Assembly: GCA_900049755.1 (NCBI GenBank)
Contig: LT160593.1
Span: forward strand, 1,169,515-1,233,514
From: Corynebacterium provencense
Lineage (GTDB): Bacteria; Actinomycetota; Actinomycetes; Mycobacteriales; Mycobacteriaceae
Direction of reading: 5' to 3'
DNA: 64,000 nt
Shown: positions 1 to 64,000 of the stretch, one piece after another
Numbering within the stretch: position 1 is the stretch's first letter
Layout: each line of letters opens with the position of its first letter
The notes under the pieces: model-generated
The model's input: only the letters and a program-made list of their open reading frames with translations
What the model was told of the DNA's origin: nothing
Databases searched by the model: none
Made by a program: the position numbers and the translations under genes

Positions 1-277
1 GAAGACAGAGTCGACACCCGGTGAGTACAGGGGGATGGCGATGAACTGCACTGCCGGAAAGGCAGTCGCGTCAACTGGCTGCCCCAACTTCAAGAGAACC
101 GATACCTGTACCGGGTGGAGTGCCTTCTCCGCAGTTCGGAAAGATCACATACCCGACACATAGACGAGAACTTGAAGTCCACAGAGGAGCTGACACGGGC
201 AGGAAAGAACCGCACAGGAGTTGAAAGGCGGCCCCCGGTGGTCCCTGCGCAGTCCCGCCGCAGCGTGTGGCCACGCG
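1..277. other. non-coding stretch at window start
   Basis: I see no supportable gene here. A 67-codon minus-strand frame has no recognisable product and is probably chance. A small hairpin (GCGTG, four-base loop, CACGC) near 259-272 lies just past the cyclophilin stop and could be a weak terminator. Confidence 0.4.
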
Positions 278-1114
278 TCAGGAGTTGACGGTCGCGGAGG
301 TGATCCGGACTTCCTGCGCAGGCTTGCCGTCGCCGCCGTTGTCGGCGTTGGCGTCCTTGTTCTCGTCGATGACCTTGTCGAGGGTCGTCAGGCCGTCCTC
401 GGTGACGGTGCCGAAGATCGTGTAGTCGTTGGTCAGCTGGGACTGGTCGTCGACCAGGAAGAACTGGGAACCGTTGGTGTTCTTGCCGGAGTTCGCCATG
501 GCCAGCACCCCACGCTTGTACAGGCCCTGGTCCTCGACCTTCTCTCCGTTGTCACCCCACACCGGGTACTCGTCGGGGAAGGAGAATCCCGGTCCTCCTG
601 AACCCGAACCGGTCGGGTCACCGCACTGCAGGATCTTCATCCCCTCAGAGACGACCACACGGTGGCAGATCGTGTCATCGTAGAACTTCTCCTCCACAAG
701 GTGCTGGATCGCATTCGCGGCACACGGCGCCTGGGCGTGGTCGAGGGTGATGCCGATGTTCCCCTGGTTCGTCGCCAGGGTCACCGCCGTGGTGCCCTCG
801 GTGGACATTCCGTCGGTGGAGGGCAGGGAGACCTGCTTCGCGGCGTCCCCCGTGTCGGTGTACGTGCACGCCTGGGGGCCCTCAGCCTGCGTCGTCGTGG
901 CGGCAGCGTCGGTGGCGTCGGTGGCGTCGGCGACTGTGTCGGAGGAGTCGTCGCGGGTGACGGCGAACCAGATACCACCGACGAGGACGACGAGGACCAC
1001 GACTGTGGCGGCGACGACCCCGAGCGGACGCATCTTCTCCCGGCGTGACCGGGACTTCAGCTCCTTGGCGAGTTTCTTCAGTGCCGCATCGCGGCGTGCG
1101 GAGTTGTCAGACAA
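278..1114 (-). CDS. membrane-anchored cyclophilin-type peptidyl-prolyl isomerase
   Basis: This 278-residue protein should catalyse proline cis-trans isomerisation on the outer face of the membrane. It has a basic cytoplasmic N-terminus, one hydrophobic anchor at about residues 31-52, an Asp/Ala/Thr-rich linker, and a cyclophilin domain from about residue 105. Cyclophilin signatures are visible: CHRVV, the PGFSFPDE region, and MANSGKNTNGSQFFLV. The start is a TTG at 1114; it is preceded by a purine-rich GAGAGG at suitable spacing, and the next ATG would remove the basic N-terminus. In C. glutamicum a similar secreted cyclophilin gene lies next to the hydrolase and hisS (recalled synteny). The enzymatic family is secure; the client proteins are unknown. 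Confidence 0.88.
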   Translation of the reverse strand: MSDNSARRDAALKKLAKELKSRSRREKMRPLGVVAATVVVLVVLVGGIWFAVTRDDSSDTVADATDATDAAATTTQAEGPQACTYTDTGDAAKQVSLPSTDGMSTEGTTAVTLATNQGNIGITLDHAQAPCAANAIQHLVEEKFYDDTICHRVVVSEGMKILQCGDPTGSGSGGPGFSFPDEYPVWGDNGEKVEDQGLYKRGVLAMANSGKNTNGSQFFLVDDQSQLTNDYTIFGTVTEDGLTTLDKVIDENKDANADNGGDGKPAQEVRITSATVNS

Positions 1115-1253
1115 CGCTCGGGGCCTCTCTGATCGGGGAACAACGGTAAACTGCTACGGGTGTAGCTGCAACAGACGACCATTGTTCCATCCCCACCTGT
1201 GACAGGCCACAACCGGCTCGGTGACACCGCCCCCCGGTACCGGGGCCCGGCGG

Positions 1254-1259
1254 TAGCCT
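1254..1259 (+). promoter_or_regulatory. -10 element of leaderless hydrolase gene
   Basis: TAGCCT lies seven bases before the ATG at 1267, so transcription would start at or next to the start codon. There is no ribosome binding site between them. Confidence 0.5.
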
Positions 1260-1266
1260 CGGAACC

Positions 1267-1974
1267 ATGAACCCGCACACCGGCCCCCGCCCCGGCGCTC
1301 AGACCGGCCCGCACACCATCCCCGTCGTCGAGGTCCTGCCCACCGGACCGCTCGACATGAACTGTCTGGTCGTCCACGACGGCACACGCGCAACCGTCGT
1401 CGACCCCGGAATGGGGGCGGCGGACCGGATCCGTCGGCTGATTTCCGACCGGGGACTCACCGTCGAACAGGTCCTGCTCACCCACGGCCACATCGACCAT
1501 GTCCGTGACCTCCCCGAGATCCAGGAGGAATACGGCGTCCCCGCCTACATGCACCCGGACGACCGGCCCTGGCTCCTGCGCGAGACCCTCGACTCCCTCG
1601 GCGAGCTCGGCCAGATGCACGCCACCGACCGTATGCCCACGCCCCGGGTTCCCGCACCGGTCAACGACGGGGACACCCTCAGCGTCGCCGGCGTGGACTT
1701 CACCGCCCACCTCATGCCCGGGCACTCGCCGGGGTCCGTGATGTACCGCGGGACACTCGGCGGCACAACCGTCATCCTCGGCGGTGACGTCCTGTTCCGC
1801 GGGGGAGTGGGCCGCACCGACCTGCCCCTGTCCGACCCGCACGCGATGATGGACAGTCTGCGACGGATTCCGGAGATCTTCGACGACGCGGACATCGTCT
1901 ACCCCGGCCACGGACCGGCCACCACGGTCGGCCGGGAGAAGAAGGACAACGGATTCCTGCGGTCCGTGGTGTGA
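1267..1974 (+). CDS. MBL-fold metallo-hydrolase, glyoxalase II-like
   Basis: This 235-residue protein belongs to the metallo-beta-lactamase superfamily. The dinuclear metal motif THGHIDH is at residues 72-78, with further ligands in PGHSPGS (His153), LGGDVLF (Asp174) and YPGHGP (His215). These match hydroxyacylglutathione hydrolase-like and thioesterase-like members. The substrate cannot be read from sequence, and mycothiol-using actinobacteria lack glutathione, so a thioester of another thiol is possible (inference). The gene is probably leaderless and sits between the cyclophilin gene and hisS. Confidence 0.88.
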   Translation: MNPHTGPRPGAQTGPHTIPVVEVLPTGPLDMNCLVVHDGTRATVVDPGMGAADRIRRLISDRGLTVEQVLLTHGHIDHVRDLPEIQEEYGVPAYMHPDDRPWLLRETLDSLGELGQMHATDRMPTPRVPAPVNDGDTLSVAGVDFTAHLMPGHSPGSVMYRGTLGGTTVILGGDVLFRGGVGRTDLPLSDPHAMMDSLRRIPEIFDDADIVYPGHGPATTVGREKKDNGFLRSVV

Positions 1975-2040
1975 TACGTCAGTCACGGTCACGGCCACAG
2001 CCCGGGGCACGCGGTCACCGGGACGGTCCCGTCGACCCGC

Positions 2041-2046
2041 TATAGT
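2041..2046 (+). promoter_or_regulatory. -10 element of hisS
   Basis: TATAGT ends eight bases before the GTG at 2055, which points to a leaderless hisS transcript and decides the start. A TTG at 2046 in the same frame overlaps the -10 element itself and cannot be the start on a transcript from this promoter. Confidence 0.6.
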
Positions 2047-2054
2047 TGACCGGC

Positions 2055-3353
2055 GTGACTGACACTGCGAAGAGTGCGAGAATCCAGCCGTTTTCCGCCC
2101 CCAAGGGCGTACCCGACTACGTGCCCCCGGCGTCGGCGGACTTCCACGCCGTACGCAGCACCTTCGAGACCGTGATCCACAACTCCGGGTACGGGCACAT
2201 CGAACTGCCCGTCTTCGAGGAGACCGGCCTGTTCGCCCGCGGAGTCGGCGAATCCACCGACGTCGTCTCCAAGGAGATGTACACCTTCAACGACCGTGGC
2301 GGACGCTCCGTCACCCTGCGCCCCGAAGGCACCGCCGGGGTGATGCGCGCCGTGATCGAGCACAATCTCGACCGCGGTCAGCTGCCGGTGAAACTGACCT
2401 ACTCCGGACCGTTCTTCCGCTACGAGCGTCCCCAGGCCGGGCGCTACCGTCAGCTCCAGCAGGTCGGCGTGGAAGCCATCGGTATCGACGACCCCGCTCT
2501 CGACGCCGAAGTGGTGTGCCTGGCGGACCGCTGCTACCGGGCTCTCGGGCTGACCGGGTACCGACTGGAGCTGACCAGTCTGGGGGACTCCACCTGCCGG
2601 CCCGAGTACCGCCGCAAACTCCAGGACTTCCTCTTCGCCCTCCCGCTCGACGAGGAGACCCGCCGGCGTGCCGAGATCAACCCCCTTCGCGTCCTCGACG
2701 ACAAGCGCCCCGAGATCCGGAAGATGCTCGACGATGCTCCGCTGATGCCCGACCACCTGTCCCCGGAAGCCCGGGAGCACTTCGAGACCGTCACCGGCCT
2801 GCTCGACGACATGGGCGTGGAGTACACACTCAACCCCCGCCTGGTCCGCGGACTGGACTACTACACGAAGACCTGCTTCGAGTTCGTCCACGACGGACTC
2901 GGCGCCCAGTCCGGAATCGGCGGCGGCGGGCGTTACGACGGTCTCATGGCGCAGCTCGGCGGACAGGACCTCTCCGGTATCGGCTTCGGCCTCGGGGTCG
3001 ACCGCACGCTGCTCGCACTCGAGGCCGAGGGTGTGTCGGCGACGGAAGGACGCCGCGTCGACATCTACGGTGTGCCCATGGGCCACGAGGCGAAACGCAG
3101 ACTCGCTGTGGTCATCGACCGACTGCGGCGCGCCGGGGTCAGCGCCGACATGGCCTACGGTGACCGTGGCCTCAAGGGTGCGATGAAGGGGGCCGACCGC
3201 GCCGGTGCCCGCTACGCCCTGGTGATGGGGGAGCAGGAGCTCGCCGACGGCACAGTCGTGCTGCGGGACCTGACCACCCGCGACCAGCACGAAGTCTCCC
3301 TCGAGGACGTGGTGCTCACCGTCCGCAGCGCCCTCGGCGTCGTCCCCCGCTGA
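2055..3353 (+). CDS. hisS: histidyl-tRNA synthetase
   Basis: HisS is the class II synthetase that charges tRNA-His in the cytoplasm. The 432-residue product has the class II motifs in order: the N-terminal PKGVPDY segment, RPEGTAG (motif 2 region), [13 protein letters not shown], the histidine-binding [16 protein letters not shown] (motif 3 region), and a C-terminal anticodon-binding domain from about residue 330. Length is normal for a bacterial HisRS. The GTG start follows a -10 box at leaderless spacing. Confidence 0.96.
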
Positions 3354-3679
3354 TCCCGCACCCGACTCTGCACCCGACTCTGCACCGACTCTGCGCCGAC
3401 CCCGCAGCGCCCCGGCCGGGCGTCCTACGAAATCTCTGCACGGTCCGTGCACCATCTCTGCCCTGTCACATCCTGAGCTCCGCCCGGTTCCTTCCCTGCA
3501 CCACTGTTTCCCCAGCGTAAGGTGCACAACAGTGGCTCCCGCGCATCACCGGCACGTCATCTCCGGGCCACCCGGACCCCGCAGAACTCCGGTTTTCCCA
3601 CACAGCGGGACGCCTGAGGTTCAGCTACGGTTGGCCGCGTACCGGTTCAACTGACACACAGCTGAAAGAGGGAACGCCT
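3354..3679. promoter_or_regulatory. betT upstream region with inverted repeat
   Basis: This 326-bp gap holds no gene. After hisS there is a short tandem repeat. Further on, CCACTGTT (3501-3508) and AACAGTGG (3528-3535) form a perfect 8-bp inverted repeat 19 bp apart, with a possible -10 (TAAGGT) between the arms. This could be the operator of the choline operon, but no regulator gene lies nearby. The GTG of betT is preceded by a purine-rich AAAGAGGGAA. Confidence 0.35.
3359..3393. repeat. short tandem repeat after hisS
   Basis: Two 12-bp units (CACCCGACTCTG) at 3359-3370 and 3371-3382 are followed by an 11-bp variant lacking one C at 3383-3393. They begin a few bases past the hisS stop. No function is evident. 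Confidence 0.7.
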
Positions 3680-5944
3680 GTGAGCGGATCACAGAATAGT
3701 GCGCAGCAGTCAGCAGGGACCGGAGAGACCGACACTCCGCCGGAGAAACCCGCCCATTCCGCGGTGAACTGGCCGGTGTTCGGCACGGCCTCCGGCCTGA
3801 TCGTGGCTTTTGTGCTGTGGGCATGGCTCGCCCCTGACGCCGCAGATGCGGTCATCAACAACGTCAAGAACTGGATCTCGGTCAACCTCGGCTGGTTCTA
3901 CGTTCTCACCGCCGGCGCGGTGGTCGTCTTCGTCCTCATCATCGCCTTCAGACGCACCGGGAACACCAAGATCGGCCCGGACCATTCCCAGCCGAAGTTC
4001 GGCCTGTTCACCTGGGGTGCGATGCTCTTCGCGGCAGGAATAGGCGTGGACCTGATGTTCTTCGGCATCTCCGGTCCCGCGACCAACTACCTCACCCCGC
4101 CTGAAGGCGCGGAAATGTCCGACGAAGCTGCCCGGATGGCGCCCCTGTGGACCATGTTCCACTACGGAATACCGGGATGGGCCATGTATGCACTGATGGG
4201 GCTCGCTTTCGGACTGTTCGCCTACCGCTACCACATGCCGCTGAGCATCCGCTCAGCCCTCGCCCCCATTTTCGGACGCCGCATCCACGGCGGCACCGGT
4301 CACGCCGTGGAGATCGCGGCCTCCATCGGCACCGCATTCGGGATCTCGGTGTCACTGGGGATCGGGGTCGTGTTCATCAACTACGGGCTCTCCGAACTCT
4401 TCGGCATCCCCACCAGCACAGGCGTGCAGATCGGCCTCATCTGTCTGTCAGTGTTCATCACCATCCTGTCCACCGTCTCCGGGGTGGACAAAGGCATCAG
4501 GCGCCTGTCCGAACTCAACGTCTGGCTCGCCGTCGTACTCATGGTCTGGATCATCGTGATGGGCAGGACCAGTGAACTGCTCAACGCGCTGGTGCAGAAC
4601 ATCGGCGACTTCGTCGCTCGGTTCCCTTCGATGCTGATGAACACCTTCGCCTACACCGACGGGTCACCGGACTACCCGGCCCAGGACTGGATGTCGGACT
4701 GGACCCTGTTCTTCTGGGCCTGGTGGATCGCCTGGGCACCGTTCGTGGGCCTCTTCCTCGCCAGGATCTCCCGCGGTCGCACAGTGCGCCAGTTCGTCCT
4801 CGGCGTCCTCGTCATCCCCTTCGCCTTCATCGCGATGTGGATCTCCGTCTTCGGCAACGCCGCCCTCGGGTTCTTCCGGGACGGCGACGAAGAATTCCTC
4901 CACACCGCCGTCGACACCCCGGAGTCCGGCTTCTTCCTGCTGCTCCAGCAGTACCCGGGTGCCACCTTCTCCGTGTCCCTCGCCGTCATCACCGGCCTGC
5001 TGTTCTACGTCACCTCCGCCGACTCCGGCTCACTGGTGATGGCGAACATGACCTCGAAGGCCTCCGTCGACGACTCCGACGGACCACCCTGGCTGCGTAT
5101 CGTGTGGGCGGTGATCACCGGCGCTTTGACCCTGGTGATGCTGCTCATCGGTGGGGTGTACACCCTCCAGTCCGCCACTGTGCTCATCGGACTTCCCTTC
5201 GCCTTCATCATGTACCTGCTGATGATCAGCGTCTGGCGGGTCCTGGCCGCAGAGGGGCACTCACTGGACTCCCGGGAAGTCTCCAGGATGAGGGCACTCA
5301 TCGACCGCACCGGCGGAACCGGACCGGCCAGACTCGCCTGGCGCAGGCGTCTGAGACGCAGGATGAGTTTCCCCTCCGCCGCGGAGACGGAGAAGTACGT
5401 CGAAACTGTCGCAGCACCGGCGATCGAGGAGGTCGCCGAGGAACTCAAGGGCATGGGCCTGGACGTCTCCTGCCACCGGGGCACCCACCCGGACTACCCG
5501 ATCAGCTACGTGGACCTGGTCGTCAACTTCCCCGGGCAGAACGAGTTCAAGTACGAGGCGTATCCGGTGGCCTGCCAGGTCCCCAACTTCGCCGTGAACC
5601 TCAATGTGGACCACGACGTCTACTTCACCCTCGAGATCTTCTCGGCGACCGGGTCCCGTGGCCACGACATCCTCGGCTACACGAAAGAGCAGGTCATCAC
5701 CGACGTACTGGACGCCTACGACGCCCACCTCGAATTTATGTCACTGTCGGGGGACCGGGGCACCCCCACCGGGGAGACCCAGGCACCTGTCCCCGAATTC
5801 TGGGCCGACGACAACTACGACGGCTCCGAGAGCAGCCCCGTCAGCACCGCAACCGGCACAGCTGGAGAAACCGGCACGACCGGCACGACCGACACCGCCG
5901 TCAGGACCGGCACGACCGACACAGAAGGAGATAAGAAGGAATGA
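3680..5944 (+). CDS. betT: BCCT-family choline/betaine transporter
   Basis: This 754-residue membrane protein belongs to the betaine/choline/carnitine transporter family, which has about 12 membrane helices. The family signature appears in the FFWAWWIAWAPFVG segment followed by FLARISRGRT, and the substrate-side MFFGISGP segment is present. A hydrophilic C-terminal tail of about 220 residues, as in long BetT-type proteins, follows the last helix; such tails sense osmolarity in known members. The last 40 residues are a Thr/Gly/Ala-rich tandem repeat. The stop overlaps the betB start (ATGA), so the gene is translationally coupled to betaine synthesis, which makes choline the likely substrate. 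Confidence 0.9.
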   Translation: MSGSQNSAQQSAGTGETDTPPEKPAHSAVNWPVFGTASGLIVAFVLWAWLAPDAADAVINNVKNWISVNLGWFYVLTAGAVVVFVLIIAFRRTGNTKIGPDHSQPKFGLFTWGAMLFAAGIGVDLMFFGISGPATNYLTPPEGAEMSDEAARMAPLWTMFHYGIPGWAMYALMGLAFGLFAYRYHMPLSIRSALAPIFGRRIHGGTGHAVEIAASIGTAFGISVSLGIGVVFINYGLSELFGIPTSTGVQIGLICLSVFITILSTVSGVDKGIRRLSELNVWLAVVLMVWIIVMGRTSELLNALVQNIGDFVARFPSMLMNTFAYTDGSPDYPAQDWMSDWTLFFWAWWIAWAPFVGLFLARISRGRTVRQFVLGVLVIPFAFIAMWISVFGNAALGFFRDGDEEFLHTAVDTPESGFFLLLQQYPGATFSVSLAVITGLLFYVTSADSGSLVMANMTSKASVDDSDGPPWLRIVWAVITGALTLVMLLIGGVYTLQSATVLIGLPFAFIMYLLMISVWRVLAAEGHSLDSREVSRMRALIDRTGGTGPARLAWRRRLRRRMSFPSAAETEKYVETVAAPAIEEVAEELKGMGLDVSCHRGTHPDYPISYVDLVVNFPGQNEFKYEAYPVACQVPNFAVNLNVDHDVYFTLEIFSATGSRGHDILGYTKEQVITDVLDAYDAHLEFMSLSGDRGTPTGETQAPVPEFWADDNYDGSESSPVSTATGTAGETGTTGTTDTAVRTGTTDTEGDKKE

Positions 5945-7437
5945 ACGCAACCGACGATTCCACCGCACCGAAGACGCTCTACATCGACGGCCGGTGGGTC
6001 GCAGCCTCCGACGGCGGCACCAGGACCGTGATCTGCCCGGCCGACGGCACCACCGTGGGAACAGTCTCCGAAGCGACATCCGCGGACACGGAGAAGGCCG
6101 TGGCCGCCGCACGCCGTGCCTTCGACGCCGGAGAATGGTCCTCCACCCCGGCAGCCGAACGCGGTGACCTGCTGCTTGCCGTCGCCGACGCCGTCACCGC
6201 CCGCAAAGACGAGTTCGCCCGCGCCGAAGCCCTCGACACCGGCAAGAGACTCGTCGAAGCCGAAGGGGACATGGACGACATCATCAGCTGCTTCCGCTAC
6301 TTCGGGAAGATCGCCGACCAGCACCCCGGACGCCTCGTCGACGCCGGAAGTCCCGCGGTGATCTCCCGGGTCGTCTACGAACCCGTCGGCGTGTGCGGTC
6401 TGATCACCCCCTGGAACTTCCCGCTGCTGCAGGCCAGCTGGAAAATCGCCCCCGCCCTCGCCGCCGGAGACACCTTCATCCTCAAACCCGCCGAGCTCAC
6501 CCCCCACACCGCCGTCCTCATCATGGACGTCCTCGACAAACTCGGACTGCCCGCCGGTGTGGGAAATCTGGTTCTCGGAGCGGGCGCGCAGGCCGGGGCA
6601 CCCCTGTCCACCCACCCGGACGTCGATCTCGTCTCCTTCACCGGCGGCCTCGTCACCGGCCGGAAGATCGCCGAATCCGCGGCGCCCACCGTCAAGAAGG
6701 TCGCACTGGAGCTCGGGGGCAAGAACCCCAACGTCGTCTTCGCCGACGCCGACTTCGACGCCGCGGTCGACAACGCCCTCAACGCCGGTTTCCTCGACTC
6801 CGGCCTGGTGTGCTCGGCAGGAACCCGCTTGATCGTGCAGGACACCGTTAGAGACCGTTTCGTCGACGAACTGGTGCGCCGCGCCGAAGGCATCGTCCTC
6901 GGCGGCCCCTTCGACGAGGACGCCCAGGCCGGACCCCTGATCTCCCGCGCCCACCTGGAGAAGGTCAGTGACTACGTCAGGCGTGGGATCGAGGCCGGGG
7001 CCACCCTGCGCTGCGGTGGTGAAGGGGGAGGACCCGGCCTGGAGAACGGTTTCTTCTACCGGCCGACAGTGCTCGACAACTGCACCGCCGACAACCCGGC
7101 CGTCATCGAGGAGGGCTTCGGCCCCGTCATCACCGTGGAGACCTTCTCCACCGAGGCCGAGGCTGTGGCGATCGCCAACGACACCGACTACGGACTCGCC
7201 GGGGCGGTGTGGACCTCCGACAGGGGAGTGGCCAACCGTGTCTCCCGGGCGCTGCGCCACGGGACCATCTGGATCAACGACTACCACCCCTACCTTCCGC
7301 AGGCCGAGTGGGGTGGATTCAAGGCGTCCGGCATCGGCCGGGAACTCGGCCCCACCGGGCTCGAGGAGTACCGGGAGGCCAAGCACATCTACGAGAACAC
7401 CGAACCCGCCGTGACCGGCTGGTTCCCCACGAAGTAA
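5941..7437 (+). CDS. betB: betaine-aldehyde dehydrogenase
   Basis: BetB oxidises betaine aldehyde to glycine betaine with NAD(P)+. The 498-residue protein shows the aldehyde dehydrogenase landmarks: the TPWNFPLLQ segment, KPAELTP, the catalytic Glu in LELGGKNP, the catalytic Cys in GLVCSAGTR, and a C-terminal GIGRELG. Its ATG overlaps the betT stop and betA follows 27 bp later, which supports the choline pathway over another aldehyde substrate. Length is normal for the family. Confidence 0.92.
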   Translation: MNATDDSTAPKTLYIDGRWVAASDGGTRTVICPADGTTVGTVSEATSADTEKAVAAARRAFDAGEWSSTPAAERGDLLLAVADAVTARKDEFARAEALDTGKRLVEAEGDMDDIISCFRYFGKIADQHPGRLVDAGSPAVISRVVYEPVGVCGLITPWNFPLLQASWKIAPALAAGDTFILKPAELTPHTAVLIMDVLDKLGLPAGVGNLVLGAGAQAGAPLSTHPDVDLVSFTGGLVTGRKIAESAAPTVKKVALELGGKNPNVVFADADFDAAVDNALNAGFLDSGLVCSAGTRLIVQDTVRDRFVDELVRRAEGIVLGGPFDEDAQAGPLISRAHLEKVSDYVRRGIEAGATLRCGGEGGGPGLENGFFYRPTVLDNCTADNPAVIEEGFGPVITVETFSTEAEAVAIANDTDYGLAGAVWTSDRGVANRVSRALRHGTIWINDYHPYLPQAEWGGFKASGIGRELGPTGLEEYREAKHIYENTEPAVTGWFPTK

Positions 7438-7464
7438 CAGGTGAGACGAGAACAGGGAGCACAC

Positions 7465-9021
7465 ATGCGTGAGAAGTACGACTACATCGTTGTCGGAGCC
7501 GGATCCTCCGGTGCCGTTGTCGCGGCCCGGCTCAGCGAGGACCCCTCCGTCACAGTGGGACTCGTCGAAGCCGGACCCACCGATGTGGACAAACCGGAGA
7601 TCCTCAACCTCCACGAGTGGCCCGCACTGCTCGAATCCGGCTACGACTGGGACTACCCGATCGAACCGCAGGAGAACGGAAACTCCTTCATGCGGCACGC
7701 CAGAGCGAAGGTCCTCGGCGGCTGTTCCTCCCACAACTCCTGCATCGCCTTCCACACCCCCGCCCAGGACCTGGACCACTGGGTGAGCCTCGGTGCAGCC
7801 GGCTGGGACTCCGCCACGATCCTGCCGCTGCTCCGACGGCTGGAGGACAACGACCGGCCGGGAGACCACCACGGCCACGGCGGGCCCGTGCACCTGCGCT
7901 CGGTCCACCCCAAGGACCCGGTCGGAGTGGCACTGCTGGAAGCCTGCGAGGAGGAGGGGCTGCCGGTCACCCCGTTCAACGAGGGAGAGACCGTCAGTCA
8001 CGGTGCCGACTGGTTCCAGATCAACGCCGGAGACGACAACATCAGGGCGTCCTCCTCGGTCGCCTACCTGCACCCGGTGATGGACCGGGAGAACCTCGAC
8101 ATCCTCACCGACCGGCGGGTCTCGCGGATCCTGTTCGACGGTGACCGGGCCGTGGGAATCGAATACCTCGACAACCCCTTCGGGCGTCTGAAGACTCTCC
8201 ACGCCGAGCGCGAGGTGATCGTCTCCGCAGGGGCGATCGACAGCCCCAAACTGCTCATGCTCTCCGGCATCGGCCCCGCCGACCACCTCAGGGAGTTCGG
8301 CATCGACGTCCTCGTCGACGCACCAGGGGTCGGATCGAACCTGCAGGACCATCCGGAGGCGGTGATCTCGTGGGAGTCGACGGTCCCGATGCTGCGGGAC
8401 GCCAGCCAGTGGTGGGAGATCGGTATCTTCGACGAGGTCGACGAGGGCGGCGCCGACGGGCTGGGACTGCCGGACCTGATGATGCACTACGGGTCCATGC
8501 CCTTCGACATGCACACCCGTCGTCAGGGATACCCCACCGCCGACGAGGCCTTCTGCCTCACCCCGAACATCACCCACTCCCGCGCACGCGGCACCGTCAG
8601 GCTGCGTTCCGCCGACTACCGGGACAAGCCGAAGGTCGACCCACGCTACTTCACCGACGAGGAAGGCTACGACATGCGCATCGCCGTGGCCGGGATCAGG
8701 CTGGCCCGCCGCATCGTCGCCCGCCCGGCGATGGCCCCCTACGCCGGGCGCGAACTCTTCCCCGGCCCTGACGTCCAGTCCGACGAGGATATCGCCGACT
8801 ACATTTCACGCACCCACAACACCGTGTACCACCCTGCCGGCACTGTCCGGATGGGTGACCCCGGTGACACGATGTCACCCCTTGACCCGCAGCTGAGGGT
8901 CAAGGGGGTGCAGGGGCTCCGTGTCGTGGACGCCTCGGTCATGCCGCAGCTCACCGCGGTGAACCCCAACATCACGTGCATGCTCATCGGGGAACGTGCA
9001 GCAGACCTGATCCGGGCCTGA
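7465..9021 (+). CDS. betA: choline dehydrogenase, GMC oxidoreductase
   Basis: BetA is an FAD enzyme oxidising choline to betaine aldehyde, the step before BetB. The 518-residue product begins with a Rossmann FAD site (VVGAGSSGAVVAARL), has the GMC signature GAIDSPKLLMLSGIGP, and near the C-terminus the HPAGTVRMG motif with the active-site histidine. I chose the ATG at 7465, which has an upstream GGGAG; a GTG at 7441 would add eight unconserved residues. The gene ends the bet operon. No betI-type repressor is present in the window. Confidence 0.92.
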   Translation: MREKYDYIVVGAGSSGAVVAARLSEDPSVTVGLVEAGPTDVDKPEILNLHEWPALLESGYDWDYPIEPQENGNSFMRHARAKVLGGCSSHNSCIAFHTPAQDLDHWVSLGAAGWDSATILPLLRRLEDNDRPGDHHGHGGPVHLRSVHPKDPVGVALLEACEEEGLPVTPFNEGETVSHGADWFQINAGDDNIRASSSVAYLHPVMDRENLDILTDRRVSRILFDGDRAVGIEYLDNPFGRLKTLHAEREVIVSAGAIDSPKLLMLSGIGPADHLREFGIDVLVDAPGVGSNLQDHPEAVISWESTVPMLRDASQWWEIGIFDEVDEGGADGLGLPDLMMHYGSMPFDMHTRRQGYPTADEAFCLTPNITHSRARGTVRLRSADYRDKPKVDPRYFTDEEGYDMRIAVAGIRLARRIVARPAMAPYAGRELFPGPDVQSDEDIADYISRTHNTVYHPAGTVRMGDPGDTMSPLDPQLRVKGVQGLRVVDASVMPQLTAVNPNITCMLIGERAADLIRA

Positions 9022-9075
9022 TCCGGGGACGACCGGGGGACAGGATACCCCGGGTCCGGGGAGGACCGGGGCGTC

Positions 9076-10035
9076 CTACCTGGTGAAGTCCTGGTGGCAG
9101 GAGTCCACGGTCCCGCCCTGGTAACCCTGCAGGAACCACTGCTGGCGCTGCTCAGACGAACCGTGGGTCCAGTTGTCAGGGTTGACCGCGGAGCCTGAGG
9201 AGCGTTGGATCGCATCGTCACCGATGGCCTGCGCGGAGATGATGGCCTGCGAGACCTGCTCATCGGTGAGCGGATCGAGCATCGCGTTCTCACCGGAGTC
9301 CGCGTGACTGGCCCAGACCCCCGCATAGCAGTCCGCCTGCAGTTCGATCTTCACGGCATTCGAATCCTCACCGGCGTTGTCGTAGTCGGACAGACCGATG
9401 GTCCCCTGGAGATTCTGGATGTGGTGCCCGAACTCGTGCGCCACCACATACATCTGGGCGAAAGGTCCGTCGGAGCCGCCCATCTGCTTGAGCTGGGCGA
9501 AGAAGTCGTCACCGATGTACACCGTGCGGTCACCGGGACAGTAGAACGGGCCGGTCCGGGCCGTGGACGCCGTACCGCATCCGGTGTTCACCGTCCCGTC
9601 GCCGATCTTCACCGCAGGTTCCGTGTAGGTGATCCCCGTCTGGGCCGGCAGGATCTGCGACCACACAGCGTCGAGGGACACTGCGGTGCCCTCGATACGG
9701 CAGTCGTCGTAGGCGTTGGCGTCCTGCCAGGTACGGCAGTGCTCCAGGGAACTGCCCGACGCCGCGGTACCCGACCCTCCGGACCCGCCCGGGGTGCCGG
9801 TGGAACCACCGTCGGAGAACAGGCCCGTGCCCCCTCCCGCAAAGAACGCGACCGCCGCGACAACGATGATGCCCGGGAGTCCGAACTTCGAGCCGACGAT
9901 CCCCATGATCAGTCCCAGCAGTCCGTTGCCCCCGCCGCGGTTGCCGCCCTCGAAACCGAATCCGCCGCCACCACCGGCGCCGCCGCCCGAGGACGCCCGG
10001 TCACCCAGTCCGTTGAGATTGGAGTTGAAGGTCAT
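9076..10035 (-). CDS. neutral zinc metallopeptidase, YpfJ-like
   Basis: The 319-residue protein starts with a Gly-rich segment (residues 17-40), then one hydrophobic helix (about 52-68), a Gly/Ser linker, and an extracytoplasmic peptidase domain. The zinc motif HEFGH is at residues 200-204. This arrangement matches the predicted neutral zinc metallopeptidase family (COG2321). Substrates are unknown. Its -10 (TACACT on the minus strand, 10047-10042) is six bases from the ATG, so the mRNA is probably leaderless. It is convergent with betA. Confidence 0.88.
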   Translation of the reverse strand: MTFNSNLNGLGDRASSGGGAGGGGGFGFEGGNRGGGNGLLGLIMGIVGSKFGLPGIIVVAAVAFFAGGGTGLFSDGGSTGTPGGSGGSGTAASGSSLEHCRTWQDANAYDDCRIEGTAVSLDAVWSQILPAQTGITYTEPAVKIGDGTVNTGCGTASTARTGPFYCPGDRTVYIGDDFFAQLKQMGGSDGPFAQMYVVAHEFGHHIQNLQGTIGLSDYDNAGEDSNAVKIELQADCYAGVWASHADSGENAMLDPLTDEQVSQAIISAQAIGDDAIQRSSGSAVNPDNWTHGSSEQRQQWFLQGYQGGTVDSCHQDFTR

Positions 10036-10145
10036 GGGGGAAGTGTAGCGGGCAGGGCAGGAGTGTTGTCATGTCCGGCCGACGCCGTGGTCGCCCCGGA
10101 ACCCAGGGCCGACCACACGCGCAGCCGGGCCACACTCGCAGCTGG

Positions 10146-11600
10146 TCACACACGCACCTCTGCGACAGAGGTCCGGATGAAGTCCTTGACCACGTCCACG
10201 TCATTGGACAGGGCCGTGACATGCCTGGGTGCGGACAGGATGTCCCGGAAACGTGCGGGAGTCATCGAATCCGGCTCACTGCCCAGTGCCTCTCGGATCG
10301 TGTCCGCGAACTTCACCGGCAGGGCCGTCTCCAGGCAGACCACCGGGGCCGCGTCCGGATGGGAGGAGAGGAAGTCCCTGGCCACCTTCACCCCGTCGGC
10401 CGTGTGCGGGTCGACGAGCACGCCCGCCTGCTCCCAGCACGACCGGATGGTCGCCAACCTGTCGGCGTGAGTCGACGACCCCGAAGCGAAACCGAAGGTC
10501 TTGTCCACCTCCGGGAAGGCAGGGTCGCCGGCCAGGGAGAAACCGCCGGAGGGAACCCCGGTGCCGAAAAGCTCGGCCGTGCGTGCGGCGTCCCGTCCCA
10601 GAAGGTCGAAGATGAACCGCTCGAAGTTCGACGCCTTCGAGATATCCATCGACGGGCTCGAGGTGGCCAGGGTCTCCGCCGAGGTGCGGACCCGGTAGTC
10701 GCCGGTGCGGAAGAACTCGTCGAGGACGTCGTTCTCGTTCGTCGCGACAATGAGCCGGTCGATCGGTACCCCCATCTGGCGGGCGATGTGACCGGCGCAG
10801 ATGTCCCCGAAGTTTCCCGTGGGCACGCAGAAGGACACCTTCTCGCCGGGGCCGGACGTGGCCCGCAGCCAGCTGGAGACGTAGTAGACCACCTGGGCCA
10901 TCAACCGGGCCCAGTTGATCGAGTTCACCGCCCCGATGTGGTACTCGGCCTTGAACGCGGCATCCGAGGACACGGCCTTGACCACGTCCTGACAGTCGTC
11001 GAAGACCCCGTCCAGGGCGATGTTGAAGATGTTCGGGTCATCCAGGCCGAACATCTGCGCCTGCTGGAACGGTGTCATCCGGCCTGCCGGGGTGAGCATG
11101 AACACCCTCACGCCCGGCCTGCCCCGCATGGCGTACTCGGCGGAGGAACCTGTGTCCCCGCTGGTGGCACCAAGGATGTTGATCGTCTGCCCGCGCTCGG
11201 CGAGGACATACTCGAAAAGCTCCCCGAGAAGCTGCATGGCCATGTCCTTGAACGCCGCCGTGGGCCCCTCGGACAGGTGCGCGATCTTCACTCCCGGCTC
11301 CAGATCGGTCACCGGCACGATCTGCTCAGAGGCGAACTTCGGGGTGGAGTAGGCCCGGGCGGTCATGGCCCGGATCTCCCCGACAGGGATGTCGTCGACA
11401 AACAGGGCCACAACCTCGGCTGCCAGGGCCGCGTAGCCCTGCGACGCCAGGAGACCCCGCCAGGTCTCCAACGTCGAGGAACTGACACGCGGATACTCCT
11501 GCGGCAGGTACAGGCCGCCGTCCGGTGCCAGGCCGCCGAGAAGGATGTCGGAGAAGGACACCGGGGTGGCCCGGGCGTCTCGCGTGGAGATGTATTTCAT
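10146..11600 (-). CDS. thrC: threonine synthase
   Basis: ThrC converts O-phosphohomoserine to threonine with pyridoxal phosphate. The 484-residue protein has the TSR-type N-terminus (KYISTRDA), the PLP lysine in SEGPTAAFKDMAMQ (Lys118), the phosphate-binding GATSGDTGSSAEYA, and CVPTGNFGDICAGHIA. Length fits the long bacterial form. It stands alone, without hom or thrB. A minus-strand -10 (TAGGCT, 11612-11607) lies six bases before the ATG, which suggests a leaderless message. Confidence 0.95.
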   Translation of the reverse strand: MKYISTRDARATPVSFSDILLGGLAPDGGLYLPQEYPRVSSSTLETWRGLLASQGYAALAAEVVALFVDDIPVGEIRAMTARAYSTPKFASEQIVPVTDLEPGVKIAHLSEGPTAAFKDMAMQLLGELFEYVLAERGQTINILGATSGDTGSSAEYAMRGRPGVRVFMLTPAGRMTPFQQAQMFGLDDPNIFNIALDGVFDDCQDVVKAVSSDAAFKAEYHIGAVNSINWARLMAQVVYYVSSWLRATSGPGEKVSFCVPTGNFGDICAGHIARQMGVPIDRLIVATNENDVLDEFFRTGDYRVRTSAETLATSSPSMDISKASNFERFIFDLLGRDAARTAELFGTGVPSGGFSLAGDPAFPEVDKTFGFASGSSTHADRLATIRSCWEQAGVLVDPHTADGVKVARDFLSSHPDAAPVVCLETALPVKFADTIREALGSEPDSMTPARFRDILSAPRHVTALSNDVDVVKDFIRTSVAEVRV

Positions 11601-11674
11601 GGTCCCAGCCTACCGAGTGCCCGGACGTGACCGCCGCCCCGGGCGTCCCCGGGTCACCGGTAGCATCGTCACCT

Positions 11675-12628
11675 GTGCGAGTCATGCTGATCACCAACCC
11701 TTTCGCGACCACGACCAGCAGTGCCGGCCGTGACCGTCTGTACGAGTCCCTGTCCGCCCGACACAGTGTGGAACTCGTCGCCACCACCCGCCGCGGCCAC
11801 GCCACCGAACTCGGTGCCCTGGCCGCCGGAACCTTCGACGCCGTCGTGGTCAACGGGGGTGACGGTTCAGTCAACGAAGTGGTCAACGGCATGCTCGGCG
11901 CACCTGACAGAACCGACCGGCCCGCAGCAGGTGACCTGCCGGCCCTCGGCGTCATCCCGGGCGGCAACGCCAACGTCTTCGCCCGTGCCCTCGGCATCGA
12001 CCCGGACCCCGTGCGGGCCGCCGCCCAGCTCGCCACGGGACTTGACCGCGGGACCCGACGGCCCGTCAGCCTCGGGCACACCCTCGGACGCTGGTTCCTG
12101 TTCACCGCGGGAACCGGGCTGGACGCCACAGTGATCCGGCGCATGGAACAGCTGCGGGCCACGGGACGCCGGGTCACCGACCTGCGCTACGTCACCACGG
12201 CCCTGGGCACCTTCCTTTCTCCCGCCCACCCTTCACCGACCTTCACCGTGGAAATGCCCGGCAGGACCGTGGAAGGGGTGAGATTCGGATTCGTCAGCAA
12301 CACCAGCCCGTGGACCTACCTGGGGCCCCTCGCCCTGCGGACCAACCCGGGTACCGACCTCGACCACGGACTCGGGGTGGCCGCACTGACCTCACTGGCG
12401 GTGGTGCCCACCCTCGTCCTGGCCGGCAGGCTGCTCACCGGGTCCCGCAACCCACGGTCGGCCCACCTGGTGCGCGAGGACGACGTTCCCACCGTACGTT
12501 TCACCGGGACTTCGCCCGCCGACGTGCAGATCGACGGGGACTACGTCGGCAGGCACAGCCGACTGGACTTCGGATGCGTCCCCGGGGCACTGGACGTCAT
12601 CGCCCCGGCCCCGGCCTCCTTCCGATGA
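11675..12628 (+). CDS. diacylglycerol kinase family protein
   Basis: This 317-residue protein has the DAGK catalytic fold: an N-terminal LITNPFA strand, the glycine-rich VVNGGDGSVNEVVNG motif at about residues 53-67, and the downstream PGGNANVFAR loop. Members phosphorylate diacylglycerol, sphingoid bases or related lipids; actinobacterial members include a kinase in phosphatidylinositol mannoside metabolism, but the substrate here cannot be told. The GTG at 11675 is chosen because TAGCAT (11661-11666) sits at leaderless distance. It is divergent from thrC. Confidence 0.85.
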   Translation: MRVMLITNPFATTTSSAGRDRLYESLSARHSVELVATTRRGHATELGALAAGTFDAVVVNGGDGSVNEVVNGMLGAPDRTDRPAAGDLPALGVIPGGNANVFARALGIDPDPVRAAAQLATGLDRGTRRPVSLGHTLGRWFLFTAGTGLDATVIRRMEQLRATGRRVTDLRYVTTALGTFLSPAHPSPTFTVEMPGRTVEGVRFGFVSNTSPWTYLGPLALRTNPGTDLDHGLGVAALTSLAVVPTLVLAGRLLTGSRNPRSAHLVREDDVPTVRFTGTSPADVQIDGDYVGRHSRLDFGCVPGALDVIAPAPASFR

Positions 12629-12649
12629 AACCGGCATCCACCAGCTGAA

Positions 12650-12679
12650 TTGCGCCCCTGTCAGACCGGGGCCTATAGT
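12650..12679 (+). promoter_or_regulatory. promoter of tRNA-Lys
   Basis: TTGCGC (12650-12655) and TATAGT (12674-12679) are separated by 18 bp, a good sigma-70 type promoter. Transcription would start about 30 bases before the mature tRNA. Confidence 0.7.
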
Positions 12680-12713
12680 ATCCGACTGTTGCGCGGCGAG
12701 GCCGTCGCCACCG

Positions 12714-12789
<76 letters not shown>

Positions 12790-12876
12790 CATGACCCGGC
12801 CCGGGGGGAAGACGGGCAGGATCAACCGGATGCAGTCGGGGCAGAAACCCCGGAGCCAGGGACGGAGGGGGAGCGG

Positions 12877-13638
12877 ATGGTCCAGGGGCCGACCCATGCC
12901 ATGTCCGGAGCTGCCGCGGGACTCGCACTGGCAACCACCCTGCCGACCGCCTGGGGCGGCGCCACCGGTGTGCCCGAGATCCTCTGCTACGCCGGCATCA
13001 CCGCCGGGGCCGCACTTCTGCCGGACCTCGACGCACCCGGCTCGACCGTCTCGAGGTCCTTCGGCTTCGTCACCGGGGTCCTCTCCCGCACCGTCGCGGC
13101 CGTCAGCGTCCTCGTCGTCAACGCCACGGGCACCCGAAGGGACACCCGCGTCACCGGTGCACACCGGACGGCGACCCACACCGTCTGGTTCGCACTCCTC
13201 GCCGGAGCATGTGCGTGGGCGGCCGGAGGAGTGGCGGGGGAACGCGGCGTCACCGTCATGCTCGTCTTCTTCGCAGGACTGGCCCTACGCGGTCTGTTCC
13301 CGGAATGGAGCTCGGCCAGGGGTGGACCCGTGGTCGTCCTCGTCGCCGTCGCAGCAGGGGTCGCCGCCTACCTCACGGTCCCCGCACTGCAGACACCGCT
13401 GCTGCCGGCCTCGGCCGTGACCGCCGGAGTACTGGCACACCTGGCAGGGGACGCCCTGACGAAGACCGGGGTCCCGCTGACCTCGCCGCTGATACCGCGG
13501 AAAGGACGCCGGTGGTGGAACTGGACCCTGCCCCCGGCACTCACGGTCACGACCTCCGGAGTCGCGGACCGGGCGCTGTGCCTGGTCTTCACCGCGCTCA
13601 GCGGGTGGCAGCTGGTGCTGGTACTCATGGAGGCATGA
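12877..13638 (+). CDS. membrane-bound metal-dependent hydrolase (DUF457/YdjM-like)
   Basis: The 253-residue protein is mostly hydrophobic with several membrane segments. It starts with a conserved THAMSGAA histidine segment, continues with LLPDLDAPGST and GAHRTATHT, and has a later histidine in AHLAGDALTKTGVPL. This His/Asp pattern is that of the DUF457 (YdjM) membrane hydrolases, whose physiological role is poorly known. A strong GGAGGGGGAG precedes the ATG. The stop overlaps the start of the next gene (ATGA), so the two are probably co-translated. Confidence 0.82.
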   Translation: MVQGPTHAMSGAAAGLALATTLPTAWGGATGVPEILCYAGITAGAALLPDLDAPGSTVSRSFGFVTGVLSRTVAAVSVLVVNATGTRRDTRVTGAHRTATHTVWFALLAGACAWAAGGVAGERGVTVMLVFFAGLALRGLFPEWSSARGGPVVVLVAVAAGVAAYLTVPALQTPLLPASAVTAGVLAHLAGDALTKTGVPLTSPLIPRKGRRWWNWTLPPALTVTTSGVADRALCLVFTALSGWQLVLVLMEA

Positions 13639-14429
13639 CCACCGGAAGGTCGTCGACGGACATCCTCGTCGACGGACATCTCACCAGACTCAAATGGCAC
13701 CGGGCCCGGCGGACATCCACCGACACCCCTTTCACCCTCGCCCGCATCACCGAAGGTCTGCGCGAGGGGGCGAGCGTGGAGATCGACGTGAGGGTCAGTG
13801 CTGACGGCGTCCCTGAGATCCGCCATGACCCCGTCCGACGGTGGCGCCGACGACAGCCGGCACCGGCACTGTGCACTCTCGCCGACGCCCGCATCACCGG
13901 TACAGCTCCCGGTGCCGGGGAGGACACCGGCGGACAGTTTCCGCCCACCGCCCTGCTGCAGCTCGACATCAAAGACAACGCGTCCGTCATGACCCCGGCG
14001 AACGCCCGGCGGACAGCCGGGGCCGTCGGGGCACTGGCGTCACACGTCATCGTCTCCGGAACCGACCCTCGCGCCGCGGCCACGGTGGCCCGGCAGGACC
14101 CGCGGTTGAGACTGGGGCACGACCCCTGCACCCGGCGGGCGGTACTGCGCCTGCGACGCACCGCAGACATCGCCCGTTTCGTCGGCGACGCCCTCGACGC
14201 CCAGCCTTCCGCGGACACCGTCTACCTCGACCACCGGATCATCCTTGCTGCGGCCGGTCGCGGACACGACATCGTCGCCGATTTCCACGCCGCAGGAAAA
14301 CTCGTGGACGCCTACACCCTGACGGGCCCCGACGAGACAACTCTCGCGCAGGCCCGCGCCCTGCTGGAACTGCGGGTCGACCAGATCACCACCGACGACC
14401 CCGACGGGTTCGCCCGGTCGCTCGCCTGA
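13635..14429 (+). CDS. glycerophosphodiester phosphodiesterase family protein
   Basis: The 264-residue protein carries the GDPD active-site pattern: KWHRARR (usual form HRG), then about 24 residues later EIDVRVSADGVPEIRHDP, which supplies the metal-binding Glu/Asp and the second catalytic His. Later LLQLDIKD and the C-terminal VDQITTDDPDGF also fit a TIM-barrel GDPD. It would hydrolyse glycerophosphodiesters or related lipid head groups. There is no signal peptide. It is coupled to the membrane hydrolase gene by an ATGA overlap. The next 60 bp after its stop run into library-adapter sequence. Confidence 0.78.
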   Translation: MTTGRSSTDILVDGHLTRLKWHRARRTSTDTPFTLARITEGLREGASVEIDVRVSADGVPEIRHDPVRRWRRRQPAPALCTLADARITGTAPGAGEDTGGQFPPTALLQLDIKDNASVMTPANARRTAGAVGALASHVIVSGTDPRAAATVARQDPRLRLGHDPCTRRAVLRLRRTADIARFVGDALDAQPSADTVYLDHRIILAAAGRGHDIVADFHAAGKLVDAYTLTGPDETTLAQARALLELRVDQITTDDPDGFARSLA

Positions 14430-14489
14430 GCCGGCCCCGAGAGACACCGACCGTATTCGTCGGGCGGCAGCCGGCGCGCGGCAGGCAGC

Positions 14490-14650
14490 GGCCGGCCGGC
14501 GACCCCCGACATCTCCACTCTTCCCCTACACGACGCTCTTCCGACCTGGCGCCCCGCCGAACCGGGGGCAGTGCCCCAGACAAGGAGCCGGCTCCGGTCC
14601 CGCTGCCCGCGCCGGAACCACACCATCAGGGCTGTCTTTTATCCATACCG
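14490..14650. other. library adapter plus chimeric copy (assembly artefact)
   Basis: Bases 14490-14547 align with the 58-base Illumina P5/read-1 adapter; the clearest stretch is TACACGACGCTCTTCCGA, with the rest showing A-to-C and T-to-C miscalls. Bases 14548 to about 14630 are a degraded copy of 18226-18308 (3' end of the phosphotransferase-like gene). Bases 14632-14650 match the 19-base Nextera mosaic end at 14 of 19 positions. The piece looks like one mate-pair read built into the contig. The amount of native DNA lost here is unknown. Confidence 0.88.
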
Positions 14651-14919
14651 GTGACCCAGGCGCCCGGTTCACCGGCCGCCAGACCGTAGACGATCGCGCA
14701 GACCGCCACGACCGCCGACACGGCCAGCACGACCTGGTTGGCAACCCAGAAGAAGCGGTACACGTCCCTGCGGTCCAGCGGGGTGACGATGGTGTCCTCG
14801 ACGGACAACTGGTCGGGGATTCCGTCCGAGTCACGCGGGGCACCGTCGTCCGGGCCCTGGGAGGCAGGGCTGCGTCCCGTTCCGCTGTCCGGGGTATCTG
14901 CTGGAAGGTTCTCGGCCAT
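14626..14919 (-). pseudogene. small membrane protein, C-terminus clipped by artefact
   Basis: The visible frame encodes 97 residues: an acidic, Pro/Ser/Asp-rich N-terminus, then DRRDVYRFFWVANQVV leading into a membrane helix (about residues 58-81) and the start of a loop. I do not recognise the family. The last residues (about MDKRQP) are translated from degraded mosaic-end sequence, so the true C-terminus is missing and probably holds more membrane segments. The ATG at 14919 has a minus-strand -10 (TACCGT, 14931-14926) six bases upstream, so the gene is likely leaderless. It is divergent from aspS. Confidence 0.6.
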
Positions 14920-15130
14920 GACCCCACGGTAGCGGCTGCCCGGCGGAAACGTCGGGGCCGGGTCACCCGGTACACCCACCCCCGACCACCCGGGAGGCGG
15001 GGGAGTACGCTCGAGGGTCGACATGCGCGCACCCTGCCGCCGGGAACCCCGGAGGACGTGCGCCGGTGACAGCCGGGGAGGCCTCTGTGGAGCGCCGCTC
15101 CTTCAACCAGATCCGAAAGGACAACGCGAC

Positions 15131-16954
<1,824 letters not shown>

Positions 16955-17030
16955 CCCATCCGGCCGGAGTCACCGACGGGTCACCCGGCCCGCCCCGGCC
17001 ACATCCGACCACCTGCCTGAAGGAGCCGAC

Positions 17031-18284
17031 GTGCTGAGTACCGACACCGTCCTCGACAGAGCGACCCACCTGCTGGGCCGCAGGTTCGGAGGCACCCCGG
17101 AGCTCACCCACCCCGAGGACCTCGGGGGTTCCAGTGACTCACTGGTCCTGCGGGCGAAGGTCACCCCGAACCCGTTCCTGCAGCAGCGGTCTGTCGTCAT
17201 CAAGCAGCTGCCCGCCCTCGCCGAAGGGACACCACCGGAAGCCGAGGCGAATGCCGCGATGATCAGGGAAGTCGTCGCCTACCAGTACACCAACACCCTG
17301 CCCTCCGAGAACCGTCCCGGACCGCTGCTGCTCGCCCACGACATCGACGAGCGCATCATCGTGCTCTCCGACGCAGGCACCGGAGAGAGCTTCGCGGACA
17401 TTCTTGTCCGTGAGGACGCCGCGCAGCGCGCCTCCGCCCTGCGCAAACTGGGCCGCGCACTGGGCCGTATGCAGGTGGCGACCGCAGACGGTGAGGAGTC
17501 CTTCGACACCCTCAACCGCCGCCAGTACACCCGCCACGGGCTGCCCCTCGGACAGGTCGGTGAACGTGACGTCGACGTCGCGGCACTGGTCACCCAGGGC
17601 CTCGACCTGCTGGAGGGCAGCGGGGTGGAGATCCCCGACGCGGTCGTCGACTTCGCCAGGGAGGCCGGTCACCGGCAGCAACGCTCCAGTCTGCGGGCCT
17701 TCACCCCCTTCGACCTCACCCCGGACAACATCATGTTGTCCGACCAGGTCGTCTTCCTGGACTTCGAGTGGGCGGGATTCCGTGACATCGTCTTCGACGT
17801 CGCCTGCGTCATCGCCGGATTCCCCCACGACATCTCCACGCCGCTGCTCGACGAGGACGAGGCGAACGAGTTCATCGACGCCTGGGCGTCCGAGGTTGTC
17901 TCGGTGTGGCCGGAGGTCCGCGACCACCACCAGCTCACCGAGGCACTGATGACCTCCCTCATCGGCTGGACACTGATGAGCCTGTCCCTGCTCTACCACG
18001 GCACCCTGGCGGTCATCGCCGGAGCCGACACCCCCACCGACGGGGCACGCCAGCTCGACCGCCTTCCCGAGACCCACCTGGCGGACTTCGCCACCACCGT
18101 CGAATCGGTCCGTCGCTTCGCCACGACCGCCGCCACCTCCGCGACCGGAGCGGACGCGGGCAGGGACGGCAGTGACACCCTCGGCCGGTACACCCGGGTC
18201 GCGCTCTTCGCCAGCAGTCTGCTGGAGCGTCTCGCCGAACTCGGGGCAGTGCCCCAGACAAGGAGCCGGCTCCGGTCACGCTGA
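17031..18284 (+). CDS. aminoglycoside-phosphotransferase/kinase-like protein
   Basis: The 417-residue protein resembles the APH/choline-kinase superfamily. An ATP-lobe lysine is seen in SVVIKQLP, and the catalytic segment reads FTPFDLTPDNIMLSD followed by VVFLDFEW, equivalent to Brenner's HGDxxxxN and the DFG-like aspartate; the usual His is replaced by Phe. It is not evidence for drug resistance: such genes are common housekeeping or orphan kinases in corynebacteria, and the substrate is unknown. The GTG start has GAAGGAG upstream. A miscalled copy of this gene's last part occurs at 14548-14630. Confidence 0.72.
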   Translation: MLSTDTVLDRATHLLGRRFGGTPELTHPEDLGGSSDSLVLRAKVTPNPFLQQRSVVIKQLPALAEGTPPEAEANAAMIREVVAYQYTNTLPSENRPGPLLLAHDIDERIIVLSDAGTGESFADILVREDAAQRASALRKLGRALGRMQVATADGEESFDTLNRRQYTRHGLPLGQVGERDVDVAALVTQGLDLLEGSGVEIPDAVVDFAREAGHRQQRSSLRAFTPFDLTPDNIMLSDQVVFLDFEWAGFRDIVFDVACVIAGFPHDISTPLLDEDEANEFIDAWASEVVSVWPEVRDHHQLTEALMTSLIGWTLMSLSLLYHGTLAVIAGADTPTDGARQLDRLPETHLADFATTVESVRRFATTAATSATGADAGRDGSDTLGRYTRVALFASSLLERLAELGAVPQTRSRLRSR

Positions 18285-18305
18285 CCGCGCCGGAATCACA
18301 GCATC

Positions 18306-19718
18306 ATGGGCGAGGGACTCTTCGAGGTCGGATCCTCCGGACACGGCACCCCGGAACACGGCGCAGGCCGGGAGCCCCGCCGCCGGGCAGCGGACCCTGC
18401 ACCGCCCTCACGCTCCGCCGAATCCTACTTCCACCCCGGTGCCCATGCCCCGCTGGCGGTGAGGATGCGCCCCCGGACCCTCGACGAGGTCGTCGGCCAG
18501 GAGCAGGTCCTCGGTGAGGGAGCCCCGCTGCGCCGTCTGATTGAGGGGCGCGGTGAATCCTCGGTCATCCTCTACGGACCACCCGGGACGGGGAAGACGA
18601 CCGTCGCCTCCCTCATCGCCGGGACGTCCGGGCACCGCTTCGAGGCACTGTCCGCACTGAACTCCGGGGTGAAGGAGGTCCGGGCGGTCATCGACACAGC
18701 CCGGCGCATGCTCGTCGACGGTGTGTCGACCGTGCTGTTCATCGACGAGGTGCACAGGTTCTCCCGCACCCAGCAGGACGCCCTGCTCTCCGCCGTCGAG
18801 AACCGTACGGTCCTGCTCGTCGCGGCGACGACCGAGAACCCGAGCTTCTCCGTGGTCGCGCCCCTGCTGTCCCGGTCCCTGCTCGTCCAGCTCACCCCGC
18901 TGGCACCCGCGGACATCGCCACTCTGCTGCGGCGGGCGGTGGACGACCCCCGCGGTTTCGGCGGCTCGGTGACCCTCACCGACGAAGCCTGCGACCGTCT
19001 CACCGCCCTGGCCGCAGGTGACGCACGCAGGGCACTGACCTACCTCGAGGCGGCCGCGGAGACCGTCCAGGACAGTGGCGGGGAGATAACCGTCGAGACC
19101 GTCGCGCTGTCCACGGACCGGGCCGTCGCCCGCTACGACCGTGACGGGGACCAGCACTACGACATCGTCAGTGCCTTCATCAAGTCCATCCGTGGCTCGG
19201 ACCCGGACGCCGCGCTCCACTACCTCGCCCGGATGATCGACGCGGGGGAGGACCCGCGTTTCATCGCCCGCCGCCTGGTCATCCACGCCTCCGAGGACAT
19301 CGGCATGGCCGACCCCACGGCCCTCCAGATCGCCGTCGCCGCCCATCAGGCGGTGAGTTTCATCGGCATGCCGGAGGGCAGGATCCCGCTGGCCCAGGCG
19401 ACGGTCCATCTGGCCACCGCGGCGAAGTCGAATTCGGTGATCTCCGCCGTCGACGCCGCCCTCGCCGACGTGCGGGCGGGGAAGGGTACCGTCGTGCCAC
19501 CCCACCTGCGTGACGGCCACTATTCCGGGGCGGAGGGACTCGGTAACGCCGTGGGATACCGGTACCCCCACGACGATCCCCGTGGCGTCCTCGCGCAGGA
19601 CTACCTTCCGGAGGATCTGGCGGGCGCCCGCTACTACGAACCCACCGACCACGGGCGGGAACGCCAGATCTCCGCAACCCTGGACACCCTGCGCAGTATC
19701 GTCCGCGACGGCAGGTAG
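18306..19718 (+). CDS. rarA: replication-associated recombination AAA+ ATPase
   Basis: RarA (MgsA) acts at stalled replication forks with SSB and RecA. The 470-residue protein has a variable N-terminus of about 40 residues, then [11 protein letters not shown], Walker [10 protein letters not shown], Walker [10 protein letters not shown], a sensor segment in AATTENPSF, and the C-terminal tetramerisation and DUF-type region ([16 protein letters not shown]-like YRYPHDDP). The stop codon overlaps the -10 element of alaS. Family assignment is secure. Confidence 0.93.
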
Positions 19719-19721
19719 ACT
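19716..19721 (+). promoter_or_regulatory. -10 element of alaS
   Basis: TAGACT overlaps the TAG stop of rarA. It would give an alaS leader of about 70 nt containing a short direct repeat (CATCCAGACCAAC, then ATCCAGACCAACC) before an AGAAGG ribosome binding site. Confidence 0.5.
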
Positions 19722-19799
19722 GGGCAACCGGCAAATCACCGACCCATCCAGACCAACATCCAGACCAACCCAGAGACACAGCAAGAAGGTTCCGTCAAC

Positions 19800-22529
19800 G
19801 TGCAGACGCATGAGATCCGCGAGCGATTCATCAACCACTTCGTCAAGGCGGGGCACACCGAGGTTCCCAGCGCCTCGCTCATCCTCGACGATCCGAACCT
19901 GCTCTTCGTCAACGCCGGCATGGTGCCCTTCAAGCCCTACTTCCTCGGCCAGCAGAACCCGCCGTTCCCCAACGGCACCGCCACCTCCATCCAGAAGTGC
20001 GTGAGGACCCTCGACATCGAGGAGGTGGGCATCACCACCCGGCACAACACCTTCTTCCAGATGGCGGGGAACTTCTCCTTCGGGCAGTACTTCAAGGAAG
20101 GTGCCATCACCCACGCCTGGACCCTGCTCACCGGATCTCTGGAGGACGGCGGATTCGGGCTGGACCCTGACCGTCTCTGGGTCACCGTGTACCTGGACGA
20201 CGACGAGGCCGCACAGATCTGGCACGAGAAGATCGGCGTGCCCGAGGAACGTATCCAGCGCCTCGGGATGGCGGACAACTACTGGTCCATGGGAATCCCC
20301 GGCCCCTGCGGGCCCTGCTCCGAGATCTACTACGACCGTGGCGAGGAGTACGGACGCTACGGTGGACCCGTCGTCGACGACACCCGCTACATCGAACTGT
20401 GGAACCTCGTGTTCATGCAGAACGAGCGCGGCAGGGGCATCGGCAAGGACGACTTCGAGATCCTCGGCCCGCTGCCGAAGAAGAACATCGACACCGGCAT
20501 GGGTGTCGAACGGGTGGCCTGCATCCTGCAGAATGTCGAGAACGTCTACGAGACCGACCTCCTCGCCCCCGTCATCCGCGTCGCCGAGAAGCTCACCGGC
20601 GCGACCTACGGCCGCAGCGAGTCCCTCGCCGCTGACGGTGACACGACCTCGGCGGCCTATCATGCCGCCCACACCGACGACATCCGCTTCCGTGTCATCG
20701 CCGACCACTGCCGTACCGGTCTGATGCTCATCCTGGACGGCGTCACCCCCGGCAACGAAGGCCGCGGCTACATTCTGCGCCGCCTGCTGCGCCGCATCAT
20801 CCGCTCCGCACGCCTGCTCGGCGCCACCGGAGTGACCATGGAGAAGCTCATGGACACCGTCCGTGAGACCATGACCCCCTCCTACCCGGAGATCGCCGAC
20901 AACTGGGAGCGTATCCGCGCCGTCGCCGTCGGAGAGGAGACCGCCTTCCTCAAGACCCTCGAATCCGGCACCCGCCTGTTCGAGGAGGCAGCCGCAAAGG
21001 TCCGGGCCGGCGGTGGTACGGAGCTCGGGGGAGAGGCCGCCTTCTCCCTCCACGACACCCACGGATTCCCCATCGACCTGACGGTCGAGATGGCCGCGGA
21101 ATCGGGTCTGACCGTCGACCGGGAGGGCTTCGACGCCCTCATGGCAGAACAGAAGGCCCGCGCCAAGGCAGACAACCGCGCCAAGAAGCACGCCCACGCC
21201 GACGTCTCCGTCTACCGTCCCTTCGTCGACAACCACCCCACGGTCTTCCTCGGCTACACGTCCACCGAGGCTGAGGCCACGGTCCTCGGGATCGTCGCCG
21301 ACGGCGCCCTGGTCGACCGGGCAGGGGAGGGCAGTCAGGTCCAGATCATCCTCGACAGCACACCGTTCTACGCGGAGTCCGGCGGGCAGCTCGCCGACCG
21401 TGGCACAATCACCGGTACCGGCGGAGCGGCACAGGTCGACGACGTGCAGAAGACCGGTAAGAAGGTGTGGCTGCACAGTGTCACCGTCACCGGCGGGGAA
21501 CTGGCCGTCGGGCAGCGCGTCACCGCGAAGGTCGACCACGCGTGGCGTCACCGCGCCCGCCAGGCGCACTCCGGCACCCACCTCATCCACGCGGCACTGC
21601 GACAGGTCCTCGGCCCCACAGCCGTGCAGGCCGGTTCCATGAACCGGCCCGGTTACCTGCGCTTCGACTTCAGCTACGGCAGGCAGCTCACCGAGGACCA
21701 GCTGCGCCGGATCGAGTTCATCGCCAATGAGGCGGTGGACGCCGACTACACCGTCAACACCGTCGAGACGGACCTCGACGAGGCGAAGAAGATGGGTGCG
21801 ATGGCCCTGTTCGGCGAGAACTACGGTTCCCGCGTCCGGGTCGTCGAGATCGGTGGTCCCTTCTCCATGGAACTGTGCGGAGGAACCCACGTGGGCCACT
21901 CCTCCCAGATCGGCCCGGTGGCTGTGCTCGGAGAGTCTTCCGTCGGTTCAGGGATCCGTCGCATCGAGGCGTACACGGGGGTGGACTCCTTCCGTTTCCT
22001 GTCCGACCAGCACCAGCTGTCCGACTCCCTCGCGACCCGCCTGCGGGTCCCTGCGGAGGAGCTCCCGGACCGCGTGGACGCCCTGACCTCCCGACTGCAC
22101 GAGGTCGAGAAGCGGCTGACCCAGCTGCGTGCCGCTGAGCTGACCGCGAAGGTCGGTGACTATGTCCGCGCCGCGGTCAACGTCGGGGACCTGCGGGTCG
22201 TCGCCGCGCGCGTGCCCGACGGTGTGTCCTCCGGTGACCTGCGCACCCTCGCCAACGAGGCGAAGGGACGCTTCGGTGCCGACGCCGCGGTCGTGTTCTT
22301 CATCTCCTCCGACAGCGGGTCAGGCAAGGTCCCCTTCATCGCCGCGGCCACGGACGCGGCCGTGGAGTCGGGGGTCAGTGCCGGAGAGATCGTGAAGACC
22401 GTCGCGCCGTACGTCGGCGGACGGGGCGGCGGCAAGCCTGCGATGGCCCAGGGCTCCGGTTCGGACGCCACGGGTATCGACGCCGCCGTCGCCGCGGTGA
22501 AGGACGTCGTCGCCACCTCGGCGAAGTAG
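19800..22529 (+). CDS. alaS: alanyl-tRNA synthetase
   Basis: AlaS charges tRNA-Ala and edits misacylated Ser and Gly. The 909-residue protein has the class II core ([28 protein letters not shown]), the editing domain zinc sites [11 protein letters not shown] and [10 protein letters not shown], and the C-terminal DHHA1-type domain ending in a glycine-rich [14 protein letters not shown]. The GTG start follows AGAAGG. It precedes ruvX by 14 bp and is probably in one operon with ruvX and perhaps mltG-aroE. Confidence 0.96.
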
Positions 22530-22543
22530 GGACGGGGCGAGGA

Positions 22544-23083
22544 GTGAACGCACACGCCGACGACCGGTCCCGCCCCGCCCCGGTACCCGACCGGCCCGGG
22601 GACGATGACGCCGGCAGGGGCCGCAGGCTCGGCCTCGACATCGGGACGGTCCGCATCGGGGTGTCACTGTCCGACCCGGACGGTATCCTCGCCACCCCTC
22701 TGGAGACCGTCCAGGCTGACCGGAGTTCCGGAGCGTGGCCCGGTGAGGAGTTCGGTCGTGTCCTCGAACTCGTCGAGGAGAACTTCGTCGTCGAGGTGGT
22801 GGTCGGTCTGCCGGTGACCCTGCGTTCCCGCCGTACCGCCTCAACCCGACGTGCGGAGAACTATGCGGACCGTCTGCGGCGTCATCTCGATATCCCGGTG
22901 AGGCTCGTCGACGAGCGCATGTCGACGATGGCGGCGTCCAACGCGATGCACGCCTCCGGGGTGAACGAGAAGAAGGGCCGGTCCCGGATCGACCAGGCCG
23001 CCGCCGTCCACATTCTGCAGGGTTGGCTTGACGCCAGGAAGGCGTATCTGGCCCGTACAGAGGCCTCAGATAACGATCTGTGA
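22544..23083 (+). CDS. ruvX: YqgF/RuvX-family Holliday junction resolvase-like protein
   Basis: The 179-residue protein has the RNase H-fold YqgF pattern: LGLDIGTVRIGVSLSD at the N-terminal catalytic strand, VVVGLPVTL in the middle, and VRLVDERMSTMAA with a conserved acidic residue. In E. coli the homologue processes the 5' end of pre-16S rRNA; a role in recombination was also proposed. A Pro/Arg-rich leader of about 25 residues precedes the domain. The GTG start is preceded by GGAG. Confidence 0.9.
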   Translation: MNAHADDRSRPAPVPDRPGDDDAGRGRRLGLDIGTVRIGVSLSDPDGILATPLETVQADRSSGAWPGEEFGRVLELVEENFVVEVVVGLPVTLRSRRTASTRRAENYADRLRRHLDIPVRLVDERMSTMAASNAMHASGVNEKKGRSRIDQAAAVHILQGWLDARKAYLARTEASDNDL

Positions 23084-23104
23084 TCATTTCGTGCGAGAAT
23101 GATC
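23082..23104. repeat. inverted repeat after ruvX
   Basis: GATCATT (23082-23088) and AATGATC (23098-23104) form a perfect 7-bp inverted repeat with a 9-base loop, beginning inside the ruvX stop. It is AT-rich compared with its surroundings. It could be a weak terminator or an operator for mltG. Confidence 0.4.
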
Positions 23105-23169
23105 GCCGGAGAATGCAGCACCCCTTGTGAGCACCACCGTGCTCCGGAAAGGCGCGGAGACTTTCAGTA

Positions 23170-24354
23170 ATGCCACGAACAACTACAACTGAGCCGAAGT
23201 ACCGCCGGCGTCGCCAGTGGTCCTTCGCCCTGGCGACCGCCCTCGTGATACTCCTCGTCTTCGTCGTCGTCTACGTCTACTGGCAGCGCGAAGTTGTCGG
23301 GACCAGGGACTATGAGGGGGAAGGGAACGGGTCGGTGGTGCTCGTGCGTGTCGAGGAGGGGGACACGGTCTCCGGGCTCGTCCCGCGTCTGCTCGACGAG
23401 GACGTCGTCGGCTCCCGGTCGGCGATCATCAGCGCCGCCGAGGACGCCGAACGCACCGGAGAGGTCCGTGACCTGCAGGCCGGGTACTACGCGCTGCAGC
23501 AGAAGATGTCCGCGTCCTCCGCCCTCAAGGCACTCACCGACGACAACCGTCGCCTTGGCGTCATCGACGTACCCAACGGGCTCACCCTCGACGACACCGC
23601 CGTCGTCGGCGGGGAGGTGCGCACCGGGATCCTGTCGATGATTGCCGCGAACTCCTGCCGGGACGGCCTCACCGACGGCCTGGGCACCTGCGTCAGCGTC
23701 GACGAACTCCACCAGACCATCGCGGACACCGACCCGACGGAACTCGGCGTCCCCGACTGGGCGGTCGCCGACGTGAACTCCCGCGGGGCCGACGGTCGCC
23801 GCATCGAGGGCCTGATCTCCCCGGGCGTCCACCTGTTCGACCCGACGTCGGGTCCGCAGGAGATCCTCCGCGAGCTGGTCACCTCCTCGGCGCGCCAGTA
23901 CGAGGGCACCGGCCTGGTCCAGATGGCCTCCACCGTCGGTCTGAGCCCTTACCAGGTGCTCACCGCCGCATCGCTGGTGGAGCGGGAAGCCCCCGCAGGT
24001 GACTTCGACAAGGTCGCCCGGGTGATCCTCAACCGCCTCAACGAGAATCAGATGCTGCAGTTCGACTCCACCGTCAACTACGACCTTGACGCCCAGGAGG
24101 TCGCCACCACCGACGCCGACCGTGAACGGCTCACCCCGTGGAACACCTACGCCAGGGAAGGGCTGCCGGCGACCCCGATCGCCTCACCGGGTGTGGAGGC
24201 GCTGCAGGCCATGGAACACCCCGCCGACGGTGACTGGCTCTATTTCGTGACCGTCGACAAGAACGGCACGACGGTGTTCAACCGTGACTTCGCCGCCCAT
24301 GAGGCGGCCATCGCGGAGTCCCGTGCGAACGGGGTCCTCGACAGTGCCCGCTGA
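23170..24354 (+). CDS. mltG: endolytic murein transglycosylase
   Basis: MltG (YceG) cleaves nascent peptidoglycan strands at the membrane. The 394-residue protein has a short basic cytoplasmic N-terminus, one membrane anchor (about residues 17-38), a LysM-like segment (VRVEEGDTVSGLVPRL) and the YceG domain. The catalytic glutamate is expected in SLVEREAPAGDF, followed by VARVILNRL and LTPWNTYAREGLPATPI. Length is typical. It overlaps or abuts aroE, as in other corynebacteria by recalled synteny. Confidence 0.93.
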   Translation: MPRTTTTEPKYRRRRQWSFALATALVILLVFVVVYVYWQREVVGTRDYEGEGNGSVVLVRVEEGDTVSGLVPRLLDEDVVGSRSAIISAAEDAERTGEVRDLQAGYYALQQKMSASSALKALTDDNRRLGVIDVPNGLTLDDTAVVGGEVRTGILSMIAANSCRDGLTDGLGTCVSVDELHQTIADTDPTELGVPDWAVADVNSRGADGRRIEGLISPGVHLFDPTSGPQEILRELVTSSARQYEGTGLVQMASTVGLSPYQVLTAASLVEREAPAGDFDKVARVILNRLNENQMLQFDSTVNYDLDAQEVATTDADRERLTPWNTYAREGLPATPIASPGVEALQAMEHPADGDWLYFVTVDKNGTTVFNRDFAAHEAAIAESRANGVLDSAR

Positions 24355-24355
24355 T

Positions 24356-25321
24356 ATGCCCGCTGAGAAGCCCGCTGATGTGCCCGGCGGGACAGCCGGT
24401 CAGACGTTCACCGTCGATGAATTCCTCGGGCTGGCGCGGTCGCTCGACCCCGCACAGGTCCGCCTGTGCGCGGTCCTGGGACGACCCGTCGCGCATTCCC
24501 TGTCCCCGGTGATCCACCATCGGGCAGCCCGGGGCAACCCCCATTTCCGGTACGTGCGCGTCGAGGCCGGGGACACCGCTGAACTGCGGGAACTGACCTC
24601 CGCCGCCCCCGCGTGTGTCGGAGGCTACTCGGTCACGATGCCGGGTAAGCCGGTGGCACTTCAGATCGCGGACACAGCCACAGCCCGCGCCAGAGCAGTC
24701 GGCTCCGCCAACACCCTCACCCCGGTACGTGACGGCAGGGGACGGCCCACCGGGCGGTGGTCCGCGGAGAACACCGACGTCGACGGGGTGACGACCTGCC
24801 TCAACTCGGTGCTGGGGGACGCCGTGCCTGAGCGTGCCGTGGTCGTCGGAAACGGCGGGACCGCCCGCCCCGCCGTCGCTGCTCTCGTGGCCCGCGGGGT
24901 ACGGCACATCTGTGTCGCCGCCCGTTCGGAGCGGGCCCTGGGGCTGCGCAGCCTCGTCGAAGGCGGTACAGGGGATGAGGGGGAGTCCCGGACCGGTGCC
25001 ACCTTCTCCTGGGTCCGGCTGGATTCCCCGGAGCTTCCCGGGGTCTGTGAGGACGCCGGAGTCCTGGTCTCCACGGTGCCGGAGGCTGCAGCGGGGGAGC
25101 ATGCCGGTGACCTTGCGCTGGCCGGAGCCGTCGTCGACGTCATCTACGATCCGTACCCCACCCGCCTGATGTCCGCTGCGGGGTCGCTCGGCAGGCCTGT
25201 CGCCGACGGTCTGCTGATGCTGGCGGGTCAGGGGGCCGAACAGTTCCGGTTGTTCACCGGCTCCACCGCGTCTGTGTCGACGATGTATTCTGCACTCAGG
25301 GAACACCTCCGGCTGGACTGA
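24356..25321 (+). CDS. aroE: shikimate dehydrogenase
   Basis: AroE reduces 3-dehydroshikimate to shikimate with NADPH. The 321-residue product has the substrate-binding LGRPVAHSLSPVIHH, the lysine-containing VTMPGKPVAL (usual form NVTxPxK), AVGSANTL, and the dinucleotide loop VVGNGGTARPAVAAL (usual GxGGxxxA). I use the ATG at 24356, one base after the mltG stop; in-frame alternatives are a GTG at 24344 inside mltG and a GTG at 24398. The first 20 residues are low-complexity (Pro/Ala/Gly). Confidence 0.9.
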   Translation: MPAEKPADVPGGTAGQTFTVDEFLGLARSLDPAQVRLCAVLGRPVAHSLSPVIHHRAARGNPHFRYVRVEAGDTAELRELTSAAPACVGGYSVTMPGKPVALQIADTATARARAVGSANTLTPVRDGRGRPTGRWSAENTDVDGVTTCLNSVLGDAVPERAVVVGNGGTARPAVAALVARGVRHICVAARSERALGLRSLVEGGTGDEGESRTGATFSWVRLDSPELPGVCEDAGVLVSTVPEAAAGEHAGDLALAGAVVDVIYDPYPTRLMSAAGSLGRPVADGLLMLAGQGAEQFRLFTGSTASVSTMYSALREHLRLD

Positions 25322-25396
25322 CGGTCACCGGCAGACAGGGTCTGTCAGGGTCGTCAGGGCCGGAGGTGCGGCAGGTAGGGGGACCGGGGGTGCGCT

Positions 25397-25930
25397 GTGA
25401 GGATTGTCGTGGTGGTCGGGGTGGTTACGGTGGCACTCGGGTGGAGTGCATCCCTGATGCTCACGGATCTCCGGCAGCTCCGTCTGCCGGACCGGCTCAC
25501 CCTTCCCGCAGCAGCGGTGGTCTGGCTGGCACTGGGGTGCAGCGGTCACCACCGCGCTCTGGCGGGGGCGGTGGCGTGGTGGGCGCTGTGTGCGGTGCCG
25601 GGTCTGTTCTCGGCGAGGCTGAGGATCGGGGGAGGGGACGCCAAACTGGCACTGACGCTCGGCGCGGTCACCGCAGCGGCGGGCGGAGTTGTCGGCTGGT
25701 GGACGGCGGTGGCCGGGTCCTCCCTGCTGACCCTGGCGCTGGCTCCGGTATGTGCGGCCCGGGCGACGGAGAGGACCGGGAGGACAGGGACGGCCGGGAG
25801 GACAGGGACGGCCGGGAGGGCAGGGGATCCGGGGACCGACGGCAGCCCTGCCGGACCAGGGCGTCCAAGGGTTCCGCACGGCCCGGGAATGCTCGTGGCG
25901 TCCTGGCTCTCAGTACTTCTCACTGTGTGA
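25397..25930 (+). CDS. prepilin peptidase (A24 family)
   Basis: This 177-residue membrane protein looks like a minimal type IV leader peptidase. It has several hydrophobic helices and the GxGD-type motif in RIGGGDAKLALTLG; the first catalytic aspartate is probably the one in LTDLRQLRLPDRL. The N-terminal methylase zinc domain is absent, as in short A24 enzymes. A hydrophilic loop (about residues 126-155) is built from 18-bp DNA repeats and is atypical. No pilin genes lie nearby, so its substrates must be elsewhere. It is located between aroE and aroC. Confidence 0.82.
   Translation: MRIVVVVGVVTVALGWSASLMLTDLRQLRLPDRLTLPAAAVVWLALGCSGHHRALAGAVAWWALCAVPGLFSARLRIGGGDAKLALTLGAVTAAAGGVVGWWTAVAGSSLLTLALAPVCAARATERTGRTGTAGRTGTAGRAGDPGTDGSPAGPGRPRVPHGPGMLVASWLSVLLTV
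25774..25827 (+). repeat. three 18-bp tandem repeats inside prepilin peptidase gene
   Basis: Three imperfect 18-bp units (core GGCCGGGAGGACAGGGAC) at 25774-25791, 25792-25809 and 25810-25827 encode a repeating GRTGTA-like hexapeptide in a loop between membrane helices. Copy number could vary between strains. Confidence 0.75.
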
Positions 25931-26010
25931 CACAACCTGCCGGCCGAGGTTCCACCCCGTGAGGTGGGGTCATGTGACGCCTCCGCCCACGCCGTGCCAC
26001 AATGGCCCTT

Positions 26011-27255
26011 ATGCTTCGTTGGACGACTGCCGGGGAATCCCACGGCCAGGCCCTTGTCACCATCGTCGAGAACCTCCCGGCGGGGGTGCCCTTCACCCGC
26101 GCTGAGGTCTCCCGCCAGCTCGCCCGCCGCCGCCTCGGATACGGCCGTGGCGCACGCATGAAGTTCGAGGCAGACGAGGTCACTTTTCTCGGTGGCGTCC
26201 GTCACGGTCTCACCCTCGGTTCCCCTGTCGCGGTGATGATCGGCAACACCGAGTGGCCGAAGTGGACGACGATCATGTCCGCCGACCCGGTCGACCGCGA
26301 CGATCCTGAGGTCGCCAAGGAGATGAACTCCGGGAGGGGTGCCCGTCTCACCCGTCCACGTCCGGGTCACGCCGACCTGTCCGGGATGCTCAAGTACGGC
26401 CACACCGAGGCCCGTCCCGTTCTGGAGCGCTCCAGCGCCCGCGAGACAGCCGCCAGGGTCGCCGCCGGGACCGTCGCCCGGGCACTGCTGCGTGAGGTGA
26501 CCGGCGCCGAGGTCGTCAGCCACGTGATCTCGATCGGGGAATCGGCCCCCTATGACGGGCCGGTGCCGGGTCCCGGTGACCTGGATGCGGTGGACGCCTC
26601 CCCGGTGCGGGCCTTCACCGGGTTCACCGACGAGCACGAGAAGTCCATGGTCGCGCAGATCGATGCCGCGAAGAAGTCCGGGGACACCCTCGGGGGTGTC
26701 GTCGAGGTCGTCGTCACCGGACTTCCCGTGGGACTGGGGAGCCATGTCTCCTGGGACTCCCGTCTCGACGGACGGCTGGCACAGGCGCTCATGAGTATCC
26801 AGGCCATCAAGGGTGTGGAGATCGGAGACGGTTTCGCCGAGGCCCGCCGCCGCGGGTCAGCCGCCCACGACGAGATCCGTCCCGCCGCTCACGGGATCGT
26901 CCGGGACACCAACCGTGCCGGGGGGCTGGAGGGTGGCATGACCAACGGGGAACCCCTGCGGGTCCGTGCCGCAATGAAACCGATATCCACTGTGCCCCGT
27001 GCCCTCGCCACCGTCGACACGGACACCGGTGCCCCGGCCAGCGGCATCCACCAGAGATCTGACGTGTGTGCCGTCCCCGCCGCCGGGGTCGTCGCCGAGG
27101 CCATGGTCGCGCTCGTCCTGGCAGGGGCACTGCTCGACAAGTTCGGCGGGGATTCCCTGGAGGAGACGCGCCGCAACTGCACGGCCTATCTCGCCGACGT
27201 CGACGAACGCCTGAGGTGGGACAACCGGTCCGCCGACCCCGAGGAGGGCAGATAG
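26011..27255 (+). CDS. aroC: chorismate synthase
   Basis: AroC makes chorismate from EPSP using reduced FMN. The 414-residue product starts [14 protein letters not shown] and contains the family signatures [32 protein letters not shown] (approximately) and [18 protein letters not shown] use the ATG at 26011: CACAAT at 25995-26000 lies at leaderless spacing and the protein family begins at this residue. An ATG at 26002 would add three residues. The stop is one base from the next gene. Confidence 0.94.
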
Positions 27256-27256
27256 C

Positions 27257-29023
27257 ATGACGACACGGCAGGAGGGGACGCCCCGGCCGAATCCCCGAGT
27301 GGTGCTGGTGGGACTTCCCGGGGCGGGGAAGTCCACCATCGGCCGCCGCCTGGCCCACGCCCTGCACTGCGGGGTCGTGGACACGGACGTACTCATCGAG
27401 GAGGCCCAGGGAGCCCCCTGCGGGGACGTTTTCTCCGCTCTCGGAGAGCCGGCGTTCCGCGAACTTGAGGAGACCCTGGTCCGGCAGGCCCTGGACACCG
27501 ACGGGATCGTGTCCCTGGGCGGAGGTGCGGTGATCTCGCCGAAGACCCGGGCCCTGCTCGACGACCATCTCGTCATCCATCTCCGGGTGTCCCCGGAGGA
27601 GGGTGTGAGACGGACATCGGTCGACGATTCCCGCCCCGTGCTCGCCGGGGCTGACCCCGTGGCACGCTACCGGCAGCTGCAGGAGGAACGTGACCCGTTC
27701 TACAACGAGGTCTCCGACCTCACCGTCTCCAGTGAGGGGAGGGATCCCCGGCAGACAGTCGCGGAGATACTCTATTTCCTCGAGGCGCTCGAGGAACCCG
27801 CCTCTCCGCACGGTCGCGGCAGTCGCGACGACAGGGACGACAGAGACGGCAGAGACGGCACAGCGGCCGCAGGGGAGAGCACGGTGACCGGACTGGGTGC
27901 GGCCACGGAAGCGGACCCGGACGCCGCGGGGACGGCATTCCACCGGATCCGGGTCGCCACCGGCTCCCCCTACGACGTGACAGTCGGCAGGGACCTCACG
28001 GGATGCGTCGCCCGGGCGGTTCCGGAGGCCGGGAGGGCGGTCATTCTCCACCAGCCGCCCCTGTCCGGTCTGGCGCAACGGGTGGCGGAGGGTTTCCGTT
28101 CCCGCGGCGTGGAGGTGACCCTCCACGAGACCCCTGACGCCGAGGACGCCAAGACCGTCGCCGGCGCGGCCGAATGCTGGGACGTGTGCGCGTCCGCAGG
28201 ACTGACCCGCCAGGACGTGGTCGTGGGTGTCGGCGGCGGTGCCACCACCGACCTCGCCGGTTTCATCGCCGCGACCTGGATGCGCGGCATCCGGGTCGTC
28301 CACTACCCGACTACCCTGCTGGCGATGGTCGACGCGGCGGTCGGAGGAAAGACCGGGATCAACACTGCGGCAGGAAAGAACCTGGTCGGTGCCTTCCATG
28401 AACCCCGTGCAGTCTTCGTCGACCTGGATGTCCTGGACTCTCTTCCCGCCGCGGAGATCTCGGCCGGTTCCGCCGAGATCATCAAGGCAGGTTTCATCCG
28501 TGACCCCGGCATCCTCGACATCTACGAGGCTGACCCGGAGGCTGCTCTCGACCCGCGCGGCGCCCTTCCCGAGCTGATCCGCCGGGCGGTGACCGTGAAA
28601 GCGGACGTGGTGGGCAAGGACCTGCGGGAGTCCTCCCTGCGTGAGATCCTCAACTACGGCCACACCTACGGGCATGCGGTTGAACAGCACGAGCACTACC
28701 GGTGGCGGCACGGCCGTGCCGTGGCGGTGGGCATGGTCTTCGAGGCGGAGCTCGCACATGCTGTCGGACTGCTCGGATCGGACGCTGTCGCCCGGCACCG
28801 CCGTATCCTCACTTCTGCAGGTCTGCCGACCTCCTACGACGGGGCGTCCCTCGGAGAACTTCTCGAGGTGATGGGCCGTGACAAGAAGAACCGGGACGGT
28901 CACCTGCGCATCGTCGTGCTCTCCGACCGTGAGGGCCTTCCCTACACCCCGGTGCGTCTGGAGTCGCCGGAAATGTCTGCACTGCGCGCCGCCTACGACG
29001 CGACCACGAAGGAGCACAGGTGA
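27257..29023 (+). CDS. fused shikimate kinase / 3-dehydroquinate synthase
   Basis: One uninterrupted 588-residue frame joins two shikimate-pathway enzymes. Residues 12-180 are shikimate kinase (AroK): Walker [10 protein letters not shown] at 19-27, [15 protein letters not shown] and the RPVL lid. Residues 181-228 are a hydrophilic linker with a DDR/DGR tandem repeat. Residues about 229-588 are 3-dehydroquinate synthase (AroB): [29 protein letters not shown] and the zinc ligands in [11 protein letters not shown]. In C. glutamicum the two are separate neighbouring genes. No adapter-like sequence is present at the joint, so the fusion looks genuine. Confidence 0.92.
27827..27862 (+). repeat. 9-bp tandem repeats in aroK-aroB linker
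   Basis: Four 9-bp units (GACGACAGG, GACGACAGA, GACGGCAGA, GACGGCACA) encode [12 protein letters not shown], residues 191-202, in the linker between the two enzyme domains. Repeat growth may have helped make the in-frame linker. Confidence 0.8.
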
Positions 29024-29451
29024 GCATTCTCGTCGTCAACGGGCCCAACCTCGACCGTCTCGGCCGACGTCAGCCGGACATCTACGGGTCGACGACCCTG
29101 CAGGACATCGAGGACGGACTGGCGGCCAGGGCCGGGGAACTCGGTGTGGAGGTGGAGTTCTTCCGGTCGAACAGCGAGGGTGAGATCATCGACCGGATCC
29201 ACCGGGCCGCCGACGACGGCGATGCCGTAATCATCAACGCAGGAGGCTTGACCCACACTTCTGTGGCCCTGAAGGACGCCCTGGCCGAGATCACCGACGG
29301 GGCCGGCTACGTCGAGGTCCACATCTCCAATATCCATGCCCGGGAAGAGTTCCGGCACCACAGCTACCTGTCCGCGGGGGCAGCCGGAGTCATCGTCGGC
29401 CTCGGCGCCTACGGGTACACGGCGGCACTGGAGTTCCTCGCCCGGAGGTGA
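29020..29451 (+). CDS. aroQ: type II 3-dehydroquinate dehydratase
   Basis: AroQ is the small dodecameric dehydratase converting 3-dehydroquinate to 3-dehydroshikimate. The 143-residue protein has the N-terminal [17 protein letters not shown] with the active-site tyrosine, [28 protein letters not shown] and [18 protein letters not shown]. Its GTG overlaps the stop of the aroK-aroB fusion (GTGA), so the two are translationally coupled. Confidence 0.95.
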
Positions 29452-29509
29452 TGACGGACAGGGTGCCCGGAACCCGGAAGTGACCCGGGCGGGCACCGGG
29501 ACCACGGCG

Positions 29510-29515
29510 TAGGCT
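29510..29515 (+). promoter_or_regulatory. -10 element of the Xaa-Pro peptidase gene
   Basis: TAGGCT lies eight bases before the ATG at 29524, compatible with a leaderless message and separating this gene from the aro operon. Confidence 0.5.
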
Positions 29516-29523
29516 CAGAGGAC

Positions 29524-30597
29524 ATGAGCGCAACAGTCGACTACTCCTCCCGCCGGGCTGCCGTGGCCCGCACGATCTCCACCTCCGGCCACCGGAACCT
29601 GCTGGTCAGTGACCTGAAGAATGTCCGCTACCTCACAGGCTTCACCGGCTCCAACGCCGCCCTCCTCCTCGGGGCCGACGGGTCCGCCACTGTCGTCACC
29701 GACGGTCGTTACGACACACAGATCCGTCAGCAGACGGCGTCCTCCCCGGACCTGGACATCCTGATCTCCCGGGACCTGTTCGGCGAGCTCGACCGTGTCG
29801 CCGGGGACGCCGGGTACGCGGTCGAACCCGGACTGCCGGTGGGCACCGCCCGCGCTCTCGGCGATCCTGCGGTCCTCGAGGGCGCAGTGGAGAAGGCCCG
29901 GCTGGTCAAGGACACATCGGAGCTCGCCGCACTGCGGGAGGCGGGACGCCTGGCGGACACCGTGTTCACCGAGTTCATCGCAGCGGGCGGCATCCGCGGG
30001 GGAATCACCGAGATCGAGGCGGCGGCCGACCTGGAGCACCGCCTCCGTGCCGCCGGGGCGGACGGACTGAGCTTCGACACGATCCTGGCCTCAGGCACCA
30101 ACGCCGCCAAGCCTCATGCCGGGGTCTCCCGCGACGTCATCGTGCCCGGCCTGGTCACCGTCGACTTCGGGGTGTGGCTCGACGGGTACGCCTCCGACCA
30201 GACACGCACCGTCTGCGTCGGGGAACCCGACGAGTTCTCACGCGAACTCTACGGGCTCGTCCACCGGTCCTTCCTCGCCGGTGTTGACGCCGTCAGGCCG
30301 GGAGCCGGACTCTTCGCCGTCGACAAGGTCTGCCGTGACATCATCACCGAAGCGGGCTACGGGGAGTACTTCGTGCACTCCACCGGCCACGGGGTGGGCC
30401 TGGACGTCCACGAGGCACCTTATGCGGCGTCGCGTACGGACGAGTCGGAGACGCTGGTGGCGGGGGAGACGTTGACGATCGAACCGGGGGTGTATCTGCC
30501 CGGCCGGACCGGCGTGAGGATCGAGAACACCTACATCGTCACGGAGGACGGGGCGGAGACGGTGAACCCCTCGACGACCGAGCTGCAGGTCGTGTAG
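29524..30597 (+). CDS. Xaa-Pro aminopeptidase/dipeptidase, M24 family
   Basis: The 357-residue protein has an N-terminal creatinase-like domain ([17 protein letters not shown]) and an M24 pita-bread catalytic domain. The five metal ligands can be placed: the two Asp in [17 protein letters not shown], His in [15 protein letters not shown], and Glu in LTIEPGVYL and RIENTYIV. It would cleave peptides containing proline at the second position. In corynebacteria the orthologue next to efp is usually called pepQ; aminopeptidase and dipeptidase activity cannot be separated here. Confidence 0.9.
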
Positions 30598-30629
30598 GAC
30601 CACGACCGAGCTGCAGGTCGTGCAGGACC
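30574..30629. repeat. 28-bp tandem duplication over the peptidase stop
   Basis: Two adjacent 28-bp units (30574-30601 and 30602-30629) differ at one base: the TAG stop of the peptidase gene in the first copy is CAG in the second. Each unit contains a small hairpin (ACGACC, eight-base loop, GGTCGT). This may be a duplicated terminator-like element before efp. Confidence 0.8.
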
Positions 30630-30635
30630 ACCTGC

Positions 30636-30641
30636 TAGACT
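30636..30641 (+). promoter_or_regulatory. -10 element of efp
   Basis: TAGACT precedes the efp GTG by about 45 bp, giving a leader of some 37 nt that contains CTAGGGAG as ribosome binding site. Confidence 0.5.
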
Positions 30642-30685
30642 GTCGGGTCGATTACCTGTCCGACTTTCCTCTAGGGAGTACACAC

Positions 30686-31249
30686 GTGGCAACCACCGCG
30701 GATTTCAAGAACGGTCTCGTGCTGAAGATCGACAACAAGCTGCAGCAGATCACCGAGTTCCAGCACGTCAAGCCCGGTAAGGGCCCGGCGTTCGTCCGCA
30801 CCAAGCTCAAGGATGTCGTCACCGGCAAGGTCGTCGACAAGACCTTCAACGCCGGGGTCAAGGTGGAGACCGCCACGGTGGACCGTCGTGACATGGACTA
30901 CCTCTACAACGACGGTGAGAACTACGTCGTCATGGACACGAAGACCTTCGAGCAGTACGAGGTCCCCCAGGAGAAGTTCGGTGACGCCGGTCGTTTCCTC
31001 AAGGACGGCATGAAGGTGCAGCTGTCCTTCCACGACGGTGAGATCCTCTTCGGCGAACTGCCCGTCTCCGTCGACCTGGTCGTCGAGCACACCGATCCGG
31101 GCCTGCAGGGCGACCGCTCCACCGGCGGCACCAAGCCCGCCACCCTGGAGACCGGTGCGGAGGTCCAGGTGCCGCTGTTCATCGAGACCGGTAACGTGCT
31201 GAAGATCGACACGCGCGACGGGTCCTACCTCTCCCGCGTCGCGCAGTAG
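30686..31249 (+). CDS. efp: translation elongation factor P
   Basis: EF-P rescues ribosomes stalled at polyproline. The 187-residue protein has the usual three beta-barrel domains: KOW-like N-terminal domain with the tip loop [11 protein letters not shown] (Lys32, the position modified in some bacteria), the middle OB domain ([14 protein letters not shown]), and a C-terminal OB domain ending GSYLSRVAQ. The GTG at 30686 is preceded by GGGAG and gives the exact family length. The PGKGP loop is the type seen in actinobacteria; modification is not evident. Confidence 0.96.
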
Positions 31250-31267
31250 AGTCACTGATCCCCGCAG

Positions 31268-31825
31268 ATGACTCAGGAGAAGAAACACCACCGCCACGGG
31301 TCCCGGTTCCGGGCGCGCCGGCGAGCCGTCGACATGCTCTACGAGGCCGAGTTCCGGGACATCGACCCGGTGGAGATCGTCGAGGACCGTCGCGAACTGT
31401 CCAAGGATGAAGCGAACCAGGTCGCACCGGTCAACCCGTACACCGCGGTGATCGTCACCGGCGTCGCCGAGCACCTCGACGGGGTTGACGCGGAAATCGC
31501 CGCGCACCTGTCGAGTGAATGGACCCTCGAGCGACTTCCCGCCGTCGACCGTGCGGTGCTGCGTGTCGGTGCGTGGGAACTGCTCTACAACAGTGACGAG
31601 GTCCCCGGGAAAGTCGCCGTCGACGAGGGTATCGGGCTGGCGAAGGAGTACGGGCACCCCAAAGCACCCGGCTACGTCCACGCGGTGCTGGACGGGATAG
31701 CCCGGTCCCACCGTCTGGCCCGTGAGACGACCCCCGGTGAACCCGTTCCGGACGAAGCCGTCGACAGTGACCCGGACGGTGCCGGTGAGGTCCCCGGCAC
31801 CGACGGCACTCACCGGGCCCCGTGA
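31268..31825 (+). CDS. nusB: transcription antitermination factor NusB
   Basis: NusB works with NusE (S10) in rRNA antitermination. The 185-residue protein has the basic N-terminal RARRRAVDMLYEAEF, an all-helical body, and AVDRAVLRVGAWELLY and the VDEGIGLAKEYGH region typical of the family. An acidic, low-complexity tail of about 40 residues is extra compared with E. coli NusB (139 residues). It follows efp by 18 bp. Confidence 0.94.
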   Translation: MTQEKKHHRHGSRFRARRRAVDMLYEAEFRDIDPVEIVEDRRELSKDEANQVAPVNPYTAVIVTGVAEHLDGVDAEIAAHLSSEWTLERLPAVDRAVLRVGAWELLYNSDEVPGKVAVDEGIGLAKEYGHPKAPGYVHAVLDGIARSHRLARETTPGEPVPDEAVDSDPDGAGEVPGTDGTHRAP

Positions 31826-31867
31826 TACACTGACCGACGGCAAGGGACCGGCTGTCCGCCGGCCCGA

Positions 31868-31906
31868 CCACCTTTAACGATCCGTCCAGTGAGGCGGGGA
31901 AGGAGG
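31868..31906 (+). promoter_or_regulatory. PyrR-binding RNA hairpin over the pyrR ribosome binding site
   Basis: The leader contains TCCAGTGAGGC at 31885-31895, which matches the PyrR binding-loop consensus known from Bacillus (UCCNGNGAGGY). Flanking CCACCTT (31868-31874) can pair, with one mismatch, with AAGGAGG (31900-31906), the Shine-Dalgarno sequence of pyrR. PyrR bound with UMP or UTP would therefore stabilise a hairpin that hides the ribosome binding site, the translational mode reported for mycobacteria. A -10 candidate (TACACT) is at about 31826-31831. The binding-loop match is seen directly; the mechanism is inferred. Confidence 0.75.
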
Positions 31907-31911
31907 TCACG

Positions 31912-32514
31912 ATGAACACGAATGCTGCCGACGACAACACGTCCGTTGTCCTCATGGACAACGACGATGTCGGACGTACCATCGCACGCATCGCGCACCA
32001 GATCATAGAGAAGACCGCACTCGATTCACCCGGTGCTGACCGGGTGGTTCTCCTGGGTATCCCCTCCGGTGGCGTCCCCCTGGCAGCGCGGCTCGCCGCC
32101 CGGATCCGGGACTTCAGCGGGGTGACGGTCTTCCACGGCGCGCTTGACGTCACCCTCTACCGTGACGACCTGAAGAAGAGCCCGCACCGGGCTCTGCAGT
32201 CCACCACCGTCCCCCGTGAGGGCATCGAAGGGGCGACCGTGGTCCTCGTCGACGACGTCCTCTTCTCCGGACGGACGATCCGCTCCGCGCTCGACGCCCT
32301 CCGCGACATCGGACGGGCCCGCAGAGTCCAGCTGGCCGTCCTCGTCGACCGCGGGCACCGTGAACTGCCCATCCGCGCAGACTACGTCGGCAAGAACATC
32401 CCCACGGCACTGACCGAGGACGTGTGCGTGGACCTGGCGGAGATCGACGGCGCCGACGGCGTCCGCCTGCTCCGCCCCGCAGCACCCGAGGGCGACGGAG
32501 GTACCGCCGAATGA
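31912..32514 (+). CDS. pyrR: bifunctional pyr operon regulator / uracil phosphoribosyltransferase
   Basis: PyrR binds pyr mRNA in response to uridine nucleotides and has uracil phosphoribosyltransferase activity. The 200-residue protein has the PRPP-binding motif [18 protein letters not shown], and [13 protein letters not shown] and [22 protein letters not shown], all typical. It is the first gene of the pyrimidine operon; its stop overlaps the pyrB start (ATGA). The predicted RNA target lies immediately upstream. Confidence 0.95.
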
Positions 32515-33586
32515 AACACCTGCTCAGTATCGCCGATCTCACCCCCGACGAGATCACCGGCCTGATGGACGAGGCTGACCGCTTCGCCGACTCCCTGCGT
32601 GACAGGGAGGTCAGGAAGCTCCCGACGCTGCGCGGCCGCACCGTCTTCACACTCTTCTACGAGAACTCGACCCGGACGCGGTCCAGCTTCGAGACCGCGG
32701 GCAAGTGGATGAGCGCGGACGTGATCAACATTTCCGCGGCGTCCTCCTCGGTGAAGAAGGGCGAGTCACTCAAGGACACGGCACTGACCCTGCGCGCCGT
32801 CGGGGCGTCCCTGTCTGTGCTGCGGAACCACAAGATCGGAAGAGCACACGTCTGAACTCCAGTCACCAGATCATCTCGTATGCCGTCTTCTGCTTGAAAA
32901 AAAAAAAAAAAGAATAGGACGCCATCATCATCCGGCACCCCTCGTCCGGCGCCGCCCGGCAGGTCGCCGGATGGGTCGGCCGGGGCGGCGACGGCATCAG
33001 CGTCCTCAACGCCGGTGACGGTGCCCACGAACACCCCACCCAGGCGCTGCTGGACGCCGTGACACTGCGCAGCCGCCTCGGCCACGTCGACGGAGCCAGG
33101 ATCGTCATCGTCGGCGACCTGCTCCACTCCCGCGTCGCCAGGTCCGACGCCCTGCTGTTCACCGCCCTCGGAGCACACGTGACCTTCGTCGCCCCGGCGA
33201 CACTGCGGGCCCCGGGCATGGAGAAGTGGGTCAACCCCCACGGCGGGACCGGCACGGTGACCGTCACCGACGACATGGACTCCGCCCTGGACTCCGCGGA
33301 CGCCGTGATGATGCTGCGCGTCCAGGCCGAGAGAATGAACGGCGGATTCTTCCCCTCCCACCGCGAGTACGCGGCACGGTACGGGCTGTCCGAGGCCCGG
33401 GCGGCCCGCCTGCAGGACCACACGGTGATCATGCACCCCGGCCCTATGCTCCGCGGTATGGAGATCAGCGACTCCGTCGCCGACGCCCCCAACACCGTCG
33501 TCCTCCAGCAGGTCAGTACCGGTGTCCATGTCCGCATGGCTGCACTGTTCACCCTGCTCGTCGGCGCAGAAGGGAGCGCTGAATGA
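32511..33586 (+). pseudogene. pyrB: aspartate carbamoyltransferase, interrupted by sequencing adapter
   Basis: PyrB condenses carbamoyl phosphate and aspartate, the committed step of pyrimidine synthesis. The 5' part (32511-32807) encodes residues 1-99 with [18 protein letters not shown], the carbamoyl-phosphate site. The 3' part (32918-33586) resumes in another frame with [12 protein letters not shown] and has [11 protein letters not shown] and HPGPMLRG. The 110 bp between them are foreign, and 110 is not a multiple of three. Removing them gives one frame of 966 bp, 321 residues, the normal length. The living organism therefore very probably has an intact gene. The stop overlaps an ATG in the pyrC frame. 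Confidence 0.93.
32808..32917. other. TruSeq adapter with index and poly-A (assembly artefact)
   Basis: Positions 32833-32866 are the Illumina TruSeq read-2 adapter (begins AGATCGGAAGAGC), 32867-32872 is CAGATC (TruSeq index 7), 32873-32896 is the P7 end (ATGCCGTCTTCTGCTTG), and 32897-32911 is a run of 15 A. The preceding 25 bases (from CTGTCT at 32811) weakly resemble a Nextera mosaic end. None of this is bacterial DNA. Confidence 0.99.
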
Positions 33587-33687
33587 GCTCCCGGCACCCG
33601 GCACGGCATGCCGGACACAGTCAACGGCCCCAGACCAACGGTGACACGACCCGTCGGACAACCCCGGCGGTCAGGCAGGAGAGCAAC

Positions 33688-35052
33688 GTGAACGACTACC
33701 CGCAGACCGGACTCCTCCATGACCCGGCACCCGGTGAACTGCTGCTGCGCGGCGTCCTCCTCTACGGCGAAGGGGAACCCGCAGACGTCTTGGTGCGCGA
33801 CGGCGTCATCGTCGCGATCGAGGCCGCCGGTTCCCTCACCCCGGACACTGACGCCGACATCCTCGGGCTCGACGGCCAGGTGCTGCTGCCCGGGCTGGTG
33901 GACATGCACGTCCACCTCCGGGAACCCGGCAGGGAGGACACCGAGACCATCGCCTCAGGATCAGCCGCCGCCGCCCGCGGCGGGTTCACCGCGGTGTTCA
34001 CCATGGCCAACACCGACCCGGTGACCGACAGTCCCGCAGTCGCGGAGATGGTGTGGATGAAAGGCCAGCAGACCAACCTCTGCGACGTCCACCCCGTCGG
34101 CTCCGTCACCAGGGGGCTGCAGGGCCGTGAACTCACCGAGTTCGGGATGATGGCAGCCTCAGGGGCGAAGGTGCGCATGTTCTCCGACGACGGCCGGTGC
34201 GTCGCCGACCCGCAGCTCATGCGACGGGCCGTTGAATACTCCGGAGACCTCGGCGTCCTCATCGCCGAACACTGCGAGGAACCACGCCTGACCGAAGGTG
34301 CCGTGGCACATGAAGGGGAGACCGCCGCGAGGCTCGGCCTGCGCGGCTGGCCCCGGGTGGCCGAGGAGTCCGTCGTCGCCAGAGATGCGCTGCTCGCCCG
34401 CGACTACGGCGGACGGGTCCACATCTGCCACGCCTCCACCGAAGGCACCGTGGAACTGCTTCGGTGGGCCAGGGGACAGGGCATCCCGCTGACCGCCGAA
34501 GTCACCCCCCACCACCTCCTGCTCACCGACGAGAAGCTGGAGACCTACGACGGGAACTACCGGGTCAACCCGCCGCTGCGCGAAACCCAGGACACCCTTG
34601 CACTGAGGGCCGCACTCATCGACGGCACCCTCGACTGCGTCGCCACCGACCACGCACCTCACGGTTCCGAGGAGAAGTGCTGCGAGTTCGACCGGGCACG
34701 CCCCGGCATGCTCGGGCTGGAAACCTCCCTGGCACTCATGGCGGAACTCTTCGTCACCGACGCACCCGAAGGGCAGCGACCGCAGGACTGGCGGTTCATC
34801 GCCAGGGTCATGTCCGAACGGCCCGCCGAGATTCTCCGCCTCCCCGGCCACGGACGACCCCTGGCCGTGGGGGAACCGGCGAACCTGTGCGTCGTCGACA
34901 CCACCCGCCGGTGGACCGCCCATGGTGCCGACCTTGCCTCGAAGGCGTCCAACACCCCCTACGAGGGGACCGAACTGCCGGTCAAGGTCTCCACCACCGT
35001 GCTGCGGGGCAGGGTCACCTGCCGCGACGGTGAAGTTGTGGAGCTCCCGTGA
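33688..35052 (+). CDS. pyrC: dihydroorotase
   Basis: PyrC closes carbamoyl aspartate to dihydroorotate. The protein is an amidohydrolase of the long type I class (454 residues from this start). Metal ligands are in [10 protein letters not shown], and further signatures are [16 protein letters not shown] and CVATDHAPH. The GTG at 33688 has a strong AGGAGAG upstream. An ATG at 33583 overlaps the pyrB stop and would add 35 low-complexity residues; it cannot be excluded. Confidence 0.93.
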
Positions 35053-35144
35053 CAGGCACACCGTCCACTGCAGCCGAACGGCCCGCCGAGACCGACACGA
35101 CTACTGCGGCAACTACGACAACTACGACAGAGAAGAGCGATTCA

Positions 35145-36296
35145 GTGAGTTCCAACCGGACACCCGCGATCCTGGTGCTCGCCGACGGGCGGGTCTTCCG
35201 CGGTCGGGCCTTCGGCGCCCAGGGCACCACCCTGGGAGAAGCCGTGTTCACCACGGCCATGACCGGATACCAGGAAACCATGACCGACCCCTCCTACCAC
35301 CGGCAGATCGTGGTGGCGACCGCCCCGCAGATCGGGAACACCGGTTGGAACGACGAGGACGGTGAATCACGCGGAGACCGGATCTGGGTCGCCGGACTCG
35401 TGGTCCGAGACCTCTCCCGCACCGTGTCGAGCTGGCGCGCCCGGCGCAGTCTCAGTGACGAGATGCAGGCCCAGGGCGTTGTCGGAATCCAGGGGGTCGA
35501 CACGCGGGCCATCGTCCGTCACCTGCGCGACCGCGGTTCAGTCAAGGCCGGAGTCTTCTCCGGTGACGCCGCCGACCGGCCCGTCGCGGAACTCGTCGCC
35601 GACGTCGCCGCACAGCCCTCCATGGCCGGTGCCGACCTTGCCCGGGAAGTCTCCACCGACGAGGTCTACATCGTCGAACCCACCGGCGACCACGCCGGAT
35701 CCGCACCCCGCTTCACGGTCCTCGCCTACGACATGGGCATCAAGACCAACACGCCGCGCAACTTCGCCGCCCGCGGCGTGAGGACCGTCGTCGTGCCCGC
35801 CGACTCCCCGGTCGAACCGCTGCTCGCCGAGTACCGGCCCGACGGGGTGTTCATCTCCAACGGCCCCGGCGACCCCGCCACCGCCGACGTCATGGTCGAA
35901 CAGGTCCGCACCGTCCTCGGCCGTGGCATCCCCCTGTTCGGCATCTGCTTCGGCAACCAGATCCTCGGACGCGCCCTCGGCATGGAGACCTACAAGCTCA
36001 AGTTCGGTCACCGGGGCGTCAACGTGCCCGTGATCAACCACCTCACCGGCGTCATCGACATCACCGCACAGAACCACGGGTTCGCACTGAAAGGCCGGGC
36101 CGGTGAACCTTTCGACACACCTTTCGGCACCGCCCAGGTCACCCACACCTGCCTCAACGACGACTGTGTCGAAGGAGTCGCCCTCGACAACGGACTCGCC
36201 TTCTCCGTCCAGTACCACCCCGAGGCCGCCGCCGGCCCCCATGACGCCAACCCGCTGTTCGACCAGTTCATCGAACTGATGGAAGGGAACAACTAA
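35145..36296 (+). CDS. carA: carbamoyl-phosphate synthase small subunit
   Basis: CarA supplies ammonia from glutamine to CarB. The 383-residue protein has the N-terminal small-subunit domain (ILVLADGRVFRGRAFG, TAMTGYQE) and a class I glutaminase domain with the nucleophile in FGICFGNQILGRALG and the His/Glu pair in QYHPEAAAGP. I prefer the GTG at 35145 (AGAAGAG upstream, start of homology). A GTG at 35049 overlapping the pyrC stop would add a Thr-rich segment of 32 residues. The product serves both pyrimidine and arginine synthesis. Confidence 0.92.
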   Translation: MSSNRTPAILVLADGRVFRGRAFGAQGTTLGEAVFTTAMTGYQETMTDPSYHRQIVVATAPQIGNTGWNDEDGESRGDRIWVAGLVVRDLSRTVSSWRARRSLSDEMQAQGVVGIQGVDTRAIVRHLRDRGSVKAGVFSGDAADRPVAELVADVAAQPSMAGADLAREVSTDEVYIVEPTGDHAGSAPRFTVLAYDMGIKTNTPRNFAARGVRTVVVPADSPVEPLLAEYRPDGVFISNGPGDPATADVMVEQVRTVLGRGIPLFGICFGNQILGRALGMETYKLKFGHRGVNVPVINHLTGVIDITAQNHGFALKGRAGEPFDTPFGTAQVTHTCLNDDCVEGVALDNGLAFSVQYHPEAAAGPHDANPLFDQFIELMEGNN

Positions 36297-39200
36297 ATGC
36301 CGAAGCGCACCGACCTCAACCACATCCTCGTCATCGGCTCCGGCCCCATCGTCATCGGTCAGGCGTGCGAGTTCGACTACTCCGGCACCCAGGCCTGCCG
36401 GGTGCTCAAGGAGGAGGGACTGCGGGTCACCCTCATCAACTCCAATCCGGCGACCATCATGACCGACCCCGAGTTCGCCGACCACACCTACATCGAACCT
36501 ATCGGCCCCGAGTACATCGAGAAGATCTTCGCCGCCGAGCAGGAGGCCGGCCACCCGGTGGACGCCGTGCTCGCCACCCTCGGCGGCCAGACCGCCCTCA
36601 ACGCCGCCATCCAGCTCGACCGTCTCGGCATCCTCGACCGCTACGGTGTCGAACTGATCGGTGCCGACATCGACGCCATCGAACGGGGCGAGGACCGCCA
36701 GAAGTTCAAGGACATCGTCGCCTCGATCGGCGGAGAGTCCGCACGCTCCCGGGTCTGCCACAACATGGACGAGGTCCACGCCGCCGTCGCCGAGCTGGGA
36801 CTGCCCGTCGTCGTCCGCCCCTCCTTCACCATGGGCGGGCTCGGTTCCGGTCTCGCGTACACCTACGAGGACCTCGACCGCATCGCCGGGGGCGGTCTCG
36901 ACGCCTCCCCTGAGGCCAATGTCCTCATCGAGGAATCCATCCTCGGCTGGAAGGAGTTCGAGCTCGAGCTCATGCGCGACGGTGCGGACAACGCCGTCGT
37001 CGTCTGTTCCATCGAGAACATCGACGCACTCGGCGTCCACACCGGTGACTCGATGACCGTCGCACCGTCGATGACGCTCACCGACCGCGAGTACCAGAAG
37101 ATGCGGGACCAGGGCCTGGCCATCCTCCGCGCCGTCGGCGTCGACACCGGCGGATGCAACATCCAGTTCGCCGTCAACCCCGAGGACGGCCGCCTCATCA
37201 CCATCGAGATGAACCCCCGGGTCTCCCGCTCCTCGGCACTGGCATCGAAGGCCACCGGATTCCCGATCGCGAAAATCGCGGCGAAACTCGCCATCGGCTA
37301 CACGCTCGACGAAATCACCAACGACATCACCCGGGTCACCCCGGCAGCCTTCGAACCGACCCTCGACTATGTCATCGTCAAGGCGCCACGGTTCGCCTTC
37401 GAGAAGTTCCCCGGCTCCGACGACACCCTCACCACCACGATGAAGTCCGTCGGTGAGGCCATGGCCATCTCCCGCAACTACATCTCCGCACTGAACAAGG
37501 TCCTGCGGTCCCTGGAGACGAAGGCCGCCGGATTCTGGACCCTGTCCGACGAACAGATCGCCGGCGACCGTGCCCACGACCTCGCCGCCGTCCTCGACGA
37601 CCTGGGCCGGCCCACCGAGGGCAGGATGTACGACATGGAGCTGGCACTGCGCCTCGGCGCCACCGTCGACCAGGTCCACACCGCCTCCAAGGGAGTCGAC
37701 CCCTGGTTCCTCGAGGAGCTCAAGGCGCTCGTCGACTTCCGCCAGGAGCTGGAGGACGCCCCGGTCCTGACCGCCGACCTGCTGCGCGAGGCGAAGTTCC
37801 TCGGCCTGTCCGACGCCCAGATCGCCGCGCTGCGCCCCGAACTGGCCGGTGAGGACGGGGTCAGGTCACTGAGGTGGTCCCTGGGGATCCGCCCCGTGTT
37901 CAAGACCGTGGACACCTGCGCCGCAGAGTTCGAGGCGAAGACCCCGTACCACTACTCCAGTTACGAACTCGACCCGGCCGCCGAATCGGAGATCGCACCG
38001 CAGACCGGGAAGCCGAAGATCCTCATCCTGGGTTCCGGACCGAACCGGATCGGCCAGGGCATCGAGTTCGACTACTCCTGTGTCCACGCCGCACTGGAAC
38101 TGTCCCGCGTCGGCTACGAGACGGTGATGGTCAACTGCAACCCGGAGACCGTCTCCACCGACTACGACACCGCCGACCGCCTCTACTTCGAGCCCCTCAC
38201 CTTCGAGGACGTCATGGAGGTCTACCACGCCGAAACCCGGTCCGGTGACGTCGCCGGGGTGATCGTCCAGCTCGGCGGGCAGACCCCGCTGGGACTGGCA
38301 CAACGGCTCTCCGACGCCGGCGTCCCCGTCATCGGCACCTCACCGACGGCGATCAACCTGGCCGAGGACCGTGGCGAGTTCGGCCACGTCCTGGAACGCG
38401 CCGGCCTGCCGGCACCCGCCTACGGCACAGCCACCAGCTTCGACGAAGCCCGCGAGGTCGCCACCGGGATCGGTTACCCGGTGCTGGTCCGCCCGTCCTA
38501 TGTGCTGGGCGGACGGGGAATGGAGATCGTCTACGACGAGGATTCCCTGCACGACTACATCGACCGGGCCACGGAGATCACCTCCGACCACCCCGTCCTG
38601 GTCGACCGCTTCCTCGACAACGCGATCGAGATCGACGTCGACGCCCTGTGCGACGGGGAAGATGTCTACCTCGCCGGAGTGATGGAACACATCGAGGAGG
38701 CGGGCATCCACTCCGGTGACTCCGCCTGCTCCCTGCCCCCGATGACCCTCGGTGAGTCCGACATCGACAATGTCCGCCGCTCCACCGCGGCCCTGGCACA
38801 CGGCATCGGTGTCAAGGGGCTGATGAACGTCCAGTTCGCGCTGAAGGACGACGTCCTCTACGTCATCGAGGCCAACCCGCGTGCCTCGCGGACCGTACCG
38901 TTCGTCTCGAAGGCCACCGGCGTCCCGCTGGCGAAGGCCGCCTCCCGGATCATGACCGGGACGTCGATCCGTGAGCTCGTCACCGAGGGCATGATCCCCG
39001 CCGACCGTGACGGAGGGTCACTGCCGCTCGGACACCCCATCGCCGTGAAAGAAGCGGTCCTGCCGTTCAACCGCTTCCGCGACCCTCAGGGGCATGTGCT
39101 CGACAGTCTCCTCAGCCCCGAGATGAAGTCCACCGGTGAGGTCATGGGCCTCGACCACGACTTCGGCACCGCCTTCGCGAAGTCCCAGGAGGCCGCCTAC

Positions 39201-39641
39201 GGCCGTCTGCCCACCTCGGGGACCTGCTTCGTCTCGGTGGCCAACCGCGACAAGCGCACCATGATCCTGCCGATCCAGCGGCTGGCCTCGCTCGGCTTCG
39301 ATCTGGTGGCCACCCGGGGCACTGCACGGATGCTGCAGCGTAACGGCATCGACTGCACCACTGTCGCCAAGCAGACCGAGGACCTGCCCGCCGGATCCAC
39401 CGACCGCAGGATCGTCGACCTCATCAACGCCGGCGACATCGACGTGATCATCAACACACCTGCCGGGAATGCTGCGGCACGTGACGACGGATACGAGATC
39501 CGGTCGGCGGCGGTGAGCCACGGCGTCCTCTGCGTCACCACGGTCCAGGGCGCCATCGCGGCGGTCCAGGGGATCGAGGCGCTCAAGGACACCGAGACCG
39601 GGGTCTGCGCGATCCAGGACGTGGACCATGACGCCCGCTGA
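36297..39641 (+). CDS. carB: carbamoyl-phosphate synthase large subunit
   Basis: CarB forms carbamoyl phosphate from ammonia, bicarbonate and two ATP. The 1114-residue protein shows the internal duplication: two ATP-grasp halves, each starting with GSGPxxIGQxxEFDYS ([13 protein letters not shown] at about 20; [11 protein letters not shown] at about 585), and each with an [16 protein letters not shown] or [16 protein letters not shown] segment. The C-terminal MGS-like allosteric domain (about 965-1114) ends in DINVIINTP-like [12 protein letters not shown]. Start and length are typical. Confidence 0.96.
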
Positions 39642-40533
39642 CCGCGGAGCTCTACCCGCTCCACCGTCCGCAGGCGGTCCGGCACAGGAGGACGGGACCT
39701 TCGGGGAACGCTTCCTCGCCCGGGCAGGGACCCTGGGACGCCTCTGCGTGGGCATGGACCCGCACGCCGGCATCCTCGAGGCCTGGGGACTCCCCGTCAC
39801 CGTCGACGGACTCCGCGAGTTCTCCCGCATCTGCGTCGACGCCTTCGCCGACACCGCCTGTGTGGTCAAGCCCCAGGTCGCCTTCTACGAGGCCTTCGGG
39901 TCCGCCGGTATCGCAGTCCTCGAGGACGCCCTGGCCGCCCTCAGGACGGCAGGGACACTGGTCATCGCCGACGCGAAGAGGGGTGACATCGGATCAACCA
40001 TGGCCGGATACGCCACCGCCTGGCTGGGAGAGGATTCACCGCTGCGCGCAGACGCGGTCACCGTCTCCCCGTACCTCGGCCTCGGGTCCCTCGACCCTGT
40101 CCTGGAGGTCGGGGAACGGACCGCCCGGGGCGTCATCGTGCTCGCGGCGACGTCCAACCCGTCAGGCCCCCAGTTTCAGCGGCTGGGCACAGGGGAGCAC
40201 GGTACCGGTCCCACCGTCGCCCAGACTGTCGTCGACAGCGTCTCCGCCCTCAACTCCGCCCATGTGCGCCACGGACGTGCCGGCAATGTCGGCGTCGTCG
40301 TCGGAGCGACCGTCACCGACCCTCCGGTGCTGGACGCGGTGGGAGGCATGGTCCTCATGCCCGGTGTCGGTGCGCAGGGCGGCAGTGCCGCCGATGTCGC
40401 CCGGATCGCCGGGGGAGCAGCCCGACTCACCAGTCCGAGCATGTCCCGTTCGATCCTGTCCGCCGGACCGGACACCGGGGCGTTGCGCCGGGCGGTCCTC
40501 GGTTCCTCAGCGGAATTCCCTCCGGCGGTATAG
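39628..40533 (+). CDS. pyrF: orotidine-5'-phosphate decarboxylase
   Basis: PyrF decarboxylates OMP to UMP. The 301-residue protein is of the longer type 2 family found in actinobacteria. The catalytic signature is [13 protein letters not shown], with CVGMDPH near the N-terminus and a C-terminal [11 protein letters not shown] phosphate loop. The ATG at 39628 overlaps the carB end by 14 bp. A proline-rich N-terminal tail of about 20 residues precedes the domain. It ends the pyr operon. Confidence 0.94.
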
Positions 40534-40577
40534 GGTCGGAAATCGGGCCTGTCCTGCTCAAGCCACCTGGGCCGGTA

Positions 40578-40607
40578 TTCGACATCCGCAGGTGGGGACG
40601 CTACACT
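40578..40607 (+). promoter_or_regulatory. promoter of mihF with overlapping inverted repeat
   Basis: TTCGAC (40578-40583) and TACACT (40602-40607) are 18 bp apart and form a good promoter, giving a leader of about 185 nt before mihF. CCACCTG (40563-40569) and CAGGTGG (40589-40595) make a perfect 7-bp inverted repeat across the -35 and spacer, possibly an operator. Confidence 0.55.
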
Positions 40608-40799
40608 TGGCCCGTTGTTTCACGGAGATGTTTCCCCGTGGCGGTCCCACCGGACTCCGCAGCGGAACTCCCGTCCCGTCGCCACCGTAACCCCGGTGCC
40701 GACCGCGATCCCCGGCGCAGCGGACCGGTAACGTCCGCACCACCGGGGGGAAACACCCGAAAGAACTCATCCGACGACATACGACATACGGAGGAACCC

Positions 40800-41120
40800 G
40801 TGGCCCTTCCCCAGTTGACCCCGGAGCAGCGCGCAGAAGCCCTCAAGAAGGCCGCCGAGGCCCGCAAGGCCCGCGCCGAGCTGAAGGAACAGCTGAAGCG
40901 TGGCGGAACCAACCTGAAGCAGGTCCTCGCCAAGGCTGACACTGACCCGATCATCGGCAAGATGAAGGTCTCCGCACTTCTCGAGGCTCTCCCCAAGGTC
41001 GGCAAGGTCAAGGCCCAGGAGATCATGACCGAGCTGGAAATCGCCCCCACCCGTCGTCTGCGTGGTCTCGGTGACCGCCAGCGTCGCGCCCTGCTGGAGC
41101 GCTTCAACTTCGAGGCGTAG
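40800..41120 (+). CDS. mihF: actinobacterial integration host factor
   Basis: mIHF is an essential nucleoid-associated DNA-binding protein of actinobacteria, unrelated to E. coli IHF. The 106-residue product begins [17 protein letters not shown] (long helix, rich in Ala/Arg/Lys) and has a helix-two-turn-helix region with [13 protein letters not shown] and [17 protein letters not shown], as in the family. The GTG at 40800 is preceded by GGAGG at good spacing. gmk follows after 5 bp. Confidence 0.94.
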
Positions 41121-41125
41121 GCCAG

Positions 41126-41740
41126 GTGACCACAGACACGACGAGGCCCCGGCTGGTCGTTCTCGCAGGTCCCTCCGCAGTGGGGAAGTCCACCGTGGTC
41201 AAGGGTCTGAGGGACACCGTTCCGAACCTGTTCTTCAGCGTGTCGATGACCACCCGGGCCCCCCGGCCCGGCGAAGTCGACGGGGTGGACTACCACTACG
41301 TCACCACCGAGGAGTTCCGGAAAGCTGTCGCCGAGGGAGGGATGCTCGAATGGGCGGAGATCCACGGCGGCCTCCAGCTGTCCGGAACCCCGCGGGGCCC
41401 GGTCGAGAAGGCACTCGCCGCCGGGCGTCCGGTCCTGGTCGAGGTTGACCTCGCCGGGGCGCGGAACGTGAAGAAGCTCATCCCGGACGCGGTGACCGTC
41501 TTCCTCGCACCCCCCAGCTGGGAGGACCTCGTCGCCAGGCTGACCGGCCGGGGGACAGAGTCCGAGGAGGTCATCGCACGCCGTCTGGAGACGGCCCGCG
41601 AGGAGCTCGACTCATCCGGCGAGTTCGACCGGGTCGTCGTCAACGACGATCTCGACAAGGCGGTGTCCGCCATCGCGGACATCCTGCTCAACCGGGGAGA
41701 GACGACAGACAGCGCGGCCCCGGCCGCCGACCAACGCTGA
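41126..41740 (+). CDS. gmk: guanylate kinase
   Basis: Gmk phosphorylates GMP to GDP. The 204-residue protein has the P-loop [16 protein letters not shown], the GMP-binding [22 protein letters not shown], and the lid region [17 protein letters not shown]. Length is normal for bacteria. It lies between mihF and rpoZ, the common actinobacterial order. Confidence 0.95.
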
Positions 41741-41777
41741 AGACCAACGCTGAACTAGCTGAACTATGAGGTGCGGA

Positions 41778-42059
41778 GTGGAAACTCAGGACGTCAACGA
41801 CAACTCGACGGTCTTCGACCCGCCGATCGGTATCACCAACCCGCCGATCGACGATCTTCTCACGAAGGTCTCGTCGAAGTACGCTCTGGTGATCTTCGCT
41901 GCGAAGCGGGCCCGCCAGATCAACAACTACTTCCAGAACGTGGGTGAGGGGGTCTTCGAGTTCGTCGGTCCCCTGGTGGCTCCGGAGAACAAGGAGAAGC
42001 CCCTCTCCATCGCTCTGCGCGAGATCGACGCAGACCTTCTCGAGCACACCGAAGGCTGA
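41778..42059 (+). CDS. rpoZ: RNA polymerase omega subunit
   Basis: Omega helps assemble the beta' subunit into RNA polymerase. The product (93 residues from this start) contains the conserved [28 protein letters not shown] and the C-terminal [20 protein letters not shown] pattern. The GTG at 41778 has GAGGTG four bases upstream. An in-frame ATG at 41766 would add four residues but has no ribosome binding site. I am sure of the gene, less of the start. Confidence 0.93.
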
Positions 42060-42108
42060 CAGACAGGGCCGGGAGGCGGAACCGACAGGTCCCCGACCAC
42101 TGACCGTA

Positions 42109-42144
42109 GACGCCCGTCCCACCCTCACCGGTGGGGCGGGCGTC
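42109..42144 (+). terminator. hairpin after rpoZ
   Basis: A 15-bp stem with one mismatch (GACGCCCGTCCCACC, six-base loop, GGTGGGGCGGGCGTC) follows rpoZ by 49 bp. It has no T-run, as is common in GC-rich actinobacteria. It ends just before the coaBC promoter. Confidence 0.6.
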
Positions 42145-42181
42145 CGTGTGTCCGTACCCGCGGTGGGCTAGGCTGATCACC

Positions 42182-43612
42182 GTGACTGACTCGACCCCAG
42201 CGTCCCACCCGGGCACCACGGACGGCACCTCGGATTCCACTGCGGAGCCCACTACGGAGCCCGCTGTGGCCTCTACCACGGCCCCCACCGCAGCCTCTAC
42301 CGCGGGCTCGACCGTGAACGGTTCACACGGTTCCCCCGACGCTTCTCCGGACCCCGGTTCCGAGACCCTCCGGATCCTCGTCGGCGTCGGCGGCGGCATT
42401 GCCGCGTACAAGGCCTGCGCCCTGGTGCGCGCCTTCACCGGAGCCGGTCATGAGGTGCATGTCATCCCGACGGAGTCCGCGCTGCGTTTCGTCGGTGCCG
42501 CGACATTCGAGGCCCTGTCCGGCAACCCCGTCACCACCACCGTGTTCGACGACGTCGACCAGGTGCGGCACGTCCGGCTGGGTCAGGAGGCCGACCTGGT
42601 GGTCATCGCCCCGGCGACCGCCGACCTGATCGCCCGACTCGCCCAGGGACGGGCGGACGACCTGCTCACCGCCAGCTGTCTGGTGGCGACCTGTCCGGTG
42701 GTGCTTGCACCGGCGATGCACACCGAGATGTGGGCGCATCCGGCCACCAGGGAGAATGTCGCGACCCTGCGCCGCCGTGGCACTGTGGTGCTGGAACCCG
42801 CCCACGGGCGCCTCACCGGGCCGGACTCGGGTCCGGGCAGGCTGCCGGACCCCGGGCACATCGCGACCCTTGCGACGGCTGCCCGGGACCGTTACGGCAT
42901 CTTCCGCCGTTCGCTGGTCGGCCGGCGGCTGCTCATCACCGCCGGTGGTACCCGTGAGCCGCTGGACCCGGTACGTTTTCTCGGCAATGACTCCTCGGGC
43001 AGGCAGGGCTTCGCACTGGCCGACATCGCCGTGCAGCGAGGCGCCCGGGTCGAGCTGGTGGCCGGTTTCACCGACGACCTTCCCGTGCCCTCGGGTGCGC
43101 ACGTCACCAGGGTGCGTACGGCCCGGGACCTCCACGCGACGGTCAATGACCTCGCCCCGGGGGTGGACGCCGTGGTCATGGCGGCGGCGGTCGCGGACTT
43201 CCGTCCGGTGACGGAGGCTGACTCGAAGCTGAAGAAGGGCGGGGTAGAGGATCTGTCGGTACTGGAACTCGCCGAGAACCCCGACATCCTGCGGGGGCTC
43301 GTGGAGTCACGTCGTACCGGCGACCTGCCCGAGGACCTCCTCATCGCAGGTTTCGCCGCGGAGACCGGGGACGCCGGCCACACCCCCCTGGACCTGGCCC
43401 GGGTCAAGCTGGCGAAGAAGGGCTGTGACCTGCTGATGTGTAATGCGGTGGGCGGGGGACGGGTCTTCGGCCGGGACGACAGTTCGGGTTGGCTGCTCAC
43501 CCCGGGCGACCATCCGGGGGAGGAGGATGTCGTGGAGGTTCCCGCGGGTTCCAAACATGTGGTCGCGGCGCATGTGCTCGACGCGCTCGAAGAGCTTTTC
43601 GCTCCCGGGTGA
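42182..43612 (+). CDS. coaBC: bifunctional phosphopantothenoylcysteine synthetase/decarboxylase
   Basis: CoaBC catalyses two steps of coenzyme A synthesis: cysteine addition to 4'-phosphopantothenate and FMN-dependent decarboxylation. The 476-residue product has a Thr/Ala-rich tail of about 55 residues, the CoaC flavoprotein domain (VGVGGGIAAYKACALVR, APAMHTEMW), then CoaB (ITAGGTREPLDPVRFLGNDSSG, VMAAAVADFRP, and the lysine in KLKKGG). TAGGCT at 42169-42174 sets the GTG at 42182 as a leaderless start. Confidence 0.94.
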   Translation: MTDSTPASHPGTTDGTSDSTAEPTTEPAVASTTAPTAASTAGSTVNGSHGSPDASPDPGSETLRILVGVGGGIAAYKACALVRAFTGAGHEVHVIPTESALRFVGAATFEALSGNPVTTTVFDDVDQVRHVRLGQEADLVVIAPATADLIARLAQGRADDLLTASCLVATCPVVLAPAMHTEMWAHPATRENVATLRRRGTVVLEPAHGRLTGPDSGPGRLPDPGHIATLATAARDRYGIFRRSLVGRRLLITAGGTREPLDPVRFLGNDSSGRQGFALADIAVQRGARVELVAGFTDDLPVPSGAHVTRVRTARDLHATVNDLAPGVDAVVMAAAVADFRPVTEADSKLKKGGVEDLSVLELAENPDILRGLVESRRTGDLPEDLLIAGFAAETGDAGHTPLDLARVKLAKKGCDLLMCNAVGGGRVFGRDDSSGWLLTPGDHPGEEDVVEVPAGSKHVVAAHVLDALEELFAPG

Positions 43613-43630
43613 GGGCCCCGGCGCCCCTGA

Positions 43631-43646
43631 TAGACCGCTTGGTCTA
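43631..43646 (+). promoter_or_regulatory. McbR operator on the metK promoter
   Basis: TAGACCGCTTGGTCTA is a perfect match to TAGAC-N6-GTCTA, the operator of McbR, the TetR-family repressor of methionine and cysteine metabolism in C. glutamicum, whose known targets include metK. It overlaps the -10 region (TAATAT 43645-43650 or TATAGT 43648-43653), so bound repressor would block metK transcription. S-adenosylhomocysteine releases McbR in the known system. Confidence 0.88.
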
Positions 43647-43695
43647 ATATAGTCCGAATTGAACTGCCCGACTCCTACAAGGAAGAGAACTCCGC

Positions 43696-44913
43696 GTGTC
43701 ATTCCGCCTTTTCACCAGTGAGTCCGTGACCGAGGGTCACCCCGACAAGATCTGCGACGCGATCTCCGACACCATCCTCGACGCTCTGCTCGCCAAGGAC
43801 CCCACCTCCCACGTGGCCGTCGAAACTCTCGTCACCACCGGCCAGGTCCATGTCGTCGGCGAGGTCAGGACCAGCGCCTACGTCGAGATCCCGCAGCTGG
43901 TCCGGGACACGATCCGCCGGATCGGATTCACCTCCTCCGAGGTCGGGTTCGACGGATCGACCTGCGGCGTCAACGTCGCCATCGGCGAACAGTCCCAGGA
44001 GATCGGCGACGGGGTCGACACCTCCCACGAGTACCGCAACGGTGACGCCGGTGACTCGCGGGACGCCGACGACCAGGCGGGTGCCGGTGACCAGGGACTG
44101 ATGTTCGGCTACGCCACCGACGAAACCCCGGAACTGATGCCACTACCGATCGCGACCGCTCACCGGCTGTCCCGGCGGCTGACCCAGGTCCGCAAGGAGG
44201 GCATCGTCGACAATCTGCGTCCCGACGGCAAAACCCAGGTCACGTTCGCCTACGACTCCGACGGCAGGCCCCACCACCTCGACACGGTCGTCATCTCCAC
44301 CCAGCACGCACCCGAAGCGACCCAGGAATGGCTCGCCGCACAGCTGCGCGAACATGTCATCGATCCCGTCATCGAGGAGGCGGGGATCACCGACCTGGTC
44401 ACCGATGACCTCACCGTCCTGATCAACCCGTCCGGGTCCTTCATCCTCGGCGGCCCGATGGGCGACGCCGGTCTGACCGGACGCAAGATCATCGTCGACA
44501 CCTACGGCGGCATGGCCCGCCACGGTGGCGGCGCATTCTCGGGCAAGGATCCGAGCAAGGTCGACAGGTCCGCCGCCTACGCCATGCGCTGGGTCGCCAA
44601 GAACATCGTCGCCTCCGGCCTCGCACACCGCGCGGAGGTCCAGGTCGCCTACGCCATCGGCAAAGCACAGCCGGTCGGCCTCTACGTCGAGACCTTCGGA
44701 ACTGCCGTGGAGGGTCAGACCGACGAATCGATCCAGGCGGCCGTCCGCCGTGTCTTCGATCTGAGGCCCGCGGCGATCATCCGGGAACTGGACCTGCTGC
44801 GCCCGATCTACGCGCAGACTGCCGCCTACGGGCATTTCGGCCGTACCGACATCGATCTGCCGTGGGAGAGGACGGACCGCGTCGACGCACTCAGGGACGC
44901 GGCCGGCCTGTAG
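43696..44913 (+). CDS. metK: S-adenosylmethionine synthetase
   Basis: MetK makes AdoMet from methionine and ATP. The 405-residue protein has [16 protein letters not shown] at the N-terminus, the [13 protein letters not shown] signature and [19 protein letters not shown] (P-loop-like). Length is typical. The GTG follows AAGGAAGAG. The upstream McbR box indicates control by the sulfur regulon. Confidence 0.97.
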
Positions 44914-44929
44914 CACCGTCGACGAGCCG

Positions 44930-45740
44930 ATGTCCGACCCTGTCGTGGAACCACCGGTCACCGACCCCGGCTCCGGTCCTGTCACCGACCGGGTCGCCCT
45001 GCCGGTCGCCAGGGTGCTCCCCCTGCTCGGGATGCCGCACCTCGACCGACTCTTCGACTACTCCGTTCCGCCGGATCTTGACGCCACCGCCGTCGCCGGG
45101 ACCCGGGTCCGTGTACGTTTCGCCGGTCGCCTGGTCGACGCCGTCGTCGTGGAACGTCGCCGCGCGACCGAGCACGTGGGGCGCCTTGCCCCGGTGACAC
45201 GGGTCCTCGGGGAGGCCCCGGTGGTGCCCGCGCAGCTGTGGAAGCTCGTCAACCTGCTGGCCGACCGGTACGCCGGGGTACGTTCCGACATTATCCGGTC
45301 CGCGGTGCCCGCCCGGCACGTCAGTGCAGAGAAGGCCGGACTGTTCGGAAACGGGGTCAGCTGGGAGGAACTCTACGGTGACCTGGTCCCCGCACCTGAC
45401 CTTGCCGACGCCGCACGGCAGGCGGCCCTCGACGGGTGGGCCGGCTACCGTCACGCTGACAGTCTCCTGGCCGCGATACTGTCCGGCCGGGCGGCGAGGG
45501 CGTCATGGCTGTCGGCTTCTCTCTTTCTCACTCCTTTATGTGTTCTACAGACCCGGGCTGGGGGAGCAGGAGCGCGACCGGGCGCGCCGGCTGATTCTGA
45601 GGACCCCGGCGCACACCGCCTCCGGGCAGGACGCCGCCCCGCTGCTCGGCGGTGCACTCAGGGCGGCGAAGTCGGTGCGCGCCACCCGGCGTATGACCGG
45701 ACCCCTGAGGGTCGTCGTCGACCCTGTGCGGGTCGGCTAG
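44930..45740 (+). pseudogene. priA: primosomal protein PriA, centre missing (assembly collapse)
   Basis: PriA restarts replication at collapsed forks. Only two ends are present. About 194 N-terminal residues (44930 to about 45512) cover the DNA 3'-end binding domain (LFDYSVPP, GTRVRVRFAGR). The last 60 or so codons (about 45555-45740), in another frame, match the C-terminal end (ALRAAKSVRATRRMTGPLRVVVDP). All ATPase and zinc motifs, roughly 450 residues, are absent. The joint at 45517-45554 aligns with the 38-base Nextera mate-pair junction at 23 of 38 positions, so the loss is most likely a mis-join. Reading straight through gives a false PriA-Def fusion up to 46252. Confidence 0.85.
45517..45554. 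other. degraded mate-pair junction adapter in priA
   Basis: By hand alignment this stretch fits the 38-base Nextera junction (mosaic end plus its reverse complement) at 23 of 38 positions, including an exact TATGTGT-type core. It is unusually T-rich for this genome. Confidence 0.7.
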
Positions 45741-45743
45741 ACT
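45738..45743 (+). promoter_or_regulatory. -10 element of def
   Basis: TAGACT overlaps the priA stop and lies eight bases before the def ATG, compatible with a leaderless def-fmt-rsmB transcript. Confidence 0.5.
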
Positions 45744-45751
45744 GTTCCGTC

Positions 45752-46252
45752 ATGACTGCCCTTGACATCCGCCTGTTCGGCGACCCGGTCCTGCGGACCG
45801 TCGCCGAACCTGTAGACGACCCCTCCGACCCCACCCTGCGAACCCTCGTCGCCGACATGCTGGAGACCATGGACACCGCCGGAGGGGTCGGACTGGCCGC
45901 CAACCAGGTCGGGGTGACCAGGAGAGTCTTCGTCTACGACTGTGAAGGGGACCGGGGCCACGTGATCAACCCGGTGTGGGAGGCCGTCGGCCCGGAGACC
46001 CAGACCGGCAGAGAGGGATGCCTGTCGGTGCCCGGAACCGGCGGACCGGTGACCAGGGCCGCCAAGGTACGCGTCACCGGTGTCACCCTCGACGGCGACA
46101 CGGTGGACCGGGAGGTCACCGGACTGCTCGCACGGTGTGTACAGCATGAGACCGACCACCTTGACGGGGTGATGTACTTCCAGCGCATGGAACCCGAGGG
46201 CCGACGCGCCGTCATGGCGGACATCAGGACGAGTGAGTGGTTCAACCGATGA
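45752..46252 (+). CDS. def: peptide deformylase
   Basis: Def removes the formyl group from new proteins. The 166-residue product has the three metal and active-site motifs: [18 protein letters not shown] (metal Cys) and QHETDHLDG (HExxH). Length is normal. The stop overlaps the fmt start (ATGA), the usual def-fmt pairing. Confidence 0.96.
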
Positions 46253-46643
46253 GAATTCTCTTCGCCGGAACTCCGGAACCCGCGGCACACGTCCTGCGCC
46301 ACCTGCTCGGGGACTCCCCCCACGAAGTCGTCGCCGTGCTGACCCGCCCGGACGCGCGTCGGGGTCGGGGCAGGAGCCTGCACCCGTCCCCGGTCGCCGA
46401 AGTGGCCGGGGCCGCCGGCGTTCCGGTGCACCGGTGGTCCTCCCTGAAGCCCGGGGCTCCGGACGCCGACCGGATCCGCGAGATCCTGCGCGGATACGCG
46501 GACACCGGTGTGGACGCCGTCGCCGTGGTGGCCTACGGTCAGATCCTCCCGGCCGACGTCCTCGACATCTTCCGGTTCGGGTGGATCAACCTGCACTTCT
46601 CCCTGCTGCCCCGGTGGCGCGGCGCAGCACCGGTCCAGGCGGC

Positions 46644-46784
46644 GCCACCGTGAGAGAAACCCGAGACGGGGGGGAGGCGGTCCCGGGGGCCCACATAGAT
46701 CCCGGCTCACAACCCGCCCCCCGGAAACCTAAAGGCACCATTGGGCCTGTCTCTAAAACCAATGTAAATGTGAAAAAGGGACCG
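46644..46784. other. foreign segment with mate-pair junction in fmt
   Basis: Bases 46747-46784 align without gaps to the 38-base Nextera junction, with CTGTCTCT and AATGTG cores intact and A-rich miscalls elsewhere. The 103 bases before it are of unclear origin, probably a low-quality mate read; I could not place them in the window. The Fmt reading frame resumes directly after the junction. Confidence 0.8.
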
Positions 46785-47346
46785 GGTCCCCGGCGCGACG
46801 ACGTTCCGAATCGTCCCCGCCCTCGACGCCGGACCGGTGATCGGCACCGTCGAGGAAACCGTGACACCCACCGACACCGCCGATGACCTGCTGACCCGGC
46901 TGACCGTCTCCGGTGGAGAACTCCTGTCACAGTCTCTGACCGGACTGGAGTCCGGCACTGCGGTGGTGACAGAGCAGCCGGAACACGGAGCGACGTACGC
47001 CGGGAAGATCACCACCGCCGACGCCAGGGTGGACTGGCGGCGTCCTGCCGCGGTGATCCAGCGGGTCACCCGTGCACACACACCGGCACCGGGGGCATGG
47101 ACGACCCTCGACGGTGAACGGTACAAGCTGGGACTGCTCCTGCCCGTCACACAGGAGGCCGAACTGTCCCCGGGAGAGGTGCTCGCCGGAAAGTCACGGG
47201 TCCTCGTCGGAACCGGTGACGCAGCCCTGGAGATCACCAGGATCCAGCCACCGGGAAGGAAGATGATGACGGCGGCCGACTGGGCCCGTGGACGCGGTGA
47301 CCTGGGTGGAAAGGGGTCCACAGGCGAAGCCCGGACAGTTGTCTTC

Positions 47347-47400
47347 GACCCCGTACCCGACCCCGTACCCGACCGGGGTCCCGACCCCGTACCCGAGCAG
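47347..47400 (+). repeat. short tandem repeat at the 3' end of fmt
   Basis: Repeated GACCCCGTACCC-like units encode a Pro/Asp/Val-rich tail (PDPVPDPVPD) on Fmt. Similar repeat-built tails or loops occur in betT, the prepilin peptidase and the aroK-aroB linker. Confidence 0.6.
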
Positions 47401-47420
47401 ATGCCCGAAGGAGAACAGTG

Positions 47421-49061
47421 ATGGGTGGATTCCGTTCCCGGTCAGAGTCGGCGGGCTCGTCCCGGCGTCAGGACACCGGCAGCAGGGGGTACCGGCGCCG
47501 CAGCGAGTCGCACCGCAGAGAACATGAGGACGCCCGCAGGAGAACCGGCTCAGGGGACCGTGTCCGTGACGTCGTCTTCGACGTCCTGCGCAGAGTCTCC
47601 GCCGAAGGCGCCTACGCCAACATCGCCCTGCCGGAAGCACTGCGCTCGGCGAACCTCCACGGCAGGGACGCCGCATTCGCCACCGAACTGACCTACGGCA
47701 CACTGCGGATGCAGGGCCTGCTCGATGCGGTGATCGCCGATGTCGCAGGACGCCCGGTCGACAGGATCGACGCCGTCGTCCTCGATGCCCTGAGACTGGG
47801 CGCCTACCAGATCATGCGCACGAGGGTCGACGATCACGCGGCGGTGAATACCACGGTCGAACTGGTCAAGGCCAACGGTGAAGCGAAGGCGGCCGGGTTC
47901 ACCAACGGTGTCCTGCGCTCCCTCACCAGGACCCCGGCCGGCACCCTCGTTGACCGGGTGGTCGGCCGGGTGACCGATCCGCTGGAACGCGCCGCACTGC
48001 GCACCTCACACCCGGCCTGGATCGCCGAGGCGTTCAACGCCGCCCTGGGGGCCGGCCCGGGCCAGCTCTCACCGGAACTCCCCGAAGCCCTGGAAGCCGA
48101 CGACATCCGTCCCCTCGTCCACCTTGCCGCCCGCCCCGGGCAGATCAGCGGGGAGGAACTGGCCCTGGTCACCGGTGGTGAGCAGGGACGCTGGTCCCCG
48201 TACGCCGTCTACCTTTCCGAGGGGGACCCGGGGGAACTCGAACCGGTGAAGGAGGGGCTCGCCGGGGTCCAGGACGAGGGAAGTCAGCTCATCGCCCTGG
48301 CGCTGCTGCGTGCACGCGTCGACGACGACCACGGCCGTTGGCTGGACCTGTGCTCGGGTCCCGGGGGCAAGACGGCTTTCATCGCCTCCTGGGCGATGGG
48401 TGACGGTGCCGTCGTCGATGCCGTGGAACCGGTTCCCCACCGTGCCCGACTGGTGCGCAACGCCACCCGGGGACTGCCGGTGACGGTGTTCGAGGGGGAC
48501 GGACGCAGACTTGAAGAGATCGAAGGCCTGGAGATTCCGACCGCCCCGGGCCGGGGCGGGGCGGCGGAGAGCTCAGGCTATGACCCGTCTCTCTTTTCCT
48601 TCTCTCTTATCGGTTTCGATTTGAAGAGAACATGAGGACGCCCGCAGGAGAACCGGCTCAGGGGACCGGGTCCGTGACGTCGTCTTCTCGTCGACGCGCC
48701 CTGCACCGGGCTCGGAGCCCTGCGCCGCCGACCCGAGGCACGGTGGCGGAAGTCGCCGGGGGACGTCCCCGGGCTCGTGTCCCTGCAACGGGATCTGCTG
48801 CGCTCGGCCCTGCGTGCCACCCGGCCGGGCGGTGTGGTGGTCTACTCGACCTGTTCGCCCCACCCCGCAGAGACCCGGGAGGTCGTCCTGTCAGTTGCCG
48901 AGGAGACCGGTGCTGTCGTCGAGGACGCCACCGCCCTGTTCCCCGAGCTGACAGGGGAAGGGGAGCGGGAGTCAGGAACTCTGGACTCCGCCCCGTTCGT
49001 CCAGCTCTGGCCGCACCGGCACGGCACCGACGCAATGTTCTTCGCCGTACTGCGTCGCTGA
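47421..49061 (+). pseudogene. rsmB: 16S rRNA m5C967 methyltransferase, interrupted by artefact
   Basis: RsmB (Sun/Fmu) methylates C967 of 16S rRNA. The N-terminal part has the NusB-like RNA-binding domain (VRDVVFDVLRRVSAEGAYAN) and the AdoMet site LDLCSGPGGKTAFIASW. The C-terminal part has VDAPCTGLGALRRRPEARW and VYSTCSPHPAE, with the two catalytic cysteines. Bases 48585-48686 (102 bp) between them are foreign and include a stop; removing them restores a frame of about 513 residues. The start is ATG 47421, after GGAG and overlapping the fmt stop. Confidence 0.9.
48585..48686. other. junction-like piece plus copy of rsmB 5' end (artefact)
   Basis: The segment 48625 to about 48686 repeats 47517 to about 47578, near the start of the same gene, with one mismatch. 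The preceding 40 bases are T-rich and contain CTCTCTTAT, a weak match to a Nextera junction. This is the pattern of a chimeric mate-pair read. Confidence 0.82.
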
Positions 49062-49092
49062 CCGGCGCGCTGACCGGAGCGGAAGCGGTCGG

Positions 49093-51031
49093 TCAGTACA
49101 CGTCGCGGACGTACCGCTTCTCTTTCTTCATACGGGCCAGATACTCCTGGGCCGCGTTCTCCGAACCACCCGACTGCCCGGCGATGACGTCCAGCAGGGC
49201 GGTCTCGACATCCTTGGCCATGCGTGAGGCGTCCCCGCAGACGTAGAAGTAGGCCCCGTCCTCGAGCCAGCGGTAGAGCTCCTCCGCCTCCTGTCTCATC
49301 CGGGTCTGCACGTACACCTTCTCCGCCTGGTCCCGGGAAAAGGCGAGCGACAGTTTCGTCAGCACGCCACGTTCCGACAGTCCCGTCAGCTCCTCCTCGT
49401 AGATGAAGTCGGTGGCGCGGTGCTGGTCGCCGAAGAACAGCCAGTTGGAACCCGTGGCACCGGATTCCGCCCGCTCGTGGAGGAAACCCCGGAACGGGGC
49501 GATGCCGGTACCGGGGCCCACCATGATCACCGGTCTCGAACCGTCCTCCGGGACGCTGAATGCAGCATTGGGCTGCAGCCAGATTCCGGTCAGGTCACCG
49601 TCGGCGATACGGTCGGAGAGGTAGGTCGAGCACACTCCTCCGTGGCTGCGGGCACCGGGGCCGCTGCTGTGCCTGACCGAGGCGACGGTGAGGTGTATCC
49701 GGTCCGGGCTCGCCAACGGTGACGAGGAGATGGAGTACTGACGGGCCTGGAGAGGACGCAGCAGTTCCAGCAGTCGTTCAGCCGTGAAACGTACCGACGG
49801 GTTCTCTTCGAGCAGGTCAAGGATGTCACGTCCCCACAGGTAGGAGTCCAGGGCGTCCCGGTCGTCACGGCGGATGACGTCTGCGAGAACTCCTTCGGGT
49901 GCGGCGTCCGCGACCGCGGTGATGAAGTCCCGTCCCGGTGTGCGGATCTCCCGGGAGGTCAGCACCGTGTCGAACAGTGTCCCACCGCCGTCACCCGGGG
50001 AGTCCTGCGAGCCGTCGAGCCCGAGACGACCGAGGACCGCTCCGACGAGTTCCGGGTCATTGACCGGCATGACCGCGAGAGCGTCCCCTGCGGTGTAGGT
50101 GATCCCTGAGTCTGCGAGGTCGAACTCGTAGTGGTGGATCTCCTTGGCACTGCCGGGGGCGGACAGGCGACGACTGGCGGCGAGTGCGGCGGGGAAAGGA
50201 CTCTTCCGGCTCCATTTCGGACCCGTGGACCTGCGCTCCTGTGCACTTCCGGTCCCCGCCCCCGCACCGGCAGGTGGCGCTCCGGCGGCACCGGCGGGAG
50301 CCCGCCTCTTCTATACATCTCGAAGTGTATAAGAGACAGATTCGGGGCTCCTCGTACACCTTCCCCCCCTGGCCCCCGGAAAAGGGGAGGGGCCGGTTCG
50401 CCAGCACGCCACGTTCCCGCCGGCCCGTCAGCCCCTTCGCAGGTGGCGCTCCGGCGGCACCGGCGGGAGCTTCGGCGACGACTGCCGCGACCGCGGCGTC
50501 GATCCACCGTGCGGCGCAGTCCTCGTAGTCGACGTCGCAGTCGACCCGGGCGGTGAGGCGACGGGCACCGAGCTGCTCCAGTCGGATGTCAATGTCACGG
50601 CCGGCCTGGCAGAAGTCGTCGTAGCCGGAGTCACCGAGGGCCAGGACCGCGAAACTGAGGTGTTCCAGACGCTGCATGTCAGGGGAGGACAGGGCCTCCC
50701 AGAACATCTCCGCATTGTCCGGCATGTCCCCCTCACCGTAGGTGGAGGTGACGATGAGAACATGACCTGCGCCGGAGGTGAGGACACCGGTGCCGGCACT
50801 GTCCAGTTCACTGACGTTGGCACCCAGGCCGGAGGCGCGCAGTCCTCCGGCGAGCTGGTCGGCGAGGTCGGAGGAGTTTCCGGTCTGTGACCCGTAGAGC
50901 ACCTCGACGGTGAGCTGCGCGGCGGGCGCCTGGTAGCGCTCGCGGCCCAGGTCCAGTCCGGCGAAGAACCCGTCGAGCCAGGTCTGCTGTTCCACCGAGA
51001 ACGGGGCCCCGGTGGGAAGTCGGAGTGTCAT
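49093..51031 (-). pseudogene. CysJ-type diflavin reductase, interrupted by artefact
   Basis: The repaired protein is 589 residues, close to CysJ. The FMN flavodoxin domain comes first (VLYGSQTGNSSDLADQL, TSTYGEGDMPDNA). After an Ala/Pro/Gly-rich linker follow the FAD domain (RQYSISSSPLASP, GVCSTYLSD) and the NADPH domain (GPGTGIAPFRGFLHERA, FYVCGDASRMAKDVE), ending RYVRDVY as CysJ does. A 169-bp duplication-plus-adapter at 50271-50469 shifts the frame; deleting it leaves 1770 bp, exactly 590 codons. Its ATG overlaps the stop of the glutamate synthase gene (ATGA). Its usual role is passing NADPH electrons to sulfite reductase, but no cysI is near, so delivery to glutamate synthase is the contextual inference. 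Confidence 0.88.
50301..50439. other. mate-pair junction adapter plus degraded local copy
   Basis: Bases 50302-50339 match the 38-base Nextera junction at 32 of 38 positions, including an exact GTGTATAAGAGACAG. Bases 50340 to about 50435 are a degraded copy of about 49298-49397. A 30-bp direct repeat flanks the insert (50271-50300 and 50440-50469), the sign of an overlap join. The net insertion is 169 bp. Confidence 0.95.
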
Positions 51032-54000
51032 ACCTCAGCTCCCTTCATCTCCCGCCACCCTGCGACAAGGTCGTCGAGGGAGGCGTTGGCGATAGCTTTG
51101 TCGATCCGGGTGTCGTCCAGGCGGGCACAGTTCTTCAGGTCCTGGTGCATGATCCACCCGTAGGTTGCGGGGGACACGGTGCCCCGCACGTTACGGCGTT
51201 CCAGGGACGCCTTGTAGTCCCCGAGCCGTTTCGTGGCGATGAGGACGGCCAGCTGCTCGTCGTCGAGCGAGTCCATGGAGTCGCGGAGGTAGCGGACGAC
51301 CTTCTGCATCACGAAGAAGTCCTCGGTGAGGATCAGTTTGCGGGTGGCGTCGTCGATACGTGGGTCGCCGGGGTCGACCGCGCCGGTGACCCGTTCACGG
51401 GCGAACTCCCGGGCGACGTTGAGAATTGTGTACGAGGCGATGAGACCGAACATGGTCGCGGCCCCCTCGGGTGAGGTGTCACCGGCACCCGGCACCCTGC
51501 CTCCTGCGACGACCCTCCGGTCCCGGTAGTCGGTCTTGAACGCATGCAGCCGGTCGGTCGCCACGGCGGTGGCCAGTTCGTCGAGGAGTTCCTTCCTGCC
51601 GGCGGCGGCGAGGATGGCGTCGGCGTCCTGGTAGAGCAGCAGTGCCCGGGGCATACCGCAGACGATGTGCGTCCGGGTGTTCTCCCAGTCCTCCCGCAGC
51701 CGGGTGGCCAGGGCGGACCCTGTCGCCCCGATGTGCATGTCGAGGAGCTGGAGCACCGTGGCCTCGTGGAAGGGTTCCGCATCGCACAACGGGAAGGTGA
51801 CCAGGGAATCGTGGCTGGCGATCTCCGGGACCCTGCCGTCGGGATCGTACTGGTAGAGGAAACCGCCGGACATGCCGTTGCCGAGGCCCTTGCCCACCGA
51901 CCCGAGGTTCAGGACGGTGCCGTTGGTCATGTACTCGGCACCGAACTCGCCGAAGCCCTCGACCACGGCCGTCGCACCGGAGTTGCGCACGGCGAAACGG
52001 TCGCCTGCCTCACCCTCGACGAAGAGTCGCCCACCGGTCGCCCCGAAGAGCGCGAAGTTGCCGATGAGGACATTGCCTCCGGGATCGGGGGAACCTCCGC
52101 CGGGGGAGCGGACGACCACGGTCCCGCCGCACTGGCTCTTGCCGACCCCGTCGTTGGCGGTGCCGGTGTGCTCCAGGACCATGCCGTCACTGCAGAACAC
52201 GCCGTAGGACTGTCCGGCTGCGCCGGAGGTACGTACGGTGACCGTTCCCTCGTCGAGGAAGGCACGGCCCCGGTCGTCCCGGAGTGTGGCGGGGAGTGCG
52301 TCGACCTCTGCTGCGGTGAGGGCGGGACCGGTTCCGACCTCCGCGGAGTTGGAGTGGTTGAGGAGGCGTTCGATGTCGACCGCGAGTTGTCCGCCGACGG
52401 ACTTGTCCCAGTTGTGCAGGACGATGTCCTCGACGGTGACGTTGCGTTCGCCACGGTCGACGAGTGCCTCACGCACGACCGTCAGCAGGTGGTCGTCGGT
52501 GGAGAAGTTCTTCTCCAGGTACACCGGGTCGGTGACCTTCTTCTCCGGGACGAGGGCGAGCATCTTCCGCAGGTCGAGGCGTCCGACTGAGGCGGGGTGC
52601 TCCAGCAGCTGGAGCAGGTCGGAACGTCCGCGTGCCTCCCGCAGGGAGTGCAGTCCCAGCCGGCCGAGGATCCCCCGGACATCGTGGGCGATGTTGAGCA
52701 GGTACTGGGCCAGGGCACGCGGATCACCGTTGAACGCCTCCGCGTTGGTGGTCAGTCCCGCAGGGCATTTGATGTTGCAGTTCTTCGCCATGACGCAGCG
52801 CAGCATCATCAGGGCGGTGGTGCCGAACTCGAAGGAGTCGCCGCCGAGGAGGGCGGAGACCACGACGTCGCGCCCGGTCTGGTGGGCACCGGAACAGCGC
52901 AGGACGACCTTGTCCCTCAGCCCGTTGACCATCAGAGCCTGATGGACCTCGGCGATCCCGATCTCGGCGGAACGGCCGGCGTACTTCAGACTGGTGACCG
53001 CCGCCGCCCCGGTACCGCCGGTGTTGCCCGCGACGTTGATCACGTCCGCCCCTGCCTTCGCCACACCCACCGCGATCGTGCCGATGCCCTCGGAGGAGAC
53101 GAGCTTGACGATGACCCGGACGCGGGCGGCCTTGCAGTCGTGGATGAGCTGGGCGAGGTCCTCGATGGAGTAGGTGTCGTGGTGGGGAGGAGGGGAGACA
53201 AGTTCAATGCCGGGGGTCCCGCCACGTGCCGCGGCGATGTCCACGGTGACCTTCGCCGCGGGCAGCTGTCCGCCCTCGCCGGGCTTCGCGCCCTGCCCGA
53301 TCTTGATCTCCAGCTCCTCGAGCTGGGGGTCGGCGAGGTAACCGGCCCAGATCCCGAACCTTCCTGAGGCGAACTGCTTGATCCTCGATCCGCGGATGGT
53401 CCCTGCCCGTGAGAAATGCTCGCCGCCCTCACCGCAGTTCGACATGCCGCCGACCATGTTCGTGCCGTGGGCGACCGCCTCATGGGCGGTGGCGACGAGA
53501 GCACCGTGGCTCATCGCCCCGGACGCCAGCGTGCGGGTGATCTCGTGGGCGGGCTGGACCTCCGACAGGGCAAGACTCGGCGGTGCCGGACGCAGCATAC
53601 CGAGGAAGCGTGCAGCCCGGCCGTGGGCGCTGACGAGCAGTTCAGCTGCGGAGATGCGAACGCCCAGCACGGCGTCCCCGAACGTCTCACGGAACCACAC
53701 GGCGAGTTCAGCGTGACCGCCGAGACGTCCCTCCGGGTCGGTGAGCACCAGTGCCCAGGTGTCTGTGCCGGCCGGGCTGACGTCGAGTCCGCGGACGCAG
53801 ATCGAGTCATTTCCTTCCAGAGAGAAGGTCCCCAGCTGGCGGTCGAAGTCCTCTGACAGCCGCATACCGGTGACGTCGGCGGGGAGGGCGAGGATGTCAC
53901 GCAGGGCGGAAGGACGCCGTGCCCGCTCCGCCTTGGTGGTGGAGACGAAGTCGCGGTAGCCCGGGGTGACCTTGAATGAGTCGATCTGTTCATCGGTGAG

Positions 54001-56685
54001 GCGTCCGAAGCCTGCGTTCGTGTAGGCGGAGTCGGTGATCCCGAAGGCGTCCCTGAGCTGGCCCAGAGTGAGCAGACGCAGCTCATCCCCGACATCGTCC
54101 CGGTTACTGTCCCGGGCATTGTCGCGGGCACTGTCCCCGGCGACGGTGGCGTCCTTCCCGCTGCCTGACCGGGCGGCCGTGGCCGCCGGCGGGACGGTCG
54201 GGGAGGGCAGTGCCAGGGGTTCGTCGGTCAGACCGGTGAACCCGCGCACCGCACTCGTGCCGAAGGAGTGGCCGGCGCCTTCCGACCGTTCCTTGAACAG
54301 TCCGAGCAGAGGAATGTCGGAATCCTCGGTGATCGAGGCGGCACGCCGGTGCCATTCAGTGGCCGCCTCGGCGATGCGGCGGAAGCCCACCCCCCGGACC
54401 GGGGCGTCCATGTGCGGGAAGCACCGGGCGAGGGCAGGGTCACGGGTGTCGAGGTAGTTCGGCTCGAAGAACTCCCCGCCGATGTAGCTCTCCACGGTGC
54501 ACAGGCCGACCCGTCCCATGGTCTTCCCGAGCTGCTTGAGTGCGGCCTTACGGAACCGGTCGAAGGCTCTGTCTGTCTCCGTGTACTCACCGGCGGGACC
54601 CGTCGGAGCCGGATACTTCTCCTCTGCCCGCAGACGGGCGGAAAGGCTGTACACGGCGGCGGCGCCGAAACCGAGGGCGGAGGCGATGTGGTGGGAGCTG
54701 GGCAGCTGACCGGAGTCGGCGATCACGGACACGCGCATGCGCAGGCCGTCGGCGATGAGCCGCTGGTTCACCGCAGAAACGGCGAGCAGCAGGGGGACCG
54801 GGGCGTGACCGGTGTCCACTGAGCGGTCGGAGAGCACGGCGATGCCGCCCTTCTCTGCCGCGAAGCGGGCGACGGCGTCACAAAGGCGGTCGAGGGCGTC
54901 GGTGAGGGAGTCGGCGTTGGCGTCCGGGTCCCCGGCGACCGGCTCGTAGAGCAGGTCGAAGCGACGCAACGGCACCAGGTTCTGCTCCCGCAGGCGCAGC
55001 ATGTCCAGATGGGACAGGATCGGGGACTCCACGATGATCTGGTGGGTGGGTTCGCGCGGGTCCTCGGTGTCCCTGCCGTCCGGCTTGGCACCCAGGGCGA
55101 CCCGGAACGTCATCCCGTCAGCCTCCCTGATCGAGTCCAACGGCGGATTGGTGACCTGGGCGAAACGCTGCGAGAAGTACTTCGCCATCCCGCCCTCGGT
55201 GTCAGACAGGGCGTTGATCGCGTTGCCGTACCCCATCGCAGAGATCCGCTCCGCGCCGTTGGCCAGCATCGGGTCCATCATGAACCGGAAGCTCTCCTGG
55301 TTCATCGAGTAGGCCACGAACCGCCCGGCCAGGGACAGGTCACCCTGGTACCCGAGAGTGCTGGTGCCGCGTTCCAGACCGGTGACCGGGATGTCCCGGA
55401 TGTCGGTACGGGCGGACGAGAGCAGGGACGCGTAGTCCCGGCGGGAGGCGAGCTCTTCGAGGGTCTCCCGTGTCCGCCGGATCTGACCGGTCCGGTGGTC
55501 CAGGATGAGCATGCCGCCTGCCTCGATCCGGCCCCGGTGGAGGACCTCGTCGGGCTCCGCCTCGAGCTGTCCCGCCTCCGAGGAGACCATGAGGTACTCG
55601 GCCGTCTCGATGCTGCGCAGGGGACGCAGCCCGAGACGGTCCAGGCGGGCGCCGACGACGTCGCCGTCGTTGAAGATCACGGCCGCCGGGCCGTCGTTCT
55701 TCTCCTCGTACAGGGAGAAGTACTCCAGCATGTCCCTGACCGGCTCCGGGAGTGAGGTGTCGTTCTCCCAGGCGGGGGGCATCAGTGAGACCACGGCCTC
55801 CACGATGTCGAGACGGTCGTCGAAGACCCGGGACTGCAGGGTCTGGTCGAGACGGGAGGAATCCGACTGTCCGGGTGGGCGGATGATGTGACGCTGGCGT
55901 GAGGCCGCGGCAGCCTCATCACTGATCCGGTTCTTGCGGTCCGTGTTGAGCTCGCCGTTGTGCGCCATGAGACGGAACGGCTGCGCCATCGACGGGTGCG
56001 GTTCCGTGTTCGTGGAGAACCGGGTGTGGAAGTACATGGTGCGCACACTGTGCGCAGGATCGGTGAGGTCGGCGAACCAGGGGATGACCTCGTCGGCGTT
56101 GAGCCTCCCCTTGAGGACCTGGGTGCGGGTCGACAAGGACAACGGATACAGGCCCCGGAGACCGGGACGCGAGTACGCCTCCTGCTCGATGCGCAGCAGT
56201 GCCGAGTTCGCCGCACGGTCTGCGGCGCCGGCGGACATGCCGGAGGGGACGGTGAAGATCCACTGCAGGATCGGCAGCTGGTAAGCCAGTGCCGCCGGAC
56301 GGACCGCCGACGGGTTGACGGGCACCTCCCGGATCTTCACCACCTCCAGCCCCTCGGCCTCGAGAGCGGATCCGATGAGGTCGCGGGCGTCACCGGTGTG
56401 CCCCGGTTCTTCGGGCATGAAGAAATTACCGACGCCGAAACGCCGCTCCTCGAGGGGGGTTCCGGTGACGGCGGAGAAGAATTCCACGGACAGGTCGATG
56501 TTCACCCCGGCGCCGTCGCCGACGCCTTCGGAGGACATGCCGCCCCGGTGGGGGATGGCGCAGAGTGCGCGGTGGCCACGGTCCAGGACGTCGTGGGTGG
56601 GGACGCCGTCCTTACGTGTGAGGAATCCGACGCCGCAGGAGCTGTGCTCGCGGGACGGGTCGTACAGGCCGAATGTCGAACTCAT
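51028..56685 (-). CDS. gltB: extended glutamate synthase large subunit
   Basis: This 1885-residue protein is a GOGAT large subunit, normally about 1510 residues. In order: class II glutaminase with the catalytic Cys in SSCGVGF (Cys17; mature N-terminus after processing in known members); central domain (about 440-800; YFSQRFAQVTNPPLD); a low-complexity linker (about 826-868); an unrecognised insertion (about 936-1040); the FMN barrel (about 1045-1430; GGMSNCGEGGEHFSR, AGADVINVAGNTGGTGAA); Fe-S cysteines 1297, 1303 and 1307; the GXGXG domain (about 1480-1640; VRNSGATAVVEGFGE); and a C-terminal extension of about 190 residues with no family I recognise. It lacks an adjacent gltD and is coupled to a CysJ-like reductase. 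The frame is intact and artefact-free. Confidence 0.9.
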   Translation of the reverse strand: MSSTFGLYDPSREHSSCGVGFLTRKDGVPTHDVLDRGHRALCAIPHRGGMSSEGVGDGAGVNIDLSVEFFSAVTGTPLEERRFGVGNFFMPEEPGHTGDARDLIGSALEAEGLEVVKIREVPVNPSAVRPAALAYQLPILQWIFTVPSGMSAGAADRAANSALLRIEQEAYSRPGLRGLYPLSLSTRTQVLKGRLNADEVIPWFADLTDPAHSVRTMYFHTRFSTNTEPHPSMAQPFRLMAHNGELNTDRKNRISDEAAAASRQRHIIRPPGQSDSSRLDQTLQSRVFDDRLDIVEAVVSLMPPAWENDTSLPEPVRDMLEYFSLYEEKNDGPAAVIFNDGDVVGARLDRLGLRPLRSIETAEYLMVSSEAGQLEAEPDEVLHRGRIEAGGMLILDHRTGQIRRTRETLEELASRRDYASLLSSARTDIRDIPVTGLERGTSTLGYQGDLSLAGRFVAYSMNQESFRFMMDPMLANGAERISAMGYGNAINALSDTEGGMAKYFSQRFAQVTNPPLDSIREADGMTFRVALGAKPDGRDTEDPREPTHQIIVESPILSHLDMLRLREQNLVPLRRFDLLYEPVAGDPDANADSLTDALDRLCDAVARFAAEKGGIAVLSDRSVDTGHAPVPLLLAVSAVNQRLIADGLRMRVSVIADSGQLPSSHHIASALGFGAAAVYSLSARLRAEEKYPAPTGPAGEYTETDRAFDRFRKAALKQLGKTMGRVGLCTVESYIGGEFFEPNYLDTRDPALARCFPHMDAPVRGVGFRRIAEAATEWHRRAASITEDSDIPLLGLFKERSEGAGHSFGTSAVRGFTGLTDEPLALPSPTVPPAATAARSGSGKDATVAGDSARDNARDSNRDDVGDELRLLTLGQLRDAFGITDSAYTNAGFGRLTDEQIDSFKVTPGYRDFVSTTKAERARRPSALRDILALPADVTGMRLSEDFDRQLGTFSLEGNDSICVRGLDVSPAGTDTWALVLTDPEGRLGGHAELAVWFRETFGDAVLGVRISAAELLVSAHGRAARFLGMLRPAPPSLALSEVQPAHEITRTLASGAMSHGALVATAHEAVAHGTNMVGGMSNCGEGGEHFSRAGTIRGSRIKQFASGRFGIWAGYLADPQLEELEIKIGQGAKPGEGGQLPAAKVTVDIAAARGGTPGIELVSPPPHHDTYSIEDLAQLIHDCKAARVRVIVKLVSSEGIGTIAVGVAKAGADVINVAGNTGGTGAAAVTSLKYAGRSAEIGIAEVHQALMVNGLRDKVVLRCSGAHQTGRDVVVSALLGGDSFEFGTTALMMLRCVMAKNCNIKCPAGLTTNAEAFNGDPRALAQYLLNIAHDVRGILGRLGLHSLREARGRSDLLQLLEHPASVGRLDLRKMLALVPEKKVTDPVYLEKNFSTDDHLLTVVREALVDRGERNVTVEDIVLHNWDKSVGGQLAVDIERLLNHSNSAEVGTGPALTAAEVDALPATLRDDRGRAFLDEGTVTVRTSGAAGQSYGVFCSDGMVLEHTGTANDGVGKSQCGGTVVVRSPGGGSPDPGGNVLIGNFALFGATGGRLFVEGEAGDRFAVRNSGATAVVEGFGEFGAEYMTNGTVLNLGSVGKGLGNGMSGGFLYQYDPDGRVPEIASHDSLVTFPLCDAEPFHEATVLQLLDMHIGATGSALATRLREDWENTRTHIVCGMPRALLLYQDADAILAAAGRKELLDELATAVATDRLHAFKTDYRDRRVVAGGRVPGAGDTSPEGAATMFGLIASYTILNVAREFARERVTGAVDPGDPRIDDATRKLILTEDFFVMQKVVRYLRDSMDSLDDEQLAVLIATKRLGDYKASLERRNVRGTVSPATYGWIMHQDLKNCARLDDTRIDKAIANASLDDLVAGWREMKGAEV

Positions 56686-56776
56686 GAACGGGTTGATCTT
56701 TCGCCTCGGGGTACCCGGTCAGCGGCAACCGCTTGTGGCGGAGTTCTGCGTGACTGCCAGGTGTGCCATTGCTCTG

Positions 56777-56795
56777 GTCAGGTTAGACTAACCGA
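56777..56795 (-). promoter_or_regulatory. DtxR-like box on the gltB promoter
   Basis: The 19 bp TCAGGTTAGACTAACCGAT match the DtxR consensus TTAGGTTAGCCTAACCTAA at 15 of 19 positions, with a perfect 6-bp inverted core (GGTTAG/CTAACC). On the minus strand the core contains TAGTCT (56789-56784), which with TTCGAT (56813-56808) at 18 bp spacing forms a promoter for gltB with a leader of about 90 nt. DtxR is the iron-sensing master regulator of corynebacteria. The direction of control is not known from sequence. Confidence 0.7.
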
Positions 56796-56953
56796 TCCGT
56801 ATCGTGAGATCGAATCGAACATCCCGACGAAATAGCAGGGTAACGTGTGCGAAATATGACCGAAACAATGTGGACGGGGAGAGGTGCCCAAGAGACTGCC
56901 GGCGACCGCCGGGCCGCCGCCGACCGGCGGCCGGGGCGTGTCCGGCGTCGTAC

Positions 56954-56959
56954 TAAGAT
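56954..56959 (+). promoter_or_regulatory. -10 element of rpe
   Basis: TAAGAT (in TACTAAGAT) lies seven bases before the rpe ATG, so rpe is probably transcribed without a leader. Confidence 0.6.
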
Positions 56960-56966
56960 CACCTGC

Positions 56967-57638
56967 ATGAACCGACAGACGCTGGTCGCGCCCTCCATCC
57001 TCGCCGCCGACTTCTCCGATCTCGCCGGAAGTGTCGCACAGGTCCCGGGGGCGGACTGGCTCCACATCGACATCATGGACAATCACTTCGTCCCCAACCT
57101 CAGTTTCGGTCTCCCCGTCGCCGAGGCCGTGCGCACGCACACGGACCTGTTCACCGACGTGCACCTCATGATCGAGAACCCGCAACGGTGGGCCCCGCTC
57201 TACGCCGCCTTCGACAGCGTCACCTTCCACCTCGAGGCGGTGGAGGACGTGGCGGCCGCCACCGCCCTCGCCGACGAACTGCACCGGGCCGGGACCCGCG
57301 CCGGGGTGTCGGTGAAGCCGGGGACACCGGTGGAGCCGCTCCTCGACAGTCTGGCGTCCTTCGACGTCGTCCTGGTGATGAGTGTCGAACCCGGTTTCGG
57401 CGGCCAGGCGTTCATGCCGGAGGTTCTCGGCAAGGTCCGGGCACTGCGATCGCGGATAGACGCCGGGTCCCTGTCGACCCTGGTCGAGATCGACGGCGGT
57501 ATCAGCGTGGAGACCGCGGCGGCCGCCGGGGCTGCCGGGGTGGACGTGCTCGTCGCAGGGTCCAGTGTCTTCGGCTCGGACGACCCCCAGGCTGCAGTGG
57601 ACGCCATCCGGGCCTCCGCCGCGGAAGCCCGGCAGTGA
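56967..57638 (+). CDS. rpe: ribulose-phosphate 3-epimerase
   Basis: Rpe interconverts ribulose 5-phosphate and xylulose 5-phosphate; ribulose 5-phosphate is a precursor of riboflavin. The 223-residue TIM-barrel protein begins VAPSILAADFSDL, and has LHIDIMDNHFVPN, VHLMIENP, VLVMSVEPGFGGQAF and EIDGGIS, with the catalytic aspartates and metal histidines. The ATG is set by the -10 box. It starts the riboflavin cluster; its stop overlaps the ribD start. Confidence 0.95.
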   Translation: MNRQTLVAPSILAADFSDLAGSVAQVPGADWLHIDIMDNHFVPNLSFGLPVAEAVRTHTDLFTDVHLMIENPQRWAPLYAAFDSVTFHLEAVEDVAAATALADELHRAGTRAGVSVKPGTPVEPLLDSLASFDVVLVMSVEPGFGGQAFMPEVLGKVRALRSRIDAGSLSTLVEIDGGISVETAAAAGAAGVDVLVAGSSVFGSDDPQAAVDAIRASAAEARQ

Positions 57639-58750
57639 CCGGCCCTGCAGTGACCGGCCCTGCAGGACACGGACCGGTCGGACAGGCCTGTTCCGGACGC
57701 CCCGACCCCTACCTCCGGCTCACCGGCGACCCCGGGATCGCCCGGGCCCTGGCCGCCGCTGATGCCGCCGGGCAGGAGGTGCGCGGCACAACCTCGCCCA
57801 ACCCACCGGTGGGGGCGGCGATCCTCGATTCCGCCGGTACCCTCGTCGCGACCGGTGCGACCAGTCCCGTCGGCGGTCCCCACGCCGAGGTCAACGCCCT
57901 CACTGCAGCGGGACCGGCAGCCCGGGGCGGCACGGCCGTGGTCACCCTGGAACCCTGCAACCACACCGGTCGGACCGGCCCCTGCACCCGTGCACTGCTC
58001 GACGCCGGGGTCGCACGGGTCGTCTACGCCTTCGCCGACCCCGGGGACGTGGAGGGAGGCGGGGCCGACTATCTGCGTGACCACGGGGTCGAGGTCACCG
58101 GACCGCTGGTCACCTCCGCAACGGACCTGTCCGGGGTCCCCCGGTTCAGTGTGGAACCCTGGCTGGTCTCACGCAGGCACGGCCGTGCCCACCTCACACT
58201 GAAGTTCGCCGGGACGCTCGACGGTTTCGCCGCAGCCACCGACGGAACCTCGCAGTGGATCACCGGGGACAGCGCACGGGCCCGCGTCCACCTCGACCGG
58301 GCCCGCCGTGACGCCGTGATCGTAGGGACAGGGACGGTGCTCACCGACAATCCCCGCCTCACGGCACGGCTGCCCGACGGCAGCCTGCGTGACCGGCAGC
58401 CGACCCGGGTGGTGCTCGGACGGACGTCGCTTCCGCAGGACGCCGCGGTCCTGCCTGCCCTGCGGTACGACGGGCACGACCCGGAGGCCGTCCTGACGGA
58501 CCTGGCGGCCAGGGGCCTGGTCGATGTCCTGGTCGAGGGAGGTCCGCACCTCGCGGCGTCCTTCATCGCCGCAGGCATGGTCGACGAAGTCGACGCGTAC
58601 ACGGCGCCGGCGCTGCTGGGGGCGGGCGTGCCGGTCGTCGCACCCGACCCGGCCACAGCCACCACCGTTGCGGGAACCCGGAGGCTCATCCTGCGGTCCG
58701 TGGAGATCCTCGGCGGGGACATCCTCACCGTCGCCGGCACACATCCCTGA
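57635..58750 (+). CDS. ribD: bifunctional riboflavin deaminase/reductase
   Basis: RibD deaminates and then reduces the pyrimidine intermediate of riboflavin synthesis. In the 371-residue product, the deaminase zinc site is GGPHAEVNAL and EPCNHTGRTGPCTRAL, after TTSPNPPVGAAI. The reductase domain follows (LKFAGTLDGFAA, ITGDSARARVHLDRARRDAVIVGTGT, VLVEGGPHLAASF). The GTG at 57635 overlaps the rpe stop (GTGA). A second in-frame GTG is at 57650; the first 25 residues are a repeat-derived tail. Confidence 0.93.
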   Translation: MTGPAVTGPAGHGPVGQACSGRPDPYLRLTGDPGIARALAAADAAGQEVRGTTSPNPPVGAAILDSAGTLVATGATSPVGGPHAEVNALTAAGPAARGGTAVVTLEPCNHTGRTGPCTRALLDAGVARVVYAFADPGDVEGGGADYLRDHGVEVTGPLVTSATDLSGVPRFSVEPWLVSRRHGRAHLTLKFAGTLDGFAAATDGTSQWITGDSARARVHLDRARRDAVIVGTGTVLTDNPRLTARLPDGSLRDRQPTRVVLGRTSLPQDAAVLPALRYDGHDPEAVLTDLAARGLVDVLVEGGPHLAASFIAAGMVDEVDAYTAPALLGAGVPVVAPDPATATTVAGTRRLILRSVEILGGDILTVAGTHP

Positions 58751-58838
58751 CCGGCAGTCGTCCCGGACCGGGGCACCGGACAGTCGCCGCCGCCTCCACC
58801 AGATGAACCCGGACGACAGGCGGGAAGCCGACGTGCCC

Positions 58839-58844
58839 TACACT
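58839..58844 (+). promoter_or_regulatory. -10 element of riboflavin synthase gene
   Basis: TACACT lies seven bases before the ATG at 58852. The 101-bp gap after ribD shows no FMN-riboswitch-like structure that I can recognise, so the ribC-ribAB-ribH group may start from this leaderless promoter. Confidence 0.55.
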
Positions 58845-58851
58845 GACTGCC

Positions 58852-59532
58852 ATGTTCACTGGAATCGTCGAGGAGACGGGCACCGTCGCAGCCGTGGAGC
58901 CCACAGCCGACGCCCGACGTCTCCGGATAGCCTGCAGAACCGTCGTCGGGGACGCCGTCCACGGTGCATCCGTCGCGGTCAACGGGGTCTGCCTGACCGT
59001 CACCGATTTTGACGCCTCCGGTGACAACCCCGGATTCTGGGCGGACTGCATGCAGGTCACCCTCGACTACACCACCGTCGGCGACCTCACCGTCGGCGAC
59101 CGGGTCAACCTGGAACGGGCGGTCCCTGCCGGAGGGCGTCTCGGCGGACACATCGTGCAGGGCCACGTCGACGGGACCGCCGTGCTCGAGTCCCGTACCC
59201 CCGGCAGTGAGTGGGAGATCCTCCGCTTCAGGCTCGAGGACCCGTCACTGGGCAGGTACATCGCCAAGAAGGGAAGCGTCGCGGTGAACGGGACGTCACT
59301 CACCGTGGCCGAGATCGGACCGGTGACCGAACCGTGGTTCGAGGTGTCACTGATCCCGGCCACCCTCGCCGGTACTGTCCTGGGTGACCTGCAGGTCGGT
59401 GACCGGGTCAACATCGAGTGCGACGTGCTCGCGAAATATCTCGAGCGGCTCGTCGGGGCGTCCCCCTCCACGACCGGCACAGGCACAGATAATGCCGGCA
59501 CCGCAGGTACGGAGGTTCGTCACGGTGAGTGA
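58852..59532 (+). CDS. ribC: riboflavin synthase alpha chain
   Basis: This enzyme (ribE in E. coli, ribC in corynebacterial usage) dismutates two lumazines to riboflavin. The 226-residue protein begins [10 protein letters not shown] and has the two lumazine-binding repeats, with VNGVCLTV and [12 protein letters not shown] at equivalent places and [14 protein letters not shown] in the middle. Its C-terminus overlaps the ribAB start by 8 bp. Confidence 0.95.
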
Positions 59533-60853
59533 GTCCACGGCCCGAACCTCCCTGCTCGACCCCGTCGAGGACGCGATCGCCGACATCGCGGCAGGCAAGG
59601 CGGTCGTCGTCGTCGACGACGAGAACCGCGAGAACGAAGGGGACATCATCTTCGCCGCGGAGAAGGCGACCCCCGAACTCGTCGCCTTCACCGTGCAGCA
59701 CTCCTCGGGGTACATCTGCGCCACCCTCACCGACGAGGACGCCGACCGGCTGGGACTGCCTCCCATGGTCGCGCGTAACGAGGACGTGCGCGGCACCGCC
59801 TACACCGTCACCGTCGACGCCGCAGAAGGCGTGACCACCGGAATCAGCGCCACCGACCGTGCCACCACCATCCGCAGGCTCGCCGACCCCGCCTCAGACA
59901 GGGCGACCTTCCACCGGCCCGGCCACGTGGTGCCGTTGCGGGCCCGGGCCGGCGGTGTCCTCGAGAGGGTCGGTCACACGGAGGCGTCAGTGGACCTGGC
60001 GAGGGCCGCGGGACTTCGTCCTGTCGGAGTGCTCTGCGAGGTCGTCTCCACCGAAGACCCGACCGGCATGGCGAGACTTCCGGAACTGCGCCGCTTCTGC
60101 GACGAACACGGGCTCTCCCTGATCTCCATTGAGCAGCTCGCCGAATGGCGCAGGGTGAACACCCCGGTGGTGACCCGTCAGGTCGAGACTCGGCTGCCCA
60201 CCAGTCACGGAGAGTTCCGTGCGGTGGCCTACCGCGGCGTCATCGACGGTGTCGAACACGTCGCCCTCGTCGCCGGTGACCCGTCCTCCCACGACGGTGA
60301 AGACGTGCTGGTCCGGGTTCATTCGGAATGCCTCACCGGTGACGTCTTCGGTTCCCTGCGCTGCGACTGCGGCGAACAGCTTCACGTGGCGATGGACCGC
60401 ATCGCCGAATCCGGCAGGGGAGTGCTCGTGTACCTGCGCGGTCAGGAGGGCCGGGGGATCGGACTGCTGCCGAAGCTCACCGCCTACAACCTTCAGGACC
60501 GGGGACTCGACACCGTGGACGCCAACACCGCCCAGGGCCTGCCGGTCGACTCGCGCGAATACAGCGCGGCAGCCCAGATCCTCCGTGACCTGGGGGTCAG
60601 GTCGGTGGCACTGCTGTCCAACAATCCGGCGAAACGTCTCGACCTCGAACGGCACGGCGTGTCCGTCTCCCGTCGGGTGCCGATCGATCTTCCGCCCAAT
60701 CCTGAGAACGAGTTCTACCTCCGGACCAAGCGTGACAGGATGGGGCACCAGCTCGACTCCCTGACCGACAGGTTCCCGGAACCTGCCCCGCACCCCGGCA
60801 CGCCGGGTGCCGGGGCACAGCCCGGTGCCGCACGTCCCGCCCGCACCGACTGA
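59525..60853 (+). CDS. ribAB: bifunctional DHBP synthase / GTP cyclohydrolase II
   Basis: The 442-residue protein carries both entry reactions of riboflavin synthesis. The N-terminal RibB part has [19 protein letters not shown] and [12 protein letters not shown]. The C-terminal RibA part has the zinc site [20 protein letters not shown] and [10 protein letters not shown]. The GTG at 59525 follows GGAGG and overlaps ribC. A Pro/Gly/Ala tail of about 25 residues ends the protein. ribH follows after 65 bp. Confidence 0.95.
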
Positions 60854-60918
60854 GACCGCTTCCGACGACCATTCCGGACGACCATTCCCGTCCACCGACC
60901 CTTCTACGAGGAGCTCCC

Positions 60919-61401
60919 ATGTCCGCCGACGGCATCGCCGACATCACCCTGAAGCCCGGCTGTGGAGACGGGTACCGGATCGCCGTCGTGTCGGCGTCCT
61001 GGAACGCCGACATCACCGACCGGCTCCACGCCCACGCCGTCTCCACACTGAGGGAGCTCGGCGTCCTCGTCGACGACTGGCGTGTCGTCGGATGCATGGA
61101 ACTTCCCGTCGTCGTCAAGGCTGCCCTGCAGACCCATGACGCGGTCGTCGCCAACGGGTGCGTGATCCGTGGGGACACCGCCCACTTCGACTATGTCTGC
61201 CGTTCGGTGACCGACGGACTGACCCGTGCCGCCCTGGACTCGGGCAGACCGGTGGGCAACGGAGTTCTCACCGTGGAGACGCTGGAACAGGCCGTGGAAC
61301 GTTCCGGTGTGCCCGGTGCGGTGGAGGACAAGGGTGCCGACGCCGCCCGTGCCGCCCTCCACACACTGCTCGTCCTCGACGACATCGGAACCCGGGGGTA
61401 G
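60919..61401 (+). CDS. ribH: 6,7-dimethyl-8-ribityllumazine synthase
   Basis: RibH forms lumazine from the RibB and RibD products. The 160-residue protein has [22 protein letters not shown]-like [29 protein letters not shown] and [15 protein letters not shown] with the usual catalytic His. A GAGGAG site precedes the ATG. Confidence 0.96.
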
Positions 61402-61437
61402 GCAGGTCCGGGTTAGGCCGGCGACGGCGCCCCGGGG

Positions 61438-61443
61438 TAACGT
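61438..61443 (+). promoter_or_regulatory. -10 element of the membrane/PH-like gene
   Basis: TAACGT lies eight bases before the GTG at 61452, giving a leaderless transcript and fixing the start. Confidence 0.5.
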
Positions 61444-61451
61444 GGGCCGAC

Positions 61452-61970
61452 GTGAGCACGGCTGATTCCACCGCTGATACATCCGCACCGACCGGCAACG
61501 GTTCCCGTCAGAAGGCCGGGGGCCGGAGTGAAGACTGGCTGCTGACCGTCACCTCCCCGTTCCTCAGGCGGGTGGCCTGGATCGCCGTGGTGGTGATCAT
61601 GGTGGTGCACATCTTCATGGGGGTCGTGTCTGCCGTGGGAGACACCGGGGCGACCGTGACCGTCGTCGACCAGTGGGCTTTCGTCGGTCTGGGCGTCCTC
61701 TTCTCTGCGGCGGTCCTGACCCTGACGCGCCCACGGGTCAGGGTCAACGCCCGTGGCGTGGAGGTCCGCAACATCACCGGTGCGCGGTTCTACCCGTGGA
61801 AGATGGTCTACGGTCTGTCCTTCCCCCGCAACGCCCGCTGGGCCCGCCTGGAGCTCCCGGACTTCGAGTTTGTCCCGATGATGGCCTTCCAGATCGGCGA
61901 CAAGGCAACCGTCGCGGAGAAGGTCGAGGAGTTCCGTCGCCTCGAGGACCGATACATGCCCGAAGAGTAG
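61452..61970 (+). CDS. membrane protein with bacterial PH-like domain
   Basis: The 172-residue protein has a Ser/Thr-rich cytoplasmic tail, two membrane helices (about residues 38-60 and 75-92), then a C-terminal domain ([44 protein letters not shown]) of the short bacterial PH type. The function is unknown. Genes of this type lie between ribH and uvrC in corynebacteria and mycobacteria by recalled synteny. uvrC follows after 13 bp and may be co-transcribed. Confidence 0.8.
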
Positions 61971-61983
61971 GCGGGGACCTCAG

Positions 61984-64000
61984 ATGGCAGATCCCTCCAC
62001 CTACCGGCCGGCACCGGGTACGGTACCCACCGACCCGGGCGTCTACACTTTCCGGGACGCCGACGACCGCGTCCTCTACGTCGGCAAGGCGAAGAACCTG
62101 CGCAACCGCCTGTCGAACTACTTCCAGGATCCCGCCCACCTCAGTCCCCGGATCCGGACGATGGTCTTCAGCGCCGACCACGTCCAGTGGACCGTGGTCT
62201 CCAGTGAGCTGGAGGCCCTGAACCTCGAGTACACGTGGATCAAGAAGTTCGCCCCCCGGTTCAACGTCATGTACCGGGACGACAAGACCTACCCGGTACT
62301 CGCGGTGAGCGTGAAGGAGAAGTACCCCAGGGCCTTCCTCTACCGGGGTCCGCGGCGTAAGGGTGTCCGCTACTTCGGTCCGTACCCGAAGGCGTGGGCG
62401 ATCCGGGAGACCCTGGAGTCACTGACACGGGTGTTCCCGGTACGTACCTGCACCAACGGCGTGTTCCGCAGGCATGAGCAGCTGGGAAGACCCTGTCTGC
62501 TGGGGTACATCGACCGGTGCTCGGCACCCTGTGTGGGCCGGGTGTCGCCGTCGGAGCACATGGAGCTCGTCGACGGGTTCTGCTCTTTCCTCGCCGGGGG
62601 GAACACCGAGCGGGTGATGCGTGAGGTCCGTCATGAGATGGAGGAGGCCGCCGGCGACCTCGACTTCGAACGCGCGGCGTCCCTGCGTGACCAGCTCGCC
62701 GCGATGGACTCCGCGATGGAGAAGCAGGCCGTGGTCTTCTCCGACGCGACCGACGCCGACGTGATCGCGACGGCCGGCGACGACCTGGAGACCGCCGTGC
62801 AGATCTTCCACGTCCGTGGCGGACGGATCCGTGGTCAGCGCGGCTGGGTGGTGGAGACCGGCGACGGTGCCGACGGTGGTGACCTGCCGGGCCTGCTGGC
62901 AGACTTCCTCACCCAGTTCTACGGACAGTCGGCTGAACTGTCGGATGCGACGGAATCCGCGGTGGGCGGTAACTCCAGGGCCGCGGCGAGCCGTGAGGTG
63001 ACACTCGAGCCGGTACCCCGGGAGATTCTCCTGCCCGCACAGCCGGAGGACGCCGCGGAGATGACCGACTGGCTGACAGGACTGCGGGGGGCGAAGGTGA
63101 CTCTGCGCACCCCGCAACGGGGTGACAAGAAAGCCCTGATGGACACGGCCGCGGAGAACGCCCGCCAGGCACTGCGCCAGCACAAGCTGGCCCGCGTCGG
63201 AGACATCACCGCGCGCTCCGCCGCACTGGAGGACCTGCGTGAGGCGTTGTGGATGGACGAGTCGCCCCTGCGGATCGAATGTACCGACATCTCCCACATC
63301 CAGGGCACCGATGTCGTCGCCAGTCTGGTGGTCTTCGAGGACGGTCTGCCCAGGAAAGCCGACTACCGTCGGTACCGTATCCGGGAGGCGGCCGGCGGGG
63401 GGCACTCCGATGACGTGGCCTCGATCGCGGAAGTGGTCCGCCGCAGGTTCCGCAGGTACCGGGAGGACCGGACCGCTGTCCCCGAGGGTGACGACGGGGG
63501 AGAGCGTCTCGAGGGCGAGGTCACCGTCCGGGAGGCGGAGGCCGGCACCGCCCGTTTCGCCTATCCTCCACAGCTGTTCATCGTCGACGGTGGGCGTCCC
63601 CAGGTGGAGGCGGCGCAGGCCGTGCTCGACGAACTGGGGGTCACCGACGTCACTCTCGTGGGTATAGCCAAGCGGCTGGAAGAGCTGTGGGTGCCGGGGC
63701 AGGACTACCCGGTCATTGTCGCGCGCAATTCTCCGGCACTGTACCTGGTGCAGCAGATCCGTGACGAGGCCCACCGGTTCGCGATCACGTTCCACCGCGC
63801 CAGCCGTGGACGCCGGATGACCCGGTCGGTTCTCGACGACGTCCCCGGCCTGGGGCCGAAGCGCCGTGCCCAGCTGGTGAAGGCCTTCGGTTCGGTGGCG
63901 AGGGTGAGGGAGGCGGGGGAGGAGGCTGTCGCGGCACTGCCCGGCTTCGGTCCCCGGCTCGCGGCGGCCGTCATCAGTGCGCTGGACGGGCACTATTCCC
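61984..64000 (+). CDS. uvrC: excinuclease ABC subunit C (3' end beyond window)
   Basis: UvrC makes both incisions in nucleotide excision repair. The frame is open from the ATG at 61984 to the window end, 672 codons. It has the GIY-YIG nuclease domain ([26 protein letters not shown]), the cysteines in [16 protein letters not shown], the UVR motif ([15 protein letters not shown]), the RNase H-like domain ([39 protein letters not shown]) and the beginning of the helix-hairpin-helix pair ([18 protein letters not shown]). Only a few residues are probably missing. Confidence 0.96.

Follow-up and report, generated by a model that had tools for sequence, protein, structure and literature searches.

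A glutamate synthase paired with a CysJ-like diflavin reductase: a candidate iron-sparing GOGAT in Corynebacterium and other bacteria

Glutamate synthase (GOGAT) is an iron-rich enzyme through which much of the nitrogen in amino acids is assimilated. The GOGAT subunit contains FMN and a [3Fe-4S] cluster, whereas the cofactors of its partner GltD are FAD and a pair of [4Fe-4S] clusters. Beside this NADPH-dependent GltB-GltD enzyme (PDB 7mfm, 6s6s, 2vdc) stands the ferredoxin-dependent GOGAT (PDB 1llw, 1ofd), which works without GltD. Known iron-sparing responses turn glutamate synthase down. In B. subtilis, the iron-sparing sRNA FsrA targets gltAB (PMC7430163, excerpt), and S. aureus gltB2 is a predicted target of IsrR, with gltB2 mRNA stability unchanged (PMC9410917, excerpt). 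GltB also decreased under metal-induced iron starvation in another bacterium (PMC9938188, excerpt).

Here we describe a GOGAT gene coupled to a gene for a CysJ-like diflavin reductase in Corynebacterium provencense. The window, which is the whole stretch of DNA that was analysed, spans 64,000 nt of a genome of 3.08 Mb in 22 contigs. The first-pass annotation of the window had suggested that the GOGAT draws its electrons from a diflavin reductase, and this suggestion is well supported by comparison with relatives, in which the two genes stay linked and, in two gltD-less metagenome-assembled genomes (MAGs), occupy the slot of gltBD. A literature search limited to glutamate synthase/GOGAT and iron regulators returned no description of a GOGAT that is diflavin-driven or controlled by DtxR/IdeR. 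We consider it likely that the pair is an NADPH-dependent, iron-sparing GOGAT of a distinct family, which in many Actinobacteria would serve as an iron-starvation isozyme beside gltBD. If true, this reading would add one more class to the textbook GOGAT types and would correct such names as 'glutamate synthase-related protein' for the one gene and 'sulfite reductase subunit alpha' for the other; if flavins replace the iron-sulfur subunit, it would also show how cells continue nitrogen assimilation on little iron.

The diflavin-linked GOGAT and its partner gene

The GOGAT large subunit of 1885 residues reported by the first-pass annotation corresponds to an open reading frame at 51028..56685 on the minus strand, in which Pfam recognised GATase_2, Glu_syn_central, Glu_synthase and GXGXG, i.e., the glutaminase, central, FMN and GXGXG domains of the GltB-type architecture. 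Cys17 is the probable nucleophile. Three cysteines expected to bind the cluster (C1297, C1303 and C1307) are spaced as CX5CX3C, and all three are kept at this spacing in 81 of 81 diflavin-linked GOGATs, unlike the CX5CX4C of both E. coli GltB and the canonical GltB encoded elsewhere in the same genome. Retention of the cluster cysteines suggests that the enzyme would be iron-sparing rather than iron-free. The motifs GEGGE, QGAKPGEGGQLP and PPPHHD are likewise present in 81 of 81 family members, and CGVGF is present in 80 of them.

Two regions set the family apart from canonical GltB. The first is an insert at residues 810-1030 (53596..54258, minus strand), which comprises 221 aa as opposed to 45 aa in the canonical GltB of the same genome and amounts to roughly 190 aa across the family (186-221 aa in 39 measured members). 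Pfam reported no domain in the insert, and PDB chains matched it only at E 0.027 or worse, none of them convincingly. The second is a C-terminal extension at residues 1685-1885 (51031..51633, minus strand), which is roughly 195 aa long in the family (188-214 aa in 39 measured members, as opposed to 30 in the genome's own canonical GltB) and matched neither a Pfam family nor a PDB chain by sequence. On the NCBIfam model NF008730, the window GOGAT scored 987.5 bits, which is below the cut-off of 1047, while the canonical GltB of the same genome scored 1603.7. Diflavin-linked GOGATs were separate from canonical GltB with a support of 91 in a tree in which two of the seven canonical rows (Ancylobacter, Mangrovicoccus) are mis-picked antisense open reading frames that are to be ignored. 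Judged by these sequence features, the GOGAT of the pair is a separate family. The 15 proteobacterial GOGATs form a single group in the tree, and given this grouping we do not claim frequent transfer across phyla.

These features place the pair beside, rather than within, the known systems. With GltB-GltD it shares the four core domains, the three cluster cysteines and, presumably, NADPH as the donor; it differs in having a diflavin partner instead of GltD, in its cysteine spacing, in the insert and the C-terminal extension, and in falling below the NF008730 cut-off. With ferredoxin-dependent GOGAT it shares the core domains and the lack of GltD, but its GOGAT is longer, is linked to a dedicated diflavin reductase gene and has no ferredoxin loop. 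Residues 912-932 of 1llw_A, which we take to be the ferredoxin loop in the FMN domain, have no counterpart between residues 1093 and 1094 of the window GOGAT. As far as its sequence tells, the pair is a glutamate synthase in kind, and it lacks defining features that were tested for both known classes.

The first-pass annotation had proposed a search for the same pair across Actinobacteria, and the pair was indeed found there and in Pseudomonadota as well: a diflavin reductase frame follows the GOGAT gene in every one of the 80 relatives fetched, which were the best-matching of 327 and include loci from both Actinomycetota and Pseudomonadota. The two genes overlap or abut in 54 of the 80, a count that rests on a mechanical choice of start codons, and otherwise lie at most 65 nt apart; three of the reductases are truncated where a contig ends. 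Over 78 loci, distances between GOGATs correlate with those between reductases at an r of 0.96 (best of 1000 permutations, 0.13), a value to which the shared species tree contributes too. The FAD motif RxYS and the NADPH motif GPGTGxAP[FY]R are present in 77 of 77 complete reductases, and the FMN P-loop is present in 76. The diflavin tree compared the GOGAT-linked reductases with three long outgroups. Plasmids also carry the module, as 9 of 46 matching plasmid records contain a copy that spans 80% or more of the query; of five plasmid regions viewed, four were annotated and showed the reductase directly downstream in every case, and the fifth was without annotation.

Among the fetched relatives, those closest to the window pair come from an uncultured Corynebacterium MAG and from C. 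variabile, at 87-88% identity. Consistent with the first-pass annotation, neither gltD nor a gene for the sulfite reductase hemoprotein was seen nearby when open reading frames of at least 150 aa within 44000-62000 were surveyed by eye. That annotation had also asked whether a separate gltBD or cysI exists in this genome, and both do: canonical gltB and gltD, and cysI, are encoded elsewhere. It had further counted a normal gltBD elsewhere, combined with genetic evidence that the reductase serves CysI only, against its proposal; the normal gltBD is indeed present, and it makes the pair a second GOGAT in this organism. The claim that the pair interrupts an rsmB-rpe neighbourhood also held, as an insertion is supported for Corynebacterium: of 9 Corynebacterium genomes that lack the pair, 8 have rpe directly after rsmB (for the ninth, rpe was not matched within the approximately 3 kb fetched), and the pair lies between the two genes in the window and at four other loci (L102, L103, L008 and L009). 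Matches to a profile of the family-specific C-terminal region were rare: 6 genomes among 201 from Corynebacterium and 1 among a sample of 198 Actinomycetota, and both counts include the genome of the window itself.

In the mechanism that we propose, NADPH would reduce the FAD and then the FMN of the CysJ-like reductase, which would form a complex with the GOGAT subunit. The FMN domain of the reductase would then hand electrons to the [3Fe-4S] cluster and onward to the FMN of the GOGAT subunit, which would yield two glutamates from glutamine and 2-oxoglutarate. With a diflavin protein as the partner instead of GltD, whose two [4Fe-4S] clusters would no longer be needed, NADPH would remain the donor and the iron demand of a protomer would fall by about 8 of 11 atoms. 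In many Actinobacteria, Corynebacterium included, this second GOGAT would be repressed by a DtxR/IdeR-type regulator and used in iron starvation, such that a low-iron cell would switch to the cheaper GOGAT instead of turning the enzyme down.

Iron-box-like sites and neighbouring genes

An iron-box-like site of the DtxR/IdeR type, ATCGGTTAGTCTAACCTGA, lies at 56778..56796 on the minus strand, 111 nt before the GOGAT start codon, and matches 15 of 19 positions of the 19-bp sequence that we take to be the DtxR/IdeR consensus and used for scoring. Its core, GGTTAGNCTAACC, occurs once in the assembly, and a single site in the assembly lies within three mismatches of the consensus; both are the window's box. 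At the same position, the closest relatives (L006 and L007) score only 12/19, which speaks against an iron box there, and L008 scores 14/19.

The most serious alternative is that the pair is an NADPH glutamate synthase for which iron is incidental, i.e., a general or nitrogen-regulated second GOGAT. We consider this alternative unlikely based on how boxes are distributed, although part of that distribution favours it. Boxes of at least 13/19 were found upstream of 28 of 55 actinobacterial copies, of which 17 reach 14 and 10 reach 15. None of the 16 Curtobacterium copies has a box at 13/19, which is expected if iron is incidental, as are the scores below 13/19 of 11 of the 39 other actinobacterial copies (including L030, L043 and L075). 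Against this alternative, the count of 28 of 39 outside Curtobacterium, in which boxes of related genomes are not independent, far exceeds the 0.8-0.9% observed for random windows. A comparison within the same genomes points in the same direction: among 18 genomes, at least 13/19 was reached by 13 promoters of the pair and by 3 promoters of canonical gltB. The three canonical promoters, each at 13/19, belong to two mycobacteria and one actinomycete MAG (the genomes of L064, L065 and L068), where TTAGGTTCGACTAAGTTGG-like sites (13/19) precede canonical gltB at L140, L141 and L142.

Proteobacterial copies gave a different picture, with a DtxR-like box of at least 13/19 in 0 of 26 upstream regions, a result that is expected because other iron regulators operate there. 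The Fur and Irr consensus strings as we presumed them to be gave nothing convincing in these copies, in which no iron box was recognised. The excerpts of PMC4618611 and PMC5863699 held no box sequence usable for these upstream regions. Separately, six rhizobial upstream regions (L047, L050, L051, L053, L055 and L063) share an AGGTCA(N)TGAC-like element, possibly a regulator site, and in these a TTGACT box immediately precedes the start.

Neighbouring genes suggest a link to iron at a subset of loci, which also weighs against iron being incidental. HemS-like matches were found at most 240 nt downstream of the pair at 29 of the 80 loci (at two loci the match is only a short fragment), and flavodoxin was found in 2 of 80. 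Pfam placed HemS over its cut-off at L052, L071, L077, L085 and L113, the last being a plasmid copy from Tsukamurella, and the fragment at L062 had no Pfam match; the downstream frames of L011 and L014 that were run against Pfam are in a frame other than that of the HemS-like match and carry no weight. At three loci, the HemS/ChuX-like third gene overlaps the reductase gene (L052:15152-15988, L068:15189-16028 and L065:10067-10894) and encodes a cysteine-rich start, MCTDGRRCExCP. Downstream of the pair on a plasmid of Ketogulonicigenium vulgare come a hypothetical gene that Pfam did not match, an AraC gene and an operon for siderophore uptake. Ten flanking frames from five proteobacterial loci included three that belong to transport types used for iron (FecCD and Peripla_BP_2 at L085, and a TonB receptor at L076). 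The plasmid neighbourhoods of Neorhizobium, Shinella and Tsukamurella contained no siderophore genes, and those of Neorhizobium and Shinella are not iron-related, which is what an incidental role of iron would predict.

Probable replacement of GltBD by the pair

We also examined whether genomes that bear the pair retain gltBD. Canonical GltB and GltD were both absent at their cut-offs from 4 of 36 pair-bearing genomes (G011, G030, G031 and G033), which comprise an isolate draft of Mycetocola reblochoni and three MAGs, so that the MAG status of 3 of the 4 qualifies this count. G030 also holds short GOGAT-like frames of 679 and 517 aa. The best GltD score among the four was a GltD-like match of 165.8 bits in G031, and gltD at E 1e-60 had no match in G031 or G033. 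In a few genomes, the pair's GOGAT is the only full-length GOGAT found.

The gene order aroB-GOGAT-diflavin-hemE was found at L080 and L083, which belong to two gammaproteobacterial MAGs (SAR92-clade and Porticoccaceae) without gltD and without canonical gltB. At the same place, 8 of 8 relatives for which the locus was fetched have aroB-gltB-gltD-hemE. Among 29 genomes around the SAR92 MAG, itself included, gltD was matched at E 1e-60 in 23, one over the curated cut-off; the 6 without a match comprise the two pair-bearing MAGs and four others (G435, G438, G439 and G444). The pair thus sits at the gltBD locus in genomes that are left without gltBD, and this exchange provides the best, and in our view strong, support for the pair taking over the role of GltBD. 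As a natural experiment, the swap between aroB and hemE makes the replacement directly testable.

This exchange also bears on a second alternative, in which the GOGAT-like subunit uses glutamine and electrons from the diflavin protein to aminate another acceptor, e.g., in siderophore- or heme-linked metabolism. The family-specific insert and C-terminal extension would fit such a role, as would the siderophore and HemS-like neighbours in a subset of loci. Three results, however, make this alternative quite improbable: the pair occupies the gltBD locus upstream of hemE in the gltBD-less genomes described above; within the FMN-domain stretch 1031-1380, 142 of 250 family-invariant residues are identical to those of the genome's own canonical GltB; and, among 32 flanks compared, no gene other than an ABC ATPase and the HemS-like one was shared by more than four loci.

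Returning to the iron-sparing glutamate synthase that we prefer, we lean, by a modest measure, towards a broader version of it. The pair would represent a third, flavin-linked GOGAT class and a patchily distributed, sometimes plasmid-borne iron-sparing module, in which the diflavin protein docks on the insert and the C-terminal domain that are specific to the family and passes electrons straight to the [3Fe-4S] cluster. Iron starvation would induce this module, which in some Gammaproteobacteria could displace gltBD permanently.

The reductase gene and assembly artefacts in the window

The pair described by the first-pass annotation was borne out in its overlap, as ATGA at 51028-51031 joins the GOGAT stop to the reductase start, but not in its single intact reductase, which in the window consists of two open reading frames in different frames with an artefact between. 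The N-terminal part (50057..51031, minus strand) encodes the flavodoxin (FMN) domain (Pfam Flavodoxin_1, E 1.1e-29) in a frame that ends in the artefact, and the C-terminal part (49093..50070, minus strand) encodes the FAD- and NADPH-binding domains (FAD_binding_1, NAD_binding_1) in another frame. The two pieces were searched separately, and the intact copies of relatives were used for analysis.

Like CysJ, the reductase has flavodoxin, FAD and NADPH domains in that order, and the L006 copy is 40% identical to E. coli CysJ; unlike CysJ, its partner gene encodes GOGAT rather than CysI. That the reductase serves CysI and adjoins GOGAT by chance is highly improbable: its CysJ-like domain order, the naming of the plasmid copies as sulfite reductase flavoprotein or subunit alpha, and the scores of the L006, L031 and L057 reductases above the equivalog cut-off of 432 on the looser model NF004859 'sulfite reductase subunit alpha' (453.3, 444.3 and 480 bits) would fit such a role, but the linkage to diflavin-linked GOGATs holds throughout the relatives fetched, the same three reductases fall below the equivalog cut-off of 668.15 on TIGR01931 cysJ (576.8, 577.5 and 609 bits), and the genome's own cysI, as judged by eye, adjoins another, FprA-like reductase gene, cysH and cysD, with no cysJ. 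Elsewhere in the genome, beside a nirB-like gene, a single frame joins a nitrate reductase to a CysJ-like diflavin protein (G000:C1:809079-812861, equivalent to L094 3080-6862), so that here too an enzyme of nitrogen assimilation is supplied by a diflavin protein. The L006 reductase is 42% identical to this fusion, but the fusion is a molybdenum enzyme that catalyses a different reaction.

The artefact in the reductase gene (50302..50436, minus strand) comprises two inverted Nextera mosaic-end remnants, which lie back-to-back at 50302-50339 with 4 and 2 mismatches, and a degraded copy at 50340-50436 of the gene's own 3' part (78/97 identical to 49298-49394); a 32-nt exact duplication is also part of it. 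The reductase is intact in the relatives at L006 and L102, and the damage belongs to the assembly and need not exist in the cell. The first-pass annotation had noted neither this damage nor the iron-box-like sites. Across the whole assembly, 54 mosaic-end remnants with 2 mismatches each were listed, of which 20 form 10 back-to-back pairs, and the reversed control gave 0; none of those listed had 0 or 1 mismatch. Such remnants can break or extend genes in the assembly. Other sites in the window, besides that at 50321, lie at 46747-46784 and possibly at 14632 and 56880, with 4-5 mismatches. Further irregularities were observed at lower window coordinates than those of the pair. The priA frame at 44930-46252 is chimeric, with approximately residues 193-643 of the C. 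variabile protein unmatched, and continues into an apparent peptide deformylase gene. The rsmB region at 47418-49052 matches the C. variabile protein over almost its full length, with an open reading frame that stops early at 48635, and an odd AT-rich stretch at 48580-48640, near this early end, may also be an assembly artefact.
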